This document shows, one piece after another, positions 1 to 64,000 of a stretch of DNA of 64,000 nucleotides (positions are counted from its first letter, which is position 1; each line of letters starts with the position of its first letter). The DNA is from Pandoraea faecigallinarum. GTDB lineage: Bacteria > Pseudomonadota > Gammaproteobacteria > Burkholderiales > Burkholderiaceae. The DNA lies in NCBI RefSeq assembly GCF_001029105.3, contig NZ_CP011807.3, forward strand, positions 3,658,001 to 3,722,000, read 5' to 3'. Both the position numbers and the translations under genes were made by a program. The notes under the pieces were generated by a model. That model was not told where the DNA came from. It worked only from the letters and a program-made list of their open reading frames with translations, and ran no database searches.

Positions 1-1
1 G

Positions 2-655
2 CTACAGCCCCTGCTCGACCATCGTCACGAGCCGTTGCCCCAGTGCGTCGACCTGATCGTCGGGCAGATCGCGCAGCGGCCCGTCGATGACGAGCACCGC
101 CAGGCCATGCACGGCAGCCCAGGCCAGATACTCCGCGCCGGGGCGCTGGTGCGCACCGATGATGCCCGCGGCGGCCATGCCGTCGAGGGCGGCGCCGAGC
201 AATTCGAACGGATTCAGGCCGCTCGCGCCCGCCTTGTCCGGTCCGCCCGCCGAACGCACGTTCTCCGACGGTGCAAACGCCGTGCGAAACAGTCCCGGCT
301 GCCGCCGTGCGAAATGCAGATATCCGATACCGACGGCGCGCAGCAAGGCCCGCGAGCGCGCCATGCCATCCGGCAGCGACGCCGCATCGATCATTGCCTG
401 CTCATGCTCGATCGCCATGGCCAGCTCGGCCAACGCCGCCGAGCGCACCGCGTCGAGCAAATCCTGACGGTTCGCGAAGTGCCGGTATGCCGCATTGGGA
501 ACGACCCCGGCGCGGCGTGTTGCTTCGCGTAGGATCACTGCGTCCGGCCCGCCGTCGCGCGCCAGCGCGATCCCCGCTTCCAGTAACGCCCTGCGCAGGT
601 CACCGTGACGGTAGGTCGCGCGCGCCGGGCCGGTCGTGGTTTCTTGTTCTGACAT
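2..655 (-). CDS. TetR-family transcriptional repressor
   Basis: A 217-residue one-component regulator. An N-terminal helix-turn-helix lies at about residues 34-68, with the typical TetR core NAAYRHFANRQDLL at 54-67. The remaining all-alpha ligand domain has no recognisable ligand signature and looks like the WHG/TetR_C_33 type. I start it at the ATG at 655 rather than further upstream, because the upstream stretch would run through the operator-like palindromes at 665-715. The stop codon is at the very edge of the window (bases 2-4), so the gene is complete. It is divergent from the VOC gene at 900, the only candidate target visible on that side. The family assignment is firm; ligand and target are unknown. 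Confidence 0.9.
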   Translation of the reverse strand: MSEQETTTGPARATYRHGDLRRALLEAGIALARDGGPDAVILREATRRAGVVPNAAYRHFANRQDLLDAVRSAALAELAMAIEHEQAMIDAASLPDGMARSRALLRAVGIGYLHFARRQPGLFRTAFAPSENVRSAGGPDKAGASGLNPFELLGAALDGMAAAGIIGAHQRPGAEYLAWAAVHGLAVLVIDGPLRDLPDDQVDALGQRLVTMVEQGL

Positions 656-664
656 TGCTACCCC

Positions 665-715
665 TTGTGGACAGTGTCCATTATGTCTGCTATTGTTTGT
701 GTACACTGTCCACAA
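665..715. promoter_or_regulatory. Paired palindromic operator upstream of the tetR gene
   Basis: Bases 665-677 (TTGTGGACAGTGT) and 703-715 (ACACTGTCCACAA) are perfect 13-base inverted copies separated by 25 bases. The left copy also contains the self-complementary TGGACAGTGTCCA at 668-680. The sites begin 10 bases upstream of the tetR start codon. This is the expected position for an autorepressing TetR dimer, possibly also controlling rightward transcription. The repeats are seen; the binding is inferred. Confidence 0.7.
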
Positions 716-899
716 AAGCAAGTCGCCCTGCGTCATGGGTGCGTGGATAGCGTCACATTCGCACCTTGGCTGCCCAGGCACTATGGTGGGTCTATGTACC
801 GAGGTATCGATGACGTAGGACCGATGACACTTCCCTTAACCGGGCGATCCCGACTCCCCTCGCGGTCGCCCTTGTTGCAGACATATCGAGGAGCGCTCC

Positions 900-1328
900 A
901 TGCAAGTTCATTCCTATCTGTTTTTCGAAGGCCGTTGCGAAGAAGCGATCGATTTCTATGTGAAGACGCTGGGCGCGAAGCCCGGCATGATGATGCGCTA
1001 CGGCGACAGCCCGGAAGCGTGTCCCGAAGGCATGCTGCCGCCGGGTAGCGAGAAGAAGATCATGCATACCGAGTTCTACATCGGCGATTCGATGGTGATG
1101 GCGTCCGACGGCATGGTGAGCGGTCAGCCGAAGTTCGACGGATTCTCGCTGTCGGTCGATTTCACGGAAGTGGCCGAGGCCGAGAAAGCCTTTCACGCGC
1201 TGGCCGAGGGCGGCTCGGTCAACATGCCGCTCGGCGAGACGTTCTTCGCGAAAACGTTCGGCATGGTGAAGGATCGCTTCGGCATGAACTGGATGGTGAT
1301 CGTGCCGAAGGAAATGCCGAAGGGCTGA
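900..1328 (+). CDS. PhnB-like VOC (glyoxalase/bleomycin-resistance fold) protein
   Basis: A 142-residue protein of the vicinal oxygen chelate superfamily, PhnB-like branch. It opens [20 protein letters not shown] and contains the MMRYGDSPE block typical of these proteins, followed by the repeated beta-alpha-beta pattern. GAGGAGC precedes the ATG by about 6 bases and supports the start. Members of this branch are mostly of unknown reaction; a named enzymatic role such as demethylubiquinone methyltransferase is a common database mislabel and I do not adopt it. It is divergent from the tetR gene and may be its target. Confidence 0.85.
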
Positions 1329-1480
1329 GGCGTGCGAGCACGCCGCAACGGCTTCACGGCGGTTGCAGCGCAGCCTTCGGAAGGATGCGGGATCGGAATC
1401 GACGGCGGTTTCGATGCCCGCATTTTTGTTCCGCCGTGTGTGCCCGACAAGTTCCTCAAGCCTGTGCTATCGTCGCCGCC

Positions 1481-2410
1481 ATGCCATCCGTCATCTCAAT
1501 CAAGAATCTGTCGAAGACGTACGCGACAGGGTTCCAGGCGCTCAAGAACATCAACCTGGAAATCCAGCGCGGCGAGATCTTCGCCCTGCTCGGCCCGAAC
1601 GGCGCCGGCAAAACGACCCTCATCAGCACCATCTGCGGCATCGTGCGTCCGAGTTCGGGCACGGTCACGGTCGACGGTCACGACATCATCACCGACTATC
1701 GCGCCGCGCGCGAAGCCATCGGTCTCGTGCCACAGGAGCTGACCACCGACTCCTTCGAATCGGTGTGGGCCACCGTCTCGTTCTCACGCGGCCTGTTCGG
1801 CAAGCCAGCGAATCCCGCGTACATCGAAAAGGTGCTGCGTTCGCTGTCGCTCTGGGAGAAGAAGGACAGCCGCATCATGCAACTCTCTGGCGGCATGAAG
1901 CGACGCGTGCTGATCGCCAAGGCGCTCTCGCACGAACCGCGCGTGCTGTTTCTCGACGAGCCGACCGCCGGTGTCGACGTCGAACTGCGCCGCGATATGT
2001 GGGGTCTCGTGCAATCGTTGCGCGAAACCGGCGTGACGGTGATCCTGACCACGCACTACATCGAAGAAGCCGAGGAGATGGCCGACCGCATCGGCATCAT
2101 CACCGGCGGCCAGATCACGCTCGTGCAGGAGAAGACCGAGCTGATGCGGCACATGGGCAGCAAGCAACTGTCGTTGCAGCTGGCCGAGCCGATTGCCGCC
2201 GTGCCCGACGCGCTCGCCGGCTACGGCGTCACGCTCGGCGAGAACGGCACCGAACTGGTCTTCACCTACGACGCGAATATCGAGCAGACGTCCATCGCCG
2301 CGCTGCTGCGCGACATGGAGCGGGCCGGTATTTCGGTGAAGGATCTGCACACGACGCAAAGCTCGCTCGAAGATATTTTCGTCTCGCTCGTGCACAAGAA
2401 AGAAGGATGA
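1481..2410 (+). CDS. ABC exporter ATPase, YadG-like
   Basis: A 309-residue ATP-binding subunit with all motifs present: Walker [10 protein letters not shown] at about 38-46, signature LSGGMKRR near 140, Walker [13 protein letters not shown] and an H-loop [14 protein letters not shown]. The C-terminal 90 residues form the extension seen in ABC-2 (drug or polysaccharide type) exporter ATPases. The ATG at 1481 places the conserved [10 protein letters not shown] strand at the N-terminus; longer in-frame starts add unconserved sequence. It overlaps the permease gene by the ATGA at 2407-2410, so the two are translationally coupled. Length and pairing match E. coli YadG/YadH. The substrate is unknown. 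Confidence 0.93.
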
Positions 2411-3180
2411 GCCGCGCCATGAATCTTTACGCCGTCAGGGCGATTTACAACTTCGAGATGGCCCGCACGCGCCGCACGCTGATGCAGAGCATCATCTCAC
2501 CGGTCATCTCGACCTCGCTGTACTTCGTGGTGTTCGGCGCGGCTATCGGCTCGCGCATTCCGGAGATCGAGGGCGTGCCGTACGGCGCGTTCATCGTGCC
2601 GGGCCTCATCATGCTCTCCCTGCTCACGCAGAGTGTGACGAACGCCTCGTTCGGCATCTACTTTCCGCGCTTTACCGGCACGATCTACGAGGTACTCTCG
2701 GCCCCCGTGTCGTACATGGAAATCGTGTGCGCGTATGTGGGGGCCGCGGCGACCAAGTCGATCATTCTCGGCGTCATCATGCTGGGCACGGCTGCGCTGT
2801 TCGTGCCGTTGCGCATCGAGCATCCGGTCTGGATGATCTTCTTTCTCGTGCTGACCGCGCTCACGTTCAGCCTGCTCGGGTTCATCATCGGGATCTGGGC
2901 GGACGGCTTCGAGAAACTGCAACTCGTGCCGCTGCTCATCATCACGCCGCTCACGTTTCTCGGCGGCAGCTTCTACTCGACGAGCATCCTGCCGCCGTTC
3001 TGGCGCGCGGTCACACTGTTCAATCCGGTCGTGTATCTCATCAGCGGCTTTCGCTGGAGCTTTTACGGACTGGCGGACGTGAGCGTCGCCGTGAGCCTCG
3101 GCATGACGCTGCTGTTCCTCGCGATTTTCCTCGCCATCGTCGCGTGGATGTTCAAGACGGGCTACCGCCTCAAGAGCTGA
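2407..3180 (+). CDS. ABC-2 type exporter permease, YadH-like
   Basis: A 257-residue integral membrane protein with about six hydrophobic segments, including [16 protein letters not shown], the stretch around [17 protein letters not shown], and a C-terminal [17 protein letters not shown]. It carries the ABC-2 signature region ([19 protein letters not shown], then [13 protein letters not shown]). It starts at the ATG overlapping the ATPase stop; a second ATG at 2419 is possible. It forms the membrane half of the exporter with the preceding ATPase. A 12-bp stem at 3182-3215 follows the stop codon directly. Confidence 0.92.
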
Positions 3181-3181
3181 G

Positions 3182-3215
3182 GCATCTGCCGGACGGTACG
3201 CCCTCCGGCGGATGC
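3182..3215. terminator. Stem-loop after the ABC exporter genes
   Basis: GCATCTGCCGGA (3182-3193) pairs with TCCGGCGGATGC (3204-3215) with one G-U pair and a 10-base loop. It lies between the convergent permease and GST genes. No T-tract follows, so intrinsic termination is only plausible. Confidence 0.4.
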
Positions 3216-3246
3216 GCCGCACCGCCTTGCCTTCATCCTCCCCATC

Positions 3247-3861
3247 TCAGACCGGCGGCGTCTCGCGAAACGCGGGCAAGGCTTCGGCTTGCGCCGAGAA
3301 GTCGGCGATCCCGGGAAACTCGCGGCTGAAATCGATCTCCGGCAGCATGAGTTGATGAAAGCGCCACGACACGGCAATCGTCACACCATGCACGCCGATC
3401 CGATCGGGTGTTGCCACGACCGGCACCTGCGCCAGTTCCTTTTCCAGCGCCTGAAAGGCCGCATGCACCTGCGTGCGCACGCGTTGCGTCCATGGTGCGT
3501 GACGTTTTTCGCTCGGACGCAATTCGCGCTCGTACACCAGTTGCACCGACTTCTCGCATGCCGCGAGCGCCAGCCCGGTCAGGCGCAGCGAACGCAGATG
3601 TGCGGCCGGATCGACCGGCACCAGCCGTTGCGCCGGGTCGACCAGCGATTCCAGATATTGGAGGATGAGCGTGGAGTCCATCAGCACCGTGCCGTCGTCG
3701 GCGACGAGCGTCGGCGCCTTCACGACGGGGTTGATCGCGGCGAACTCGTCGAAGGTCCGAAAGACCGACAGGGAACGGTGTTCGAAAGGCAGGCCAAGCA
3801 ACTTCAGACAAATCGCCGTGCGTCGCACGTACGGGGAATCCAGCATTCCTATCAACTGCAT
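3247..3861 (-). CDS. Glutathione S-transferase family protein
   Basis: A 204-residue cytosolic GST. The N-terminal thioredoxin-like domain begins MQLIGMLDSPYVRRTAICLK, giving the G-site Ser-Pro-Tyr-Val region, and contains the VKAPTLVADDGTVLMDS block (cis-proline, glutathione-contacting Asp-Ser). An alpha-helical C-terminal domain follows. The start at 3861 is chosen because the conserved first beta strand begins there; upstream codons are arginine-rich and unconserved. It is convergent with the ABC exporter genes and stands alone. Substrate specificity cannot be read from sequence. Confidence 0.9.
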   Translation of the reverse strand: MQLIGMLDSPYVRRTAICLKLLGLPFEHRSLSVFRTFDEFAAINPVVKAPTLVADDGTVLMDSTLILQYLESLVDPAQRLVPVDPAAHLRSLRLTGLALAACEKSVQLVYERELRPSEKRHAPWTQRVRTQVHAAFQALEKELAQVPVVATPDRIGVHGVTIAVSWRFHQLMLPEIDFSREFPGIADFSAQAEALPAFRETPPV

Positions 3862-3965
3862 GTCTCGCTCCTTTGCAAGGCGGTGGCCGCCGCACCGGCG
3901 GTTCCGCCGATCATACATGACGGGTAGAATGGGTCGCATGGCCGACTCGACAGGGAGAATGTTTC

Positions 3966-4655
3966 ATGAACATCCTGATGGTTCTGACCTCGCACGACCG
4001 CCTGGGCGACACGGGCAAGAAGACCGGGTTCTGGCTCGAAGAGTTCGCCTCGCCTTACTACGTGTTCATCGATGAAGGACTTGCCGTCACGCTCGCGTCA
4101 CCCGCGGGTGGCCAACCGCCGCTCGACCCGAAGAGCGACGAGCCCGACGCGCAAACGGAAGCCACCCGGCGCTTTCGCGACGACGCGGAGGCCAGAACGG
4201 CGCTGGCCACCACGCTGAAGCTGGCCGATGTCAATCCCGACGACTACGACGCCGTCTTTTACCCCGGCGGCCACGGCCCGCTCTGGGATCTCGCACAAGA
4301 CCCGCACTCCATCCGTCTGATCGAAGCATTCGAGCGCGCCGGCAAGCCCATCGGCTTCGTATGCCATGCGCCGGGCGTGCTGCGGCAGGTGCGTGCGGCG
4401 AACGGCGAACCGCTCGTGCGCGGGCGTCACGTGACCGGCTTCACCAACGACGAGGAAGCCGCCGTCGGTCTCACCGGCGTGGTGCCGTTCCTCGTCGAAG
4501 ACGAACTCAAACGGCTGGGCGGACTGTACGAGAAGGCCGGGAACTGGGTGTCGCACGTGGTAGGCGACGGACGCCTCGTCACGGGACAAAACCCGGCGTC
4601 GTCGGAAGAAGCTGCGCGCACGGTGCTCGCGATGATGGAGCCGCGCCTGCCATGA
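3966..4655 (+). CDS. DJ-1/PfpI-superfamily class I glutamine amidotransferase-like protein
   Basis: A 229-residue protein of the Hsp31/PfpI-type group. It has the nucleophile elbow IGFVCHAPGVL with Cys133-His134, the acidic WLEEFASPYY segment near residue 25, and the VFYPGGHGPLWDL oxyanion loop. Proteins of this branch are glyoxalase III/deglycase-like or chaperone-like; which applies here is not decided by sequence. Its TGA overlaps the ATG of the acetyltransferase gene, so the two form a coupled pair. Confidence 0.9.
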   Translation: MNILMVLTSHDRLGDTGKKTGFWLEEFASPYYVFIDEGLAVTLASPAGGQPPLDPKSDEPDAQTEATRRFRDDAEARTALATTLKLADVNPDDYDAVFYPGGHGPLWDLAQDPHSIRLIEAFERAGKPIGFVCHAPGVLRQVRAANGEPLVRGRHVTGFTNDEEAAVGLTGVVPFLVEDELKRLGGLYEKAGNWVSHVVGDGRLVTGQNPASSEEAARTVLAMMEPRLP

Positions 4656-5182
4656 GGAAACCCGCAGCATCAGTGGATATCCGGCGCCTCGTTCCTACCG
4701 ATGCGCTCGCCTTCCAGGCACTGCGCCTCGCGGGCTTGCAGAGGCACCCCGAAGCGTTCGGATCGAGCTACGAGGAAGAAAAGGACTGGCCGCTCGAGCG
4801 CGTGCGCGAGTGGCTGACGGCGCGTCCGGATGCGGGCGTCTTCGGCGCCTTCGAAAACGAACGGCTGGTCGGCGTGCTCGGTCTCGGACGCCAGACCCGC
4901 CGGAATTTCTCGCACGTGGGCTTTCTGTGGGGAATGTACGTTCAGGCGGACGCCATGGGGCGCGGCATCGGCCGGGCACTGGTCGATGCCGCCCTTGCGC
5001 TGGCACGCTCGCAGCCCGGACTTCGCCACATCACCTTGCAGGTCAATGCCGAGAACCGCGCGGCCATTGCGCTGTATCGATCGTTCGGCTTCGTGGAAAT
5101 CGGACGCGAACCCGATGCCATGCGCGTCGGTAACGGCTTTTGCGACGACATTCGCATGTATCTGCCGATCTCGACACACTGA
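4652..5182 (+). CDS. GNAT-family N-acetyltransferase
   Basis: A 176-residue GNAT enzyme. Motif A appears as LWGMYVQADAMGRGIGRALV (acetyl-CoA pyrophosphate loop, Q/RxxGxG/A type), followed by ITLQVNAENRAAIALYRSFGF, the conserved motif B ending in the Y-x-x-x-G-F element. The ATG at 4652 overlaps the stop of the PfpI-like gene. The acceptor substrate is unknown. A GC-rich stem-loop at 5226-5244 lies between this gene and the convergent DUF1993 gene. Confidence 0.9.
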   Translation: MRKPAASVDIRRLVPTDALAFQALRLAGLQRHPEAFGSSYEEEKDWPLERVREWLTARPDAGVFGAFENERLVGVLGLGRQTRRNFSHVGFLWGMYVQADAMGRGIGRALVDAALALARSQPGLRHITLQVNAENRAAIALYRSFGFVEIGREPDAMRVGNGFCDDIRMYLPISTH

Positions 5183-5225
5183 TCGTTCACCGCACGCAAG
5201 CGACCCGACGCGCACCCGGGACGAA

Positions 5226-5244
5226 CGCCCGGTCCATCCGGGCG
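5226..5244. terminator. Stem-loop between convergent genes
   Basis: CGCCCGG (5226-5232) and CCGGGCG (5238-5244) form a 7-bp stem with a 5-base loop. Further CGGGCGC words follow to 5278. It sits between the convergent acetyltransferase and DUF1993 genes and lacks a T-tract. Confidence 0.35.
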
Positions 5245-5285
5245 CTATCGAGCGCTGTTCGGGCGCTGTCCGGGCGCATCGAATC

Positions 5286-5807
5286 TCAGACCGGCTGCAT
5301 CTCGAACGGACCGAGGTAATCCATCTTGCCCACTTCCACACCCTGCGCACGCAGCAGGTCGTGTGTGGTCGTCACGTGGAAATAGAAGTTCGGCAGCGCG
5401 AACTTGAAGAGGTAATCGACGGCGTCCATTGTGGTCTGCTGCGTCCTGAACTTCAGCGTGATCTGGCGCGACTGCGCGCCGTCGAAACGATCTTCCAGAA
5501 TGCCGGCGATAAACGCCTCGGTGTTCGCGATGCGATCACGCAGTTGATCGAACGTCGTTTCGTCGTCGTCGAACTTCGGCGATTCGACGCCCGTCAGGCG
5601 CGCCACCGCAAACTTCGCCGTGTCGCTCACCCGCTGGATCTGCGCGGTGAAATCGAGCATGTCCGGCGCGAGCTTCGCCGTAAGGATCGACACGGGATCC
5701 ACGGCATTGGCTTCGCAATGGGCGCGAGCCTTCCTGATGTAGTCGGCCATGACGGTCAGGCCGCGCAGATACACGGGAATGGTGGCGCGATAGAGGGAAA
5801 TCGACAT
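5286..5807 (-). CDS. DUF1993 domain protein
   Basis: A 173-residue protein that matches the DUF1993 pattern along its length: MSISLYRATIPVYLRGL at the N-terminus, a DMLDFTAQIQRVSDTAKFA helix, and a C-terminal LPNFYFHVTTTHDLLRAQGV helix. It resembles DinB-like four-helix-bundle proteins, but the function is unknown. The start at 5807 is preceded by GAGGAGTTTCCCG on the minus strand (GAGG spacing about 10). Confidence 0.85.
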   Translation of the reverse strand: MSISLYRATIPVYLRGLTVMADYIRKARAHCEANAVDPVSILTAKLAPDMLDFTAQIQRVSDTAKFAVARLTGVESPKFDDDETTFDQLRDRIANTEAFIAGILEDRFDGAQSRQITLKFRTQQTTMDAVDYLFKFALPNFYFHVTTTHDLLRAQGVEVGKMDYLGPFEMQPV

Positions 5808-5991
5808 CGGGAAACTCCTCAGGGGTAGCACAGCGCGAAGCGCGCGGGGTCGTGCGAACGATACATGCTATCAGCGCGGAAAAAATCCTGCCGCTCACCG
5901 AAGCGATTCCTGGAATACAGGCACGCCGCCCCTCGGCAAGATCCTATCGCGTGGATTTCCATCTCACGCGAAACCGAAGGGAGATACCGGC

Positions 5992-6813
5992 ATGTCAGTC
6001 GCATCAGCAACATCGTCGATTGGTCTGATCGGCCATGTATCGCGCAGCCTCAGCGCCGATACGGTCGAGGCATGTACGAAACAAGGCATTCAGTATCAGT
6101 TGAACACGCTCTGGGAGCGTATCAAGGACTGGATCCTCGGCACGAACAAGGTCGCTGCCACGAGTGCCATCCACACCATGGCGACGACGGCTTCGGCCGG
6201 CAAGCAGGTCGATGCCTTCCTCGAACTCACACAGTACGTCAAACCGGAACACCGCCATCAGCTGAAGTGGTGCACCGGGGAAGGGGCCGCGCCCTATTTC
6301 ATGATCGGAGACGCTGTCATTCAGGCCGCGCCGGACTGGGCGGGGCGCACGCCGTTGAATCTGAACACGGTCGAGATGGCGCGAATGCTGATATCGACGC
6401 ATCACAACGAAACGCCACTGCTGTTGAAGTTTCTCCAGATCGAAGCGGCGAGCGCGCATGAGGCTCGCCCGCCAATGGTGAGCGAGGACGAAGACGGCAC
6501 CATCTACGTCGATATGGAATCGCATTCGGCGTTTCTCAGGGAATCGGCTTCGCTCGTCGACGCGCTGGAGTTCATCGGCATGCACCGTAACGACAACGAC
6601 TTCGAACGCTCGCACGCGCTCGGATTGCAAGTGGAAGCGGAGTGGTGGGCGATGGGACGCCAACCGGTGGCTCTGGCCACGGGCGGCGTGACGCAGGATG
6701 CCGAGACCGTCGGTGGTATGGCGCAGAACGTCATGATCGTGACGACCGATCTCTTTTACGAACGCATGGATCTGACGCGCCGCACGATGGCGGGAAGTGT
6801 GGGAGGCTTCTGA
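5992..6813 (+). CDS. Candidate type III secretion effector with STE-like N-terminus
   Basis: A 273-residue soluble protein with no signal peptide. Residues 39-51 read TLWERIKDWILGT, followed by KVAATSAIHTM. This fits the translocation motif WEK(I/M)xxFF, with its trailing S/T-T-x-x-A-x-x-x-I pattern, that defines the N-termini of Salmonella SPI-2 effectors (SifA, SseJ, SspH2, SlrP). The next 60 residues (VDAFLELTQYV, then a PYFMIGDAVIQAAP strand) follow the same order as those N-domains. The first 20 residues are rich in Ser/Ala, as usual for type III substrates. From about residue 125 on I recognise no catalytic domain; it is Met/Glu-rich and ends TRRTMAGSVGGF. No secretion genes are in the window. 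The effector role is inferred from the motif. Confidence 0.55.
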   Translation: MSVASATSSIGLIGHVSRSLSADTVEACTKQGIQYQLNTLWERIKDWILGTNKVAATSAIHTMATTASAGKQVDAFLELTQYVKPEHRHQLKWCTGEGAAPYFMIGDAVIQAAPDWAGRTPLNLNTVEMARMLISTHHNETPLLLKFLQIEAASAHEARPPMVSEDEDGTIYVDMESHSAFLRESASLVDALEFIGMHRNDNDFERSHALGLQVEAEWWAMGRQPVALATGGVTQDAETVGGMAQNVMIVTTDLFYERMDLTRRTMAGSVGGF

Positions 6814-7083
6814 CGGAGCAGGCCATTTCGCCGCACCGACCGCGACGGCGCGCGCGCCTGGGGCGTCTCGGCGTCGCCAGGATGCGATGAAGACCGGCCG
6901 ATGCAATAAGACGTTCGGACAGTGGCCCCGGAGCGGCGGCGCGCGGCAGCATGACGGGTCGACATGAAGTCCTGCGTAATGGACAGGTGATATGCTCGAC
7001 TGGCGTCCAGGGCAGCTTCACGTGCGGTATGTGCCCTGCAAGGGGGCGCAATATCCGACACGCATGCCGATACAGGAGCCGCC

Positions 7084-7818
7084 ATGGGTACCCCGCGCCA
7101 CATCCCCTCTCCGGCCGAAGCCGCAACGCTCGCCCGCAAGTGGGCCGCCCACTTTGCCAGGCCCACGGCCATCGGCATGACACTCGCCTTCGTCGCCGGT
7201 TATGTCGACGTGGTGGGCTTCATTGCCCTCTTCGGGCTGTTTACCGCACACGTGACCGGCAACTTCGTGATGATCGGCGTGCAACTGGTCGCCAGCACAC
7301 ACGTGGGCGTGCTGGCCAAGTTACTGGCGCTGCCGGTGTTCGTGATTTTCGTCGCGGCGGTCAAACTCATCGTGCAGGCGTTCGCGAACCGGGACCGGCG
7401 TCCGCTGCGTCTGCTGCTCATCTTGCAAACGCTATTGCTGCTGGGGTTCATGGTGATCGGCATGGCGGCACAACCCATCATCTCGGCAGACGCCCCGCTC
7501 GCGATCCTCTCCGGCATGTTCGGCGTGGCCGCGCTGGCGATTCAGAACGCCATCGGCCGGCTCGTGCTCTCCGATCTGGCGCCGACCACCATCATGACAG
7601 GCAACACGACACAGATCGTGATCGACATGGTCGAACTGGCGAGCGGCAACTGCGGCGACGGCAATGCCGCGAAGGCGCGCCTGCGCAAGATGCTTCCCGC
7701 CCTCGTCGCCTTCGCCGTGGGGGCGGTTTTCGGGGGCTTTGCCTATCACGGCGCAGGCTTCTGGTGCGTACTGCTGCCTGTGGCCCTGCTCGTGGCGCTG
7801 GCCACGGCGAACGAATAA
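7084..7818 (+). CDS. DUF1275 (YoaK-type) membrane protein
   Basis: A 244-residue inner-membrane protein with about six transmembrane stretches. It shows the DUF1275 landmarks: AFVAGYVDVVGFIALFGLF, then TAHVTGNFVMIG, and a second half with AIQNAIGRL and IMTGNTTQIVIDMVE. Polar Thr-Gly-Asn triplets recur in both halves (T-G-N near residues 57 and 178), pointing to internal pseudo-symmetry. The function of the family is unknown; transport is commonly guessed. It appears to be monocistronic, with a 270-base gap upstream that holds nothing recognisable. Confidence 0.88.
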   Translation: MGTPRHIPSPAEAATLARKWAAHFARPTAIGMTLAFVAGYVDVVGFIALFGLFTAHVTGNFVMIGVQLVASTHVGVLAKLLALPVFVIFVAAVKLIVQAFANRDRRPLRLLLILQTLLLLGFMVIGMAAQPIISADAPLAILSGMFGVAALAIQNAIGRLVLSDLAPTTIMTGNTTQIVIDMVELASGNCGDGNAAKARLRKMLPALVAFAVGAVFGGFAYHGAGFWCVLLPVALLVALATANE

Positions 7819-7967
7819 GTTTGCCTTGCCGGCTTCGCGCGTCTCGCCGGTCCGTGACGCGAACGCGCGATAATGTTGCGCTTACACGCCCGTCGGTTTC
7901 ACGTAGGGACGAATCGCCCCTGGCGCATTCGCCACGGGCGTGCACACACTCGTCAAGGAACATCGCA

Positions 7968-8738
7968 ATGAAGCTGGATTCGCAATGGGTGCTCGTCACG
8001 GGCGGGGCACGGGGCCTGGGTGCCGCGATTACGCGCGCCGTCGCCCGGGAGGGTGCAGGCGTGGTCATCAATTACCTGCGCAGCGACGCAGCGGCGCGGG
8101 AGTTGGCCGATTCGCTGGGCGCGCTTGGACATCGCGCCGTGGCCTTGCAAGCCGACGTCACCGACGAGAAAGCCGTCGCCCGTCTGTTTGCCGAAGCCCG
8201 TGAGCGTATCGGCGCACCGATCGTCTCCGTCGTGAACAACGCACTGGCCGATTTCCGGTTCGATGGCGACGCGCGCCCCAAGCTGGCCGACATCCCCTGG
8301 TCGCGCTTCGCGCAGCAGCTCGAAGGGGCGGTCAAGGGCGCGCTCAACACCATGCAGGCCGCGCTGCCGGGCATGCGCGAGGCCGGCTTCGGGCGCATCG
8401 TAAACGTGGGCACCAACCTGTTTCAGAACCCGGTCGTGCCCTACCACGATTACACAACCGCCAAGGCCGCGCTGCTCTCGCTCACACGCACGGCGGCCAA
8501 CGATCTCGGGCCGGACGGCATCGCCGTCAACATGGTCTCCGGCGGCCTGTTGCGCGTGACCGACGCCAGTTCGGCAACACCCGAAGCCGTGTTCGATCTG
8601 ATCGCCGGTCTTACGCCACTGCGCCGGGTCACCACGCCCGACGAGTTCGCCGACGCCGTGCTTTACTTCCTCTCGCCGTGGGCGCGCGCCGTCACGGGGC
8701 AGAACCTCATCGTCGACGGTGGGCTGGTGAAGGGCTGA
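7968..8738 (+). CDS. SDR-family oxidoreductase (FabG-like)
   Basis: A 256-residue classical short-chain dehydrogenase. It has the NAD(P)-binding TGGARGLGAA at about 11-20, the NNALADF region in place of NNAG, a serine-containing NVGTNLFQ strand, and the catalytic YHDYTTAKAAL with Tyr-x-x-x-Lys. The C-terminal LIVDGGLVKG is typical of 3-oxoacyl-ACP reductase-like members. The start at 7968 is the only ATG that places the cofactor loop correctly. No neighbouring genes suggest a fatty-acid pathway, so the substrate is open. Confidence 0.9.
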   Translation: MKLDSQWVLVTGGARGLGAAITRAVAREGAGVVINYLRSDAAARELADSLGALGHRAVALQADVTDEKAVARLFAEARERIGAPIVSVVNNALADFRFDGDARPKLADIPWSRFAQQLEGAVKGALNTMQAALPGMREAGFGRIVNVGTNLFQNPVVPYHDYTTAKAALLSLTRTAANDLGPDGIAVNMVSGGLLRVTDASSATPEAVFDLIAGLTPLRRVTTPDEFADAVLYFLSPWARAVTGQNLIVDGGLVKG

Positions 8739-8919
8739 GGGCAGCGCGAACGCGCGTGTCCCTACGCAACGCACTGAACGCGTCCGCGCATTTGCCGGAC
8801 GCGGTAAAATTGCCACCTTTGTGAGCGCCCGCTTCAGTGTTTGCTCAGGCGAATGCGCGCCGCCCTTCCCGCGCCCCGCCTCCTTCCGGCTCCTTATTTC
8901 CAAGCCCCGACTTCAGACA

Positions 8920-9441
8920 GTGACCACCACTTCCATCGCTTCCACCGACATCCCCAACGCTGACGACACCGCCGATAGCCGGAACGCCATTTACGAAGAC
9001 CGCCTGTGGCGCGACGATGGCTGGACCGCCAAGGTGATCAAGAACGAGGAGGACGACGGCTGGGCGGTCGCCATGTTCAAGGACGGCGAATCGGAACCCG
9101 CCCTCGTGGGGCCATGGACGATGGGGCGCGACAAGAAAAATCCGAAACCGCTCGACGTCAACGCTTTCCACACACTCGTGAAAACGGCTGCCGAGGTGTT
9201 ACGACGTCACGAGCAGCAACTGCGTGCCCAGTTGCACAAGCGAGTGAGCGTCGACGGGCCCAACGGCGAGATCGACGTCATTCTCGACATCGTGCCCGAC
9301 GACTACGACCCTTACGCCATGCTCAGCGCCATCGACCGTTTCGGCGAGACCATCGCGTCGGTCAAGGTGCCGCCGTCGTTCAAGCTCTCGCGCAACAGCG
9401 CACGCGCCTGGGTAGACAACGACTTCCAACGTCCCCAGTAA
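8920..9441 (+). CDS. Conserved hypothetical protein
   Basis: A 173-residue acidic, soluble protein that I cannot assign to a function. It has a compact strand-rich centre (WTAKVIKNEEDDGWAVAMF, then ALVGPWTMGRDKKNPKPLD), an amphipathic helix with HEQQLRAQLHK, and a C-terminal half ending WVDNDFQRPQ. I place the start at the GTG at 8920; an in-frame GTG at 8821 would add 33 proline/arginine-rich residues that look like untranslated leader. Codon use matches its neighbours, and it seems a normal lineage gene, not a recent arrival. Confidence 0.7.
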   Translation: MTTTSIASTDIPNADDTADSRNAIYEDRLWRDDGWTAKVIKNEEDDGWAVAMFKDGESEPALVGPWTMGRDKKNPKPLDVNAFHTLVKTAAEVLRRHEQQLRAQLHKRVSVDGPNGEIDVILDIVPDDYDPYAMLSAIDRFGETIASVKVPPSFKLSRNSARAWVDNDFQRPQ

Positions 9442-9555
9442 GCGCCCGCTAACGCCACGGCATGTCCGGCGCCGCCCCCGCACATCCGATTACCCCCGAT
9501 ACCGGGATAACCGCCCGTCTGGCTGGCTTTCCTGACGCCACCTAAGATGGGCATC

Positions 9556-9654
9556 GCCGACGACGCCGCCGCGCCGCGTGGCTGCCCCGCTTGCGGGCGC
9601 ACTGCAGGCGCATCCCGCGAGCGGGCGCTCACCCGCCGCGGCGGCGTCGTCGGC
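9556..9654. repeat. 18-bp perfect inverted repeat in an intergenic gap
   Basis: Bases 9556-9573 (GCCGACGACGCCGCCGCG) recur in exact reverse complement at 9637-9654, separated by 63 bases. The hairpin ends 41 bases before the start codon of the small VOC gene. It could be a transcription-attenuating structure or a small RNA; no T-tract follows. Confidence 0.6.
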
Positions 9655-9695
9655 ATTCACCTCATTGCCCCGTGCATCCGACGTCAGGAGACCTC

Positions 9696-10010
9696 ATGAA
9701 ACGCTTTCATATCGCGCTCGCCGTGCGCGATCTCGCCGAGTCCATCGCCGATTACTCCGCCCGCCTCGGCCAACCGCCCTCGGCCGTGGTGCCCGGCGCG
9801 TATGCCATGTGGCGCACCGATCTGCTCAACTTCTCGATCAATCAGTCGCCATCGCGCGCCGGCGAGCTGCGGCACGTCGGCTTCGAAGATGACGATGCGC
9901 CGGGGTACGCGAGCAGCACGGACTGCAACGGCGTGTTGTGGGAAGCATTCTCCGCCGCTGAGCAGGACCGTCGCATAGTGAGCACTTACGGGGTCGCGGT
10001 ACGAAACTAA
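9696..10010 (+). CDS. Short VOC-fold (glyoxalase-like) protein
   Basis: A 104-residue single VOC module beginning MKRFHIALAVRDLAESIADY, the usual glyoxalase-superfamily first beta-alpha unit. It also has YAMWRTDLLNFSIN and ELRHVGFEDDD, where the His and Glu of a metal site are expected. At about 100 residues it is shorter than most stand-alone VOC enzymes and would have to dimerise. CAGGAGACC precedes the ATG. The reaction is unknown. It is convergent with the DMT exporter gene. Confidence 0.8.
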   Translation: MKRFHIALAVRDLAESIADYSARLGQPPSAVVPGAYAMWRTDLLNFSINQSPSRAGELRHVGFEDDDAPGYASSTDCNGVLWEAFSAAEQDRRIVSTYGVAVRN

Positions 10011-10016
10011 GGACGA

Positions 10017-10040
10017 CAAAAGGGGGACCGTGGTCCCCCC
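10017..10040 (-). terminator. Terminator of the DMT transporter gene
   Basis: GGGGGACC and GGTCCCCC (10022-10039) form a tight GC stem. Read leftward it is followed by TTTTGTCG. It is positioned 38 bases beyond the stop of the leftward transporter gene. Confidence 0.65.
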
Positions 10041-10077
10041 GCCCTCTTTGAGCGCCTCCCCGAGCGCCGCATCCGTG

Positions 10078-11022
10078 TCAGGCCGGGACTTCGTCCGAAT
10101 CTTCGGGCACAGCGCCAAAACCTGGCAGCGCACGCTGCCAGCGCTGCGCCACGAACACACCCACGAGCGCCACGCCCCCGCCGATCACGTGGAACATATG
10201 CAACTGCTCGCCCAGCAGGACGACTGCAATCGCCGCCGTCATCACGGGCAGCACGTTGATGAACATGCTGCAACGGTTCGGCCCCAGATGTCGAATGCCC
10301 TGAATCCACAGAATCGGCAACACGATAGACGCCCCCAACCCCGCGTACAGCACCAGTGGCACCGTCGCCGCATTCAACTGCGCCTGCCCCGCGGGCACCA
10401 TGGCCAGCATCGGGATCATCGTCACGAGCGCTGCCCAGGCCTGCACGTAAGTCGACTGCGCAGGCGGCACGGCGACATGCCAACGGCGCAGCAACACGCT
10501 GTACAGCCCGTACGACGCCGACGCAATCAGCATCAGTATGTCGCCCGGATGCACGCCGCCGTCGAGCAACGTGGACGGATGCCCCTGACCGATCAGATAC
10601 ACCAGCCCCGCGAGCGAGAGCAGCCCGCCGACCAGCATGCCAAGCGTCGGCGGCTCGCGCAGCAGCACGACACTCCACAGCAGCGTGAGCAGCGGCGCGA
10701 GCGCCGTGACGATTGCCATGTTGGTCGCGGTCGTGCTGTGCGCGGCGAGGTACGACAGGCTCTGATAAAACGACATGCTCAGAAAACCGAGGAAGGCGAG
10801 CCTGGCCAGTTGCGGACGCACGTGGTGCCAGTTGCGCGCCAGCGGGCGGATCACGAAAGGCGTCATCACGGCAAGCGCCAGCACCAGCCGGTAGAACGTG
10901 ATGGCCGACGGCGCGATGGTCGTGGCAGAGAGTTTGGAGACGATGACATTGCCGGCCCACAACAGCATGGCGCCGAGCGGATACAGGAAGTACCCCATGA
11001 CGAATTCCCACAGGTTTGACAA
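10078..11022 (-). CDS. EamA-family DMT exporter
   Basis: A 314-residue inner-membrane protein with ten predicted transmembrane helices arranged as two EamA repeats. The first runs from about LYPLGAMLLWAGNVIVSKLS to LVYLIGQG; the second runs from PGDILMLIASASYGLYSVLLRR to GVALVGVFVAQRW. Members export amino acids or small toxic metabolites. A start at the ATG at 10998 is also possible. It is divergent from an AraC regulator with 88 bases between starts, the common arrangement for a transporter and its dedicated regulator (compare NimT/NimR). Substrate unknown. Confidence 0.88.
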   Translation of the reverse strand: MSNLWEFVMGYFLYPLGAMLLWAGNVIVSKLSATTIAPSAITFYRLVLALAVMTPFVIRPLARNWHHVRPQLARLAFLGFLSMSFYQSLSYLAAHSTTATNMAIVTALAPLLTLLWSVVLLREPPTLGMLVGGLLSLAGLVYLIGQGHPSTLLDGGVHPGDILMLIASASYGLYSVLLRRWHVAVPPAQSTYVQAWAALVTMIPMLAMVPAGQAQLNAATVPLVLYAGLGASIVLPILWIQGIRHLGPNRCSMFINVLPVMTAAIAVVLLGEQLHMFHVIGGGVALVGVFVAQRWQRALPGFGAVPEDSDEVPA

Positions 11023-11110
11023 AGGAAGCCCTATCGTCAGGGATGCGGCCCAGACCGTCTCACGCTAAAATTCCAGAACCTGTCTTGAAAAGGACATTCT
11101 TCTTCCCGCC

Positions 11111-11899
11111 ATGACGCCCGTACGCCGGATCATCGATCCCCGACTGACCGACCATCTTCGCTTCGAGAGCACGCCCATGCCGATGGCGGCGATGGCGGTC
11201 GATTACGTGCACAATGAATTCATTGCGTCGCATTCGCACCGACGTGCGCAACTGCTCTACGCCATCGAAGGGGTGATGATTATCGCGTCGGCGTCCGGAC
11301 GCTGGGTGGTGCCGCCGACGCGCGGTGTCTGGCTCGCGGCCGGTCTGGAGCACACGGTGCGCATGAGCGGCAACGTCAAGATGCGCACCGTGTTCGTCGA
11401 ACCCGGCATCGAACCGTTGCCCGACAGCAGTTGCGTGGTGGAGATCACGCCGCTCATGCGCGAACTCATCCTCGCGGCAATCGACGTCCCACCCGACTAC
11501 GCGGCCAACTCACGCGATGCCCGTCTGATGCGTCTGTTGCTCGACGAACTGATCGCTCTGCCCGTATTGCCGCTCTACCTGCCCTGGCCGAGAGACCCGC
11601 GTCTCGCACGCATCTGCGACCGGCTGATGCAGGAACCGTGCGACGACGCGACCATCGACGATTGGGCAACGGAAGCGGGGCTTTCGGCAAAGACATTTCA
11701 GCGGCGCTTTTCCGGGGAGACAGGACTGACCTTCGGCCGCTGGCGTCAGCAAGCGCGACTGCTGCAAGCGCTGGAAGCCTTGGCACGCGGCGAGAAAATC
11801 GTGAACGTCGCGCTCGATCATGGCTATGCGAGCCAGAGCGCGTTCGCGGCCATGTTCAAACGGCATTTCGGCGTACCGCCATCGGCGTTCTATCGATAA
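11111..11899 (+). CDS. AraC-family regulator with cupin sensor domain
   Basis: A 262-residue regulator. The N-terminal cupin-like half carries the HSHRRAQLLYAIEGVM motif (metal-binding-type His-x-His) and WVVPPTRGVWLAAGLEHTV. The C-terminal double helix-turn-helix includes DWATEAGLSAKTFQRRFSGETG and IVNVALDHGYASQSAFAAMFKRHFGVPPSAFYR. The length and domain order match the AraC subgroup that controls adjacent exporters (NimR-like). It is divergent from the DMT transporter gene, its probable target. Confidence 0.9.
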   Translation: MTPVRRIIDPRLTDHLRFESTPMPMAAMAVDYVHNEFIASHSHRRAQLLYAIEGVMIIASASGRWVVPPTRGVWLAAGLEHTVRMSGNVKMRTVFVEPGIEPLPDSSCVVEITPLMRELILAAIDVPPDYAANSRDARLMRLLLDELIALPVLPLYLPWPRDPRLARICDRLMQEPCDDATIDDWATEAGLSAKTFQRRFSGETGLTFGRWRQQARLLQALEALARGEKIVNVALDHGYASQSAFAAMFKRHFGVPPSAFYR

Positions 11900-11957
11900 T
11901 GAATCCGTAGACTCCGACGAATATCCGAACGTTGCAAACCTCTCGGGAGACATCAGC

Positions 11958-12254
11958 ATGCATTACCTGCTCACCTACGACCTCGTCGACGACTATCTCG
12001 AGCGGCGCGGCCAATACCGCGACGCGCATCTGGCGCTCGCATGGGCGGCGGCCGACCGGGGCGAACTGCTTCTGGCTGGCGCACTGGAGTCGCCGGTCGA
12101 TGCCGCCGCGCTGCTCTTCGAAGGCGACTCGTCTGCGGCAGCGGAAGCCTTCGCCAAGGCGGATCCGTACGTGGTGAATGGTCTGGTGAAGTCGTGGCGC
12201 GTGCGGCCGTGGAAGACGGTCGTCGGGAAGACGGCGAGCACCCCCGTCCGCTAA
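11958..12254 (+). CDS. YciI-family protein
   Basis: A 98-residue protein with the ferredoxin-like alpha+beta YciI fold. It has MHYLLTYDLVDDYLERRGQYRDAHL (with the His of the usual R-x-x-H-L motif) and a C-terminal ADPYVVNGLVKSWRVRPWKTVVG strand, where family members carry the conserved Asp-Pro-Tyr/Phe. CTCGGGAGACATCAGC precedes the ATG. Family members are small putative enzymes without a firmly established reaction. It ends just ahead of the tRNA terminator region, which is on the other strand. Confidence 0.88.
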   Translation: MHYLLTYDLVDDYLERRGQYRDAHLALAWAAADRGELLLAGALESPVDAAALLFEGDSSAAAEAFAKADPYVVNGLVKSWRVRPWKTVVGKTASTPVR

Positions 12255-12336
12255 AGCCACTGGCGACCGGCGGCGGTCTCGAACAAGCGTCGCAATCGGC
12301 CCTGACGATTGTGACCATCCCTCAGGAAACCGTCGC

Positions 12337-12377
12337 GCAAAAACAAAACGCGCTTGGCGATGAAGCCAAGCGCGTTT
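12337..12377 (-). terminator. Terminator of the tRNA transcript
   Basis: AAACGCGCTTGGC (12346-12358) pairs perfectly with GCCAAGCGCGTTT (12365-12377) around a 6-base loop. Leftward it runs into TTTTGTTTTT, an intrinsic terminator for the two leftward tRNA genes. Confidence 0.8.
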
Positions 12378-12437
12378 GTCGACAACCGATTGCGTACCGC
12401 GTTTTCCGGAGATTTCCGAGAAACACGCCACTGAATC

Positions 12438-12513
12438 TGGCGTCCCCTAGGGGATTCGAACCCCTGTACTCACCGTGAAAGGGTGATGTCCTAGGCCTCT
12501 AGACGAAGGGGAC
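12438..12513 (-). tRNA. tRNA-Glu (UUC)
   Basis: On the minus strand a 76-base cloverleaf begins GTCCCCTTCGTCTAGAGG. It has anticodon TTC in the loop CTTTCAC, a T-arm with GGTTCGAATCC, a matching acceptor arm AGGGGAC, and an encoded CCA end. It is the downstream member of a tRNA pair with tRNA-Ala 15 bases upstream, and both share the terminator at 12337-12377. Confidence 0.96.
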
Positions 12514-12528
12514 CTAAAATCTTCGTTT

Positions 12529-12604
<76 letters not shown>

Positions 12605-12760
12605 GTACGGCGAAGAAGTGAGACTATAGCGTGCTTTTCATAGCTTGGGAAGCCCCTTCACCAAAATATTTTGGGACAGCCGGATGCCGGAACAGTGACG
12701 CAGCGCCCGGCGGGCGCCTCGTTCTCTTCTTCCCCGGCCCATCACCGGGCTCGGCCCCGC

Positions 12761-13945
12761 TTACTGGCTAAGTCCCCTTGCCTCGATAGGCCACAGCCCC
12801 TCGACCCGGCCGTGCCGTACAGCCACGTAACGGTCATACAGATTGACTGTCGGGTCGCAATGTCCGGGCACCAGCAGAATCGGCTCGCCCAGCCACGGCG
12901 TGCCGTCGTCGTCCGGCGACGCCAGTTCGAGTACGCCGTGTTCGTCCGACGCCGTACGGTAATGCGGTTTGCCCGCCTGCTGCGACGCCCAGAAACGGGG
13001 CAGCCCCGAATCGGTCGCCACGCTCTTGAGGCCCGCGTCGCACACGATGATGCCCTTGCGCGCCGTGCTCATGACGGTCGACGCCAGAAACAGTCCGTGA
13101 CGGAAGCGCCAGTCGTCGCGCCATTCGAGCGCGCCGTAATGGCCGTCGAGAAACACGTACGACCCCGGCTGGATCTCGGTATAGACACCGCTCTCGATGT
13201 CGAACTCCGCCGTGCCCGTACCGCCGCCAGTCACCACGGGGCACGCAATGCCGCGCGCTTCGAGAAAACGCACGTAGGCAGACGCCCGCTCCGCCGCGAG
13301 CCGCGCAGTATCGCGACGCTTGCCCCAACCGTCGACATGCTGCGCGCTCCCGTGATACGCCTGCAGGCCACCGAAGCGCAACCCTTCGTAATGGTCGATG
13401 GCGTCCACCAACTGGCCTACGGCATCCGTCGAATCGACACCGCACCGGCCCTGCCCCACGTCGACTTCGGGCAGCACCGAGATTCGCACCCCGGCACGCT
13501 GTGCCGCTTTGCCCAGCGGCGCCACCTGACGCACGTCGTCCACGCACACCGACAACGCAACACGCGCGGCCATCGCCACGGCCAGTGCCACACGCGCCTG
13601 CCCGACGAACTCGTTGCTGATGTGGATGTTGCCGATGCCCGCGTTGACGAACGGAATGGCCTCGGTGATCTTCTGGCAACAGATGCCGACGGCCCCCGCC
13701 GCCATCTGCGCGCGCGCAACCGTCACGGACTTGTGCGCCTTCGCATGGGGACGCACGGCAACACCGCGTGCGGCCGCCGCGCTCGCCATGCGCGCCAGGT
13801 TCGCCTCGAATGCATCGAGATCGAGCAACAGGGAAGGCGTGGCGATCTGCGTAAGCGAATCGCCCACGCGCGCCACCGGCGGCACCGCGAGGCCACCCGC
13901 GGCCGCATTCGAAGACGTCGAAACCGTATTGACTGAGTCTGGCAT
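12761..13945 (-). CDS. PLP-dependent 3-hydroxyaspartate / D-threonine aldolase-like protein (DSD1 fold)
   Basis: A 394-residue member of the alanine-racemase-fold D-serine dehydratase/D-threonine aldolase family. The PLP lysine is K69 in RPHAKAHKS. The C-terminal metal site reads GHCDPTVNLYD with H362-x-D364. That is the His/Asp pair of D-threonine and 3-hydroxyaspartate aldolases rather than the His/Cys pair of eukaryotic-type D-serine dehydratases. An aldolase acting on beta-hydroxy-D-amino acids (giving glycine plus an aldehyde or glyoxylate) is therefore more likely; BhcC of the beta-hydroxyaspartate cycle is the closest role I would propose. It is last in the leftward operon, 40 bases after the FAD dehydrogenase. 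About 35 N-terminal residues precede the conserved ATPSLLLDLDAFEAN block. Confidence 0.8.
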   Translation of the reverse strand: MPDSVNTVSTSSNAAAGGLAVPPVARVGDSLTQIATPSLLLDLDAFEANLARMASAAAARGVAVRPHAKAHKSVTVARAQMAAGAVGICCQKITEAIPFVNAGIGNIHISNEFVGQARVALAVAMAARVALSVCVDDVRQVAPLGKAAQRAGVRISVLPEVDVGQGRCGVDSTDAVGQLVDAIDHYEGLRFGGLQAYHGSAQHVDGWGKRRDTARLAAERASAYVRFLEARGIACPVVTGGGTGTAEFDIESGVYTEIQPGSYVFLDGHYGALEWRDDWRFRHGLFLASTVMSTARKGIIVCDAGLKSVATDSGLPRFWASQQAGKPHYRTASDEHGVLELASPDDDGTPWLGEPILLVPGHCDPTVNLYDRYVAVRHGRVEGLWPIEARGLSQ

Positions 13946-13985
13946 CACTATCCTTTCAAGGGCATTCGCAAGCGCGTGTCGGCCA

Positions 13986-16900
13986 TCAGGCAACGGCCGC
14001 CGGGGGCGACGAGGGCGACGACGACGAGAACGACAAGGGCGGCAGCGCTCGGGCCAGCACACAGGCGACGTGCAGGGCCTGCATGTGTGCACCGTCGTGA
14101 ATCTGATGTCGGCAACTGGTGCCATCGGCGACCACGATGGCATTTTCGCTACGCTCACGGATCGCCGGCAACAGCGTAAGTTCCGACATGGCCCGCGACG
14201 TGTCGTAGTGCTCCGCCTCGTAACCGAAGCTGCCTGCCATGCCGCAACATGACGACTCGATCGATGATACCTTTAGCCCCGGCAGCCAACCAAGCACCGC
14301 CGTGACCGGCGAAAATGCGTCGAACGCCTTCTGATGGCAGTGAGCGTGCACGAGCGCTTCGTCCACGCCGTCCGGGAGTGCCTGCCAGGCGATCTCGAAG
14401 CGCCCCGCCGCCTTCTCGCGAACCAGAAATTCCTCAAACAAGAACGCGTTATCCGCCAACTTGCGGGCCGCGTCGCCAAAGCCGTAACTCAGCACTTCAT
14501 CGCGCAACGACAACAGGCATGACGGCTCCAGTCCCACGATGGGCACGCCGCGCTCGACGAACGGCATGACCGCGTCGAGCAGGCGGCGCGCTTCCGCCTT
14601 CGCCTCGTCGACCAGCCCGGCGGCCAGGAACGTTCGCCCGCAGCACAGCGCACGCTCTCCGGCACGCCGGTTCAGATGGACCGTATAGCCCGCCGCTTCG
14701 AGTACCTGCCTCGCCGCGCGCGCGTTTTCCGGCTCCATGTAGTTGTTGAACGTATCGACGAAGAGCAGCACGTGACGCTCGCCGCGCAGGGCATCGCCCG
14801 CGCCCAGCGGCGCCTGACGATCGAGGAACGGTGTCTTCAATGCCGGCACCGAGCGCCCCGGTGCGAGGCCGAGCCAGCGCTTGGCCGCACGGCTTCCCGG
14901 CGCCCGCTGCATCACATCCAGCAGCGCGCCCAGTCGACTGGCCCACGGCGCGTAGCGCGGCAGATAGGCGATCAACTTGTCCCGCAGCGACACCCCGTGG
15001 CGCTTCGCGCGCGCATGACGCGCTTCGATCTTGAAGCGCGCCATGTCGATGCCCGTCGGACAATCGCGCTTGCAGCCCTTGCACGACACGCACAGATCGA
15101 GTGCGGCCTTGACGTCGTCGCTCGCCAGCCCCTCTTCGCCCAATTGACCGGAGACTGCCAGACGCAGCGTGTTCGCGCGCCCGCGCGTGACATGCTGTTC
15201 GTCGCGCGTCACACGATAGCTCGGGCACATCGTGCCAGCGTCGAACTTGCGGCAATGCCCATTGTTGTTGCACATCTCGACGGCAGACGCGAGGCCATGC
15301 GTGGCGTCGGTGCCGGTGTCCGGCGCGCTCTGCTCGCCGGTCAGCGCGTCGCGCGTCACGTTCCACGCGCTCCAGTCGAGCGCCGGCGTAATGGGTTTCG
15401 CGGCGTATCCCGGCGCGAAGCGGAACAGTTCGCGCGTATCCATCTTCGGCGGACGCACCATCTTGTCCGGGTTGAAACGATTCTCCGGATCGAACAGTTG
15501 CTTGATCTCGCCGAATGCCGCGTTGATGCGCGGCCCGTACTGCCAGGCCACCCACTCGCCGCGACACAGCCCGTCGCCGTGCTCGCCCGAGTACGCCCCC
15601 TTGTATTCGCGCACGAGCGCCGCCGCTTCCTCGGCAATCTCGCGCATCTTCACGGCGCCATCGCGGCGCATGTCCAGAATCGGCCGCACGTGCAGCGTGC
15701 CCACACTCGCGTGGGCGTACCATGTGCCTTCCGTACCGTTGCGATGGAACACCTCGGTCAGACGGCGTGTGTACTCCGCCAGATGTTCGAGCGGCACCGC
15801 ACAGTCTTCGATGAAGGACACCGGCTTGCCGTCGCCCTTCATGCTCATCATGATGTTCAAGCCCGCTTTGCGCACTTCCCACAGCGCCTTTTGCGGGCCG
15901 GCCTCGGGCATCTTCACCACGCTGCCAGGCAGGCCGAGATCGCCCATCAGCGCGGCGAGATCTTCGAGTTTCGCGCGCAGTGCCGCAGGATCGTCGCCCG
16001 CGAATTCGACCAGCAGAATCGCTTGCGGATCGCCCGTGAGCGCCTTCTCGATCACCGGACGAAACGCCGCGTTGTCCATCGCCAGATCGATCATCGTGCG
16101 GTCGACCAGTTCCACCGCCACGGGTCCCAGCTTGACGATGTGCTGCGTGAGATCCATCGCCTGATAGAACGTCGGGAAATTCACCACACCGAGTGTCTTG
16201 TGTTTGGGCAGCGGCGCCAGCCTCAGCGTGATCTGACGGCTGTAAGCGAGCGTACCCTCGGAGCCGACCAGCAGATGCGAGAGATTGGCCACGCCATCGT
16301 CCGTATAGGCGCGCGGGTTCAGGCAATCGAACAGATCGAGGTTGTAGCCCGCGACGCGGCGCAACACGCGTGGCACACGCTCGCGCATTTCCTGCTGCTC
16401 TCGCATGGCGATCTCGTGCACGCTCGCGAGCAGCGCCTTCGTGCGTGCGTCGGCCGGCGGCGTGTGCAGCGAACCGAAGTGCAGCTGCGCACCGTCGGCG
16501 AGCACAGCGTCGATGGACAGCACGTTGTGCACCATGTTGCCGTACTCGATGGAGCGCGAACCGCACGAGTTGTTGCCCGCCATGCCGCCGATGGTGCATT
16601 GCGCCGCCGTCGATACGTCGACCGGAAACCACAGACCGTGCGGCTTCAGCCAGGCATTGAGGTGATCGAGCACGATCCCCGGCTCGACGGTAACGGTGCG
16701 CGCCTCGGCGTCGAACGCCACCACACGGTTCAGCCACTTGCTGTTGTCGATGACGAGCGCTTCTCCGATGGTCTGGCCGCACTGGCTCGTGCCCGCGCCG
16801 CGTGCGAGTACCGGCACGTGCTGATCGCGTGCGATGTCGAGGGCGCGAATCAAGTCCTCCTGATCGCGCGGCACGACCACGCCGATGGGGAAGATCTGAT

Positions 16901-17090
16901 AGATCGATGCGTCCGTTGCGTAGCGGCCGCGACTGGCACGATCGAAGAGCACGTCGCCGCGAAGTTCGCGACGCAAGCGCGCCTGCAACGGAGTGAGCGC
17001 CACGCCGCCGCGCTGCATCGGCATCAGATGCACGGGCTGGCTGACGAGATTCGGACGATGGGATTCGCGGGCGTTCGATTGGGAATTCAT
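13986..17090 (-). CDS. Fused FAD / [4Fe-4S] D-2-hydroxyacid dehydrogenase (YdiJ-like)
   Basis: A 1034-residue fusion. The N-terminal two thirds is a GlcD/D-LDH-type FAD-binding oxidase: the PCMH core VPVLARGAGTSQCGQTIGEA at about 94-113, GGMAGNNSCGSRSIEYG, then a C-terminal oxidase domain ending FDPENRFNPDKM. It is followed by a GlcF-like ferredoxin module with MCNNNGHCRK (C about 606) and CVSCKGCKRDCP (about 667). Then come CCG-type cysteine-rich repeats (ALCCGRTFLAAG, SSCCGMAGSFGYE). The architecture and length match E. coli YdiJ, a D-2-hydroxyglutarate dehydrogenase, but other D-2-hydroxyacids such as glycolate are possible. I start at MNSQSN (17090). In this operon it would feed a keto acid such as glyoxylate to the aminotransferase. 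Confidence 0.88.
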   Translation of the reverse strand: MNSQSNARESHRPNLVSQPVHLMPMQRGGVALTPLQARLRRELRGDVLFDRASRGRYATDASIYQIFPIGVVVPRDQEDLIRALDIARDQHVPVLARGAGTSQCGQTIGEALVIDNSKWLNRVVAFDAEARTVTVEPGIVLDHLNAWLKPHGLWFPVDVSTAAQCTIGGMAGNNSCGSRSIEYGNMVHNVLSIDAVLADGAQLHFGSLHTPPADARTKALLASVHEIAMREQQEMRERVPRVLRRVAGYNLDLFDCLNPRAYTDDGVANLSHLLVGSEGTLAYSRQITLRLAPLPKHKTLGVVNFPTFYQAMDLTQHIVKLGPVAVELVDRTMIDLAMDNAAFRPVIEKALTGDPQAILLVEFAGDDPAALRAKLEDLAALMGDLGLPGSVVKMPEAGPQKALWEVRKAGLNIMMSMKGDGKPVSFIEDCAVPLEHLAEYTRRLTEVFHRNGTEGTWYAHASVGTLHVRPILDMRRDGAVKMREIAEEAAALVREYKGAYSGEHGDGLCRGEWVAWQYGPRINAAFGEIKQLFDPENRFNPDKMVRPPKMDTRELFRFAPGYAAKPITPALDWSAWNVTRDALTGEQSAPDTGTDATHGLASAVEMCNNNGHCRKFDAGTMCPSYRVTRDEQHVTRGRANTLRLAVSGQLGEEGLASDDVKAALDLCVSCKGCKRDCPTGIDMARFKIEARHARAKRHGVSLRDKLIAYLPRYAPWASRLGALLDVMQRAPGSRAAKRWLGLAPGRSVPALKTPFLDRQAPLGAGDALRGERHVLLFVDTFNNYMEPENARAARQVLEAAGYTVHLNRRAGERALCCGRTFLAAGLVDEAKAEARRLLDAVMPFVERGVPIVGLEPSCLLSLRDEVLSYGFGDAARKLADNAFLFEEFLVREKAAGRFEIAWQALPDGVDEALVHAHCHQKAFDAFSPVTAVLGWLPGLKVSSIESSCCGMAGSFGYEAEHYDTSRAMSELTLLPAIRERSENAIVVADGTSCRHQIHDGAHMQALHVACVLARALPPLSFSSSSPSSPPAAVA

Positions 17091-17321
17091 GGCGTGGCTG
17101 GCATTTGATCCGGCGGGGTGGAGGCGTCGAAGATGCATCCGGCCGATCGGCAAGACGAGGGCACGATACGCTCTGCGGCAATCACCGGGCCCACCCGGCA
17201 GAGATATTGCAGGGCGATGCTGGCCAACGTCGCCGGATCGCCGCCGCCCATGCTGGCGGCGGCGACCGGACAGACGTCAGACCGGCATCGGGTGCTTCAC
17301 ATGCATGCCGTGCATCCGCGG

Positions 17322-17348
17322 CAGCGGTGACAGCGGTGACAGCGGTGG
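17322..17348. repeat. 9-bp tandem repeat (CAGCGGTGA x3) behind the MFS gene
   Basis: Three copies of CAGCGGTGA, the last ending TGG, run up to within 2 bases of the MFS gene's stop codon (17351-17353). This is one of several short tandem arrays at gene ends in this window. Confidence 0.85.
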
Positions 17349-17350
17349 CA

Positions 17351-18628
17351 TTAGGCGGGCTGACGGGCGTTGCTCGCCTTGGCGGCATCGCCGGCCACCG
17401 AGAACTTGCTCTCCGGCTGCATGCGGAAGGCCAGCACCACCCCGACGGCCATCAGAATCATGCTGCCCACGAACGGGAGTTCCCAGTTCCCCGTGCGATC
17501 GATGAGGTAGCCGGAGAGCACCGGCGAGATGATCGCCGCGAGCGCCGAACCGGTGTTCATCATGCCGCTGGCCGTGCCCGAGTATTCGGGCGCAACGTCC
17601 ATGGGAATCGCCCACATCGGACCGATGGTCATTTCGGCAAAGAAGAAGCCGAACGCCAGACAGGCCATCGACACGTAGAGATGGTGCATAAACATCATCG
17701 GCACGAGCGAGATCAGCGTGAGCAGCATGCACACCGAGACCATCCAGCTGCGGGCGCGCTTGAGGTTGCCGGTGCGCTCGTAGAGCTTGTCGGTGACGAT
17801 CCCGCCCAGCGTATCGCCGACCACACCGGCAAAGAACACGCTCGATGCGAACAGCGCCGACTTCTTCAGATCGAGGTCGTAGCTGTGCAGGAAGTATTGC
17901 GGAATCCACGACAGGAACAGCCAAAGTGTCCAGCCGTAGCAGAAGTACACGATGGTCACGGGCATCATGCGCCTGAACAGCGGTCCCCACGGCACCGAAG
18001 CGCTTTTCGCCTTGAGCGCGGGCAGCACCGCAAGTTCTTCGGTGGTGATGCGCGGGTGATCCTGCGGGCGCTCCGTGAACGTGAGGGCCCACAACCCCAC
18101 CCAGATCAGACTCACGATACCGCACAGGTAAAACGATTCGCGCCAGCCGTGCGTCGCCATGATGAACACCACCACGGCTGGGGCCACGGCGTTACCGATG
18201 CGAGACGCCGCATGCGTGATGCCTTGCGCAAAGCCGCGCTTTTCCTTGGGAATCCAGCGCGACATGGCCGACGTGGCGGCCGGGAACGTCGCCCCTTCGC
18301 CCAGACCGAGCATCAGGCGTGCGAGCAACAGCGTGACGAGACCGCCGGCCATGCCGGTCAGGATCGTCGCAACCGCCCACAGCGCGCCGCACACAAGCAG
18401 CGTGCGCTTCGCGCCGAAACGGTCGCTGACCCAACCGCCGATGATTTGGAAGACCAGATAGGGATAGGCAAATGCCGAGAAAACGAGACCGATTTCCGTC
18501 TTGCTGAGGTTGAACTCTTTGCCGAAGCCGGCTGCGGCCGTGCTGACGTTGACGCGATCGAGGTAGGTGATGAAATACATGACGCATAACATCACCAGCA
18601 CGACCCTTGTCGCTCTGAAAAGCTTCAT
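17351..18628 (-). CDS. MFS transporter, anion:cation symporter (ACS) type
   Basis: A 425-residue carrier with twelve predicted transmembrane helices and the ACS subfamily signature after helix 1 (YFITYLDRVNVSTAA). Between helices 2 and 3 is GGWVSDRFGAKRTLLV, and WIPKEKRGFAQGI follows. Known ACS members carry organic acids and sugar acids (for example hexuronates, galactonate, phthalate). With a D-2-hydroxyacid dehydrogenase downstream, an organic or hydroxy acid is the best guess. I start at MKLFRATRVV (18628) because earlier in-frame codons lie in unconserved leader. A 205-base gap separates it from the aminotransferase gene. Confidence 0.88.
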   Translation of the reverse strand: MKLFRATRVVLVMLCVMYFITYLDRVNVSTAAAGFGKEFNLSKTEIGLVFSAFAYPYLVFQIIGGWVSDRFGAKRTLLVCGALWAVATILTGMAGGLVTLLLARLMLGLGEGATFPAATSAMSRWIPKEKRGFAQGITHAASRIGNAVAPAVVVFIMATHGWRESFYLCGIVSLIWVGLWALTFTERPQDHPRITTEELAVLPALKAKSASVPWGPLFRRMMPVTIVYFCYGWTLWLFLSWIPQYFLHSYDLDLKKSALFASSVFFAGVVGDTLGGIVTDKLYERTGNLKRARSWMVSVCMLLTLISLVPMMFMHHLYVSMACLAFGFFFAEMTIGPMWAIPMDVAPEYSGTASGMMNTGSALAAIISPVLSGYLIDRTGNWELPFVGSMILMAVGVVLAFRMQPESKFSVAGDAAKASNARQPA

Positions 18629-18833
18629 TGCATGTCTCCTGAAACATCCTGTGAAGCGCGCCCGCGGCATGCCGGCAACGCAAAGGTGTTGCTGCGTCAC
18701 GGGCTTTTCTGTCATGAAGCCCTGTGACGCGTGAATGACAATTAAAGCGTTCACATCAGAGGCGTTGCGTGGCGCACACGACAACGCATTACCGCAACAA
18801 CGCCCCCGTCTCCTAAGGACTACTAACGGCAGT

Positions 18834-20054
18834 TCAGGCAGCCGCCTTGAGCGAAGGCGTGTCTTTCGCCCGTGCCAGGTAGTCCATGGCCGCGACGACG
18901 CCCGAACCGGCGAGCTTCACGCCGGAGATCTGCAAGCCCATTTCGCAGCCCGAGAGCGTGGCCATGAGCGTAAGGTCGTTGCAGTCGCCAAGATGGCCGA
19001 TACGGAACATCGTGCCGCGGATCTTGCCCAGCGCCTGACCGAGCGACATGTCGAAGCGCTCGTAAATGCGCTTGCGCACTTCATCGGCGTCCACGCCCTG
19101 CGGCATCACCACGCCGGTGAGCACCGGGCTGTACACCGCGGGGTCCTGACACTGAATCTCGAGCCCCCACGCGTTCACCGCGCGACGCGTGGCTTCGGCC
19201 AGACGCTGGTGACGCGCGAACACGTTATCCAGTCCTTCTTCCAGAATCATGTCGAGCGCTTCCGACAGCCCATACAGCAAGTTCGTGTTCGGCGTGTACG
19301 GCCAGTAGCCGTTCTTGTTCGCCTCGATGATTTCCTGCCAGCCCCAGAACGCGCGCGGCAGCTTCGCCTGCTTGCCGGCTTCGAGCGCCTTGGGCGACAC
19401 CGCATTGAAGCTGATTCCCGGGGGCAGCATGAGACCCTTTTGCGAGCCGGAAACGGTGACGTCCACGCCCCACTCGTCGTGACGGTAGTCGGCCGAGCCG
19501 AGGCCCGAAATCGTGTCGACGAGCAGCAGCGCCGGGTGAGCGGCGGCGTCGATGGCGCGGCGCACGGCCGCGATATCCGACGTCACACCGGTGGAAGTTT
19601 CGTTATGCACGACACACACGGCCTTGATCGCGTGCGCGGTGTCGGCGCGCAGGCGCGCTTCGATCATGTCCGGCTGCACGCCACGGCGCCAGCCTTCGGT
19701 GCCCGGCAGCCCGATGAACTCCGGCTTGAGACCCAGGTTTTCGGCCATCTTCTTCCAGAGCGTCGAAAAGTGCCCGGTCTCGAACATGAGCACGTGGTCT
19801 GCCGGCGAGAGCGTGTTCGACAGCGCGGCTTCCCACGCGCCGGTGCCCGAGGCCGGATAGATCACCACCGGCTGTTCGGTCTTGAAAATCTTCTTGATGT
19901 CGGCAAGCACCTTACGGCCGAGGGCGCCGAATTCGGGTCCCCGATGATCGATCGTCGGGTAGCTCATGGTGCGCAGAATGCGATCGGGCACCGGGCTCGG
20001 GCCCGGGATCTGCAGGAAATGGCGACCCGAGGGATGGAAATCGAGCTTCAACAT
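18834..20054 (-). CDS. Class V PLP aminotransferase, serine/alanine/aspartate-glyoxylate type
   Basis: A 406-residue fold-type I aminotransferase. N-terminal LQIPGPSPVPDRILRTMSYP and IDHRGPEF are hallmarks of the alanine/serine-glyoxylate aminotransferase family. ASGTGAWEAAL forms the PLP phosphate site, VDTISGLGSADYRHDEWGVD holds the ring-stacking Asp, and the Schiff-base lysine is K206 in VSGSQKGLMLPPG. The C-terminal GTMFRIGHLGDCND is also typical. It presumably converts glyoxylate to glycine using serine, alanine or aspartate; the aspartate-using BhcA belongs to this family. It is first in a leftward operon, with a GntR-type operator 36 bases upstream of its start. Confidence 0.88.
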   Translation of the reverse strand: MLKLDFHPSGRHFLQIPGPSPVPDRILRTMSYPTIDHRGPEFGALGRKVLADIKKIFKTEQPVVIYPASGTGAWEAALSNTLSPADHVLMFETGHFSTLWKKMAENLGLKPEFIGLPGTEGWRRGVQPDMIEARLRADTAHAIKAVCVVHNETSTGVTSDIAAVRRAIDAAAHPALLLVDTISGLGSADYRHDEWGVDVTVSGSQKGLMLPPGISFNAVSPKALEAGKQAKLPRAFWGWQEIIEANKNGYWPYTPNTNLLYGLSEALDMILEEGLDNVFARHQRLAEATRRAVNAWGLEIQCQDPAVYSPVLTGVVMPQGVDADEVRKRIYERFDMSLGQALGKIRGTMFRIGHLGDCNDLTLMATLSGCEMGLQISGVKLAGSGVVAAMDYLARAKDTPSLKAAA

Positions 20055-20089
20055 GAACGTCTCTCTCCTCTTGAAAAATTCGTTTTGAA

Positions 20090-20103
20090 TTTTGCATTCA
20101 AAA
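20090..20103. promoter_or_regulatory. GntR operator copy 1 (aminotransferase promoter)
   Basis: TTTTGCATTCAAAA lies 36-49 bases upstream of the leftward aminotransferase start. It is the exact reverse complement of the 14-mer at 20235-20248. With preceding bases it forms an 8-bp-arm palindrome (20083-20090 with 20096-20103), the dyad expected for a GntR/FCD dimer. Confidence 0.7.
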
Positions 20104-20234
20104 TACTTTAGCAGAGCGGCCGACTTTCGCAAGGGGTGAGAAGCGCTTTCAATACAGTCGTTTACCCTAGCGATACGGATGCCTGATACCGTGCGTTACA
20201 ATCGCGGCGATGTGCTTTGACGATGGCTTGATGA

Positions 20235-20248
20235 TTTTGAATGCAAAA
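20235..20248. promoter_or_regulatory. GntR operator copy 2 (over the gntR start)
   Basis: TTTTGAATGCAAAA is an exact inverted copy of the site at 20090-20103. It includes the ATG at 20241, which argues that translation of the regulator may really begin at the in-frame ATG at 20250 and that the site serves autoregulation. Confidence 0.65.
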
Positions 20249-20957
20249 AATGGATAACACGTCGACGATTGCCGTCCCAGAGATTCCGCGTGTCGAGCGC
20301 CTGCGTCTGCACGACACCGTCGTCGAACACCTGCGCCGCCTCATCATCGAGGGGGTGCTCTCTCCCGGCGTCAAACTCAACGAACGCGAGTTGTGCGAGA
20401 CACTCGGCATTTCGCGCACGCCGTTGCGCGAAGCGTTCAAGGTGCTGGCGGCCGAAGGGCTCATCGAGATCGCGCCGAATCGCGGCGCGAGCGTCGCGCG
20501 CATGACGGAGAAGGAAATCCGGGAAATGTTCGAGCTGATGAGCGCGCTCGAAGCTTTCTCCGGCGAGCTGGCGGCCGAGCGCATGACGCCGGTCGAGCTC
20601 GCGGAGATCAAGGCGTTGCATTACGCCATGCTCGCGTGCCGCGCGCAGCAGGACCTGCCGGGCTACTACGCACGCAATCAGGCCATTCACGATCGCATCA
20701 ACGAAGCGGCGCGCAACGGCGCGTTACGTCAGACGTACGTGTCGATCAATCGTCGTCTGATGGCCCTGCGCTTTCGCTCGAACTTCCATGCGGACAAGTG
20801 GGACCGCGCCATCGACGAGCATGAGCAGATGATCGATGCGCTCGAGAAGCGCGACGGCAAGCGCCTGGGCGAGATTCTGCGCAAGCACCTGCTGGCCAAG
20901 CGCGACGCCGTGCTGCAAATCCATGCCGAACCGGCAGGCAACGCGCCAGGCAATTGA
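20241..20957 (+). CDS. GntR-family (FadR/FCD) transcriptional regulator
   Basis: A 238-residue regulator. The winged helix at about 20-85 contains ERELCETLGISRTPLREAFKVLAAEGL, with the FadR-type S-R-T-P-x-R-E-A core. A C-terminal helical FCD domain follows, with the metal/ligand residues expected in IHDRINEAARNGAL and DEHEQMIDALEKRD. Members usually respond to an organic or amino acid. It is divergent from the aminotransferase operon, and matching 14-bp sites occur in both promoters. It almost surely controls that operon. The start may be 20250 rather than 20241 (see operator 2). Confidence 0.9.
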   Translation: MQKMDNTSTIAVPEIPRVERLRLHDTVVEHLRRLIIEGVLSPGVKLNERELCETLGISRTPLREAFKVLAAEGLIEIAPNRGASVARMTEKEIREMFELMSALEAFSGELAAERMTPVELAEIKALHYAMLACRAQQDLPGYYARNQAIHDRINEAARNGALRQTYVSINRRLMALRFRSNFHADKWDRAIDEHEQMIDALEKRDGKRLGEILRKHLLAKRDAVLQIHAEPAGNAPGN

Positions 20958-20993
20958 GCACGCGCACAACGTTGACGCCCCACAAAAGACAAA

Positions 20994-21024
20994 CGGCACG
21001 CCAGTGCAATCACCGGGCGTGCCG
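20994..21024. terminator. Stem-loop between gntR and the flavodoxin-like gene
   Basis: CGGCACGCC (20994-21002) pairs with GGCGTGCCG (21016-21024) around a 13-base loop between two convergent genes. No T-tract is present; a bidirectional structure is plausible. Confidence 0.4.
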
Positions 21025-21107
21025 CTTCTGTCATCCTGCCGTCATTCTGCTGCCGTTTTGCCGCCGTCGTGCCGTCGCGCGTTGTTGATCGATGCCTTGC
21101 CGACGCT

Positions 21108-21788
21108 TCAAAGACGCCGTTCCGCCGCTTCCAATGCACGACGTGCCAGCACGGCGGGGGACTCCAGCACTTCTCCGGCCAGACGCGCGACGAGCGATGC
21201 CACGTTGCGTCCGTACTGCTTGCCGGAAATGACGTCGGCGGGATCGAGCGCGTAGGCCGCATCCACTTCCACACCCGGCGCAGTCACGGCCGGAAAATCA
21301 CCGGCGAAACGTGCCACCTGCGGCGTGACGCGCGACGCCATCGACGCGCCCGCCGTACCGCGCATCTCGAAACCCGGCGCCTCGGCATCCGCGTCCGCCC
21401 ACACCATGCCGTGTTGCGCAGCGAGCGCCGCAAAGTAGTCGAGCGTATCGCGCTTGTCGTCGCTGGAGCGGCAACTGAACGAGAATCCGCCTGCGACCTT
21501 GTTGCGCCAGCTGCGAGCGCGCCACATGCCGGTCGTGGCATCCGCGAAGGCTTTGAATACCGCGGCAATGCCGCCGTGGAACGCCGGCGCCCCGAAGATG
21601 ATGGCGTCGGCGGCGGCCAGACGCGACAGCATGGCTTCGTCGTGCCATTGCCCGTCGACGAGCTGGTGCGGCTCGATACTGAAAAGTTGTGCATGCGCAC
21701 CGGCGTCGTTGACACCTTGCGCAACGGAATGGGCAATCATGGCGGTAGCGCCGCCCTGCGAGTAATAGACGATTGCGATATTGGACAT
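21108..21788 (-). CDS. Flavodoxin-fold (WrbA-like) FMN protein
   Basis: A 226-residue flavodoxin-fold protein. MSNIAIVYYSQGGATAMIAHSV provides the FMN phosphate loop; this is followed by AADAIIFGAPAFHGGIAAVFKAFADAT, the typical WrbA/NQO-type second loop with the Gly-x-Pro-x element. The C-terminal third (VDAAYALDPADVISGKQYGRNVASLVARLA) resembles WrbA, which reduces quinones. An expected Thr/Arg at the flavin site is not clear, so NAD(P)H:quinone oxidoreductase activity is likely but unproven. The start at 21788 is the first ATG before the phosphate loop. Confidence 0.82.
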   Translation of the reverse strand: MSNIAIVYYSQGGATAMIAHSVAQGVNDAGAHAQLFSIEPHQLVDGQWHDEAMLSRLAAADAIIFGAPAFHGGIAAVFKAFADATTGMWRARSWRNKVAGGFSFSCRSSDDKRDTLDYFAALAAQHGMVWADADAEAPGFEMRGTAGASMASRVTPQVARFAGDFPAVTAPGVEVDAAYALDPADVISGKQYGRNVASLVARLAGEVLESPAVLARRALEAAERRL

Positions 21789-22334
21789 GGCGTAGTGCTT
21801 CCCTATTGGATGTCCGCCCCATGGCACCGCCGGGATCGCGCTTCCCTACGCTTCCTCTGGCTTGTCTGGACATCAGTCAGGACCCAATGATGCCAGTGAT
21901 AACCCCTAGGGAATAGCCCGCATTCATGGACATGACTGTTCCGCTAAAGATAACAATCGAACGTCTGCAAGACGCTGTCGGTCCGCAAGCGCGAAGCTGA
22001 CAGGAACAAGGCGCCACGCTGACAGCGAGACGGGACGGACCGGCATGACCGGCGAGCGAAGCGAAATATGGAATCGCGCGGCGCTACGCGCTGATCGACC
22101 CGGTAGCTGCGCCACGAGGACCGGAGCGCTCGATTCCCCCTGTCGGGTGCAGGGTGATTATCGGGACATTCACCTCATGAAGCACAGCAGCTTGCGTGCA
22201 CCTCCCGACACCGTTGCCCGAAGTCGACGTGAATTCGATTCAAGGGGACACGAACGTTACGTTCGACGGATGTTGCCGCCCCCGCCCGGCGCCAATGCCG
22301 CATTTGTGACGGCTTCGCTCCGGGAATTCGGCAA
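21789..22334. other. Intergenic gap without a recognisable gene
   Basis: About 550 bases between the flavodoxin-like and iclR genes. Frames here show no family resemblance and have no convincing start sites. Apart from the tandem array at its right edge I see no tRNA, clear promoter or terminator. Confidence 0.5.
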
Positions 22335-22379
22335 CTTCAGCGACTTCAGCGACTTCAGCGACTTCAGCGACTTCAGCGA
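22335..22379. repeat. 9-bp tandem repeat (CTTCAGCGA x5) at the iclR stop codon
   Basis: Five perfect tandem copies of CTTCAGCGA. The iclR stop codon (TCA on the plus strand, 22373-22375) lies inside the last copy, so the array begins in the gene's final codons and runs downstream. Confidence 0.9.
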
Positions 22380-23215
22380 CGCGATGGCGCCCCGAGCCGT
22401 ACCGAGAGCTGGTCGGCCAACTCACGAATCTGGCGTCCGATGCGCTGCCCGGTCTGCGCGTCGATTTCATTGGTCAGAAAACTGACCGCCAGACCGGCGA
22501 CGGCACGCTCGCCGCTCGCGTCGAACACCGGCGCGCCGAAGCAGATCATCCCTTCACGCATCTGTCCGTTATCGATCGAGTAGCCATCGCGGCGCACCTG
22601 CGCCATCTCCTCGGCCAGGGCCGGAAAGGTGCCCACGCTCGCGCGCGTGAGCGGCGCAGGCCAGGCACCGGCGAGCAGATCGGCAGCTTCTCCCGGCGCT
22701 AGCGTGGAGAGCATGGCCTTGCCGGTTGCCGTGTACGGCGCGGGCAGGCGCATGCCGATGCGAAACGTGACGCCCAGCGGACGGTTGCCGTTGTGGCAGG
22801 CAAGATAGATCACATCGGCGCCATCGAGCACGGACAGCGTCACCGTTTCCTGCGCAAATGCCTGCGACGCCTCCCAGACCGCCCGGAATTCCTCGGTGAT
22901 ATTGGTCTGCGACAAAAATGCGTTCGCCCACCCCATCACATACGACCCCATCGTCATGCCGCCATTGGCATGGCGCTTCACGAGCCGCAGTTTGACGAGC
23001 GTGTCGCACAACCCGTGCAGCGTGCTTTTGGGCACGCCGGTCTCGCGCGCCAGATCGGCCAGCGCCACCGGCTCCGACGACGCGGCAATCACATCGAGGA
23101 TATGGACCGCACGCACCACGGCGGGCGCGGTGGTCTTGAGCGGCTCATCGACATTGGCGCCAGTGGCAGCAGCGAAGGACAGGTTGGCAGGCAGATCGAG
23201 TTTGCGCTTTGGCAT
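22373..23215 (-). CDS. IclR-family transcriptional regulator
   Basis: A 280-residue regulator. The N-terminal winged helix is at about 28-90 (VVRAVHILDVIAASSEPVAL, then LARETGVPKSTLHGLCDTLV). A C-terminal GAF-like effector domain includes VTFRIGMRLPAPYTATGKAML and GMICFGAPVFDASG, both typical IclR signatures. It is divergent from the succinate-semialdehyde dehydrogenase operon, and three operator-like repeats lie in the shared region. Unusually, both ends of the gene carry 9-bp tandem arrays: five copies at the stop codon and three copies 11 bases upstream of the start. Confidence 0.92.
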   Translation of the reverse strand: MPKRKLDLPANLSFAAATGANVDEPLKTTAPAVVRAVHILDVIAASSEPVALADLARETGVPKSTLHGLCDTLVKLRLVKRHANGGMTMGSYVMGWANAFLSQTNITEEFRAVWEASQAFAQETVTLSVLDGADVIYLACHNGNRPLGVTFRIGMRLPAPYTATGKAMLSTLAPGEAADLLAGAWPAPLTRASVGTFPALAEEMAQVRRDGYSIDNGQMREGMICFGAPVFDASGERAVAGLAVSFLTNEIDAQTGQRIGRQIRELADQLSVRLGAPSRR

Positions 23216-23225
23216 GAATCGGGAG

Positions 23226-23252
23226 TCTCGGAAATCTCGGAAATCTCGGAAA
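23226..23252. repeat. 9-bp tandem repeat (TCTCGGAAA x3) in front of iclR
   Basis: Three perfect copies of TCTCGGAAA start 11 bases upstream of the iclR start codon. They therefore sit at or next to its ribosome-binding region and may affect expression if the copy number varies. Confidence 0.85.
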
Positions 23253-23383
23253 TCGGCGTCGGTCGGGCCAAATGGACGGTCTCACATGGTGAGACGATGA
23301 AACGGGAGTGCGACGCCGCCAGCATGGTACGGGCAAGTCCTTCCCATTCCGCCTTAGGAAAACCCCTTAGTTGCACCGGAAAC

Positions 23384-23438
23384 GTTCAATACGTAGAATC
23401 ACATTCAATACATAGAATACTGTTCAATAGATGGAACA
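23384..23438. promoter_or_regulatory. Three-repeat IclR-type operator
   Basis: Three similar units, GTTCAATACGTAGAATC, ATTCAATACATAGAATA and GTTCAATAGATGGAACA, start at 23384, 23403 and 23422, so they are spaced exactly 19 bases. Each is an imperfect palindrome with TTC/GAA arms. They lie 94 bases upstream of the dehydrogenase start. Triple repeats of this kind are known for IclR-type activators such as PcaU. Confidence 0.75.
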
Positions 23439-23531
23439 GCAAGCGACCATCCGAGACACTGGCCTATGCCATTCGCTCGCATGGGGTCCGCGTCCCTTTA
23501 AAGGAAACGCCGGCGCGCCCGGCCAATAGCC

Positions 23532-24980
23532 ATGCAACTCAAAGACACCAATCTCTTCAAGACCCTCGCGTGGGTCGACGGTCAATGGATCCCGGCCGAC
23601 AGCGGCAGGACCTTCGACGTACTCGACCCGGCCACCGGCGAAGTGCTGGCGCAGGTGCCCGAACTCGGCGCGGAGGAAACCACGCGCGCCGTGGCTGCTG
23701 CCGAGGTGGCGCAGAAGGCATGGGCCGCACGTACCGGCAAGGACCGTGCGAACGTGCTGCGCCGCTGGTTCGATCTGATGATTGCGAACACCGAAGACCT
23801 GGCGTATCTCATGACGCGCGAGCAAGGCAAGCCGCTCGCCGAAGCTCGCGGTGAAATCGCTTACGCGGCGAGCTTCATCGAGTGGTTTGCGGAAGAAGCC
23901 AAGCGCGTGGACGGCGACGTGCTCGCCACGCCCGCCGCCGACAAGCGCCTCATCACGATCAAGCAGCCGGTCGGGGTATGCGCCGCGATCACGCCGTGGA
24001 ACTTCCCCGCCGCGATGATTACGCGCAAGGTCGCACCGGCCCTCGCCGCGGGCTGCGCCATCGTGGTCAAGCCGTCCGAACTCACCCCGCTGTCCGCCTT
24101 TGCGCTGGCCGAACTGGCCCAGCGTGCCGGCATCCCGGCGGGCGTGTTCCAGGTGGTGACGGGCGACGCCCGCGCCGTGGGCGGCGTGCTGAGTTCGCAC
24201 CCGAGCGTTCGCAAGCTCTCTTTCACCGGCTCGACCGGCGTGGGCCGTCTGCTCATGGCGCAGTGCGCGCCGACCGTCAAGCGTCTGTCGCTCGAACTGG
24301 GCGGGAATGCACCGTTCATCGTGTTCGACGATGCCGACGTGGACGCCGCCGTCGAAGGCGCCATCGCCGCGAAGTACCGCAACGGCGGCCAGACGTGCGT
24401 GTGCGCGAACCGCTTCTACATTCAGGACGGCGTCTACGATGCCTTCGCCGGGAAATTCGCGCAGCGCGTGGCCGAGATGAAGGTCGGCAACGGTCTGGAA
24501 GACGGCGTGGTCATCGGCCCGCTGATCGAAGGCAAGGCCGTGGACAAGGTCGTCACGCTGGTCGAAGACGCGAAGTCGCGTGGCGGGCGTGTGCTCGTGG
24601 GCGGCGAAGCTCACGCGCTGGGCGGCACCTACTACGCGCCGACCGTGATTGCCGACGCCACCGCGCAAATGCGCATGGCGCGCGAAGAGATCTTCGGCCC
24701 GGTTGCCCCGCTCTTTCGCTTCACGCGCGACGAAGACGCCATCGCGCTGGCCAACGACACCGAGTTCGGTCTCGCCGCCTATTTGTATACGCGCGACATC
24801 GCGCGGGCATGGCGTACGTCTGAGGCGCTCGAGTACGGCATGGTCGGTCTGAACACCGGCCTGATCTCCAACGAAGTCGCCCCGTTCGGCGGCATCAAGC
24901 AATCCGGGGTGGGCCGCGAAGGCTCGCGCTACGGCATCGAGGAATACCTCGAAATGAAGTACCTGTGCCTGCAAGTGTGA
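23532..24980 (+). CDS. gabD: NAD(P)-dependent succinate-semialdehyde dehydrogenase
   Basis: A 482-residue aldehyde dehydrogenase that closely follows GabD. It has TPWNFPAAMITRKVAPALAA (cofactor binding), FTGSTGVGRLLM, the general base Glu in LELGGNAPFIVF, and the nucleophile Cys in NGGQTCVCANRF. The substrate-defining second half ends FGGIKQSGVGREGSRYGIEEY. It oxidises succinate semialdehyde to succinate. As first gene of the IclR-controlled operon, with an iron alcohol dehydrogenase as last gene, it probably handles an aldehyde produced there. 4-hydroxybutyrate to succinate semialdehyde to succinate is the simplest reading. Confidence 0.9.
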   Translation: MQLKDTNLFKTLAWVDGQWIPADSGRTFDVLDPATGEVLAQVPELGAEETTRAVAAAEVAQKAWAARTGKDRANVLRRWFDLMIANTEDLAYLMTREQGKPLAEARGEIAYAASFIEWFAEEAKRVDGDVLATPAADKRLITIKQPVGVCAAITPWNFPAAMITRKVAPALAAGCAIVVKPSELTPLSAFALAELAQRAGIPAGVFQVVTGDARAVGGVLSSHPSVRKLSFTGSTGVGRLLMAQCAPTVKRLSLELGGNAPFIVFDDADVDAAVEGAIAAKYRNGGQTCVCANRFYIQDGVYDAFAGKFAQRVAEMKVGNGLEDGVVIGPLIEGKAVDKVVTLVEDAKSRGGRVLVGGEAHALGGTYYAPTVIADATAQMRMAREEIFGPVAPLFRFTRDEDAIALANDTEFGLAAYLYTRDIARAWRTSEALEYGMVGLNTGLISNEVAPFGGIKQSGVGREGSRYGIEEYLEMKYLCLQV

Positions 24981-25094
24981 GGTAAGGGGCCGGGCCGGGC
25001 CCAGTCCGGCAGGCCCGGGCACCGCACCGGGGCATCAGACTCCGCACGACCATAAATCGACATACCCGTCGTAACACCACCAAAGGAAACCAGT

Positions 25095-26387
25095 ATGAAG
25101 CGCGTTATCCAGCGCGGCATGAAGCCGCTCGCTCTCGCACTTGCGGCCGGCGCCGCCATCGCCTCGGTTGCCGCCACGGCACACGCCGACGCCAAGCCGA
25201 TCAAGATCGGCATCGTGACGTTCATGTCCGGCGCCGCTGCCGGTCCCTTCGGCGTGCCCGCGAAGAACGCCGCCGAAGTCACCGCCGCCGAACTCAATGC
25301 CGGCAAGGTGCCCGCACCGTATGCGACGAAGGGCTTCGGCGGTGCGCCGATCGAACTCGTTTATATCGACGAAGCCGGCAGCACCAGCAAGCAGGTCAGC
25401 GAGTACCGCAACCTGCTCAATCAGGGCGTCGACTACGTGGTCGGCTACACGTCGTCGGGCAATTGCCTGGCGATCGCACCGGTTGCCGAAGAAATGAAGA
25501 AGGTCACGCTGTTCTTCGATTGCGGCACGCCGCGCGTGTTCGAAGACGCGAGCTTCAAGTACGTCTTCCGTCCGGTAGCCACGGCCACGATGGACAACGT
25601 CGGCGCGGCGCGCTACGTCGCCGAGCGCAAGCCGGATCTCCAGACCTACGCCGGTATCAACCAGAACTACGCATGGGGTCAGGACGCCTGGGCCGACTTC
25701 GAAGGCACGCTCAAGGCGCTCAAGCCGAACGCGAAGGCCGTCAGCTCCCAAATGCCGCAACTGGGCGCCGGTCAATACAACGCCGGTATTTCGAGCCTGC
25801 TGGCCGCGCATCCGGACGTACTGCATTCGAGCTTCTGGGGCGGCGACCTGGAAGGCCTCGTGGTGCAGGCCGGTCCCCGCGACCTGTTCAAGAAGTCGCT
25901 CACGGTGCTCACCGCCGGTGAGACCGCCACGCACGGCAAGACCCGCCTGCCGGACGGTGTGATCATCGGCGCACGCGGCATGTACGGCATGTTCGCGCCG
26001 GACAACGCACTGAACCGCTGGCTGCGCACGGCCTACAGCGCCAAGTTCAACGACACCCCGAGCTACCCGTCGTACAAGATGAACCAGAGCATTCTCGCGC
26101 TCAAGGCGGCATACGAGAAAGCCCAGGCCGCCAACGGCGGCAAGCAGCCCGCGCCCGAGCAGGTCATCGCGTCGTTCGAGCACCTTGCCTTCGACGCACC
26201 GGCGGGCAAGATCGGCCTCACGCTGGGCAAGGGTCACCAGGCGGCCCAGGGCACGGCGTTCGGTGTGGTGAAGAACGTGAACGGCAAGGTCACCGTGACC
26301 GACGTCAAGCAATACTCGATTGCCGAGGTCACGCCGCCCGAGGGTGTGAAGTCGGCGGAGTGGATCAAGGGCGGCCTGAAGCACTGA
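25095..26387 (+). CDS. ABC importer periplasmic binding protein, Liv/branched-chain type
   Basis: A 430-residue secreted binding protein. A clear Sec signal peptide (MKRVIQRGMKPLALALAAG, cleaved after about THAHA-like residues near 31, TAHA|DAKP) precedes a type I periplasmic-binding fold opening IKIGIVTFMSGAAAGPFGVP. NLLNQGVDYVVGYTSSGNC and YAGINQNYAWGQDAWADFE are typical of the LivK/AmiC-like superfamily. This family also takes up aromatic and short-chain acids. The ligand is probably the substrate of the flanking catabolic enzymes. A 24-base perfect palindrome at 26424-26447 separates it from the permease genes. Confidence 0.9.
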   Translation: MKRVIQRGMKPLALALAAGAAIASVAATAHADAKPIKIGIVTFMSGAAAGPFGVPAKNAAEVTAAELNAGKVPAPYATKGFGGAPIELVYIDEAGSTSKQVSEYRNLLNQGVDYVVGYTSSGNCLAIAPVAEEMKKVTLFFDCGTPRVFEDASFKYVFRPVATATMDNVGAARYVAERKPDLQTYAGINQNYAWGQDAWADFEGTLKALKPNAKAVSSQMPQLGAGQYNAGISSLLAAHPDVLHSSFWGGDLEGLVVQAGPRDLFKKSLTVLTAGETATHGKTRLPDGVIIGARGMYGMFAPDNALNRWLRTAYSAKFNDTPSYPSYKMNQSILALKAAYEKAQAANGGKQPAPEQVIASFEHLAFDAPAGKIGLTLGKGHQAAQGTAFGVVKNVNGKVTVTDVKQYSIAEVTPPEGVKSAEWIKGGLKH

Positions 26388-26423
26388 GCCCCCGCGTATT
26401 GCGCAGTCAAGGCATCAAGTTCG

Positions 26424-26447
26424 GGAGGGCGAACGCGTTCGCCCTCC
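26424..26447. terminator. Palindromic stem-loop between binding-protein and permease genes
   Basis: A 24-base perfect palindrome with arms GGAGGGCGAACG and CGTTCGCCCTCC, 37 bases after the binding-protein stop. Hairpins here commonly protect or partly terminate the upstream message so that binding protein exceeds permease. No strong T-tract follows. Confidence 0.55.
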
Positions 26448-26527
26448 TTGCAATAAAGCGGTACCCGTAACGCCGGCGCGGCGGCTCGCATGCCGCCCGC
26501 CGCTTTACGTTCCAAGGAGAATGCGAG

Positions 26528-27424
26528 ATGTCGCAGATCTACGCCGTCCTGGTGGACGGGGTGATGTACGCCGCGTGGCTGTTCCTGGTTGCTCTGGGAC
26601 TGACCCTCGTCTACGGCGTGCTCAAAATCTTGAACATGGCGCACGGCAGCCTGTACGCGTTGGGCGCGTATGCTGGCGTGACGTTGATCGGCCCCTGGGT
26701 TGCTCAGGGCGGCAATCTTTACGTGAGCTATCTGCTGCTCGTGCTCGCGGCCATCGTCGCGGGCGGGGCTATCGGCTTCATCATGGAGCGCGGCATTCTC
26801 AAGCGCTTCTACGGGCAGGACCCGGTGGTGCTGCTGCTCGTCACCTATGCGCTCTTTCTCATCATGGAAGACGCCATCAAGCTTGTCTGGGGTGTCGACC
26901 CGTACACCGTCTCCGAGCCGTACAGTTTTCTCGGCAACTTCGATCTCGGCGATCTCTCGTACCCGAACTACAACTTCCTGATCGTGGGCGTGGCGCTGGT
27001 GGCCGGCATCGGTCTCACGGCGTTCCTGAAGTTCACCCGCAGCGGCCGTCTGCTGCGCGCGGTGATTCACGACCGTGAAGTCAGTCAGGCGATGGGCATC
27101 CGCGTGAGCCGCTATTTCGTGGTGACGTTCATGGCCGGTGCCGTGCTCGCCGCGATCGGCGGTGCGCTCACCGCACCGACGGTGTCCGTCGCGCCAGGTA
27201 TGGGCGTCGAGATCGTGGTGCTGACCTTCGCCGTGGTGGTGATCGGCGGGCTCGGCTCGCTGCCCGGCGCGGCGTTCGGCGCGCTGCTCGTGGGGCTGGT
27301 ACGCGCGAGTGCCGTGCATTACTGGCCGCAGGGCGAACTCTTCTCCATCTACATCGTCATGGCGCTGGTGCTGGCTGTGCGTCCGAAAGGCATCTTTGCT
27401 CCGCTGGAGGCTCGCAAGATATGA
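26528..27424 (+). CDS. Branched-chain-type ABC permease (LivH-like)
   Basis: A 298-residue inner-membrane permease with about eight transmembrane segments. It has the LivH hallmarks near the N-terminus (LVYGVLKILNMAHGSLYALGAY) and a cytoplasmic coupling loop with RAVIHDREVSQAMGI. The later segment VIGGLGSLPGAAFGALLVGLV is also typical. AAGGAG lies about 10 bases before the ATG at 26528. The gene overlaps livM-like by ATGA at 27421-27424. Confidence 0.92.
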   Translation: MSQIYAVLVDGVMYAAWLFLVALGLTLVYGVLKILNMAHGSLYALGAYAGVTLIGPWVAQGGNLYVSYLLLVLAAIVAGGAIGFIMERGILKRFYGQDPVVLLLVTYALFLIMEDAIKLVWGVDPYTVSEPYSFLGNFDLGDLSYPNYNFLIVGVALVAGIGLTAFLKFTRSGRLLRAVIHDREVSQAMGIRVSRYFVVTFMAGAVLAAIGGALTAPTVSVAPGMGVEIVVLTFAVVVIGGLGSLPGAAFGALLVGLVRASAVHYWPQGELFSIYIVMALVLAVRPKGIFAPLEARKI

Positions 27425-28422
27425 GTTCCGCAATCTCCTCCCAACTGCGCACGCCCGGCACGTGGCTCGCGGTTGCCGGTTTCGTCGTCATCGGCGGCGC
27501 GGGCCTCGCGCTGCCGCAGTGGCAATTTCTGGTGTCGGTGGCGCTGTCCAAGGGCATCGTTGCCCTGGGTCTCGCGCTGCTGTTGCGCACGGGCCTCGCG
27601 TCGTTCGGTCAGGCGCTGTTCTTCGCCGTCGGCGCGTATTGCGTCGGTCTGGGCATGAACGACTACGGCCTGACCGAACTCTTCGCGCTGCTCGCGATTT
27701 CAATGCTCGTCAGCGCTGCGCTGGCGTTTGTGCTCGGCTTCCTGCTCGCGCGTTACCGCGACATCTTCTTCGCGATGCTCACGCTGGCCCTGTCGATGAT
27801 CTGCTACGGCCTGCTGCTCAACAACGTTGAACTCGGCGGCAGCGACGGCTTTAACGTGAACGCCCCCACGCTGGGCAGCAGTGCCGAGCCGTGGCAACTC
27901 ACGGGCACGAACCTGTTCGCCGTGGGCCTCATCGCGGCCATCGTCTGCGTGATGGGGGTGGCGCTGTACATGCGCTCGACGCCGGGCCGCCTGGGCCCCG
28001 CGATCAAGGACAACGAGATTCGCGTCGAGTATCTGGGCACGTCCGCGCGCGCGAACATTCATCTGACTTACGTCATCGCCGGTGCGCTCGCCGGTCTGGG
28101 CGGTGCATTGCAGGCGTTCAACATTGGCCACATCGATCCGGACATGGCGTTCTGGACGACCTCCGGCGAGTTCGTTTTCATCGCCGTGCTCTCGGGCACC
28201 CGCTTCGCGTTTTCGCCGTTCATCGGCGCGCTGCTCCTGGAAGTCGCGCGAGCCATGGCCTATCGCTACGCGCCGAATACATGGCAGATCGTGATGGGCG
28301 CCATCATGCTCGCGATCATCGCATTCCTGCCGGGCGGCCTCACGAGCCTTGGGCTGGGGCGCCGCAAGCCTGCCGCGGCACATCCCGTCACGCAAACCAA
28401 GACGGCCACGGACGCGGCATAA
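27421..28422 (+). CDS. Branched-chain-type ABC permease (LivM-like)
   Basis: A 333-residue second permease subunit with about ten hydrophobic segments. The conserved LivM blocks are GLALLLRTGLASFGQALFFAVGAYC, RYRDIFFAMLTLALSMI and RLGPAIKDNEIRVEYLGTS (coupling loop). Its start codon overlaps the stop of the LivH-like gene. It forms the heterodimeric channel with LivH and is energised by the two following ATPases. Confidence 0.92.
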   Translation: MSSAISSQLRTPGTWLAVAGFVVIGGAGLALPQWQFLVSVALSKGIVALGLALLLRTGLASFGQALFFAVGAYCVGLGMNDYGLTELFALLAISMLVSAALAFVLGFLLARYRDIFFAMLTLALSMICYGLLLNNVELGGSDGFNVNAPTLGSSAEPWQLTGTNLFAVGLIAAIVCVMGVALYMRSTPGRLGPAIKDNEIRVEYLGTSARANIHLTYVIAGALAGLGGALQAFNIGHIDPDMAFWTTSGEFVFIAVLSGTRFAFSPFIGALLLEVARAMAYRYAPNTWQIVMGAIMLAIIAFLPGGLTSLGLGRRKPAAAHPVTQTKTATDAA

Positions 28423-28432
28423 GGGGCACGAG

Positions 28433-29197
28433 ATGGCATCGACACACATCATTGAGGCCTCGGGCCTGTACAAGACCTTCGGCAGCGTGACACCCGCGAA
28501 GGACATCACCGTCAACATCGACGCGCAAAGCGTGGTCGGTCTGATCGGCACGAACGGCGCCGGCAAGACGACGTTCGTCAACATGCTCACGGGCTACATC
28601 AAACCGGATCGCGGCGAGATCGTGTTCCGCGGCAAGCGCATTACGGGTCTCGCGCCGCGCAAGATCACGCGGCTGGGCATCGCACGCTCGTTCCAGATTC
28701 CGCAGCTTTTCGGCTCGCAGACCGCGCGCGAGAACATCGAGATCGCGCTGGCGATCTCCGGTCTGTCCGCCGAACTGGCGAACGAGAGTCTGGCGCGTCT
28801 GGGCGTGCTGGAGTTTGCCGACATGATTTCCGGCACGTTGCCCGAAGGCGTGCGCAAGCTGCTGGATATCGCGCTCGCCATGGTCTGCAAGCCGGAGGTG
28901 TTGCTGCTCGACGAACCGACGTCGGGCGTGGCGGCAGAAGAGAAGTTCGACGTGATGAATCGCGTGCTGGACGCGGCGCGCGCGCTGGGCATCACCGTGC
29001 TGTTCGTGGAGCACGACATGGAAATCGTGCGCCGCTACAGCGATCGTGTGCTGGCGTTCTGCGATGGCCGCATTCTGGCCGACGGCACACCGGACAAGGT
29101 GCTCGCCGACCCGCAGGTGCGTGAATTGATCATTGGCGAGACGGTGGCGGCGGTGCCGGGCACCGCTCACACGGCAGGCGAGGTAGCCCATGCTTGA
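28433..29197 (+). CDS. Branched-chain-type ABC ATPase (LivG-like)
   Basis: A 254-residue ATPase with Walker A GTNGAGKTT, the LivG-type SFQIPQLFGSQTARENI, an unusual signature LPEGVRKLLDIALAM (canonical LSGGQ replaced by LPEGV), Walker B VLLLDEPTSGV and the H-loop FVEHDMEIV. LivG proteins commonly have LxxGxQ here, so the change is worth noting but is compatible with the LivG branch. It starts 10 bases after the LivM stop and overlaps the LivF-like gene by 8 bases. Confidence 0.9.
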   Translation: MASTHIIEASGLYKTFGSVTPAKDITVNIDAQSVVGLIGTNGAGKTTFVNMLTGYIKPDRGEIVFRGKRITGLAPRKITRLGIARSFQIPQLFGSQTARENIEIALAISGLSAELANESLARLGVLEFADMISGTLPEGVRKLLDIALAMVCKPEVLLLDEPTSGVAAEEKFDVMNRVLDAARALGITVLFVEHDMEIVRRYSDRVLAFCDGRILADGTPDKVLADPQVRELIIGETVAAVPGTAHTAGEVAHA

Positions 29198-29831
29198 AGT
29201 CAGAAATCTGAATGTGCGCTTCGGCGCGACGGACATTCTTCGCGGGGTGCAGTTTTCAGTGCCGAAGGGCGCGATCGTCGGCCTGATCGGGCGCAATGGC
29301 GCGGGCAAGACCACAACGCTGCGCGCCATCATGGGACTCGTGAAGGCGAGCGGCGGCACGTTGACGTTCGACGGCACCGATCTGATGAAGGCGCCCTCGC
29401 ACGAGCGCACATCGCTCGGCATCGGCTACGCGCCGGAGGATCGCCGTCTCATCCCGGACATGACCGTCGAAGAGAACCTGTGCGTGCCGGCCTGGGCGCT
29501 CAAGGCAACGGACGTGCAAACCCGGCTGGACAAGGTCTACCGCATCATTCCCGAAGCGCGCGAATGGGCGCCGCGGCGCGCCTTGCAATTGTCCGGAGGC
29601 CAGCAGAAACTGGTGGCCGTCGGGCGCGCGCTGATGACCAGCTCGCGACTGCTCATGCTCGACGAGCCGTTCGAAGGCGTGGCCCCCGCCCTGTCGAAGC
29701 GCATTGCCGAAGTGATCGGCCAGATGCGCGGCGAAGGTCTCGCGGTGATTCTCTCCGGTGCTGACTTGCAGCACGCCGGCGCGGTGCTCGATACCGTCTA
29801 CCGGATCGATCGCGGCCAGATGGTCGCATAG
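29190..29831 (+). CDS. Branched-chain-type ABC ATPase (LivF-like)
   Basis: A 213-residue ATPase with Walker A GRNGAGKTT, LivF-type GYAPEDRRLIPDMTVEENL, signature LSGGQQKLVAVGRAL and Walker B LLMLDEPFEGVAP. At 213 residues it is slightly shorter than typical LivF (about 235). It ends YRIDRGQMVA, so the short C-terminal strand region is trimmed but all catalytic motifs remain. It overlaps the LivG-like gene by 8 bases and is followed 33 bases later by the iron alcohol dehydrogenase gene. Confidence 0.9.
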   Translation: MLEVRNLNVRFGATDILRGVQFSVPKGAIVGLIGRNGAGKTTTLRAIMGLVKASGGTLTFDGTDLMKAPSHERTSLGIGYAPEDRRLIPDMTVEENLCVPAWALKATDVQTRLDKVYRIIPEAREWAPRRALQLSGGQQKLVAVGRALMTSSRLLMLDEPFEGVAPALSKRIAEVIGQMRGEGLAVILSGADLQHAGAVLDTVYRIDRGQMVA

Positions 29832-29864
29832 CTCTCAACACAAGGTTTCAAGAGGAAAACGATC

Positions 29865-31025
29865 ATGAACGCGTTTCGTTTCCAGACGGTCCCCACCGTC
29901 GTTGTCGAATTCGGCGCCGCGCGCCGCCTCGGCGCACTGCTGCGCGAACACTTCCCCTGCGGCAAGCGCCTGTGCGTGGTAACGGACGGCTTCCTGCACA
30001 AAAGCGGTTTGCTGGCCCCCGCGCTGGCCGATCTGGCCCGGCACGACTGGCAGGTCTCGGTGATCGACGACGTGATCGCCGATCCGCCCGAGCATGTCGT
30101 GCTCGAAGCCGCCGAGCGCGCCCGCGCCGCGCACGCCGAGATCGTGCTGGGTCTGGGCGGCGGCTCGTCGATGGACGTGGCCAAGCTGCTCGCCGTGCTG
30201 TTGCCGGGCACGCAGTCGATCAAGGAGATGTACGGCGTCAAGAAAGTGACGGGCACGCGCCTGCCGCTGGTGCAGATGCCCACGACGGCCGGCACCGGCT
30301 CGGAAGTGACCGCCGTGTCGATCGTGACCACCGGCGAGACGACGAAGATGGGCGTGGTCGCACCGCAACTCTTCGCGGATCTCGCGATTCTCGACGCCGA
30401 ACTGACGCTCGGCTTGCCGCGCGCGGCCACTGCCGCGACCGGTATCGATGCCATGGTTCACGCCATCGAAGCCTATACGTCGGCGCACCTGAAGAACCCG
30501 ATCTCCGACATGCTCGCCGTGAAGGCGCTGGAGCTGCTTTCGCGCAATCTGCTGCCGGCCTGCAACGACGGCAACAATCGCGACGCCCGCGAAGCGATGC
30601 TCCTCGGCGCCATGTTCGCCGGGCAGTCGTTCACCAATTCGCCCGTGGCCGCCGTGCATGCCCTCGCTTATCCGATTGGCGGCATTTTCCATGTCGCTCA
30701 CGGGCTGTCCAACGCGCTGGTGCTCTCGCACGTCATGCGCTTCAACGCGCCGGCCGCATGCAAGCTGTACGCCGAACTGGCCGACGTGATCCTGCCGGGC
30801 AAGGCCTCGGGCAGCGATGAAGCGAGGACCGACGCACTCATCCGGCATATCGAGTCCATGATCGTTGAGACCGCCATTCCCCGCACCCTGCGCGAGGTCG
30901 GCGTCAAGCAGGACGACATTGCGCGCATGGCCAGCGACGCGATGCTCCAGACGCGCCTGCTGGTGAACAACCCGCGCGAAGTCTCGGAGGCCGACGCGTT
31001 CGCCATCTATAGCGCTGCGTACTGA
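29865..31025 (+). CDS. Iron-containing (type III) alcohol dehydrogenase
   Basis: A 386-residue Fe-ADH. GLGGGSSMDVAKLLAVLL binds NAD, and MPTTAGTGSEVTAVSIV is the family signature. The metal-site region runs from MVHAIEAYTS through AVHALAYPIGGIFHVAHGLSNAL, supplying the ligand Asp/His residues. Family members include 4-hydroxybutyrate dehydrogenase, lactaldehyde reductase and butanol dehydrogenases. Placed behind gabD and a Liv-type importer under IclR control, 4-hydroxybutyrate dehydrogenase is my preferred role; this is an inference from context. A terminator-like hairpin at 31051-31090 closes the operon. Confidence 0.85.
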   Translation: MNAFRFQTVPTVVVEFGAARRLGALLREHFPCGKRLCVVTDGFLHKSGLLAPALADLARHDWQVSVIDDVIADPPEHVVLEAAERARAAHAEIVLGLGGGSSMDVAKLLAVLLPGTQSIKEMYGVKKVTGTRLPLVQMPTTAGTGSEVTAVSIVTTGETTKMGVVAPQLFADLAILDAELTLGLPRAATAATGIDAMVHAIEAYTSAHLKNPISDMLAVKALELLSRNLLPACNDGNNRDAREAMLLGAMFAGQSFTNSPVAAVHALAYPIGGIFHVAHGLSNALVLSHVMRFNAPAACKLYAELADVILPGKASGSDEARTDALIRHIESMIVETAIPRTLREVGVKQDDIARMASDAMLQTRLLVNNPREVSEADAFAIYSAAY

Positions 31026-31050
31026 CCCACGCCAACGCGCCTTGCGCTCA

Positions 31051-31092
31051 ACGGCCCGGTCGACGGTCAATCGTCGCCCGGGCCGTTTCCTT
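31051..31092 (+). terminator. Terminator of the gabD-liv-ADH operon
   Basis: ACGGCCCGG (31051-31059) pairs with CCGGGCCGT (31078-31086), with a second 5-bp stem inside (CGACG/CGTCG). It is followed by TTTCCTTAT and lies 25 bases after the ADH stop. Confidence 0.65.
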
Positions 31093-31183
31093 ATCGCTTA
31101 TCATCCCCTTCGGCTCCGGTCCGCTCGGGACACGCTTCCTGTCTGCCCGGGTCCGCATCGCACTGCATCGCTGGAGACACGCC

Positions 31184-31564
31184 ATGAAGAAAACCTTTCC
31201 CGACGCCGCGCAAGCCGCCACCCTCATCGACGCCCGCATCCGGGAACTCGCGGACTGGCGCGGCGACATGCTCGCCCGTGTGCGCAAGATCGTGACCGGC
31301 GTCTCGCCCGATATCGTGGAGCAATGGAAGTGGCGTGTGCCCGTCTGGTCATGTCACGGCATTCTGTGCACCGGCGAGGCATACCAGCGCGCCGTCAAAA
31401 TGACATTCCCCAAAGGCGCCTCGCTTCCCGACCCTACAGGCCTCTTTAATGCCAGCCTCGAAGGCAATACGCGCCGCGCGATCGATTTTCACGAAGGCGA
31501 CGTTATCGATGAAAAAGCCCTGACCAGTCTTATTCGTGCCGCGATCAATGCCAATCAATCCTGA
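31184..31564 (+). CDS. DUF1801 domain protein
   Basis: A 126-residue soluble protein of the DUF1801 (YdhG-like) family. It opens KKTFPDAAQAATLIDARIREL, then WKWRVPVWSCHGILCTGEAYQRAVKMTFPKGASLPDP, which carries the family's W-x-x-P-x-W and K-x-x-F-x-x-G-A positions. The function is unknown; the fold is that of a small alpha+beta ligand-binding domain. The ATG at 31184 is preceded by CTGGAGACACGCC. It is separated from the ADH operon by the terminator and borders the AT-rich gap. Confidence 0.85.
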   Translation: MKKTFPDAAQAATLIDARIRELADWRGDMLARVRKIVTGVSPDIVEQWKWRVPVWSCHGILCTGEAYQRAVKMTFPKGASLPDPTGLFNASLEGNTRRAIDFHEGDVIDEKALTSLIRAAINANQS

Positions 31565-32106
31565 TCAAGCAAAAAATTAATTATCCATTTAATTCATACA
31601 TTCAATTCATCTCGGATTTTCAACGAAATCGGGATAGGCAACACGAACTGAAATCGCCCAAAAAAATCGGATAGAACCCGCTCGATTTTCGAGGGTTCTT
31701 CAAAACAAAACCCTTAATTCTACGGCACCAAATCCAACAAAATAATATCTTGAAATTCGAGGGGTCTCGTTTTTTAATATTTTCGATGCACGCATTGAAA
31801 ACGTGCAAACCGGTTGATATTCTTCAACGCATCGGTGTACGGATTCAAGTTCATACAAGCGGCGACTGGCCGCCCGGCCTCGATACGTAGCTTTCGGTTT
31901 ATTGCATTGCCACGGCGTGCGAAGCGATTGCCAACGTCAGCAACACCATCCTGTTGTTGTATTCAATTTAAAACTCCGACGCTTTTATGACCCAGGGGCC
32001 GACATGGCGATAACGCCATGGTGGCGTCGTACGCGCGTCGGATTTGGTGTCGCTGCAAAACACAGTTGAACGCACAAGCATCGGACCCATTCCCCTGGAG
32101 GCCATC
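31565..32106. other. AT-rich non-coding gap upstream of luxR
   Basis: About 540 bases, clearly richer in A+T than the rest of the window (31565-31860 especially, with runs such as AAAAAATTAATTA and TTTTTTAATATTTT). No frame codes for a recognisable protein; a 62-codon minus-strand frame at 31620-31808 looks accidental. The composition suggests a promoter region of acquired DNA and possibly H-NS-type silencing. It marks the left edge of the quorum-sensing/surface-protein region. Confidence 0.6.
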
Positions 32107-32820
32107 ATGTCTGCCTTGATGCATTTACTCGAAACCATTCACGACGACTGCAGCGGAATAACCGACTCGCAGAAGCTTTTTCAGCAAATCGATTCATTTT
32201 CGAAGCGCATCGGGTTCGAATTTTGCAGTTATGGCTTTCGCCATCATCGCAGTGCTACGCAATCGGAAGTTCGCGTCTTCGACAGTTACCCTGAAGGCTG
32301 GATGGCGCACTATGGCAAGTGCGGGTATCTCGACGTCGACCCGACGGTCGCCGTAGGCGCTCACACGGAAAGCCTCGTGTTGTGGCGCGACCCGGCATTG
32401 CCCAAGGCCGATGCGCTGTGGCGCGACGCGCATGACTTCGGTCTGAACCACGGCATCGCGCGCTCCAGTTGGGGGCCGCACGGAGAGTTCGGTTTGCTGA
32501 GTTTCAGTCGTTCGACCGAATCTCTCACTCCCGTCGAACTGAATTCGTTGCAGGTTGGCATGGGCGTGCTGGCGAACTACACCCATGAATCGATGAGCCG
32601 CCTGCTGCGCCCGCAGCGCCCTCCTTTCGACATCACCTTGCTGTCGGTGCGCGAGCGCGAGGTGCTGCTATGGACAGCCGAAGGGAAAACCGCCGATGAA
32701 ATCGGCGACATCCTCGGGATCTCGACTCGCACGGTCAATTTTCACATTCGCAACTGCCTCGACAAGACAGGCTGCCGGAACAAGGTGCAAAGCGCCATTC
32801 GACTCGTGATGTGGCGCTAG
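32107..32820 (+). CDS. LuxR-family AHL receptor / transcriptional regulator
   Basis: A 237-residue quorum-sensing regulator. The autoinducer-binding domain retains the invariant positions: W65 and Y69 (GWMAHYG), D78-P79 (DVDP), W93, and the GxG-like HGEFGLLSFS strand near 129. The GerE-type helix-turn-helix is at about 177-225 (LSVREREVLLWTAEGKTADEIGDILGI). GGAGG precedes the ATG at 32107; a longer in-frame GTG-type start at 32044 is less likely. It converges on the luxI gene, with 63 bases between stops. Orientation and content match the PpnR/PpnI pair described in Pandoraea. It most likely binds the CTG-N10-CAG boxes at 33690, 38428 and 48257. Confidence 0.93.
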   Translation: MSALMHLLETIHDDCSGITDSQKLFQQIDSFSKRIGFEFCSYGFRHHRSATQSEVRVFDSYPEGWMAHYGKCGYLDVDPTVAVGAHTESLVLWRDPALPKADALWRDAHDFGLNHGIARSSWGPHGEFGLLSFSRSTESLTPVELNSLQVGMGVLANYTHESMSRLLRPQRPPFDITLLSVREREVLLWTAEGKTADEIGDILGISTRTVNFHIRNCLDKTGCRNKVQSAIRLVMWR

Positions 32821-32883
32821 CCACCCGCGCCGACGCAAACGCGATAGAAATTGAATGAGCGGGGAGTCCGGCGGCGCGGTGCC

Positions 32884-33630
32884 TCAGTTGGCCGAGGCAT
32901 TGCCCGACAAGCCGAGCGCCGACCGGGTGGTCGCGTCGATGTCGATGCGGTAAGCCGCTACCAGCCGGCCGTCGATACGATACGCCGCACCGAGCTTGTG
33001 GGTCGGCACGCCAATGCGCACGAACAGGCGCGCCAGGCTCACGAACGTGACGCCGATCAGCCGGCGCGCGCCCAGCGAACTTGCGGTGAACACCGCGGCA
33101 CGCAGCAGTTCACGCGCCCCCTGCAGGGATTGCTGCCCCGGTGCGCCGTCGTGCAGGGCCCGATCGGCCTGGGGTGCCTCCCATGCAAACCGGGAGAGTT
33201 CCCAGACGGGTGTGGGAGGTGTCGAGGACGTCTGCGACGTTGCGGACGTTGCGCACGTCTGGGACGTGTGGCACGTGAGGGACGCGCCGTGGGCGTAGGC
33301 GCCCTCCCCCATGTCGAAACCGTCTCCCATGTGGATCGCAGCAGGAAGATCGTCTACGAGATGGGGAAAATGATCGCCGAGCAAACAGCGGTGCGTCGCC
33401 GGCAACAAGCGCGCGCACCCGATAATGGCGTCCTCATGGCGAAGCGTGACGTAGATCGTATCGTCGCGATCGTACTCATTGGACTCCTCACCGTCCGGCG
33501 ACATCCCGTACTGGGACGACGTTTTCATTTCCCACCCCAGTTTTTGCACAAAAACGCGATGGCGAAAGCGCGCAATTTCGCCTCGTGCAGAAGGGATCAG
33601 TTGAGCACCGCGCATGACATCGACCCGCAT
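32884..33630 (-). CDS. LuxI-family acyl-homoserine-lactone synthase with repeat insertion
   Basis: A 248-residue AHL synthase. The family's invariant residues are present: R25, F27 and W33 (RHRVFVQKLGW), E52-x-D54-x-x-D57, R74 (GCARLLP), and E144/R147 (WELSRF). Usual LuxI proteins are about 200 residues with roughly 52 residues between the D48 and E100 positions; here there are 87. The extra piece at about 107-141 is Thr/Ser-rich and comes from six 9-base repeats encoding xxT tripeptides (33227-33280). The gene is convergent with luxR. A lux box lies 60-75 bases upstream of its start, so positive autoregulation is expected. The acyl chain made cannot be inferred. Confidence 0.93.
   Translation of the reverse strand: MRVDVMRGAQLIPSARGEIARFRHRVFVQKLGWEMKTSSQYGMSPDGEESNEYDRDDTIYVTLRHEDAIIGCARLLPATHRCLLGDHFPHLVDDLPAAIHMGDGFDMGEGAYAHGASLTCHTSQTCATSATSQTSSTPPTPVWELSRFAWEAPQADRALHDGAPGQQSLQGARELLRAAVFTASSLGARRLIGVTFVSLARLFVRIGVPTHKLGAAYRIDGRLVAAYRIDIDATTRSALGLSGNASAN
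33227..33280. repeat. Six degenerate 9-bp repeats inside luxI
   Basis: Units GACGTCTGC, GACGTTGCG, GACGTTGCG, CACGTCTGG, GACGTGTGG and CACGTGAGG are in frame. On the luxI strand they encode SST, SQT, SAT, CAT, SQT and CHT-like tripeptides. Confidence 0.85.
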
Positions 33631-33689
33631 TCCAAACCTCCATCGTTAGTAGATGGAGGCAGATTAGCGACGCCGAAATGCAGCGAAAA

Positions 33690-33705
33690 CTGTCAAGGTT
33701 AACAG
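33690..33705. promoter_or_regulatory. lux box 1 (luxI promoter)
   Basis: CTGTCAAGGTTAACAG fits CTG-N10-CAG and differs at two positions from the identical core shared by lux boxes 2 and 3. It is centred 67 bases upstream of the luxI start codon, the normal place for LuxR-type activation. Confidence 0.8.
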
Positions 33706-33828
33706 GTACCCAAACGTCAACGCAACGCGCGAAGGATGCGCCTTCAATAATCACTCATCTGTCGCGCCGACAGCGATTCAATGTGTGAATTCGGCGTTTT
33801 CACGGTTTTTCGAGAGATTCACCGGCAC

Positions 33829-33856
33829 AAAAAAGCCACGGCGCGAACGCCGTGGC
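33829..33856 (-). terminator. Terminator of the large Ig-like repeat gene
   Basis: GCCACGGCG (33835-33843) and CGCCGTGGC (33848-33856) form a perfect 9-bp stem with a CGAA loop. Read leftward a TTTTTT tract follows. It lies 68 bases beyond the stop of the leftward 1459-residue gene. Confidence 0.85.
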
Positions 33857-33923
33857 GAATGCTGGTGAATCGACTTGGGGAGCGGCAATCGACGACCGGT
33901 CGAACAGCCACAGGTCCAAGCCG

Positions 33924-36900
33924 TCAACCGTTCAAGGGCGTAAGGGCGGCAGCCTTGGCAAAAGCCCCGTGACCCGGGCCCACTCCTGGGTTGCTGAGCA
34001 CGCAGCCGGACAGGGTAATGGTGTCCCACCCCATCTGACGGCCGTAGTTCGAGCCGCACCCGGCTTGCGACGATGCCCAATAGAAGAAGCTCTCCGGCCT
34101 CACCCCTCGCGAATAGACCTTCCTCAATACCGCGATTTCGGCGTCGCCAATACCGCGACCAACGCTATTGGCCCAACTGATGGCCTGCTGAATGCTAAGC
34201 CCCGGCACGTCCCAGATAATGAACTGGAAGACGTTGCTCACCACCACCGTATAGGACTTCGACGTACCTCTGCTGTCTTTTACGGTAATGGTTGCGGTGC
34301 CGTTTCTTTCGCCGACAACCTTGCCTTGCGCATTGACCGACGCAACGGATGGCTTGCTCGAGGTGTAGGTATACGGCGGCACACCGCCCGTGGCGGCACG
34401 GGTCTGCGCATTTCCGGGGGCGTCCTCTCCGGTCTTCGGCCAGCCCGTCTTGATCGCCAGACCGTTCAACACCATCTGCGTATCCGGCAACGTGAAGTCC
34501 GGAATCACTTCCATCTTCACCGTCAGTTCGGGGAACGGGATGGCGTTCGCCTCGTTGCTGCTGCCGTCGAACGTCACCTTCATCTCCACCCTCAGGTTCG
34601 ACCCGTTGCGCAACGCCTCAAGGCGCGCTCGCGGAAGCGCCCTGTTGATCCCGGCGTCGACTTCCGCGGCAGTGACACCCACGCCCTCCGCCAGCACGAT
34701 CGTATCGCTCGCGCCGCTCGCCAGCGTGCCATGGCACCGCAACCAGAATTTCTGGTCAGCGGCGATCGCCGGCCACTGTTTGACCGTGACCGCGGCGTTG
34801 CCGGTGAAGCTCGACAGTTTGAGCTGGCCGTTGGCCGCTTGCGGAATGACAGGCGTCGGCAGGTCTCCCGCCGCGAAGTCGTTGATGGTCAAATCGAGAA
34901 TCCCGGACGCGGTCGTCTGACCGTTGCGAGTGACCGTGTAATAGACGGGCAGGGTCTTGCCGATGTAGGGCAGCACCTTGTCCGCGTCTACGGGTATGTC
35001 AACGGTGCCGCTCGCATCTCCCGCCACCGTATCGAACGACGCGTCGCCATCCCACACGAGCTGGATCGAGTCGGTTGCCTGCATGTCCTCATAGGTCACG
35101 CGAACCGTGACACCGTCGATCGCATCGATCGCGTCGAGCTCCCCGTCCTGTGCTTCGGTCACTTCCGGCGCAAACAGGTCCAGACCGTCCGAGAACCGGA
35201 GCGTGCGAACGCGGAACACCACGGCGTCGGCCTCGTTCGGGCTGCCATCGAACGTCACCTTGACCTCAAGCGTGAAGTTCGAGCCGTCCTGCAGCTTTTC
35301 CAAATCTACGCGGCGCAGCGTCCGGTTGAGTGGCTTGCCCGCTTCCTCGGCGGTAACGACATGCCCGCTCTCCAAGGTGATCGTGATTCGGCTGCCGCTG
35401 ATTTGCGTCCCATGCAAACGCCACCAGATGCGCTGGCCTTGCGCCATGAGCGGCCACGCCGGCTGCCGTGCCGTGGCGTCTCCCGCGAAATTGGACAGAT
35501 TGAGTACGCCGCCCTTTTGCTCGACGACCGTCGCGAGCGGCAGATTGCCCGGCAGGAAATTCTCGACCACGAGATCGAGCACCGGCGACTCGACGTCGAT
35601 GCCTTTGCGCGTAACCACAAACGACACCGGCACGGTACGTCCGAGGCACATCGCGACCTTGTCCGGTGGCACGGTAAACGTCACCGTCCCCGACGGATCG
35701 CCCGGCACGGCGGGGAAGCTCGTGTCGCCGTCCCAACTCAGCTGAATCGAATCTTCCGGCGACATGTCTTCATAGGTGACGCTCACGGTAGCGCCCTGTT
35801 TCGCATCCACGGGTTTGAGCACGTTGCCCGTGGCTTCGAGCACCTCGGGCGCACTGAGGCCGGGTAACGGCAGTGCAACGCGCAGGTTCAGCACTTCGGA
35901 CTTGAATACCCGATTGCCGCGCGTGATCGTATAGCGCACGGGCACGATTTCTCCGTGCCAACGGTCGATCACATCCTTTTCCACGCGGAATGGATAGTCC
36001 ATTGGCGTGACGATGCCGATACTGTCGTGGTACTCGCGGCTGCCTTCTCCCCAGTAAAGATCGATTTCGTCGCCGGGGCGCATGTCGCGGAATTCCGGCA
36101 CGACCGTCGTCGCGCCGCGCAGATACGCATCTTCCGGCAGGAAATCGCCGTCGGCCTCTTCCACGTGCGGGGCGGGCCAGATTTCCGCTTCGTGAATCTC
36201 GATGAGCAGTTCCTTCGACGTCTGTTCGCCGTCGGCGTTGGTCACCGTGTAATACACCGCGACCATCCGGTTGTTCAGCGCGAGAATCTTGTCCCTGGGC
36301 ACGTACATGTTGACGGGGTTACCCACCATGTTGTCGGTGATCGCAAAGGACTGGATATGCTCGCCGGCGGTATTTTCTCCGAACCGGATCTTCACCACAT
36401 CGTTGCGCGCCATCCCTTCGTATGGCGCGACCCGCACTGTCGCATCGATTTCCAGTTCGCTCGGATCGAGGATGCCGTCGACCGCTTCCACCACAATCGG
36501 CGCGGGCAGCGTAGTCTCCAGCGGCAGCACCACGAACGTCTTCGCCATCGATCCGGTCTTGCCGCCCGAGGCATGCGTGACTTCGTACAGCACGTTGACG
36601 GTATCGCCGCCCATCGCGTTGATTTCGATGACGTTCCGGTCGGCTACCACGACGATATCGCCCACCGCCGTCACCTGTTCGGTACCGGTCTGCTGGCCGC
36701 CCTCCGAAGTGCCGAGCCAGAACCAGGTGACGCTGTCACCTACCGCCATATCGGGCCAGGCCGGAATCGTCACTCTGGCGCCGGCGGGCACGAAGATCGG
36801 ATTCAGCTCGCCGTTCACTTCCCCTTCGACCAGCGGCGCCGGCAAGGCGTCGGCCTTGAACACGGTCAGCGTCAGTGTGGACGACTCCCTGAGGCTCGTT

Positions 36901-38303
36901 CCGGACTGCACCGTGTACATCACGTTCACCGTACCGCCACCCAGCGGCCCGATCTTGCTGTACGGCACCGTGAAGCGAAGCGGCTCGCCCACGTTCTCGC
37001 GACTGATTTCGATGATGTCGAAGTACGTCACCGGATCACCGCCCTGCGTGGTTCCCTCCCACCGCAAACGCAAAAGATCGCCCAACGCCAGATTCGGCCA
37101 CGGTTCGACGTCGACCGTGGCGCCATTGGGCACGTCTGCGGGGTCCAGCGTCGCGTCGTCGGACGCTTCGAGCACGCGCGGCGCGGGCAGCAAGACCGCC
37201 GTGCCCTCGACGGCGAAATTCGAGCGATACGAGCGTCCCTTGTGCACGCCGCCCGCGGTGCTTACCCGGTAGTACAACGACCCTTGTCCGGGCACGATCT
37301 GCGCGAGCGTCGCATTCGGCAGATCGAACGACAGAATCACGCCGCCGCCGAGCGTTTGCGACGCCGTATAAGTGACCTCCAGCCCTTCGTACGATCGGCC
37401 TTCGAAGACGAGTATCACGCCATCGCCCTGCTCCATGTCACCATTTTTCATGATGATCACTTGCGCATCGGCGCCGTCGAGCAAGTCGTAATCGAGCACG
37501 TCGTTGCTGACTTCCACGACAGCGGGCGGGTCATAGATCGCGTCGCCCATTTCGACTTCGATGAATGAAGACAGCGCCCGCCCTGACCAGTTACTCACGG
37601 TGTCGCGGATTTCGTACGTCACGGCGACCGCCTCGCCATCGCCTCCCGCCTCGATCACTGCTGCGGGCACCATCAGGATCAGCGGTTTGTCAACCTGCGA
37701 TTCGTCGATGGGCGGCACTTCCCACGTCGCGGCGCCCCAGAACAGCTTGAGCCGGTCGCCGGCCGTCATGTTGAGCCACGGCGGAATCTCCACGCGGATG
37801 CCCTCCGGGGGAACGGCATCGATCGGCCCGGGGGGCAGAATCGCCTTCTCCAGCCCTTCGTTGACCGGCCACGTCGACTGATCGGGATCGTCACCGCCGG
37901 GCACCGAGAGTTTCACGAGCACAGACGTAATCGGCGACGGTGCCGGCGCGGGGTCGCCGAACGACGAGATGCGCTCGTACCAGACGTCCACGATGCCGTC
38001 GCCCACGTCGATGACATCCTTTACCGGCACCTTCATCTGAAAGTTCGGGTCGTTGGGAGACTCCACGATCATCAGATCGACAATGTGACCGACGCGCCCC
38101 CAGTACAACCGCAAGGTATCCCCCTTGAGCATCAGCGGGTTCCATGGCACCAGCACGTCGAGATAGCCTTCGAGATCCGCGTAGACCTCCTGTTTCCGGA
38201 TACCGCCGTTGGCCTCGGCCAAAGGCACCTGCGGTGCCTGGAGCACCAGGGTTTCCTCGAGTTTGTCCGGCGCTCTGAGGAAGAAACTGTCGCGTGTATT
38301 CAT
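33924..38303 (-). CDS. Large Ig-like repeat protein (1459 aa), putative quorum-sensing target
   Basis: A 1459-residue, acidic, Cys-poor protein made of about eleven divergent repeats of 100-115 residues. The common pattern is PAPxVxEAxxGxLDP, GATVxVPxW, DMxxGDxVxLxWxG, then a second half with VPxxK/D and VxVxYTVT. A bacterial Ig-like (Big2-type) domain follows at about 1270-1350 (SSKPSVASVNAQGKVVGE). The unique C-terminal domain of about 105 residues has two Cys (AGCGSNYG, SGCVLSNPG), with an FFYWASSQ segment before them. Repeats 8-9 and 10-11 look like a duplicated pair. There is no signal peptide or membrane anchor: it begins MNTRDSFFLRAPDKLEETLV. The fold suggests a surface or extracellular adhesive filament, but the export route is unknown. 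Its start is 123 bases from the palindromic lux box 2, shared with the divergent 789-residue gene. Confidence 0.8.
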   Translation of the reverse strand: MNTRDSFFLRAPDKLEETLVLQAPQVPLAEANGGIRKQEVYADLEGYLDVLVPWNPLMLKGDTLRLYWGRVGHIVDLMIVESPNDPNFQMKVPVKDVIDVGDGIVDVWYERISSFGDPAPAPSPITSVLVKLSVPGGDDPDQSTWPVNEGLEKAILPPGPIDAVPPEGIRVEIPPWLNMTAGDRLKLFWGAATWEVPPIDESQVDKPLILMVPAAVIEAGGDGEAVAVTYEIRDTVSNWSGRALSSFIEVEMGDAIYDPPAVVEVSNDVLDYDLLDGADAQVIIMKNGDMEQGDGVILVFEGRSYEGLEVTYTASQTLGGGVILSFDLPNATLAQIVPGQGSLYYRVSTAGGVHKGRSYRSNFAVEGTAVLLPAPRVLEASDDATLDPADVPNGATVDVEPWPNLALGDLLRLRWEGTTQGGDPVTYFDIIEISRENVGEPLRFTVPYSKIGPLGGGTVNVMYTVQSGTSLRESSTLTLTVFKADALPAPLVEGEVNGELNPIFVPAGARVTIPAWPDMAVGDSVTWFWLGTSEGGQQTGTEQVTAVGDIVVVADRNVIEINAMGGDTVNVLYEVTHASGGKTGSMAKTFVVLPLETTLPAPIVVEAVDGILDPSELEIDATVRVAPYEGMARNDVVKIRFGENTAGEHIQSFAITDNMVGNPVNMYVPRDKILALNNRMVAVYYTVTNADGEQTSKELLIEIHEAEIWPAPHVEEADGDFLPEDAYLRGATTVVPEFRDMRPGDEIDLYWGEGSREYHDSIGIVTPMDYPFRVEKDVIDRWHGEIVPVRYTITRGNRVFKSEVLNLRVALPLPGLSAPEVLEATGNVLKPVDAKQGATVSVTYEDMSPEDSIQLSWDGDTSFPAVPGDPSGTVTFTVPPDKVAMCLGRTVPVSFVVTRKGIDVESPVLDLVVENFLPGNLPLATVVEQKGGVLNLSNFAGDATARQPAWPLMAQGQRIWWRLHGTQISGSRITITLESGHVVTAEEAGKPLNRTLRRVDLEKLQDGSNFTLEVKVTFDGSPNEADAVVFRVRTLRFSDGLDLFAPEVTEAQDGELDAIDAIDGVTVRVTYEDMQATDSIQLVWDGDASFDTVAGDASGTVDIPVDADKVLPYIGKTLPVYYTVTRNGQTTASGILDLTINDFAAGDLPTPVIPQAANGQLKLSSFTGNAAVTVKQWPAIAADQKFWLRCHGTLASGASDTIVLAEGVGVTAAEVDAGINRALPRARLEALRNGSNLRVEMKVTFDGSSNEANAIPFPELTVKMEVIPDFTLPDTQMVLNGLAIKTGWPKTGEDAPGNAQTRAATGGVPPYTYTSSKPSVASVNAQGKVVGERNGTATITVKDSRGTSKSYTVVVSNVFQFIIWDVPGLSIQQAISWANSVGRGIGDAEIAVLRKVYSRGVRPESFFYWASSQAGCGSNYGRQMGWDTITLSGCVLSNPGVGPGHGAFAKAAALTPLNG

Positions 38304-38425
38304 GACCGACCTCCGGTTTGCAGCACGATTGCTGCGGGTGGAATCCGGCCCCTGACCGTGCGATCGGAGACCGGGAGAAACGCAGACACGGGGTCTCCAT
38401 CTCGCCACCGCAACCGTCGCCCGGC

Positions 38426-38445
38426 AACTGTCAACGTTGACAGTT
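38426..38445. promoter_or_regulatory. lux box 2 (between the divergent Ig-like genes)
   Basis: A 20-base perfect palindrome with core CTGTCAACGTTGACAG (38428-38443) and flanking AA/TT. It lies 63 bases upstream of the rightward gene and 123 bases upstream of the leftward gene. One LuxR dimer here could control both. Confidence 0.85.
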
Positions 38446-38507
38446 TTCCGTCGCGAATCCGGGCGCGACACTCTGCAAACCATTCGCCCACACCGTGGAG
38501 GTTCATC

Positions 38508-40877
38508 ATGAGCGTCAAGCGTAAGGCCCTGCTTCGCACCGATAATGCCCCGGCTCGTCAGAGCACGCGCTCCCCCACCCGCGAGGGTCGCGTTGCCCCG
38601 GATCCCGCCGACATCGATGAGACCGTCGTGGTCGCCAACCCCGCCGACTTCCCGCCCGACGCGGCCCCGTACAACCTGATCAGATCGGATACGTTGACGC
38701 AACCGCTTCTGTTCAAGGGACCGATAACGGCCGCCATGTATCCCAGGTGTCTGTTTCGCGTCTACTACGACGGCGGTCTGGACACCGCGGAACACGAGAT
38801 GCAACCCGCTGATTTCGAGAACGGCTACATCTCCATGACGCTCGCGCCCGAGGTCTACGCCCGCGAAGACGGCATGCATACCTTCAAGTGGGACTGGAAG
38901 TCCGATACCGAAACCAACTTTACAGACCCTTCCGATGTCACCTTCTTCACCATCGACCGGCAGAAGCCGGGAGTGCCTATGCTGGGAGACATCGAGTTTC
39001 CCGACGATGTGCATGAGAATGGCCTGACGGATGCGCGCCTCACCGAGCTGGGCAACAAGCTTCCCGGCGAAGTGCCCAGCTATACGGACCGGATTCACGG
39101 CGACACGGCGGTGGGCATTGTGCGCAATATCGCCGGTGACGAAGAACGAACGGCGCCCTTTCAAATTCCCTACATGCAGGCGGGTGAACCGGTCGTGCTT
39201 GAATTCACGCGCGAGATGCTCGCGCGGCTTGGCGACGGGTTGCTGACTTTCACGTACATCGTGACGGACCTCGCGGGCAATGTGAGCGACGAATCCGAGC
39301 CGGTCGTCATCGACGTCTTCCTGAAGCCTGGCATTCCGGATCTCGATCCGCCGCTCGTACCGCTCTACGACGACGATGCCCCAACCCCGCCCGATATCAA
39401 GCTCATTGACGAAGTCGATGCACGCACGCCCGTCGAAGTGCACATCCCCGGGCATCCCGAACTGGCGACCGGCGACGTGTTCGTCGTATGGTGGGGAACC
39501 CGCGAGCAGCCTCCGGTCATCTTTACAGGCGACGACGCGAGTGCGCCCGTGATCCTGCAAATCAAGATTCCGTACGGCGAGGTCTCAGGCGAATGGGCAG
39601 ACGCCGCCCAGGACGCGGATGGCTTCGCAACCATTCCGGTCAACTACGTCGTCTTCCGCGCCAACAAGGAAGTCGGGCGTCCGCCGGCGCCTCATAACGT
39701 GGTGGTCAATCTGAGTCAGGCTGGTGGTGTCGACCCCGATCCCGAAACTCCCGAAAACGAAGCGCTGGGATTCCCGTACGTACACCATTCCCAGTGGAAC
39801 AGCGACCGGATCAATTACATCCCCGACGCATCGCTTCAGGAAGACCACGAGTTCTTTGTGCCGTGGTTCGCACGCAATCCCGACGGCACCCCGTCAGGCG
39901 ACGATGCCTTCCGGGGAGGCGACGATGTCATCGTCATGTACAACGGTGAGGTATTCGATGAACGTCCCGTATCGGGGTCGGACGTAAGCGCCAAACAGGA
40001 CCTGAAGTTTGTGTTGCCGTGGGAAGTGGTCAAAGCTGCGGGCAGCGGGATCAAACCGATCCAATATCTCGCAATACGGTATTTTGACGACAATCGCAGG
40101 GAAAACACGTCCGTTTCGCCGCCAGCCGACGTCGAGGTCGAGGACAGCAGCGACATTCCGGGCGGCCCAGACGGTCTGTTGCCTGCCCGCTTCGTTGCCG
40201 ACATCGTACGCTGGAGCGAAGTCTCGGTAGTGGGGCACGCCCCGCTGACTGTCAAAGCTTATGAAGGGATGCGAGTGGGCGACAAGGTGCGGGTCCATGT
40301 CACCGCCGACGAATTCTTTCCGAATGATCAAACCTACGGCGATCCGTACCCAAGAGCCGAATGGGGAGGCGACCAGAACAAGCATCCGCATCCGGTGTAC
40401 CCGCACGAGATCGTCGTCACAGACGACAATATCGATACCGACCTTACGTTCGGGTGGCCGCAGGAGCTCGTCCACTGGACCTATATTTACGGAATGGCGC
40501 GTATTACCTATTCCGTTACGAGGCCCGATGGCAAGCGAGCCGATGCACGTGCCGGGGCCGATCAGCGCACGGACGTGTCGCAGGCCGGGCAGCCCGAGCC
40601 CGACTCGTACGGCCTCACGGCGCCCCGGATCACATTCTCCGAAGCGAACCGGACAGGCGCCAGGAATTCGCCGCAACGGATGGCGGCGCTCAACGACTTC
40701 GCCAGCCAGTTCCGGACCAGCCGGCAGGCGCGCGCACATTTGCGCCAGCGCCGGATGCAGGCCGGAAAGGTCAAACACGCGGCTGTCGCTGCGCGCGACG
40801 ACAACCTCACGCCGATTCAGGCGAAGCTCCGTGAGATTGCCATGCGCCCGATCCCAAAGACCAAACGAAACGAGTAA
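38508..40877 (+). CDS. Ig-like repeat partner protein (789 aa), putative quorum-sensing target
   Basis: A 789-residue soluble protein. It shares the vocabulary of its divergent neighbour (VEVHIPGHPELATGDVFVVWWG, LTVKAYEGMRVGDKVRVHV) and has about six Ig-like beta-sandwich segments between residues 40 and 700. It begins with a basic, disordered stretch (MSVKRKALLRTDNAPARQ) and has no signal peptide. The last 80 residues are strongly basic and helical (MRPIPKTKRNE end, with RQARAHLRQRRMQAGK). I recognise no enzymatic motif. The two genes look like diverged products of one family. They are divergently transcribed from one perfect lux box, and joint action at the cell surface or in a secreted complex is inferred. 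Confidence 0.75.
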   Translation: MSVKRKALLRTDNAPARQSTRSPTREGRVAPDPADIDETVVVANPADFPPDAAPYNLIRSDTLTQPLLFKGPITAAMYPRCLFRVYYDGGLDTAEHEMQPADFENGYISMTLAPEVYAREDGMHTFKWDWKSDTETNFTDPSDVTFFTIDRQKPGVPMLGDIEFPDDVHENGLTDARLTELGNKLPGEVPSYTDRIHGDTAVGIVRNIAGDEERTAPFQIPYMQAGEPVVLEFTREMLARLGDGLLTFTYIVTDLAGNVSDESEPVVIDVFLKPGIPDLDPPLVPLYDDDAPTPPDIKLIDEVDARTPVEVHIPGHPELATGDVFVVWWGTREQPPVIFTGDDASAPVILQIKIPYGEVSGEWADAAQDADGFATIPVNYVVFRANKEVGRPPAPHNVVVNLSQAGGVDPDPETPENEALGFPYVHHSQWNSDRINYIPDASLQEDHEFFVPWFARNPDGTPSGDDAFRGGDDVIVMYNGEVFDERPVSGSDVSAKQDLKFVLPWEVVKAAGSGIKPIQYLAIRYFDDNRRENTSVSPPADVEVEDSSDIPGGPDGLLPARFVADIVRWSEVSVVGHAPLTVKAYEGMRVGDKVRVHVTADEFFPNDQTYGDPYPRAEWGGDQNKHPHPVYPHEIVVTDDNIDTDLTFGWPQELVHWTYIYGMARITYSVTRPDGKRADARAGADQRTDVSQAGQPEPDSYGLTAPRITFSEANRTGARNSPQRMAALNDFASQFRTSRQARAHLRQRRMQAGKVKHAAVAARDDNLTPIQAKLREIAMRPIPKTKRNE

Positions 40878-40951
40878 CATCTGGTGAAACAAAGTGCGCA
40901 GTGCAACGCGGGTTATGCGTGCCTGCGCACCCCATCCACCATTCCCACAAC

Positions 40952-40974
40952 GCCAGGGCGCCTGTCGCCCTGGC
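40952..40974 (+). terminator. Stem-loop just upstream of the ToxR-like gene
   Basis: GCCAGGGCG (40952-40960) and CGCCCTGGC (40966-40974) form a 9-bp stem ending 7 bases before the ATG at 40982. It may end the 789-residue gene's transcript, or mask the ribosome-binding site of the following gene, which has no visible Shine-Dalgarno. Confidence 0.55.
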
Positions 40975-40981
40975 ACTTTCT

Positions 40982-41857
40982 ATGGTCAAGTTTCTGCTCG
41001 GCGGGACCGCCGGCTTCGATACGGATACGTTCGCCCTCGTTTCCCGGCACGACAGCACGCAAAGCGTGCCACTCGGCGCCGCCGCCGGCCGCTGTCTGCA
41101 GGTGCTGCTCGAAGCCGACGGCGAAATCGTCACCAAGAAAACACTGCTCGCCCAGGGCTGGGAACAGTACGGCGCCGTCGTCTCCGAGAACAACCTCAGC
41201 CAGGCCATCGTTCGCATTCGCAAAGCGCTGGTACAACTCGGAGCCGACCCCGCCGTGTTGATCACCTTGCCGCGCATTGGCTATCGCATTACAGGCGTAG
41301 AGCGCGTGTCCGCCCATAACTCCGGACAATGGACAACGCCCTCCGGCATCGTTTCCGAAACCGGAACACACGTCGAAGACGAGGAAATCACCCAAAAATC
41401 AACGCCGTCCGAGGAAATTTCTACGCGGGAAACGGAAGCCCTCGATGGGATCGACAAGGCGGCGCCGCGCAAGGCGGTGCGTCTCGATGCAGCGGTCTTT
41501 GCGTGGATCGCCGCCGCGGCGCTGAGCACCGGCATCGCGTTGTGGGTCATCCCGAAGATTCACGGCGACCTGCGCTCGAACGCCCCCGAAGTTCGATGGG
41601 AAGCGCGCGATGCCAGCCCCGGCAACCGTGTGTTCGTGCCACCCGAACTGAAACAGGTCAAGTCCTTTATCGACGAGCGGCTCGACAGGCTTGCCCGCAC
41701 GCCGCCGACATCCGTCGACGACCATGCGAAGCGCCTCGTGTATCTGAACGGTTCGCAAAGCAATGAAGTGGCCAGCTACTTTCTGTGCCTTCGCCCCATC
41801 ACGCAACCGGATCCCGGCTGCGTGTCGTATCTGCTGATCGATCATCTTTCGCCATGA
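40982..41857 (+). CDS. ToxR/CadC/MarT-like membrane-anchored winged-helix regulator
   Basis: A 291-residue inner-membrane regulator. An N-terminal OmpR-type winged helix runs from about 28 to 103 (LGAAAGRCLQVLLEADGEIV, NNLSQAIVRIRKAL, TLPRIGYRIT). A Ser/Thr/Glu-rich cytoplasmic linker follows, then a single transmembrane helix at about 169-191 (DAAVFAWIAAAALSTGIALW). The periplasmic part of about 100 residues has two Cys (FLCLRP and PDPGCV). Topology and size match ToxR, CadC and MarT. It overlaps the FidL-like gene by ATGA, as MarT-type regulators pair with a small membrane protein. Likely targets are the surface-protein genes around it. The signal sensed is unknown. Confidence 0.88.
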   Translation: MVKFLLGGTAGFDTDTFALVSRHDSTQSVPLGAAAGRCLQVLLEADGEIVTKKTLLAQGWEQYGAVVSENNLSQAIVRIRKALVQLGADPAVLITLPRIGYRITGVERVSAHNSGQWTTPSGIVSETGTHVEDEEITQKSTPSEEISTRETEALDGIDKAAPRKAVRLDAAVFAWIAAAALSTGIALWVIPKIHGDLRSNAPEVRWEARDASPGNRVFVPPELKQVKSFIDERLDRLARTPPTSVDDHAKRLVYLNGSQSNEVASYFLCLRPITQPDPGCVSYLLIDHLSP

Positions 41858-42408
41858 GTTTTTCCGCCGCTTCCGCCCCCCTCCCGCGTCGATTTGTCCG
41901 GCGAATTTCGCGCCGCGCGCTGTGGCTCGGCGTGACCGCCGCCGTCGTCGTCCCCTGGCTTGCCGCTTGGCCGCTTGTGCCGGACAGGCGCATCGACTGG
42001 CAATGCCTGTCGGATATCGAATTCGACACGGTGACACCGCACGGCAAGTTCGTGCAGGTTACCGGCACGATGGCGTCGGACTACTCGCACAATGGCACGG
42101 GAACGGCGCGTTTTTCCGGCCGCATACGTCAGGTCGACACCGTGAATGTAGTCCATCGCATGGCCGAATTCGACTATGTGGCGCTCGACAGCATGGTGCG
42201 CGTGAACACCATACGTGCGAGCCGGCTTGCCACCGACGATGCGCCGGACGACCTCGTCTTCCAGTATGTCTACGGTGGTTTCCGCCCCGGGCATACCGAC
42301 TATTTTCAGGCGATGCGCACTGGCGCTGGCATGAGCGTCGGCTTCAACCAGCAGCCTCGCGTGTTCTGCGCAGCGCCGCCTGGCGCTCGGGCCGCAGGCG
42401 CGCGATGA
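41854..42408 (+). CDS. FidL-like small membrane protein
   Basis: A 184-residue protein with one N-terminal membrane anchor (LWLGVTAAVVVPWLAAW, about 28-44) and a periplasmic beta-rich domain. The pattern WQCLSDIEFDTV, VTGTMASDYSHNGTGTARFSGRI, and a late single Cys (VFCAAP) fits FidL-like proteins. In Salmonella SPI-3 fidL neighbours marT, and ToxR-type regulators often work with such a partner (ToxS-like). It is translationally coupled to the regulator by the ATGA overlap. The family call is made from pattern memory and not from a search. Confidence 0.7.
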   Translation: MSFSAASAPLPRRFVRRISRRALWLGVTAAVVVPWLAAWPLVPDRRIDWQCLSDIEFDTVTPHGKFVQVTGTMASDYSHNGTGTARFSGRIRQVDTVNVVHRMAEFDYVALDSMVRVNTIRASRLATDDAPDDLVFQYVYGGFRPGHTDYFQAMRTGAGMSVGFNQQPRVFCAAPPGARAAGAR

Positions 42409-42431
42409 ATCGGGGCAATTGTCGAACTCGC

Positions 42432-42463
42432 AAAAAAGCCTGACAGCGGCAAGGCTGTCAGGC
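42432..42463 (-). terminator. Terminator left of the IS, originally for autotransporter 1
   Basis: GCCTGACAG (42438-42446) and CTGTCAGGC (42455-42463) form a 9-bp stem. Read leftward a TTTTTT tract follows (42437-42432). Removing the IS would put it about 65 bases behind the stop of the first autotransporter gene, so it is probably that gene's terminator. Confidence 0.8.
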
Positions 42464-42536
42464 CAAGGTGCACCTGCGGTGCACGAAGTGGGGCGGTCAT
42501 ATGCACCACACCCCTTCGGAGATTCTTAGAGCCGGT

Positions 42537-43013
42537 TTACGATCTCCTGAGCAGCAGTGCCAAAAAGGCGAGATGGACAAACTGCAAGCTGGTGTTGAGC
42601 AAACGCTCACAGTTCTTCCATAAGCGCCGGTTCTTCTCCAGCCAGGCGAAACTGCGCTCGACGACCCAACGCTGCGGCAGGACCTTGAAAGTATGCAGTT
42701 CGCTGCGTTTGGCGATCTGCACCGTGACCCGCTCGCCCAAGATCTCGCGCACGCCCTGCGCGAAGGGTTCGCCCACGTAACCGCCATCGACCAGCACACT
42801 TTGCACCTGTCCCAAGCGAGGCTTGCCGTGCTCGAACGCCAGCAACGCTCCTTTGCGATCGTTCACCTCGGCAGTGGTTACCGCCACGGCGTGCGGTAAG
42901 CCCTGCGTGTCTACGGCAATATGACGCTTGATGCCCGACACCTTCTTGCCCGCGTCATAACCCTTATGCGCTGCCGTGTCAGTGTTCTTCACGCTCTGCG
43001 CGTCCACGATCAA
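42537..43013 (-). CDS. IS5-family transposase, second frame (OrfB)
   Basis: The downstream frame, 158 codons. It opens MIVDAQSVKNTDTAAHKGYD, the first catalytic Asp region of the DDE domain. It continues with VDGGYVGEPF (second Asp) and ends with PQRWVVERSFAWLEKNRRL, the Y/W(2)R(3)E(6)R signature holding the catalytic Glu. It is out of frame with OrfA and overlaps it by 35 bases. In the IS427 group such frames are joined by programmed ribosomal frameshifting, so the ATG at 43013 need not be a true start. All three acidic residues are present, so the element may be active. Confidence 0.88.
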   Translation of the reverse strand: MIVDAQSVKNTDTAAHKGYDAGKKVSGIKRHIAVDTQGLPHAVAVTTAEVNDRKGALLAFEHGKPRLGQVQSVLVDGGYVGEPFAQGVREILGERVTVQIAKRSELHTFKVLPQRWVVERSFAWLEKNRRLWKNCERLLNTSLQFVHLAFLALLLRRS

Positions 43014-43335
43014 GAACGTCGTGCTGGCGCTGCGTCCCTGTCTTGTGCGCGCCGCGCCAACCTGATTTTTTGAGTGCCTGCTCCAGCACGCTCACGCCGT
43101 GCTGGTCAGGCTGACTCCATTTGCTGAAATACGCGTAGACGGTTTGCCACTTGGGAAACTCGCTGGGCAAGAAGCGCCATTGGCAACCGGTACGCAACAG
43201 ATACAGCACCGCGCAAAACACCTCGTACAAGTCCACCGTCGTGGGCTTCGTGCGCCGGCGCACGCTGCGCAACAGCGGCTCGATCTCCGAGAACTTCTCT
43301 CGGCTTATGTCACTCGCGTATTTCTTTCTCGTCAT
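42979..43335 (-). CDS. IS5-family transposase, first frame (OrfA)
   Basis: The upstream frame, 118 residues. It has the helix-turn-helix-containing N-domain of IS427-group transposases: EKFSEIEPLLRSVRRRTKP, then LYEVFCAVLYLLRTGCQWRFLP and WQTVYAYFSKWSQ (DUF4096-type). After residue 95 the frame degenerates into basic sequence (TGTQRQHDVLDRGRAEREEH), where the ribosome would shift into OrfB. It starts 42 bases inside the right terminal repeat of the IS. Confidence 0.88.
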   Translation of the reverse strand: MTRKKYASDISREKFSEIEPLLRSVRRRTKPTTVDLYEVFCAVLYLLRTGCQWRFLPSEFPKWQTVYAYFSKWSQPDQHGVSVLEQALKKSGWRGAHKTGTQRQHDVLDRGRAEREEH

Positions 43336-43377
43336 CCTCGAATTATCAGGGATGACCAGAAGATCGCAAACACGTTC

Positions 43378-45627
43378 TTAGAAGCGGTAGCGCACCCCCA
43401 CATTGACGCCCCACGGTTTATCCAGCCGCTTGCCGAGCGAATAGCTCGCGTCGGCGTAGGCCTGGAGATTCTTCGTCATCTGCGCGGCCAGACCCGCACC
43501 GACTTCGACGCGCGTGCCCGAGATATCCTGCTGCAATTCGATGCCGTTCACGCGCACCGAGTTGCTGCGCACGAACTCTTGGGTGAGCGCGAGCTTGCCG
43601 TAAGGCTGGAACGTGCCTTTCGCGGTCTCGAACGTCTTGCCGAAATGCATGCCGATTGTGCCCAGCAGCGACTTCGTGCTGCTCGTCTTGGCATGCATGC
43701 CGTTATCCAGCGTGAAATCCGAGCCGTTGGCCCACATGCCCGTCACTTGCCCGAACGGTTCGATGAACCAGCGGTTGCCGAACTCGATCTTGCGGCCGAC
43801 TTCCGCCGAGAGACCCACGCCATGATTGACGAAGTCGCCCTTGCTGCGCATGCCGTCGCTCATGCGCACATCCAGTTCCGAGCCAAAGCGGTTGTACTTG
43901 AGCACACCGTCGAAGTAGTAGCCGTTGTTGCCTAGCCAGGTCGCGTAAGCGCCCACCGTGTGGCTGTCGATCGTGCCACGCGAACCGTTATTGAATTTCA
44001 ACTGGCTCGTGCTGGTACCGAACATGCCGCCGACGAGCCAGCGGCCCGCATCGTTTTGCGCAACGACCCTGTCGCTACCGCCGACCACCCCCCATTGATT
44101 CTGGTTGTAGCCGGAACCCGCCGAAGGACGCGCGTTGTACTTGCCGCCGAATACGCGCGCCCAGGTACCCCCTTTCTCGCCGTCGCCCAGACGCACTTCG
44201 CCCAGTCGCGTGCGCAGCACCGTGTGCTCGCCGAGCCACGCCGTCGGCAGCGCGCTGTGCACGTTCACCACCGCGTCGGTACCCGGCGTAATCTCTTCGG
44301 TTTTCTCCAGATACCACGATTGCTCGCCCCCGGCCTCGCCGCTGGACTTCAGTTCGTAGGAATACACACCAGCATCGACCTTGCCGCCCACGAGCGAGAA
44401 CTTGCCGTCGCCACCGCCCTGCTCGACCAGAAGCTGCGTCTGGACGCCGCCTTCCGTCCCCGTATTCCTGACGTGCAACTGGTGCTCGCCGGTGGCGTTC
44501 TCCACGTCGAGCAGGTCGGCGCCGCCCAGTTGCAGATCGGCTTGCATCTGGAAGGTGCCGTTGCCGGACAGGTCAGCGACGTCGAGCGTATGGAACGTGC
44601 CGTCGGCCGCCGTGCCGTGAATGTCGATCAGGCCGCCGTCCATCGTGATCCGGGCCATTTCCTGGTCGGCCGTCAGGGCCCATTTGCCGTTCGAATTGAC
44701 CGCCAGCGAATCGACGTTGATCAGCTTGCCGGTGATCGATCCGTAATTTTGCAGCGTCAGATCCATCGTCGCACTGCCATCGCTCACGATGTCGCCGGTG
44801 AGCTGGGAATTGTCAACGGTCACGGTCGAATCGACGCCCTTACTGAGTTCGATCAGCACGCCGTCGCTGCCGGTGATTGTCGTGCCGTTCGCAATCATGA
44901 GCGACACCCTCTTGCCCTCGACATGCGCCGCGTCGGCCTCGATCAGAATCCCCGCGCCGTTCCTGCCTACGATATGTGTGCCGTTCAGCACAGCGAAGGA
45001 TTCGTCGCCTAGCGAACCACTCGACAACCAAAGTCCCTTGTCGCCGGTGATCGATCCGCCATTGACGAAAAGCTGGGCGTCGCGAACGTAGGCCCCGATA
45101 TTGTGTCCGCCGAGGAACCCTTCGTTGGCGGTGACGTGCGAATCGTTGAGCACAAGCGTCGCCTCTCTGCCCATATGAACGCCAGACCCTTTACCGCTGA
45201 TCGTGCTGTTTGTGACCGTTGCGGTGGAAGGCTTTGCGCTCCCCGCGGCCTGTCCCAGCCATAGACCACTTCCGTTGTGACTCGTGACACTGGAGTTGGT
45301 AATCGTCGCGGACGCACTTTCGAGCATTACGCCGCTGTTCGCCCCGACAGTGCTGACGACCTGCGCGCCGTCCAGGATCAGGCGGCTGTCCGCGCCGACA
45401 TGGATCGAGTTGGTTGCCGTGCCCGGTTTGACGGTCAACTGACTGCCATTGACCACGCTCCAGACTTCGTCCGGATTGCCGGGGGCATCGAGCTCGTGCT
45501 CTCCCCCGTCGTCAATCCTTGCGGCGTGGGCGGTCGCACTCAGGCAGGCGAGAAGAATCGCAACGGCTCCTGCGATTCGGCTCGGGAAAGGCGTTGCGGC
45601 GATGCGCCGCAGATTTGTCGTACGCAT
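43378..45627 (-). CDS. Autotransporter 1 (type V secreted surface protein)
   Basis: A 749-residue monomeric autotransporter. The signal peptide is MRTTNLRRIAATPFPSRIAG, extended through AVAILLACLSATAHA. A right-handed beta-helix passenger rich in G-S-x-V/I-T-x-x-T turns (ATITNSSVTSHNGSGLWLG) runs to about 450. A linker region and a beta-barrel of about 270 residues follow, ending VGVRYRF with the C-terminal aromatic of outer-membrane barrels. It resembles pertactin/AIDA/MisL-type adhesins; no protease or lipase motif is visible. The ATG at 45627 is chosen over an upstream TTG. The IS lies directly against its stop codon. It is paralogous to autotransporter 2 but has no lux box in its 150-base AT-rich promoter region. 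Confidence 0.9.
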   Translation of the reverse strand: MRTTNLRRIAATPFPSRIAGAVAILLACLSATAHAARIDDGGEHELDAPGNPDEVWSVVNGSQLTVKPGTATNSIHVGADSRLILDGAQVVSTVGANSGVMLESASATITNSSVTSHNGSGLWLGQAAGSAKPSTATVTNSTISGKGSGVHMGREATLVLNDSHVTANEGFLGGHNIGAYVRDAQLFVNGGSITGDKGLWLSSGSLGDESFAVLNGTHIVGRNGAGILIEADAAHVEGKRVSLMIANGTTITGSDGVLIELSKGVDSTVTVDNSQLTGDIVSDGSATMDLTLQNYGSITGKLINVDSLAVNSNGKWALTADQEMARITMDGGLIDIHGTAADGTFHTLDVADLSGNGTFQMQADLQLGGADLLDVENATGEHQLHVRNTGTEGGVQTQLLVEQGGGDGKFSLVGGKVDAGVYSYELKSSGEAGGEQSWYLEKTEEITPGTDAVVNVHSALPTAWLGEHTVLRTRLGEVRLGDGEKGGTWARVFGGKYNARPSAGSGYNQNQWGVVGGSDRVVAQNDAGRWLVGGMFGTSTSQLKFNNGSRGTIDSHTVGAYATWLGNNGYYFDGVLKYNRFGSELDVRMSDGMRSKGDFVNHGVGLSAEVGRKIEFGNRWFIEPFGQVTGMWANGSDFTLDNGMHAKTSSTKSLLGTIGMHFGKTFETAKGTFQPYGKLALTQEFVRSNSVRVNGIELQQDISGTRVEVGAGLAAQMTKNLQAYADASYSLGKRLDKPWGVNVGVRYRF

Positions 45628-45791
45628 AATGGTCGTTTCCAAAAAGAAATCAAAAACGACGCGAAGCGTACTAAAAATCGCTCAAAAACCTCCAATGAAA
45701 TGGAGAAAAACATCAATATTCACGATAATTCATCGATATTCCACCATATTCACCAAAACACACCCACCCCCTTTGAGGGTCCTGAATCGGC

Positions 45792-48053
45792 TCAGAACGT
45801 GTAGCGAACGCCCAGTTGCACGCCCCACGGCTGGTTGATATGACGTCCCACGCTCGACTCGACTTCCGAGTAGATCTGGAGATTGCGGCGCACCTGACCC
45901 GTCACCCCCGCACCGAACTCGAAGCGGGTGCCGGACAGATCGTTGTTAAAGGAGATCGCGTTGACGGTGACCCGATTGCTGGAAATGAATTCCTGCACCA
46001 GGGCGAGCTTGAGGTAAGGTTGAATGACACCACCGCCGCTCAATGACACGGTCTTGCCGAACGCCGCGCCGACTCGCGCCTGCACCGATCCCGTATGGTC
46101 GGTGTTCGACGCCATGCCGTTGGTCAGGGTGAAGTCGTCGCCGCCCACGCGAAGCAGCGCCAGATGCACGTATGGCTCGACGAACCAGTCGTTCGCGAAT
46201 CTCATGTGGCGGCCAAACTCGAACGTAATGCCGAAACTGTTTTCACCAAAGCTGCCATGCGCGCCTTCGCCGTCGCTCATGATGACATTGGCGTCGTTCT
46301 GAAAGTGGTTGTAGCGCGCCACCGTCTCGAAGTAGTACCCCGTCGGCCCGAGCCATGTGCCATACAGACCAGCCGTATAGCTGTTCACGCCGCCGGTCGA
46401 ACCGCCATCGAAAGACAGCTTGCTGTGGCTGGTGCCGAGCAATGCCCCCACGAGCCAAGTCCCGCCCCAAGCCTTGCCGACAACAGCGTCGGCACCGCCC
46501 ATCACGCCATATTGCGTCTGGCGATAATCCACGCCGGAGACCGGTGTCGCATGAAACTGCTTGCCGAACGTGCGGACCCACACGCCGCTGTTGCTCTGAT
46601 CCGCGATACGCACATCGCCGAGACGGCTTCGCAGGATAGCCTGTTCGCCGTACCAGACCGTGGGCGCCACGCCCGAGATACCGATGACGGTCTGGGCGCC
46701 CGGGGTCAGATCCGGACCGCCCGGATCGCCGGGATCGTGCGGATCGGTCGCGAGCACCCAGTTGTTGCCGTCCTGGCGCAGGTCATAGCTGTAGACGCCC
46801 GCGTCGACCTTGCCGCCGACCAGCGAAAAGGCCGCACCGCCCCCGCCAGTCGTGACCACCGTCAGCGGCGTCAGATCGGTGGGCTCCGCCCCGCTATTGC
46901 GAACATGCAGTTGATATGCGCCTGTGGCGTTGCCCGTGACCGCCAGCAGGTCGCCGGTGTGCGCAGCGATGTTCGTGCCCATCCGGAAATCGCCATTGCC
47001 GGACAGAGAGCCGAGCGTCAGCGTGTGAAACGCGCCAGTGCCGGCGGCCGTGCCGGAGATATCGATGGTGCCGGCATTCATTGTGACGGTAGGCACCGAA
47101 TTGTTGCCGGTGAGCATCCATTGCGATCCTGAATTCACCGCAAGCGAGGTCAGGTTCGTCAGCGATCCAGTCAACGACGTGTTGTTCTGCAAGGTGAGGT
47201 TGACAACCGCGGTGCCATCGCCGGTCACATTGCCGGTGAGCGGCGTATTGTCGATCGTGATCGCCGACGTGATCGGGCCGACGGCGCTGATGAGGTTGCC
47301 GTCCGACCCCGAGATCCTGGTTCCGCCGTCGATCAGCAGCGTTGCGGAGCGGTTCCCGGTTTGGCCAGGCGACGGTTGAATCAGGATCCCGGCCCCGTTC
47401 GTGCCGACGATATTGGCGCCGGAGAGGGTCGTCGACGACGATGATCCGCCGGCCCCCGTAGTGACCCAGACGCCGTTCCGGCCTGTCGACGATCCGCCAT
47501 TCATGATCACGGTGGAATCGAAATTCGCCACCCCGGCGTTGAACTGCCCACCGCCGACCAGACCGGTGCCTGTGCTCATCGTGCTGTTGTTCAAGGTGAG
47601 CGTGCCCTTCCAACTGACCTGCGCGGCAATGGCGAAACCGGAAATCGTGCTGCCGGTGACGGTGGCGTTTGGTGCAATCGCATTCGTGCCTAGCGTTCCG
47701 AGCGCCAATCCCGCGCCAGCCGCGCTGGTGATCGTCGAATTCGTGATGACACCGGAGGTATTCAGAAGCTGCACGCCAGGGTTGTTCCCGGTAGCGCCGA
47801 CCGTCGCGCCATTGAGCGTTAGCGTGCTGCCCGTATCGACCACGATGGCGTTGGTCGCCGCGCCCGGCTCTACCGTGAGCGACCCGTTGTTGTGGACCTG
47901 CCATGGTTCGTTCGGGTCGCCCGGCGCCGTCACTGTCTGCGAAACGCCATCGACGATGCCAGCATGCGCCTGAGCCGCCAGACAGGCCAGCACCACGCCG
48001 ACGGCCAGGGAGATCTGATGACGCGGCGGCGTCGGGGACTTTGACGTTTTCAT
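45792..48053 (-). CDS. Autotransporter 2 (type V secreted surface protein), putative quorum-sensing target
   Basis: A 753-residue autotransporter paralogous to its downstream neighbour. The signal peptide ends ACLAAQAHA at about residue 31. The passenger of Gly/Thr/Ser-rich beta-helix coils (NNGSLTVEPGAATNAIVVD at the start) mirrors autotransporter 1 (VNGSQLTVKPGTATNSIHV). The barrel includes VWVRTFGKQFHATPVSG and ends LGVRYTF. A Pro/Asp-rich linker (DPHDPGDPGGPDLTPG) separates passenger from barrel. No enzymatic motif is seen, so an adhesin role is favoured. Lux box 3 lies about 200 bases upstream of its start with no gene between. Confidence 0.9.
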   Translation of the reverse strand: MKTSKSPTPPRHQISLAVGVVLACLAAQAHAGIVDGVSQTVTAPGDPNEPWQVHNNGSLTVEPGAATNAIVVDTGSTLTLNGATVGATGNNPGVQLLNTSGVITNSTITSAAGAGLALGTLGTNAIAPNATVTGSTISGFAIAAQVSWKGTLTLNNSTMSTGTGLVGGGQFNAGVANFDSTVIMNGGSSTGRNGVWVTTGAGGSSSSTTLSGANIVGTNGAGILIQPSPGQTGNRSATLLIDGGTRISGSDGNLISAVGPITSAITIDNTPLTGNVTGDGTAVVNLTLQNNTSLTGSLTNLTSLAVNSGSQWMLTGNNSVPTVTMNAGTIDISGTAAGTGAFHTLTLGSLSGNGDFRMGTNIAAHTGDLLAVTGNATGAYQLHVRNSGAEPTDLTPLTVVTTGGGGAAFSLVGGKVDAGVYSYDLRQDGNNWVLATDPHDPGDPGGPDLTPGAQTVIGISGVAPTVWYGEQAILRSRLGDVRIADQSNSGVWVRTFGKQFHATPVSGVDYRQTQYGVMGGADAVVGKAWGGTWLVGALLGTSHSKLSFDGGSTGGVNSYTAGLYGTWLGPTGYYFETVARYNHFQNDANVIMSDGEGAHGSFGENSFGITFEFGRHMRFANDWFVEPYVHLALLRVGGDDFTLTNGMASNTDHTGSVQARVGAAFGKTVSLSGGGVIQPYLKLALVQEFISSNRVTVNAISFNNDLSGTRFEFGAGVTGQVRRNLQIYSEVESSVGRHINQPWGVQLGVRYTF

Positions 48054-48362
48054 ACGGTTCTCCTATGCAAAGGCATGACAAACCGATCGATACGACAAGA
48101 CCGGCGGACGCCCCCACCAAGCGATCCGCCGTAAACCAGGCCCCCGGGATCACGGACTGTCACGCCGCTTGTTGTGTGCAGGGAAAACCCTATGCAATCA
48201 TGGAGTTGCGGCGTCTTTATTGATTGAAAGTTAGGTTCCGATGCACGAAACCGCACCTGTCAACGTTGACAGGTGTCATCGCGGGGCTTTCGTGCAATGC
48301 TCGGGGCGCGGCCATCCGGGCGCCTATGGCGTGCGGGTACGGCGCAGGGTGGAAGAACTGTC
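48054..48362. other. Promoter gap of autotransporter 2
   Basis: A 309-base gap between autotransporter 2 and the glycosyltransferase stop codon. It contains lux box 3 (48254-48275) and otherwise no convincing gene; a 68-codon minus-strand frame at 48050-48256 shows no family resemblance. Confidence 0.6.
48254..48275. promoter_or_regulatory. lux box 3 (autotransporter 2 promoter)
   Basis: A 22-base perfect palindrome. Its core CTGTCAACGTTGACAG (48257-48272) is identical to that of lux box 2, and it is flanked by CAC/GTG. It lies about 200 bases upstream of the autotransporter 2 start codon, implying a long 5' leader if it sits at the usual -40 position. Confidence 0.85.
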
Positions 48363-49586
48363 CTAGTGCGATGCGCCGGGCGTTGGGGAAGACAGCGATG
48401 CCGGCGATGGCCTTGGCGATTGTGGCGTTTGCGACGATTGCGACGATTGCGTCTGCCCCGCAAGATTGGGCACGAACGACGGCATGGCCGACAGCGTGGC
48501 CAGGATCGTGTCGGCCAGTTCGACCGGATCGAGCGCGCTCACGTCGCTTTCCGTCTGCAACGGCGTCGACCGGCAACGCGGTGTGAGGCGAAGATACGGT
48601 GGCTCCGCCGCCGCGAACAGGGTGACGCTCGGGGCGCGCGTGGTGTGCGCCACGTGCATGAGCCCACCGTCCGCCCCAACGAACAGCGACGCGTTGGCAA
48701 TCACGCGCTTGGCGTCGCGCAACGTCAGTTCCCCGACGAACGACACCAGCTCCAGGTGCTCGAAGGTCGCTTCCATGAGCACGCTGGCCGCGTCCGCACC
48801 GTTGCCCGAACCCAACAGGACAATGCCCGTGGGCAGGTCCGGGGTCCACGCCGCGTCGTAGGCGTCCAGGCACGCCCGCCAGTGCGCATACGTGCGTCGC
48901 GGCTCGACACCGCCCATCGCCAGCACGATGAACGGTCCCGGCGGCAACCGGTTCACGACCGCTTCCGGCAAGTCCGTCTCTTCGCGCAGATAAGGCTTCG
49001 CGCGCGCGAAGAGTTCGTCCGCCGCGAGTTGCAGACCGAACACATCGTTGACGGCGGCCAGACTGAACTGTGTCTGATTACGGTCCGGGCCGTGGAAGAA
49101 ACGGAACAGGCACGCGAACGGCAGCGTCGCGAAAAAGCGGCGTTTGATGCGCAGCGTCGGATAGTTGAATTCCTGGAGGACGACGACGTCGTAGTCGGCC
49201 GGATTCACGGCTGCCGGATCGTCGAAGATCTTGCGAAAGATGTCGTCGCCCTCGAACACGGCCTTGAGGTTCGGCCCAACGAGCAAATCGATGTGACCTT
49301 CGCGATCGCGCAGCAACGCGCGACCGGACATGTCCATCACGGCATCGCCGACCGACGCCTTCCCGCCATAGATCCACAGGACGCGCGCGCCCGGCGCGAC
49401 ATGACGCACCTCGCGGCGTGCCTGTCCGCTAAGCGCGAGACGCACGCGTCGATGGAGGTACTTCTTGGCGACGGAAAGCCGGGACGTGCGCTGCAAGAAG
49501 ACGTCGGGCTCGTGATACACCCACTCGTAAGGTATGCGGGTGCACGGATCGATAAGGCTGGCGAAGCGGCGCTGCGGCTGTGACAT
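48363..49586 (-). CDS. GT9-like (heptosyltransferase-fold) glycosyltransferase
   Basis: A 407-residue protein with the GT-B layout of ADP-heptose:LPS heptosyltransferases. The C-terminal half has FIVLAMGGVEPRRTYAHW (where GT9 enzymes read GS/A-x-x-x-x-K-x-W), ELVSFVGELTLRDAKRVIANASLFVGADGGLMHVAHTTRAPSVTLF, matching the D-S/G-G-x-x-H-x-A-x-x nucleotide-sugar site, and a VLLGSGNGAD strand. An LPS-core or glycoprotein-modifying role is likely; autotransporter-modifying heptosyltransferases exist and this gene adjoins two autotransporters, but that link is speculative. The C-terminal tail is low complexity (QSSQSSQTPQSP), produced by 9-base repeats. Confidence 0.75.
   Translation of the reverse strand: MSQPQRRFASLIDPCTRIPYEWVYHEPDVFLQRTSRLSVAKKYLHRRVRLALSGQARREVRHVAPGARVLWIYGGKASVGDAVMDMSGRALLRDREGHIDLLVGPNLKAVFEGDDIFRKIFDDPAAVNPADYDVVVLQEFNYPTLRIKRRFFATLPFACLFRFFHGPDRNQTQFSLAAVNDVFGLQLAADELFARAKPYLREETDLPEAVVNRLPPGPFIVLAMGGVEPRRTYAHWRACLDAYDAAWTPDLPTGIVLLGSGNGADAASVLMEATFEHLELVSFVGELTLRDAKRVIANASLFVGADGGLMHVAHTTRAPSVTLFAAAEPPYLRLTPRCRSTPLQTESDVSALDPVELADTILATLSAMPSFVPNLAGQTQSSQSSQTPQSPRPSPASLSSPTPGASH
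48413..48448. repeat. 9-bp repeats in the glycosyltransferase C-terminus
   Basis: Four degenerate units (TTGGCGATT, GTGGCGTTT, GCGACGATT, GCGACGATT) are in frame and encode the Q-S/T-S/P tripeptide tail of the enzyme. Confidence 0.8.
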
Positions 49587-49741
49587 GGTCGGATCGAGGG
49601 CAGGTCGGCCGCAACGCGGCCCCCGTCCGGCATATCGGACCGACGGGGCACGCGGGGCGGCGTTCGAAGTTCGGGAGTATGCCACGGGTGCCGGCCCGGG
49701 ACGGTCGCCCACCTCGCCTTCTCGCGCCGCCTGCGCACGTG

Positions 49742-51385
49742 TCACACGACCTGGAAGTGGTGCGTGCCGTCGCGCCGCAGTTGCTCGACGAGGCCGAACT
49801 CCCAGTCGAGATACGCCTGCATGGCGGCCGCCGCATTGCCGGTGCCTTCGTACGGACGGCGATAGCGATCGTCGCGCGCGCTGGCCAGATGCGTCTCGCC
49901 CGAGGCCAGCGGCAGCCCGGTATGGATCCACGCCTGCGTACCGCCTTCGAGCACGACGATCTCGGCATCGGTCAGACGCCGCAGGTCGGCGGCCGCGAAA
50001 CGCGCCAGCAGGCTGGAACCGCACGTCAGCACATAACGCTGCACGGGACCGATCTTGCGCAAGGCCTCTGCGAGCCGGGCGCGAATCACGAACCACGCGC
50101 CCGGAATGTGCCGTTTGACGTAGTTGACGCCCGACGTGAAATCCAGCACGGCAAGCTGGCCCGGCGCTGCTTCGTCGAGCCAGCGCGCGAGCAGGGCCGG
50201 GGTGACGGTGGCCACGTCCGGCGCGCTAGGCGTGTGAAGCGGCCAGCCGCCCTGCGCGCTGCGTGCGTCGGCGCCATGCGGCTCGACGACGTAGACCGTC
50301 CAGCCCATCTGCGCGAGCCACGAACCGGTCATGTCGGCGCGCACGCCGTCGTCATCCGTCAGCACGATCCATGCGCCGCGCACCGGGGCGTGATGATCCG
50401 TTTCCTGCACGAGTTGTCCGCCGGGGGCACTCGCGAAATCCGGCAGATGCCCGGCCGCGTATTCTTCCGGCGTACGCACATCGAAGCGATAGACGGTGCG
50501 CCCCGGCACGTTCAGCGAAGGCACCGCTTCCAACGCAATGCGGCGCACGCCCGCACGATCCGCAACGGCCCGGGCGCCTTCGCGCGCCACGGCCAGCGTG
50601 GCCTCGCGCACCGTCGCCGGGTGACGGCGATGGGCGCCATGTTCGAGCGTCTGACCGGCGAGGGTCCAGCCGATGGTACCGTTGCGAAGCGCGGCCACCG
50701 GATTCGGCAGACCGGCGTTCACGAGCGATTGCGTGCCGATGATGCTGCGCGTGCGGCCGGCGCAATTGACGATCACACGCGTGGCCGGATCCGGGGCGAG
50801 TTCGCGAATGCGCAACACCAGCTCGGCGCCGGGCATGCTCGTCGAACCGGGAATGTTCATGGTCTGGTATTCGTCGAAACGGCGTGCATCGACGACGACC
50901 ACGTCGGCTTCCGAATCGAGCAGCGCCTGCACCTCCTGCGCGCTGAGCGAGGGCGTATGCCGCAGCCCTTCGACCCATTCGCCGAAGGCTTTGCTCGGCA
51001 CGTTCACGTCGCGAAACACCTCGCCACCGGCAGCGATCCAGCCGTCCAGCCCGCCGGCGAGCAGATTGACGCCGGTGTAGCCGAGTCTGCGCAGCACGGC
51101 CGCCGCACGCGGCGCAAGATCTTCGCCGTCATGTGCGCCGTAGAGGACGATGCGCGTGTCGCGGCGCGGAATGCGCGCCCACGCGTCGATTTCCACGCGG
51201 GACAACGGCAGGTTCGCGGCCCACAGGGGGTGCGCCTGCGCATAGGGATCTTCTTCGCGCACGTCGAGCAGCGCGATTTCCTCACGGGCGAGCAGCGCGG
51301 CACGCACGTCGGCGTAAGTCAGTTCGGGGAAAGTGGCGTCTGCGGCCTGCGACGGCACGTCGGTCGATTGAACGGACACGGTCAT
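49742..51385 (-). CDS. Four-domain rhodanese-like sulfurtransferase
   Basis: A 547-residue protein of four tandem rhodanese folds (about 20-128, 145-245, 282-375, 395-495). The active-site loop carries Cys only in domains 2 (VNCAGRTRS, C208) and 4 (LTCGSSLLA, C455). Domains 1 (LYGAHDGEDLA) and 3 (LTDDDGVRA) have none. Domains therefore alternate inactive/active, as in classical two-domain thiosulfate sulfurtransferases, here doubled. It would move sulfane sulfur, probably downstream of the cysteine dioxygenase-like and SfnB-like genes with which it forms a leftward unit. No signal peptide is seen, so it is cytoplasmic. Confidence 0.88.
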   Translation of the reverse strand: MTVSVQSTDVPSQAADATFPELTYADVRAALLAREEIALLDVREEDPYAQAHPLWAANLPLSRVEIDAWARIPRRDTRIVLYGAHDGEDLAPRAAAVLRRLGYTGVNLLAGGLDGWIAAGGEVFRDVNVPSKAFGEWVEGLRHTPSLSAQEVQALLDSEADVVVVDARRFDEYQTMNIPGSTSMPGAELVLRIRELAPDPATRVIVNCAGRTRSIIGTQSLVNAGLPNPVAALRNGTIGWTLAGQTLEHGAHRRHPATVREATLAVAREGARAVADRAGVRRIALEAVPSLNVPGRTVYRFDVRTPEEYAAGHLPDFASAPGGQLVQETDHHAPVRGAWIVLTDDDGVRADMTGSWLAQMGWTVYVVEPHGADARSAQGGWPLHTPSAPDVATVTPALLARWLDEAAPGQLAVLDFTSGVNYVKRHIPGAWFVIRARLAEALRKIGPVQRYVLTCGSSLLARFAAADLRRLTDAEIVVLEGGTQAWIHTGLPLASGETHLASARDDRYRRPYEGTGNAAAAMQAYLDWEFGLVEQLRRDGTHHFQVV

Positions 51386-51445
51386 TCCTTGAATTCGTCA
51401 GAAGTTGATGCGGAGCTGCCTGTCGATGGTCGGTCCATCGCCGAA

Positions 51446-52129
51446 TTATGGCTTGCCGTCAGGGGGCGCAGCCTTGCGCCAAGGATTCGGCAACTGCGCG
51501 TTGGCATAGCCGGACACGAAGCCCTTGCGCTCGCCCGTCTCGGTGAAGACGCTGCGATGCACCACGCCGATGTTCGCGCCATACACGTGGATGCTGACCG
51601 ACACCCGGTCGTCGTACGCGTTGCTGACGCGGTGAATGTCGCCCAGACGCGGCGACAGCACCTCCACGTCGCCCGGCGAGAGCCGGACCGGCTCGCCGGC
51701 CACGACGGGAATGCCGTTCGCATCGAGCACATACGGCTGGGAATTCTCTGCGCCGCGCAACATGCCGATCAGCCCCCACACCGTGTGGTCGTGAATCGGT
51801 GTGCGCTGTCCGGGGCCCCAGACGAAGCTCACGATGGAGAAGCGCTGTGCCGAGTCGCAGTGCAGCAGGAATTGCTGGTAATGATCGGGATGCGGCGCGG
51901 CGAAGGCATCCGGCAGCCAGTCATCGCGGGCAACGAGCCGGGCGAGCAGCCCCGCGCCCTCTTCGAGCAACGTCGTCTCGTGCGGACGACGTTCCAACAG
52001 GCGCGAGAAGGCCGCGACGAAGTTGCGCAACGGGTCGAGCGGGTCGAGCGGGTCGAGCGCGTTGTATTCATGTGCTGGCAAATCGCGCGACAAGGCGATG
52101 CCATCCAACACTTCGGTAGTACCTGTCAT
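51446..52129 (-). CDS. Cysteine dioxygenase-family cupin
   Basis: A 227-residue type I cysteine dioxygenase-like protein. The metal-binding cupin motif appears as PIHDHTVWGLIGMLRG (His-x-His and the later His in GDIHRVSNA), and FSIVSFVWGPGQRTP precedes it. These are typical of bacterial 3-mercaptopropionate/cysteine dioxygenase relatives, which oxidise a thiol to a sulfinate. The N-terminal segment contains a DPL tripeptide repeated three times, encoded by 9-base repeats at 52032-52058. The ATG overlaps the stop of the SfnB-like gene (52126-52129). Cysteine as substrate is likely but not certain. Confidence 0.85.
   Translation of the reverse strand: MTGTTEVLDGIALSRDLPAHEYNALDPLDPLDPLRNFVAAFSRLLERRPHETTLLEEGAGLLARLVARDDWLPDAFAAPHPDHYQQFLLHCDSAQRFSIVSFVWGPGQRTPIHDHTVWGLIGMLRGAENSQPYVLDANGIPVVAGEPVRLSPGDVEVLSPRLGDIHRVSNAYDDRVSVSIHVYGANIGVVHRSVFTETGERKGFVSGYANAQLPNPWRKAAPPDGKP
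52032..52058. repeat. 9-bp tandem repeat (GGGTCGAGC x3) in the dioxygenase gene
   Basis: Three perfect copies of GGGTCGAGC are in frame near the 5' end of the cysteine dioxygenase-like gene and encode (DPL)3. Confidence 0.9.
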
Positions 52130-53397
52130 GCAGATTCCCGGAAAGCAGCGAGCGCCTGCCGGCCGGCAGCGCCCAGAATGGTGTCGTTTTGCGGCGTGTG
52201 GATACGGCTGCACAGCACGTCGCGATGATAGCGCTCGAGCGGGTTGTTGCGCGACAGCCCGTGGTTGCCCGAGAGCTGCAAGGCCAGTTCCAGCACACGG
52301 ATCGCGTTGCCCGTCACCGTGAACTTTAGCGCACCGCTGGCGATGTCGTCATCGGGTTCTCCCGTATCGGCCGCCTGTGCTGCCGCGTCGAGCAGGCGCC
52401 GATTGACATGCAGCAGCGCGGCGATCTCGCCAACGGCCTCCTGAACGCGAGGCAAGGTCGCGAGCGGTGCGCCGAGATTGCCGGGCACACGCGTGTTGAG
52501 AAAGGTGACGAGCCAATCGACACCGGCGCGCGCCACGGCGTCGTACAGCGTGCCGAGCAACACGCTCATCCACGCCTGTTGCTCGACGTGAGCGTCGTTG
52601 TCGCGTTGGCCGATACCGGCGCTCGCCCATTCGCCCGGCAGCCGGATATCCACCGCATTGCCGAACGGCAAATCGATGTCTTCGAGCACCACCTCGTGAC
52701 TGCCGGAGGCGCGCAGGCCGAGGTGATCCCAATTCGGGACGACGCGAATCCCCGGTCGATCTGGCGACGCTTCGGGTCCGGCCGGACGCGGCACGAGAAA
52801 CACCCCGACGCGCGGCTCCGCTTCGTCGGTGCGTGCCCAGACCGACAGCCAGCGCAACGCCGGAATGCCCGTGCAATAGAGTTTGCGGCCGGACAAACGC
52901 CAGCCGGTTTCCGTGCGGCGCGCCATCGTCGATGGCAAACCGCCACGCGCAGGCGTGCCGAGATCCGGTTCGACACGCAGCGCATTGATGAGCGCGCCGT
53001 CGCGCACCGCGCTCTCGAACACCATGCGGCGTTGCGCCTCGGGCCAGCGTGTACCGGCACGCGCGAGCGAGCGGTGCTGGAGATACGTCATGGTCAGCAC
53101 GAGCGCCGTGGCCGACTCGCCCGCGGCGATGGCGCCGACGATGCGGCGCGCCGTTGCCAACCCGCCGCCACCGCCGCCCGCAGCGCGCGGCACGACCTCG
53201 GCGATCAGGCCGTGACGATGCAGGAGCGAGAAGTTATCGAACGGAAAGCGCGCATCTCGGTCGAGCGACGCGGCGCCTTCGGCCAATGCGCGTGTGATGG
53301 GCGGCAGCAGTGCGTCCAGTTGCGCCAGACGTGCCGGGCCGTCGGCACGCGGCAGGGGCAGCACCGCCCCGGAAGGTGCGAGACCGGAAGAAGACAT
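52126..53397 (-). CDS. Acyl-CoA dehydrogenase-fold flavoprotein (SfnB/DszC-like)
   Basis: A 423-residue member of the acyl-CoA dehydrogenase superfamily, monooxygenase-like branch. It shows the helical N-domain (FPFDNFSLLHRHGLIAEVVP), a beta domain (GWRLSGRKLYCTGIPALRWL) and the C-terminal helices (LELALQLSGNHGLSRNNPLERYHRDVLC). The catalytic Glu of true acyl-CoA dehydrogenases is not evident. Such proteins (SfnB, DszC) act with reduced flavin on organosulfur compounds. The gene order here, with dioxygenase and rhodanese genes downstream and an SsuD-like monooxygenase divergent, supports a sulfur role. Confidence 0.82.
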   Translation of the reverse strand: MSSSGLAPSGAVLPLPRADGPARLAQLDALLPPITRALAEGAASLDRDARFPFDNFSLLHRHGLIAEVVPRAAGGGGGGLATARRIVGAIAAGESATALVLTMTYLQHRSLARAGTRWPEAQRRMVFESAVRDGALINALRVEPDLGTPARGGLPSTMARRTETGWRLSGRKLYCTGIPALRWLSVWARTDEAEPRVGVFLVPRPAGPEASPDRPGIRVVPNWDHLGLRASGSHEVVLEDIDLPFGNAVDIRLPGEWASAGIGQRDNDAHVEQQAWMSVLLGTLYDAVARAGVDWLVTFLNTRVPGNLGAPLATLPRVQEAVGEIAALLHVNRRLLDAAAQAADTGEPDDDIASGALKFTVTGNAIRVLELALQLSGNHGLSRNNPLERYHRDVLCSRIHTPQNDTILGAAGRQALAAFRESA

Positions 53398-53498
53398 GAT
53401 TTTGGAATAAGCAAATACGCGTTCGACGCAGGACGCGCCGATCTACGCAATGCCCATAGCGTAAGGCCCGGCACAGTCCGCCCCAACCATCCATATCG

Positions 53499-53523
53499 AA
53501 TAATCTTTGCGGAAATGATTATT
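53499..53523. promoter_or_regulatory. Inverted repeat in the divergent sulfur-cluster promoter
   Basis: AATAATC (53499-53505) and GATTATT (53517-53523) form a 7-bp dyad, with TTT/AAA inside. It lies about 100-125 bases from either start codon in an AT-rich patch. A LysR-type (CysB/Cbl/SsuR-like) site is plausible; no regulator gene is adjacent. Confidence 0.45.
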
Positions 53524-53648
53524 TAACGGCCGAAGATTGTTTGCGTAGGCTCACACCCATTCACCGTCTGTTCCGATCGATGGGCGTGTAGCGCAAACCG
53601 ACCCACGTCGCCGTGCACGCGCCCCTGAGTCCACATAAGGAGAGCGTC

Positions 53649-54746
53649 ATGAGCGTCGAGATCATCGGCATGATTCAAAGCAGTAAGCAGTCCGAAATTC
53701 ATCCGAAGCAAGGCCCCGCTGTCGACCGCGATTACGTGCGCAACTTTGCGCGCGCCCACGAGCAATCGGGCTTCGACCGGATTCTCGTGCCGCACCACTC
53801 GACCAGCCCATCGGCCACACTCACGATTGCGTACGCGTCGACCGTGACCGAGAACATCCATTTCATGCTCGCGCACCGCCCCGGCTTCGTCGCGCCGACG
53901 CTCGCCGCACGCCAGATCGCCACGCTCGACCAGTTCAGCGGCGGACGCCTCGGCGTGCACTTCATCTCCGGCGGCTCCGACGAAGAACAACAGCGCGACG
54001 GCGACTTCCTGCTGCATGACGAACGCTATGCGCGCACCGACGAGTATCTGGGCATCCTGCGCCGCATCTGGACGGAAGACACGCCGTTCGATCACGACGG
54101 CAAGTACTACCGCTTCAAGCAGGGCTTCTCGGAAGTCAAGCCGGTGCAGCAGCCGCACGTGCCGATCTTCTTCGGCGGGGCGTCGGAAGCGGCGCTCGAA
54201 GTTGCGGCCAAACATGCCGACATCTATGCGCTGTGGGGCGAATCGCTCGATCAGGTGCGGGACATCACCACGCGCGTACGCGCCGCCGCCGCGGTGTACG
54301 GCCGCGTGCCGCGCTTCTCGGTGTCGTTCCGGCCGGTGCTGGCCGAGACCGAGGCCAAGGCGTGGGAGCGCGCCGAGAAGATTCTTGCGCAGGCCAAAGC
54401 CATTCGCGAAGCCGCCGGTCTGCCGCAGGGCTCGGCGCTGCAAAGCGAAGGCGCGCGACGCCTGCTCGCCGCCGCCGACAAGGGCGCGCGCCTGGACAAG
54501 GTGCTGTGGACCGAGATCGCCAAGCTCATCGGCGGGCGTTCGAACTCGACCGCGCTCGTGGGCACGCCGGAGCAAGTCGCCGACGCCCTGCTCGACTACT
54601 ACGACCTCGGCGTGACGACATTCCTCATTCGCGGCTTCGACCCACTGGGCGATGTCATCGACTATGGCCGCGAACTCATCCCCCGCCTGCGCACGCTCGT
54701 GGCCGAACGCGACCGGCAGAACGACGCCACGCGTCGCGCGGCCTGA
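53649..54746 (+). CDS. SsuD-like FMNH2-dependent alkanesulfonate monooxygenase
   Basis: A 365-residue luciferase-like (LLM) TIM-barrel monooxygenase. SsuD-type landmarks are FARAHEQSGFDRILVPHHST, FMLAHRPGFVAPTLAARQIATLD, GGRLGVHFISGG, FFGGASEAALEVAAKHADIYALWGE and the C-terminal Arg-rich LIRGFDPLGD. SsuD releases sulfite from alkanesulfonates. SsuD itself carries a Cys near residue 54 and about 380 residues; here the Cys position is not conserved, so a related sulfone/sulfonate enzyme such as SfnG or MsuD is possible. It is first gene of the rightward sulfur unit. Confidence 0.85.
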   Translation: MSVEIIGMIQSSKQSEIHPKQGPAVDRDYVRNFARAHEQSGFDRILVPHHSTSPSATLTIAYASTVTENIHFMLAHRPGFVAPTLAARQIATLDQFSGGRLGVHFISGGSDEEQQRDGDFLLHDERYARTDEYLGILRRIWTEDTPFDHDGKYYRFKQGFSEVKPVQQPHVPIFFGGASEAALEVAAKHADIYALWGESLDQVRDITTRVRAAAAVYGRVPRFSVSFRPVLAETEAKAWERAEKILAQAKAIREAAGLPQGSALQSEGARRLLAAADKGARLDKVLWTEIAKLIGGRSNSTALVGTPEQVADALLDYYDLGVTTFLIRGFDPLGDVIDYGRELIPRLRTLVAERDRQNDATRRAA

Positions 54747-54774
54747 TGCCCTTTTGACGCATAGGAGAAACCCA

Positions 54775-55656
54775 ATGGCTGCCGTTCTGCCCGTCGACAC
54801 CCCCGGTTTCGGACGTAGCGCGTACGTGCCGGACACCCGCACCACGCCGACCGGGCTCGTGCTCAATGCCGCCCCGCGGCAACGCTTCTGGTTCGATACG
54901 CCGCCCGTGCGCAGCGACATCGTCGCCGAGCGCCGCCATCGCCAGACTCGCCTGGCCGCGGCCTTCCGCATCTTCGCCCGCCACGGCTTCGATCTCGGTC
55001 TGGCCGGGCACATCACCGCGCGCGACCCCGAGTTGACCGATCACTTCTGGGTGAACCCGCTCGGCGTGCATTTCTCGCGCATCAAGGTCTCGGATCTGCT
55101 GCTCGTCAATGCGAACGGCGAGACGGTCGTGGGCGACCGTCCGCTGAACAAGGCCGCCTTCGCGATCCACGCGGCGATTCACGAAGCGCATCCGCATCTG
55201 GTCGCCGCCGCTCACACCCATTCGACCTACGGCAAGGCGTGGTCGACGCTGGGCCGTACGCTCGACCCGCTCACGCAGGATGCATGCGGCTTCTTCGAAG
55301 ACCACGCGCTGTTCGACGACTTCACCGGCATGGTGGTCGACGGCAGCGAGGGCGATCGCATTGCGCAGGCGCTGAACAAGCCGGACGGCAACGGCACGGT
55401 CAAGGGCGTGATCCTGAAGAACCACGGCATTCTCACTGCGGGGCCGAGCGTGGAAGCCGCCGCATGGTGGTACATCGCGTTGGAGAACGCCGCGCACACG
55501 CAGCTGCTCGCGCAAGCGGCCGGCACACCGCAGCCCATCGACGAAGCGACGGCGCGCCACACGCACACTCAGGTCGGTGGCCCCGAAGGCGCGCTGTATT
55601 CGTTCGAAAGCCTTTACGAGGGTCTCGTCGAAGCCGAACCCGACCTGCTCGACTGA
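54775..55656 (+). CDS. Class II aldolase/adducin-family protein
   Basis: A 293-residue class II aldolase/adducin fold. GHITARDPELTDHFWVNP gives the phosphate/backbone loop. VAAAHTHSTYGKAWSTLG supplies the zinc ligands His-x-His, and GVILKNHGILTAGPSVEAAAWWYIALE the third His. It is commonly listed as a fuculose-phosphate-aldolase relative. Many such stand-alone members with an N-terminal extension of about 50 residues have no proven aldol substrate. Its position between the SsuD-like monooxygenase and the sulfonate importer suggests it processes a carbonyl product of desulfonation. RBS GGAGAAA lies 6 bases upstream. Confidence 0.87.
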   Translation: MAAVLPVDTPGFGRSAYVPDTRTTPTGLVLNAAPRQRFWFDTPPVRSDIVAERRHRQTRLAAAFRIFARHGFDLGLAGHITARDPELTDHFWVNPLGVHFSRIKVSDLLLVNANGETVVGDRPLNKAAFAIHAAIHEAHPHLVAAAHTHSTYGKAWSTLGRTLDPLTQDACGFFEDHALFDDFTGMVVDGSEGDRIAQALNKPDGNGTVKGVILKNHGILTAGPSVEAAAWWYIALENAAHTQLLAQAAGTPQPIDEATARHTHTQVGGPEGALYSFESLYEGLVEAEPDLLD

Positions 55657-55715
55657 CGTCATCGACCGAAGCACCAGACCTACAGACAACAGAAATCAAC
55701 AGGGGAGTCGTACCC

Positions 55716-56777
55716 ATGAAGTTCCGTCGCACCGACAAGATCGCCGGCATTGCCGGTACCAGCACCATCGCCACGCCAACCGATGTGTACACCGGTCGCC
55801 GCAAAGTGCTGCGTGCGGGCGCCGCTGTCGCGCTCGCCGCGCCCGCTCTGCTGCTCGGGCGTCAGGCATGGTCGCAGCCGAAGAAGCTCACCTTCGCGTG
55901 GAACCAGAACTCGTTTTGCCTGACGCCTATCGTCGCCGCACAGGAGCGCGGCTTCTTCGAGAAGAACGGCCTGCAAGTCGACCTGATCAACTACAGCGGC
56001 TCGACGGACCAGTTGCTCGAATCGATCGCCACCGGCAAGGCCGACGCGGCCGTGGGCATGATTCACCGCTGGCTCAAGCCGCTCGAATCGGGCTTCGACG
56101 TGAAGATCATCGGCAGCTCGCACGGCGGCTGCGTGCGCCTGCTCGGCTCGAAGGCGGCGGGCATCACATCGCTCGCCGCGCTCAAGGGCAAAACGGTCGG
56201 TGTGTCGGATCTCGCGGCACCGGGCAAGCACTTCTTCCAGATTCTGCTGGCGAAAAACGGTATCGATGCCGAGCGCGACATCACGTGGCGTCAGTACCCG
56301 GCCGACCTGCTCGGCGTGGCCGTGGACAAGGGCGAGATTCAGGCGATTGCCGACGGCGATCCGAACCTCTATCTGCTGGAGAAGCGCACCAACGGCGCTT
56401 ACGTCGAACTGGCGACGAATCTCACCGGCGAGTACGCCCGCAAGGTGTGCTGCGTGATCGGCGCGCGCGGCGATCTGGTGCGCAACGACCGTGCCGCAGC
56501 GAGTGCGCTGGCGCGCTCCATCGTGCAGGCCACCGAGTTCGTCAACGAGAACCCGAACGAGGCCGCAAAGATCTTTGCGAAGTATTCGCCGAAGATCAGC
56601 CCGGAGGATCTGCGCAAGCTGTACGCCACGCTCACATACTCCCATCACCCGACCGGCGTGGACCTGCGCGATGAGATCGCGTACTTCGCCGACGACTTCC
56701 GCCGCATCGGTGTGCTCAAGAAGACGACCGATCCGCAGAAACTCGCGCAACACGTCTACGCCAACGTGCTGGGCTGA
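55716..56777 (+). CDS. Sulfonate/nitrate-type ABC binding protein (SsuA-like) 1
   Basis: A 353-residue periplasmic binding protein of the SsuA/TauA/ThiY group. An N-terminal export signal with GRRKVLRAGAAVALAAPALL is twin-arginine-like and unusually far from the start (about residue 27). It is followed by KLTFAWNQNSFCLTPIVAAQERGFFEKNGL and a GSTDQLLESIATGKADAAVG ligand loop. It probably binds an aliphatic sulfonate or related organosulfur compound for the permease/ATPase genes directly downstream. Confidence 0.87.
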   Translation: MKFRRTDKIAGIAGTSTIATPTDVYTGRRKVLRAGAAVALAAPALLLGRQAWSQPKKLTFAWNQNSFCLTPIVAAQERGFFEKNGLQVDLINYSGSTDQLLESIATGKADAAVGMIHRWLKPLESGFDVKIIGSSHGGCVRLLGSKAAGITSLAALKGKTVGVSDLAAPGKHFFQILLAKNGIDAERDITWRQYPADLLGVAVDKGEIQAIADGDPNLYLLEKRTNGAYVELATNLTGEYARKVCCVIGARGDLVRNDRAAASALARSIVQATEFVNENPNEAAKIFAKYSPKISPEDLRKLYATLTYSHHPTGVDLRDEIAYFADDFRRIGVLKKTTDPQKLAQHVYANVLG

Positions 56778-56800
56778 GCGCACCTCCGGGACAAGTGATC

Positions 56801-57946
56801 ATGAGTGCCATTCTCGATAACGCCGCCCTGCGCGGTGCATCGCCCGCCAGTGCGCTTGAGCTGACGGAACAGGCCGGGGGGTCCGCGCTGCGGACCGGCG
56901 CGGCAAGCGCGGATGACGTGCCGCGCATCCCGGCCTTCGACGAAACCGAAATCGAGCAATTGTTTGCCGCCTCGCGTACGTCTGCGCTGTGGGGTGTGGG
57001 CTTCGCCGCCGCGCTGGCGTGGGCGGCCTTCGGTGCGATCACGCTGCGCTGGCCGAACAAGGTCGCCGGCTTCTCCGACTGGGCATTCACCGAGGAGTTG
57101 GGCGTGTTCGCGCTGGCTGTGGCCGCATTGCTTGCGGTGCTGTCCGTCGCTGGCCGTGCAACGCCGCCGCTGCTGCGGCTGCGTAAAGTCCTGACCGGTG
57201 CGGGACCATGGCTCGTGGCCATTCCGTTGGCGCTCTCGGCCTGGGAAATCCTCACCGCGAAGACCGGCTCGCTGCCCACGCCGTTTTTCGCACCGCCGCA
57301 GGCGCTCATCGAGGTCTATACGGAAGACTGGCGACGTCTCGGCGACAGCGCCGCGAACACGCTCAAGCTGCTCGGGCTGGGCTTCGGCTTCGGTGCGATC
57401 GCAGGCTTTCTGATCGGTGTGTCCATCGGCTGGTCGCGCGCCATCGGCTACTGGGTGCATCCGGTCCTGCGCGTGCTCGGCCCAGTGCCCGCCACGGCGC
57501 TGTTGCCGCTCACGTTCTACTTCTTCCCGTCGAGCTATTCGGCGGCGGCCTTCCTCATCGCCTTGTCGACGGCCTTTCCCGTGGCCGTGCTCACGTGGTC
57601 GGGCGTCGCAGGCGTCAACAAGAGCTACTACGACGTGGCACGCACGCTGGGCGCGTCCGAAGCGTTTCTGGTGCTGCGCGTGGCAATTCCCGCTGCGCTG
57701 CCAAATGTCTTCGTGGGCCTGTTCATGGGACTGGGGGCGTCGTTCTCGGTGCTGGTGACCGCCGAAATGATGGGCGTGAAGTCCGGTCTCGGCTGGTATC
57801 TCACGTGGGCGCAAGGCTGGGCGTCGTACGTCAATATGTACGCCGCGCTGATCGTCATGGCCCTGCTTTTCTCCGGCGTCATCACGCTGCTTTTCACTGT
57901 GCGCGACCGTGCACTCGCCTGGCAGAAAGGAACCGTCAAATGGTAA
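56801..57946 (+). CDS. Sulfonate-type ABC permease (SsuC-like)
   Basis: A 381-residue permease, longer than usual SsuC (about 260). The C-terminal 260 residues hold the BPD transmembrane domain with GFGAIAGFLIGVSIGWS and the EAA-type loop YYDVARTLGASEAFLVLRVAIPAALPNVFVG. The N-terminal 120 residues add two further transmembrane segments (ALWGVGFAAALAWAAFGAI; ELGVFALAVAALLAVLSVA) preceded by a Ser/Ala-rich cytoplasmic tail. It overlaps the ATPase gene by 7 bases. Confidence 0.88.
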   Translation: MSAILDNAALRGASPASALELTEQAGGSALRTGAASADDVPRIPAFDETEIEQLFAASRTSALWGVGFAAALAWAAFGAITLRWPNKVAGFSDWAFTEELGVFALAVAALLAVLSVAGRATPPLLRLRKVLTGAGPWLVAIPLALSAWEILTAKTGSLPTPFFAPPQALIEVYTEDWRRLGDSAANTLKLLGLGFGFGAIAGFLIGVSIGWSRAIGYWVHPVLRVLGPVPATALLPLTFYFFPSSYSAAAFLIALSTAFPVAVLTWSGVAGVNKSYYDVARTLGASEAFLVLRVAIPAALPNVFVGLFMGLGASFSVLVTAEMMGVKSGLGWYLTWAQGWASYVNMYAALIVMALLFSGVITLLFTVRDRALAWQKGTVKW

Positions 57947-58794
57947 GCGCCGCCAATGCATCTCCGACATTTTCCGGCGTTCGTCCCGAGTCTTCGACGG
58001 CGAACGGCACCCGCCCTCACGGCGCGCCGGCGAACGACACGGGCGCGCAGATCGATATCCAGGGGGTGAGCCACTGGTTCGGCTCGCGCCAGTCGCCATT
58101 GCAAGTGCTCGACGGTGTCGATCTGAGCGTCGCGCCCGGCGAGTTCGTCGCGCTGCTCGGCCCGAGCGGGTGCGGCAAGTCCACGTTGCTGCGTCTGGTT
58201 GCCGGTCTGGAGACGGCCACGCGCGGCGCGATCACGCAGGACGGCACGCCGATCACGCGCCCCGATCCGTCGCGCATCGTCGTGTTTCAGGATCCCACGC
58301 TGTACCCGTGGCGCACGGTGCGCGATAACGTCGCGCTGGGGCTGCAAGCGCGGGGCGTGCTCGCGAAGGAGCGTCCCCGTGTCGATGCCGCGCTGGCACG
58401 CGTGGGCCTGTCCGAATTCGCCAGCGCATTTCCGCACCAGCTCTCGGGCGGCATGGCGCAACGCGTGGCGCTGGCCCGTGCGCTCGTCAACGATCCACGT
58501 CTGCTGGTGCTCGACGAGCCGCTCGGCAAGCTCGACTCGCTCACGCGGCTGGCGATGCAAAGCGAACTGGTCGATCTCTGGCAACGCGCCGGATTCTCCG
58601 CATTGCTCGTCACGCACGATGTGGAAGAAGCGCTCTTCCTCGCGCAGCGAGTGATCGTGTTCAGTCCGCGTCCGGCAAGGATCGTGGCGGAGTTACGCGT
58701 CGATCTGCCGTATCCGCGCCATCGCGGCGACGCGCGCATTACCGAACTGCGCCACGAAGCGCTCCGACACCTTGGTCTCGATGCAAGCTGGTAA
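57940..58794 (+). CDS. Sulfonate-type ABC ATPase (SsuB-like)
   Basis: A 284-residue ATPase with an extra Ser/Asn-rich N-tail of about 38 residues before IDIQGVSHWFGS. Walker A GPSGCGKSTLLRLVAGL, Q-loop VVFQDPTLYPWRTVRDNV, signature LSGGMAQRVALARAL, Walker B LLVLDEPLGKLD and H-loop VTHDVEEAL are all intact and typical of the nitrate/sulfonate/taurine branch. The ATG is inside the last codons of the permease gene, implying coupled translation. Confidence 0.92.
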   Translation: MVSAANASPTFSGVRPESSTANGTRPHGAPANDTGAQIDIQGVSHWFGSRQSPLQVLDGVDLSVAPGEFVALLGPSGCGKSTLLRLVAGLETATRGAITQDGTPITRPDPSRIVVFQDPTLYPWRTVRDNVALGLQARGVLAKERPRVDAALARVGLSEFASAFPHQLSGGMAQRVALARALVNDPRLLVLDEPLGKLDSLTRLAMQSELVDLWQRAGFSALLVTHDVEEALFLAQRVIVFSPRPARIVAELRVDLPYPRHRGDARITELRHEALRHLGLDASW

Positions 58795-58887
58795 GGCTCC
58801 CGATGCGTTCGCAGGTCGCAGTTTCGCTGTGCAGCTGAAGTCGATGCGCAGGCGGTCGTCGTGGTGCTCGCAGGCGGAGCGGATTCG

Positions 58888-60183
58888 ATGACTTCGCCGC
58901 CCGCCCATCTCTGGCTCAATGCACTGCTGCAAGGCGTGCAGTTCACGCAGTCCACGTCGCTGCGCGCGCTATATGCGCTGGGCATGACCGACGACTCGCA
59001 CGGCGCGCCGGCGTGGCCATTCGCCTCGCGCATCGCCGGAGAAAATCTGATCATCGACGTTGCCCTCGCCCGGCAGTTCGCATGGATGCTGGCAGCGATT
59101 GCGTTTGCCCTCGTCTGCCTGGCGGCCGCGCTGCTGTGGCGACGCGCATGGCGCTGGTTGACGGCGGCCGCCGTGGGCGCGCTGGCGCTCGCGCCCTGGC
59201 CGTCGCCCTCGCTATGGCTCACGGCGGCCGTGCCGACCAGCTTTCATTCGAGTCCGACAGGCTTCACGGTGCAGAGCATTGCGCGCGGCTCGCGCGTGTA
59301 TTCGGCGCAGTGCGCCGCATGCCATGGCACCGACGGGCGCGGCGAGGGGCCGCTGGCCGCCACGCTCGATCGCTGGCCGCCGACCATGGCCAGTGCGCTG
59401 CTGAGTCGTCGCGCGGATGGCGAGCTGTTCTGGCATGTGCTGTACGGCATGCGTGACGGGCACGGCGTGACGATGCCCGGCTTCATCGGCCGTCTCAGCG
59501 ACCGCGAGGTATGGGCCGCGCTCGATTACATGCGCGTGCTCTCGGCCTCGGCGGGCATGGCCGCCGGCGGCAGTTGGCCGGTGCCGATTGCGTTGCCGTC
59601 CGTCGCCGTGAAATGTGCAACCGGCCCGGCCCGCCAGATCACCGCATGGCGCGCTCGACAGCGGGTTCGGGTCGTGGCCGTGGATGCGCAGCATCCGGCA
59701 CCGTTCGAAGACCCTCGTTTCCTCACGCTGCTGATCCGGCCCGGCGAGGCGCAGACGCCAACGCGCACGCCAGAGCAGGCGGTAGCGGCGGTTCGTACCG
59801 TCGCATCCTCGCGCAAGGCATCGAACGTCACACCGCTGTTCGGCACCCGGGCGGATTGCGTCGCGGACTCGCCCGAGGCCTGGCAAGTCTTCGCGCAGCT
59901 TGCAGGCACCTCGGCGTCGGCGCTTGCCGGCACCGAGTGGCTCGTCGACCGCGATGGCTGGCTGCGCGCGCTCGCCCCGGCCGGGCGTCGCGGCTGGGCC
60001 GACGGCGCTCTGATGTGCACGACGGCGACCGCGCTGCCCGGGAACGGTGCGAGCGAACCGGCCGGCACCGGCGCACGAGACGGCGGGAGTCTTTCCCGCG
60101 GGCCACGCGATGCGCTGAGTGCGACATTGCGCCAGATGGACGACGACCCGGTGCGCTTCGTCAAGGGCGGCTTCGTCCATTAG
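58888..60183 (+). CDS. Membrane-anchored c-type cytochrome
   Basis: A 431-residue protein with an N-terminal hydrophobic region of two or three helices (LARQFAWMLAAIAFALVCLA at about 60-79; WLTAAAVGALALAPW at 90-104). A cytochrome c domain follows with haem motif CAACH at 142-146 and a likely Met196 ligand (GVTMPGF). The C-terminal 200 residues are unassigned and Ala/Arg-rich, with Cys in KCATGP and ADCVAD. A cytochrome c inside a sulfonate operon is unusual; it could pass electrons to or from a periplasmic sulfur-oxidising step. I prefer the ATG at 58888 (GGAG 10 bases before) to GTG codons at 58861/58864. The stop codon begins an 11-bp repeat. Confidence 0.75.
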   Translation: MTSPPAHLWLNALLQGVQFTQSTSLRALYALGMTDDSHGAPAWPFASRIAGENLIIDVALARQFAWMLAAIAFALVCLAAALLWRRAWRWLTAAAVGALALAPWPSPSLWLTAAVPTSFHSSPTGFTVQSIARGSRVYSAQCAACHGTDGRGEGPLAATLDRWPPTMASALLSRRADGELFWHVLYGMRDGHGVTMPGFIGRLSDREVWAALDYMRVLSASAGMAAGGSWPVPIALPSVAVKCATGPARQITAWRARQRVRVVAVDAQHPAPFEDPRFLTLLIRPGEAQTPTRTPEQAVAAVRTVASSRKASNVTPLFGTRADCVADSPEAWQVFAQLAGTSASALAGTEWLVDRDGWLRALAPAGRRGWADGALMCTTATALPGNGASEPAGTGARDGGSLSRGPRDALSATLRQMDDDPVRFVKGGFVH

Positions 60184-60202
60184 CGCTCGATTAGCGCTCG
60201 AT
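60181..60202. repeat. 11-bp repeat (TAGCGCTCGAT x2) starting at the cytochrome stop codon
   Basis: TAGCGCTCGAT occurs twice in tandem from the TAG stop, with a third partial copy TAGCCCTCG. The stop triplet is therefore repeated at 11-base spacing. Confidence 0.8.
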
Positions 60203-60266
60203 TAGCCCTCGCCATCGCCATCTCACCAGGTTTTTTCCACATCCCAATCCAACTCAGGCTTTGACC

Positions 60267-61235
60267 ATGACGATTTCCCGACGCCGTTTCCTGCAGTACG
60301 TCGCGACTTCCAGCGCCGCCGGTGCCATGACCACACTCGCGCTGCCGGGCACCTCGTTCGCCCAACCGGGACGCCCTGTCCTCAAAGCTGGCGACCAGAA
60401 AGGCGGGCTGCGCGCACTGCTCGAAGCGGCCGATGAACTGAAGCAACTGCCCTACGACATTCAGTGGACGGAATTTCCGGCAGCTGCACCGCTGGCCGAA
60501 GCGCTCAATGCAGGCGCAGTCGACTGCGGACCGATTGGCGACGCCCCGGTGATCTTCGCGCTGTCCGCCGGTGCGGCGATCAAGATCGTGGGCGCGAACC
60601 GCTCGGACGCGTACGGCACGGCGGTGCTGGTGCGTCCCGACGCGACGCTGCGCACCGCCGCCGACCTCAAAGGCAAGAACATCGGCACGACGCGCGGCTC
60701 CATCGGGCACTTCGTCACGCTCAAGGCGATCACGGCGGCAGGGCTTGCACCGGGCGACGTCAACTTTCGCTTCCTGCCGCCGGCCGACACCGTCACGGCG
60801 CTTGCCAGCGGGTCGGTGGATGCCTGGGCCACGTGGGAGCCGTACACCGCCGTGGCGGAGACGACCGGACGGGCGCGCGTGCTCGTGAACGGCCGGGGAC
60901 TCTGGTCGGGGCTGAGCTATCTCGCCGCCACGGACGCCGCCATCGCCGCCAAACAGGAAGTGCTGCGCGACTTTCTGGCCCGGGTGGTGCGTGCGCAAGT
61001 GTGGTCTTACCAGCACGTGGACGCGTTCTCGGCCGCGATGGCGCGCATCATCGGCATTGCGCCGGAGGCGGCGAAGCTCCAGTTTTCCCGACGCGCCACG
61101 AAATGGCGCAACATCGACGATGCACTCGTCGCCGAGCAGCAACGCACCGCGGACTTCTACGCGCAGGTCGGGTTGCTACGTCAACCGCTCGATGTCCGAC
61201 CGACCTTCGACCGGCGCTTTCCGATCAAGGTGTGA
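60267..61235 (+). CDS. Sulfonate-type ABC binding protein (SsuA-like) 2
   Basis: A 322-residue periplasmic binding protein. A clear Tat-type signal begins MTISRRRFLQYVATSSAAG (S-R-R-x-F-L motif) and is cleaved near TSFA|QPG. The mature part has VLKAGDQKGGLRALLEAADEL and YDIQWTEFPAAAPLAEALNAGAVDCG, standard in SsuA; YLAATDAAIAAKQEVLRDFL is also typical. It lacks its own permease and could share the upstream permease/ATPase, widening the substrate range. The ATG at 60267 is chosen over a TTG two codons earlier. Confidence 0.88.
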   Translation: MTISRRRFLQYVATSSAAGAMTTLALPGTSFAQPGRPVLKAGDQKGGLRALLEAADELKQLPYDIQWTEFPAAAPLAEALNAGAVDCGPIGDAPVIFALSAGAAIKIVGANRSDAYGTAVLVRPDATLRTAADLKGKNIGTTRGSIGHFVTLKAITAAGLAPGDVNFRFLPPADTVTALASGSVDAWATWEPYTAVAETTGRARVLVNGRGLWSGLSYLAATDAAIAAKQEVLRDFLARVVRAQVWSYQHVDAFSAAMARIIGIAPEAAKLQFSRRATKWRNIDDALVAEQQRTADFYAQVGLLRQPLDVRPTFDRRFPIKV

Positions 61236-61415
61236 CAGGGCGGAACGTCTGAACGGATAGCGAGCGGGTCAACACCCAGCGAACTGGCACGGTAGAAAAC
61301 ACGCGAACTGTCTATGGCGCGGGGCGAGGCACGCCCCGACACTCTGACGATTCCCGTCAGATTGCCCGTCTGCTTGCCCCTCACCGGGTATCGGCCGTCG
61401 GGCATCAGGTCCGCC

Positions 61416-62057
61416 ATGATCGTCAGCACCGCGCTCTGCGCCCATCTTGTGGTCGCCTTCACGGCGTACTTCGTCAACGCCGCGAGTCCCGGCCCGAGCA
61501 ATCTCGCGATCCTGTCCATCGCCGCCCACCATGGCCGCCGTCCGGCGCTCACGTTCGCACTGGGCGTCATGTCCGGCTCGTTGTTCTGGGCGACGGTCGC
61601 CATGCTTGGGATCTCGGCCACGCTGCTTGCCTACGCGCAGTTTCTCGTCGCGCTCAAGCTCTTCGGCGGTGCCTATCTGCTGTGGCTGGCGTTCAAGTCG
61701 GGGCGTGCAGCGCTACGTCCGTCAAAGGCAGCGGCGTTCGTGCCGACGGACGCCAACGGGGTGTTGTCCCTCAAGCGCCTCTACGTGCGCGGCGCGCTGT
61801 TCCACCTCACGAATCCGAAGGCGGTGCTGGGGTGGATGTCCGTGGTCGCGTTGTCGTCGGGGCCGGACGGGAGCATGCCGGTCGCCGTCGTGCCCGGCTG
61901 CGCGGGGCTCGGATTGATGGTCTTCTGCGGCTACGCGATGTTGTTCTCGACGCAAACCGCACGGCGTGTGTACCTCGGAATCCGCCGTTGGCTCGACGGC
62001 TGTCTGGCCGTCGTCTTCGGTGCGGCAGGGTGGCAGTTGCTGACGTCGCGGGTTTGA
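61416..62057 (+). CDS. LysE-family amino-acid/metabolite exporter
   Basis: A 213-residue membrane protein with six predicted transmembrane segments. It has the LysE/RhtB landmarks PGPSNLAILSIAAHHGRRPALTFALGVMSGSLFW (Gly-rich loop after helix 1) and GGAYLLWLAFKSGRAAL, with LTNPKAVLGWMSVVALSSG (Asn-Pro-Lys motif) in the second half. It exports amino acids or homoserine-lactone-like compounds in known members. The ATG at 61416 is used because the upstream in-frame stretch is basic and unconserved. Substrate unknown. Confidence 0.9.
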   Translation: MIVSTALCAHLVVAFTAYFVNAASPGPSNLAILSIAAHHGRRPALTFALGVMSGSLFWATVAMLGISATLLAYAQFLVALKLFGGAYLLWLAFKSGRAALRPSKAAAFVPTDANGVLSLKRLYVRGALFHLTNPKAVLGWMSVVALSSGPDGSMPVAVVPGCAGLGLMVFCGYAMLFSTQTARRVYLGIRRWLDGCLAVVFGAAGWQLLTSRV

Positions 62058-62072
62058 GCTATACCTGCGTTC

Positions 62073-62315
62073 ATGCTTAATTTCGATGCCGACGCGCTGA
62101 TGCGCCTCGTAACCACGCCCATGCCCTATGGCAAGCACAAGGGCACCATGATCGCCGACCTGCCGGGAAACTACCTCAGCTGGTTCGCCCGCGAAGGCTT
62201 TCCCCCCACCGAGATCGGCCGTCTGCTCGCGCTGATGCACGAAATCGACCATAACGCGCTCGGCGAACTGCTCAAGCCGCTGCGGGCACGCGCGCAGGCG
62301 TCACGTACGAGATAG
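62073..62315 (+). CDS. DUF3820 (QSregVF_b-type) small protein
   Basis: An 80-residue soluble protein. The core MPYGKHKGTMIADLPGNYLSWF matches the DUF3820 family, which Pfam describes as putative quorum-sensing-regulated virulence factor on the strength of Pseudomonas data. I see no lux box near it here. It follows the LysE gene by 15 bases and may be cotranscribed. The function is unknown. Confidence 0.85.
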   Translation: MLNFDADALMRLVTTPMPYGKHKGTMIADLPGNYLSWFAREGFPPTEIGRLLALMHEIDHNALGELLKPLRARAQASRTR

Positions 62316-62382
62316 GACGTTGCCTGCGCGGTTGGGTGCAGCTCGGGGCCGAGCGGCATGTCAGCGGCATGTCGGCGACGTG

Positions 62383-63873
62383 TCAGCGCCCCGCCAGCAT
62401 CGGCGGCAATCGACGCCGCACCCACTGTGTCTGCTGCTCATGCGCATGCGCGAGTTGCAGCACCGCGAGATCGGCCTGCGCCGGTCCGATAATTTGCAGG
62501 CCCATCGGCAGCCCGCGCGCGTCGAACCCGACCGGCACGCTGATCGCGGGCAAGCCTGCGAGCGTCGGCCCGATCACGACCTCCATCCAGCGGTGATAGG
62601 TGTCCATTGGCTTGCCCGCGACCTCGGAAGGCCAGTGCATCTCGGCATCGAACGGGAACACCTGAGCCGACGGCAGCAGCAGGAAGTCGTAACGCTCGAA
62701 CAGACGCGCCAGCGACCGGTACCATTCGCTGCGGTCGATCGACGCGCGAAACACGTCGGCCGCACGCAGCGTTTCGCCGCCTTCCACTTCCCATCGCGCT
62801 TCCGGTTTGAGCTTCTCGCGCCGGGCGGGATCGGCATACATCTCACCGAGCGAGCCGTTCACCATCCAGTGACGCAACGTGAGCCACGTTTGCCAAAGCC
62901 TGTCCGGGGCAAAGTCGGGCGCGCAGGCTTCGACCTCGCACCCCAACGCGGCGAAATCCTTGAGCGACGCCTCGCAAAGCGCCATCACGCCGTCTTCCAT
63001 CGGCAGATGACCGCCGTAGTCACCGAGCCAGCCGAGTTTCACGCCCTTCATGCCGCGTTGCAGCGCACCGACGAAGTGCGATGCATCGCTCGCCATCGAC
63101 AGCGGACTGCGCTTGTCATAGCCCGCCTGAGTGACGAGCAGTTGCGCGACGTCCGCGACGGTGCGCCCCATCGGCCCCTCGGTGCTCATTTGCTGCACGA
63201 AGAGTTCCGGTGCGGGACCGTACGGCACACGGCCTTGCGACGGCCGGAAGCCGTAGACGTTGCCGAACGCCGCGGGGTTGCGCAGCGAGCCCATGAAGTC
63301 GCTTCCGTCGGCCACGGGTAACAGACGCATGGCCAGTGCGCTGCCCGCGCCGCCGCTGCTGCCACCGGCGATGCGCGTAGTGTCGTAGGCGTTGCGGGTG
63401 GTGCCGAATACGGGGTTGTAGCTGTGCGAGCCCAGCCCGAACTCGGAAACGTTCGTCTTGCCGATGAAGATCGCCCCGGCCGCACGAATGCGCGACACGC
63501 TGATGCTGTCCTGCGTGTCAGGCGCCGCGGAGGTCAGCGGCGAGCCCTTGCGCGTGGGCAATCCGGCGCAGGACGCGATGTCCTTCACGGCGTGCGGCAT
63601 GCCGTGCATCCAGCCCAGGTATTCGCCGTTCGCCAGTTGCCGGTCGCGCGCGTCGGCTTCGGCCAGCAGCACGCCGGCATCGCGTAGCGACACGATGGCG
63701 TTCACAGCCGGGTTGTATTGCGCGATGTGTCCGAGATATGCCTGCATCACCTCGCGGCACGATACGCGGCGCTCGCGGATGGACTCGGACAACGCGAGCG
63801 CGTCGAGCGCGACGATGTCGTTCAGCGAATGCTGCGAAGGCGAGGAAGCCTGCCCTGTTGGCGCTGCGGCCAT
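62383..63873 (-). CDS. Amidase-signature-family enzyme
   Basis: A 496-residue amidase. The catalytic triad Ser-cisSer-Lys is visible: Lys in MPHAVKDIAS, the cis-Ser in IAGGSSGGAGSALA, and the nucleophile Ser in DGSDFMGSLRNPAAFGNVYGFRPS. The C-terminal part has GLPAISVPVGFDARGLPMGLQIIG. It hydrolyses an amide such as an aliphatic, aryl or glutamyl amide; no GatB/GatC genes are nearby, so it is not GatA. I start at MAAAPTGQ (63873), preceded on the minus strand by AAGGAGACAGAC; a start at 63924 would add 17 residues. Confidence 0.9.
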   Translation of the reverse strand: MAAAPTGQASSPSQHSLNDIVALDALALSESIRERRVSCREVMQAYLGHIAQYNPAVNAIVSLRDAGVLLAEADARDRQLANGEYLGWMHGMPHAVKDIASCAGLPTRKGSPLTSAAPDTQDSISVSRIRAAGAIFIGKTNVSEFGLGSHSYNPVFGTTRNAYDTTRIAGGSSGGAGSALAMRLLPVADGSDFMGSLRNPAAFGNVYGFRPSQGRVPYGPAPELFVQQMSTEGPMGRTVADVAQLLVTQAGYDKRSPLSMASDASHFVGALQRGMKGVKLGWLGDYGGHLPMEDGVMALCEASLKDFAALGCEVEACAPDFAPDRLWQTWLTLRHWMVNGSLGEMYADPARREKLKPEARWEVEGGETLRAADVFRASIDRSEWYRSLARLFERYDFLLLPSAQVFPFDAEMHWPSEVAGKPMDTYHRWMEVVIGPTLAGLPAISVPVGFDARGLPMGLQIIGPAQADLAVLQLAHAHEQQTQWVRRRLPPMLAGR

Positions 63874-63944
63874 GTCTGTCTCCTTGGCGGTGGCATCGAG
63901 CGGTGCGATGCGAACGCCTGACATTGTCCCTCAAACCTGCGCGC

Positions 63945-63968
63945 GATGCCGATGCCGATGCCGATGCC
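63945..63968. repeat. 6-bp tandem repeat (GATGCC x4) upstream of the amidase gene
   Basis: Four perfect copies of GATGCC lie about 70 bases upstream of the amidase start. The sequence continues to the window edge without a recognisable gene. Confidence 0.85.
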
Positions 63969-64000
63969 GAATCGCCAGATCGTTGCGGATCTGCGGATCG

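Follow-up and report, generated by a model that had tools for sequence, protein, structure and literature searches.

The CepIR system of Burkholderia cenocepacia comprises a LuxR-family regulator and an inverted-repeat box that lies in the luxI-type promoter; further boxes have been predicted genome-wide, and their targets include a siderophore, a protease, aidA and others (PMC1766932). In Pandoraea, LuxR1 clusters with CepR and SolR, the genes for PpnI/R1 and its relatives are convergent luxI and luxR1 with a 20-bp lux box upstream of luxI, and C8-HSL production has been reported (PMC6691176). The lux box of luxI is already known; in the part of that genus survey drawn on here, it is reported for luxI only, P. 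faecigallinarum DSM 23572 is listed among the non-AHL-producing strains, and the downstream roles of quorum sensing are left to further research (PMC6691176). Our literature search found neither a published Pandoraea quorum-sensing regulon nor an occurrence of the exact 16-mer described below or of its inner 14 bases.

In this study, we analyzed a 64,000-nucleotide stretch of the P. faecigallinarum chromosome (the window; NZ_CP011807.3, positions 3,658,001 to 3,722,000), for which an earlier note had proposed that three matching lux boxes define a quorum-sensing regulon of surface proteins. The gene arrangement is as that note described it, with luxR, luxI, two large divergent genes and an autotransporter gene followed by a second one (Table 1). 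The identical 16-base core CTGTCAACGTTGACAG was found both between the divergent genes and upstream of autotransporter 2, in each case inside a longer perfect palindrome whose flanks were read by eye; the luxI promoter carries CTGTCAAGGTTAACAG, with two mismatches to this core, and all three boxes fit CTG-N10-CAG. The targets differ from those named above for the cep box: tandem Ig-like proteins and pertactin-type autotransporters here adjoin luxI itself.

Table 1. Features of the luxI region, in window coordinates
Feature	Position	Strand	Remarks
luxR1, AHL receptor/transcription factor, 237 aa	32107..32820	+	Pfam Autoind_bind 108 bits, GerE 62 bits; convergent with luxI
luxI, AHL synthase, 248 aa	32884..33630	-	Pfam Autoind_synth 39.6 bits, cut-off 24
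-10-like TAATCT	33661..33666	-	23 nt after luxI box
Lux box of luxI	33690..33705	-	2 mismatches to core; 59 nt before luxI ATG
Large Ig-like repeat protein, 1459 aa	33924..38303	-	Big_2 22.1 bits, just under 22.8 cut-off
Weak -10-like CGAGAT	38399..38404	-	23 nt after 38428 box, minus side
Lux box between divergent Ig-like genes	38428..38443	.	Exact core, 20-bp palindrome
-10-like GACACT	38467..38472	+	23 nt after 38428 box, plus side
Ig-like repeat protein, 789 aa	38508..40877	+	Start 64 nt after 38428 box; AlphaFold2 beta domains
Regulator, Trans_reg_C domain	40982..41857	+	Trans_reg_C 41.8 bits; downstream of 789-aa Ig-like gene
Hypothetical gene after regulator	41932..42408	+	Gene call, start uncertain; no Pfam family
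Autotransporter 1, pertactin type	43378..45627	-	Autotransporter 174 bits, Pertactin 87 bits; behind autotransporter 2
Autotransporter 2, pertactin type	45792..48053	-	Autotransporter 163 bits, Pertactin 111 bits
-10-like TAACTT	48228..48233	-	23 nt after autotransporter box
Lux box of autotransporter 2	48257..48272	-	Exact core, 22-bp palindrome; 203 nt before gene start

The Autoind_synth match of LuxI spans profile positions 12 to 86 of 183, and the protein is 63 to 90% identical to seven other Pandoraea LuxI proteins. It carries a 21-aa low-complexity insert, which raised the question of whether this luxI is broken. That reading was rejected: the insert consists of a tandemly repeated 9-nt unit, the loop that contains it varies in length, and the residues invariant among the eight aligned Pandoraea LuxI proteins, this one included, are all kept. 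With the domain and the conserved core residues in place, the product is predicted to be a LuxI-type AHL synthase.

Within the window, the three boxes were the only matches to the core at up to three mismatches; among 100 shuffled versions of the window, the average count at the same threshold was 0.19 and the highest was 2. The whole genome (5.73 Mb) holds six exact copies, none with one mismatch, 5 with two and 22 with three, a total of 33 compared with 14 for a reversed control. The CepR consensus CTGTAAAAGTTACCAGTT (PMC1766932) resembles Pandoraea CTGTCAACGTTGACAGTT; the cep box is the more degenerate of the two, the Pandoraea box being present six times in exact form in this genome. Sites with three mismatches were not counted as boxes, because the 4 inspected among the 22 (L012 to L015) all lie inside called genes, and a looser pattern, CTGNCANNNNTGNCAG with one mismatch allowed, was dropped as uninformative because it gave fewer matches (176) than its control (266). 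Three of the 11 sites with up to two mismatches fall in this 16 kb, and the probability that a given 16-kb stretch receives at least two of the six exact sites is 1e-4. The boxes are therefore enriched at this locus but not confined to it, and the idea that three boxes define the regulon was too narrow, given these 11 sites and the 1 to 13 boxes per genome (up to one mismatch) in relatives.

The three palindromes are not due to chance. The identity of two window cores might suggest a repeat element that has spread through the genome, but neither this nor chance palindromes is a credible explanation, since the six exact copies compare with 0.0007 expected from composition, the flanks of 136 box sites fall into 40 dissimilar groups, and 15 genomes of the genus are without any box (up to one mismatch).

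Among 32 Pandoraea genomes, boxes with up to one mismatch were present in all 17 that carry luxI and absent from the remaining 15. LuxR1 was found in 16 of the 17 and in none of the others (15 of the 16 boxed genomes besides this one have an ortholog of at least 65% identity), and all 16 LuxR1 genomes hold 3 to 13 boxes. The exception, G026, has luxI and a single box, at luxI, and LuxR1 was found neither next to luxI nor in the rest of the genome; the published survey, in the part drawn on here, found no orphan luxI (PMC6691176). As expected of a lux box, the site occurs only with its cognate LuxR, apart from this one box in G026, and as a dyad-symmetric CTG-N10-CAG site in the cognate luxI promoter: a box with up to two mismatches lies upstream of luxI in 16 of 17 genomes, G026 and G028 included. 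Genome G004 lacks the luxI box, having lost that promoter and the first ~45 codons of luxI, and keeps luxR1 and 12 boxes. These co-occurrence counts take in related species, not independent cases; in a quick rpoB tree covering 30 of these genomes, with G017 as a row on a very long branch, about five changes of the luxI/box label are counted (four forced), and a paired sign test gave a P value of only 0.125.

The distribution also bears on which LuxR protein would recognize the box. There are four Autoind_bind proteins in the P. faecigallinarum genome, and LuxR solos (LuxR2, LuxR3 or the contig-C2 LuxR), instead of LuxR1, might be the main proteins bound to the boxes. We regard this as quite unlikely: distant LuxR-type proteins, about 25 to 36% identical to LuxR1 over long alignments, occur in all but one of the 15 genomes that lack a box (up to one mismatch), and among the LuxR proteins compared, from which the contig-C2 LuxR was left out, LuxR1 alone matches the distribution of the box. 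LuxR2, LuxR3 or the contig-C2 LuxR may also share in box binding.

Outside the genus, the exact core was found in 10 of 135 genomes, each time in front of a luxI homolog that has a luxR homolog in its vicinity. The luxI promoters concerned, from two other Burkholderiaceae genera, carry the identical 16-mer 61 nt before the start in one locus (L260) and at a similar distance in the others, although their LuxI proteins are only 37 to 40% identical to Pandoraea LuxI and 9 of the 10 loci have an extra called gene between luxR and luxI. These genomes hold one exact copy each, whereas Pandoraea holds several. TetR and GntR operators, too, typically take the form of a symmetric 16-mer, and some boxes adjoin metabolic genes (thiolase, enoyl-CoA hydratase), as might be expected if the palindrome were the operator of a different regulator, e.g., of the TetR, GntR or LysR type, that merely lies near luxI. 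This is very improbable, however, in view of the way in which the box tracks luxR1 and luxI in 32 genomes, the position of 10 of 10 outside copies, and a promoter spacing that fits an activator at -42.5.

That spacing was examined across the box sites, 3 of 136 of which overlap a called gene; for 23 of the 136, the 700 nt to both sides are free of called genes, with small frames behind some. In 17 of 40 non-redundant promoter groups, a TANNNT follows the box at a distance of exactly 23 nt, compared with 0.2 to 0.7 expected (the mean over random picks is 16.1 groups; by strand-side, the count is 49 of 272); the other 23 groups lack it at this offset. The rule was first noticed by eye in promoters of this genome and in the luxI promoters of seven relatives; in 30 held-out groups, from which groups with own-genome sites were dropped and in which some relatives' luxI promoters may remain, 11 had TANNNT at offset 23 compared with 0.15 at other offsets, with offset 1 also in small excess (1.9). 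Because TANNNT is fixed 23 nt downstream, the box center is placed near -42.5 relative to the predicted transcription starts, adjoining the -35 region with the -10 element downstream, as is characteristic of class II activation.

The reading of the palindromes as LuxR-type operators is supported by the co-occurrence with luxR1 and luxI, the copies at luxI outside the genus, the almost wholly intergenic placement, the fixed spacing to the -10 element and target families that recur in 14 to 16 of 17 genomes; this evidence is purely computational, and it is strong. We consider it very probable that the adjacent LuxR1 uses the palindromes as its operators, for AHL-dependent class II activation of luxI and the other targets, a regulatory mechanism of an already known kind. 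It can be envisaged that LuxR1, together with an AHL (C8-HSL has been reported for the genus), would bind each 16-bp box, whose center would lie some 42 nt before the transcription start as in the classical class II lux promoter, and that bound LuxR1 would recruit RNA polymerase to the -10 element 23 nt further on. In this way LuxR1 would amplify luxI expression and switch on the divergent Ig-like pair, one or both autotransporter genes, and other genes scattered over the genome. LuxR1 might instead repress some promoters, or the 38428 box might serve just one of the divergent Ig-like genes; we think this unlikely. The weak minus-side -10 element in this genome and the luxI-like spacing of the plus gene (64 versus 59 nt) would suit a one-sided box, but TGAGAT or TGATAT stands at the same minus-side place in some relatives; furthermore, a box upstream of the -10 element and not over it suits activation.

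Besides luxI, the two target families that recur most often are the Ig-like repeat proteins, boxed in 16 of 17 genomes, and autotransporter 2, with boxed relatives in 14 of 17; the 47 box-gene entries of the Ig-like cluster represent 41 distinct genes, paired boxes counting twice. Relatives of the 1459-aa protein occur in 18 and homologs of the 789-aa protein in 16 of the 32 genomes. No Pfam family was found for the 789-aa protein; its AlphaFold2 model consists of beta domains (pLDDT 80, pTM 0.45), and in a fold search the PDB chains that matched best were multidomain ones of the Ig/Fn3 and related types (TM scores were low). Genomes G013 and G021 have no luxI, yet the Ig-like and autotransporter genes are present; in a search for substitute palindromes that covered only stretches read in these two genomes, a candidate in G021, CTGACGTTAGCGTCAG, was rejected, as it lies inside the Ig-like frame if the upstream ATG is the start.

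The description of the targets as surface proteins holds, by their domains, for the autotransporters; for the Ig-like pair it is unproven because an N-terminal hydrophobic segment or Sec-type signal is absent from both proteins. Among boxed Ig-like family members of more than 300 aa, 6 of 39 distinct proteins exceed 1.6 KD at the N terminus, and the Ig-like proteins may be exported by a non-Sec route. Both window autotransporters have a hydrophobic N terminus (2.2 to 2.3 KD) and, with a predicted signal, passenger and C-terminal beta-domain, appear to be classical autotransporters of the pertactin type. In the boxed autotransporter family as called by script, 5 of 14 pass 1.6 KD, a low rate that probably results from starts called too far downstream. 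The Trans_reg_C regulator has a hydrophobic segment near residue 172 and, by eye, is ToxR/CadC-like.

Pandoraea is a genus with emerging cystic-fibrosis-associated members, and the boxes yield a candidate list of its quorum-sensing-controlled genes. One possible, though tentative, view is that luxR, luxI, the two Ig-like genes, the regulator and the autotransporters form a single mobile regulatory island that is gained or lost as a unit, in which quorum sensing would mainly deploy a tandem Ig-like family that is exported by some means and for the most part lacks Pfam or NCBIfam models, together with halovibrin-like, lectin, RHS-repeat and eCIS-core-bearing proteins; that is, a density-controlled arsenal, not a metabolic regulon. 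In conclusion, the exact box, the fixed -10 spacing and the natural luxI and luxR losses in sister species provide both a candidate target list and in-genus controls, and the quorum-sensing targets are therefore directly testable by a handful of promoter fusions.

The three palindromes that the earlier note read as lux boxes lie where it placed them, ahead of luxI, of an Ig-like gene pair and of an autotransporter. The exact 16-mer, CTGTCAACGTTGACAG, occurs twice in the window and a 2-mismatch form once; these were the only window matches with up to 3 mismatches, against a mean of 0.19 in shuffled sequence. Across the whole P. faecigallinarum genome (G000, 5.73 Mb in 3 contigs, the window being C1:3658001-3722000), the scan returned six exact copies (0.0007 expected from composition), none with 1 mismatch, five with 2 and 22 with 3, a total of 33 versus 14 for the reversed control. 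The question of clustering raised by the earlier note has a mixed answer: 3 of the 11 sites with up to 2 mismatches fall inside 16 kb of the window and the remaining eight lie elsewhere in the genome, so the sites are enriched here yet are also found beyond it. Neighbors of those eight were assigned from gene calls.

Putative lux boxes of P. faecigallinarum and other features discussed in the text
Location	Feature	Match to 16-mer	Neighboring genes or content
Window 33690	Box	2 mismatches	luxI downstream
Window 38428	Box	Exact	Two divergent Ig-like repeat genes downstream
Window 48257	Box	Exact	Pertactin-type autotransporter, then second autotransporter, downstream
Genome 116033	Box		Thiolase
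Genome 491048, 492105	Boxes		Pair of related hypothetical proteins, 243-253 aa
Genome 1915030	Box		Halovibrin-like protein (name taken from relatives)
Genome 2131970	Box		Small frames, one cold-shock-like by eye; weak
Genome 2356785	Box		VRP1/Big_1 protein (1391 aa or longer) on one side, enoyl-CoA hydratase on the other
Genome 2820342	Box		58-aa frame similar to short Ig-like gene of relatives; weak
Genome 3551500	Box		Hypothetical protein, 206 aa
Window 33221-33284	9-nt tandem repeat		Within luxI
Window 42537-43007	Transposase fragment		DDE_Tnp_1
G000 C2:267555-267926	LuxR-type gene		Fourth AHL-binding LuxR-type protein
G026 C159:34000-45000	luxI region		luxI adjoining GT9 gene
G004 C5:246000-258000	luxI region		Truncated luxI and autotransporter sequence
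G021 C1:2906001-2926000	Region without luxI		Ig-like, autotransporter and LuxR-type genes

Among 32 Pandoraea genomes, a box with no more than 1 mismatch was found in 17 (reversed control, 0 of 32), and these are the same 17 that carry a luxI homologue. Under independent labels, this coincidence has a chance of 1 in 5.7e8, but these species share ancestry. A quick rpoB tree, built from all the genomes except G014 and G022 (30 of 32), shows the luxI/box label changing about five times, four of them forced, and a paired test gave a p value of only 0.125. Orthologues of LuxR1, the AHL receptor encoded beside luxI, were present at 65% identity or more in 16 of the 17 box genomes and in none of the other 15, and more distant LuxR-type proteins were present in 14 of those 15; on this evidence, the distribution of the predicted operator follows LuxR1.

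Two natural deletions, in genomes G026 and G004, sharpen this association. In G026 (89% complete), luxI is present with a 1-mismatch box; LuxR1 was not found genome-wide or in the 11 kb around luxI, no further box with up to 1 mismatch was found genome-wide, and nothing matched the Ig-like or autotransporter proteins at the thresholds applied. In this draft genome, luxI adjoins a GT9 gene and is an apparent orphan. In G004, the luxI promoter and approximately the first 45 codons are lost, and the remainder is fused to autotransporter sequence in a single 854-aa frame; luxR1 (89% identity) and 12 boxes are retained. G004 may be able to receive the signal but not to send it. Genomes G013 and G021, which lack luxI, still carry Ig-like and autotransporter genes; boxes were absent from the stretches read around these genes at up to 3 mismatches and genome-wide at up to 1 mismatch. 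In G021, a divergent LuxR-type gene (338-aa frame) is found close to these genes, as is a halovibrin-like frame recognized by eye, and the stretch has no box.

In a wider set of 150 Burkholderiaceae genomes, including 15 from Pandoraea, the exact 16-mer occurred in 17, of which seven belong to Pandoraea. The remaining 10, from two other genera, all have it upstream of a luxI homologue (37-40% identity), with a luxR homologue (43-48% identity) nearby in every case.

Promoter anatomy was analyzed in 136 sites: 11 come from the P. faecigallinarum genome (up to 2 mismatches), and 16 relatives supply the other 125 (up to 1 mismatch). Of 272 strand-sides, 49 have a TANNNT motif 23 nt past the box; at 42 other offsets the mean count is 0.64. 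When similar promoters were grouped, 17 of 40 first members had the motif at this offset (random picks averaged 16.1); other offsets averaged 0.19 each, and composition would predict 0.66. The spacing had first been spotted by eye, in promoters of the own genome and ahead of luxI in seven relatives. Among the 30 groups that include no own-genome site, it recurred in 11, against an other-offset mean of 0.15 and a highest other value of 1.9, at offset 1. This spacing would therefore place the box center near -42.5. A center near -42.5 is the geometry of class II lux promoters. Of the 136 boxes, three overlap called genes, in each case close to the 3' end of the gene; 82% of this DNA is called coding. 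The luxI box lies 54-63 nt ahead of the luxI start in the 14 genomes measured; those of G026 and G028 were read by hand.

Candidate targets were clustered by single linkage on script-made gene calls, which leaves starts and some of the genes uncertain. No gene was called within 700 nt to either side of 23 of the 136 sites. Next to the boxes are Ig-like repeat genes in 16 of the 17 box genomes (41 distinct genes), an autotransporter in 14, a family of approximately 315 aa in nine, halovibrin-like proteins in eight and delta-60-repeat proteins in five, and in some genomes RHS-repeat, ricin-B-lectin, eCIS-core or cold-shock-domain proteins. For the small cold-shock-type genes, the domain was confirmed by Pfam in G002 and G019, and those of G004 and P. 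faecigallinarum were recognized by eye or clustering only. Matches to the two window Ig-like proteins were confined to the 16 LuxR1 genomes, G013 and G021. The luxI gene, the Ig-like genes and the autotransporters share a stretch of approximately 10-29 kb in 13 of these LuxR1 genomes; the exceptions are G020 (luxI distant), G004 (Ig-like matches elsewhere) and G028 (split over contigs). A DDE transposase fragment lies between the window Ig-like genes and autotransporters.

The 789-aa Ig-like protein is modelled as a row of beta domains ending in a helical C terminus (pLDDT 80 but pTM 0.45). Its best PDB hits have low TM scores, and most are multidomain chains of the Ig/Fn3 type. The earlier note spoke of a surface-protein regulon; neither window Ig-like protein has an N-terminal hydrophobic segment, so a surface location for them is an assumption.

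Relative to close relatives, the tandem repeat in luxI adds approximately 21 low-complexity residues, in a loop of species-variable length. The second contig, which is probably a plasmid, encodes a fourth AHL-binding LuxR-type protein; the genus survey, in the part available, reports no quorum-sensing gene on plasmids (PMC6691176).

That survey, in the same part, already describes the Pandoraea luxI lux box, C8-HSL production and LuxR solos, and leaves downstream quorum-sensing roles to further research (PMC6691176). The literature searched, in which subscription journals were mostly outside coverage, yielded no publication of the exact 16-mer and no Pandoraea regulon of this kind. The Pandoraea box resembles the CepR consensus. 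We therefore file the system under a known type: a putative LuxR regulon whose operator is unusually uniform and whose chief candidate targets lie beside luxR1 and luxI.
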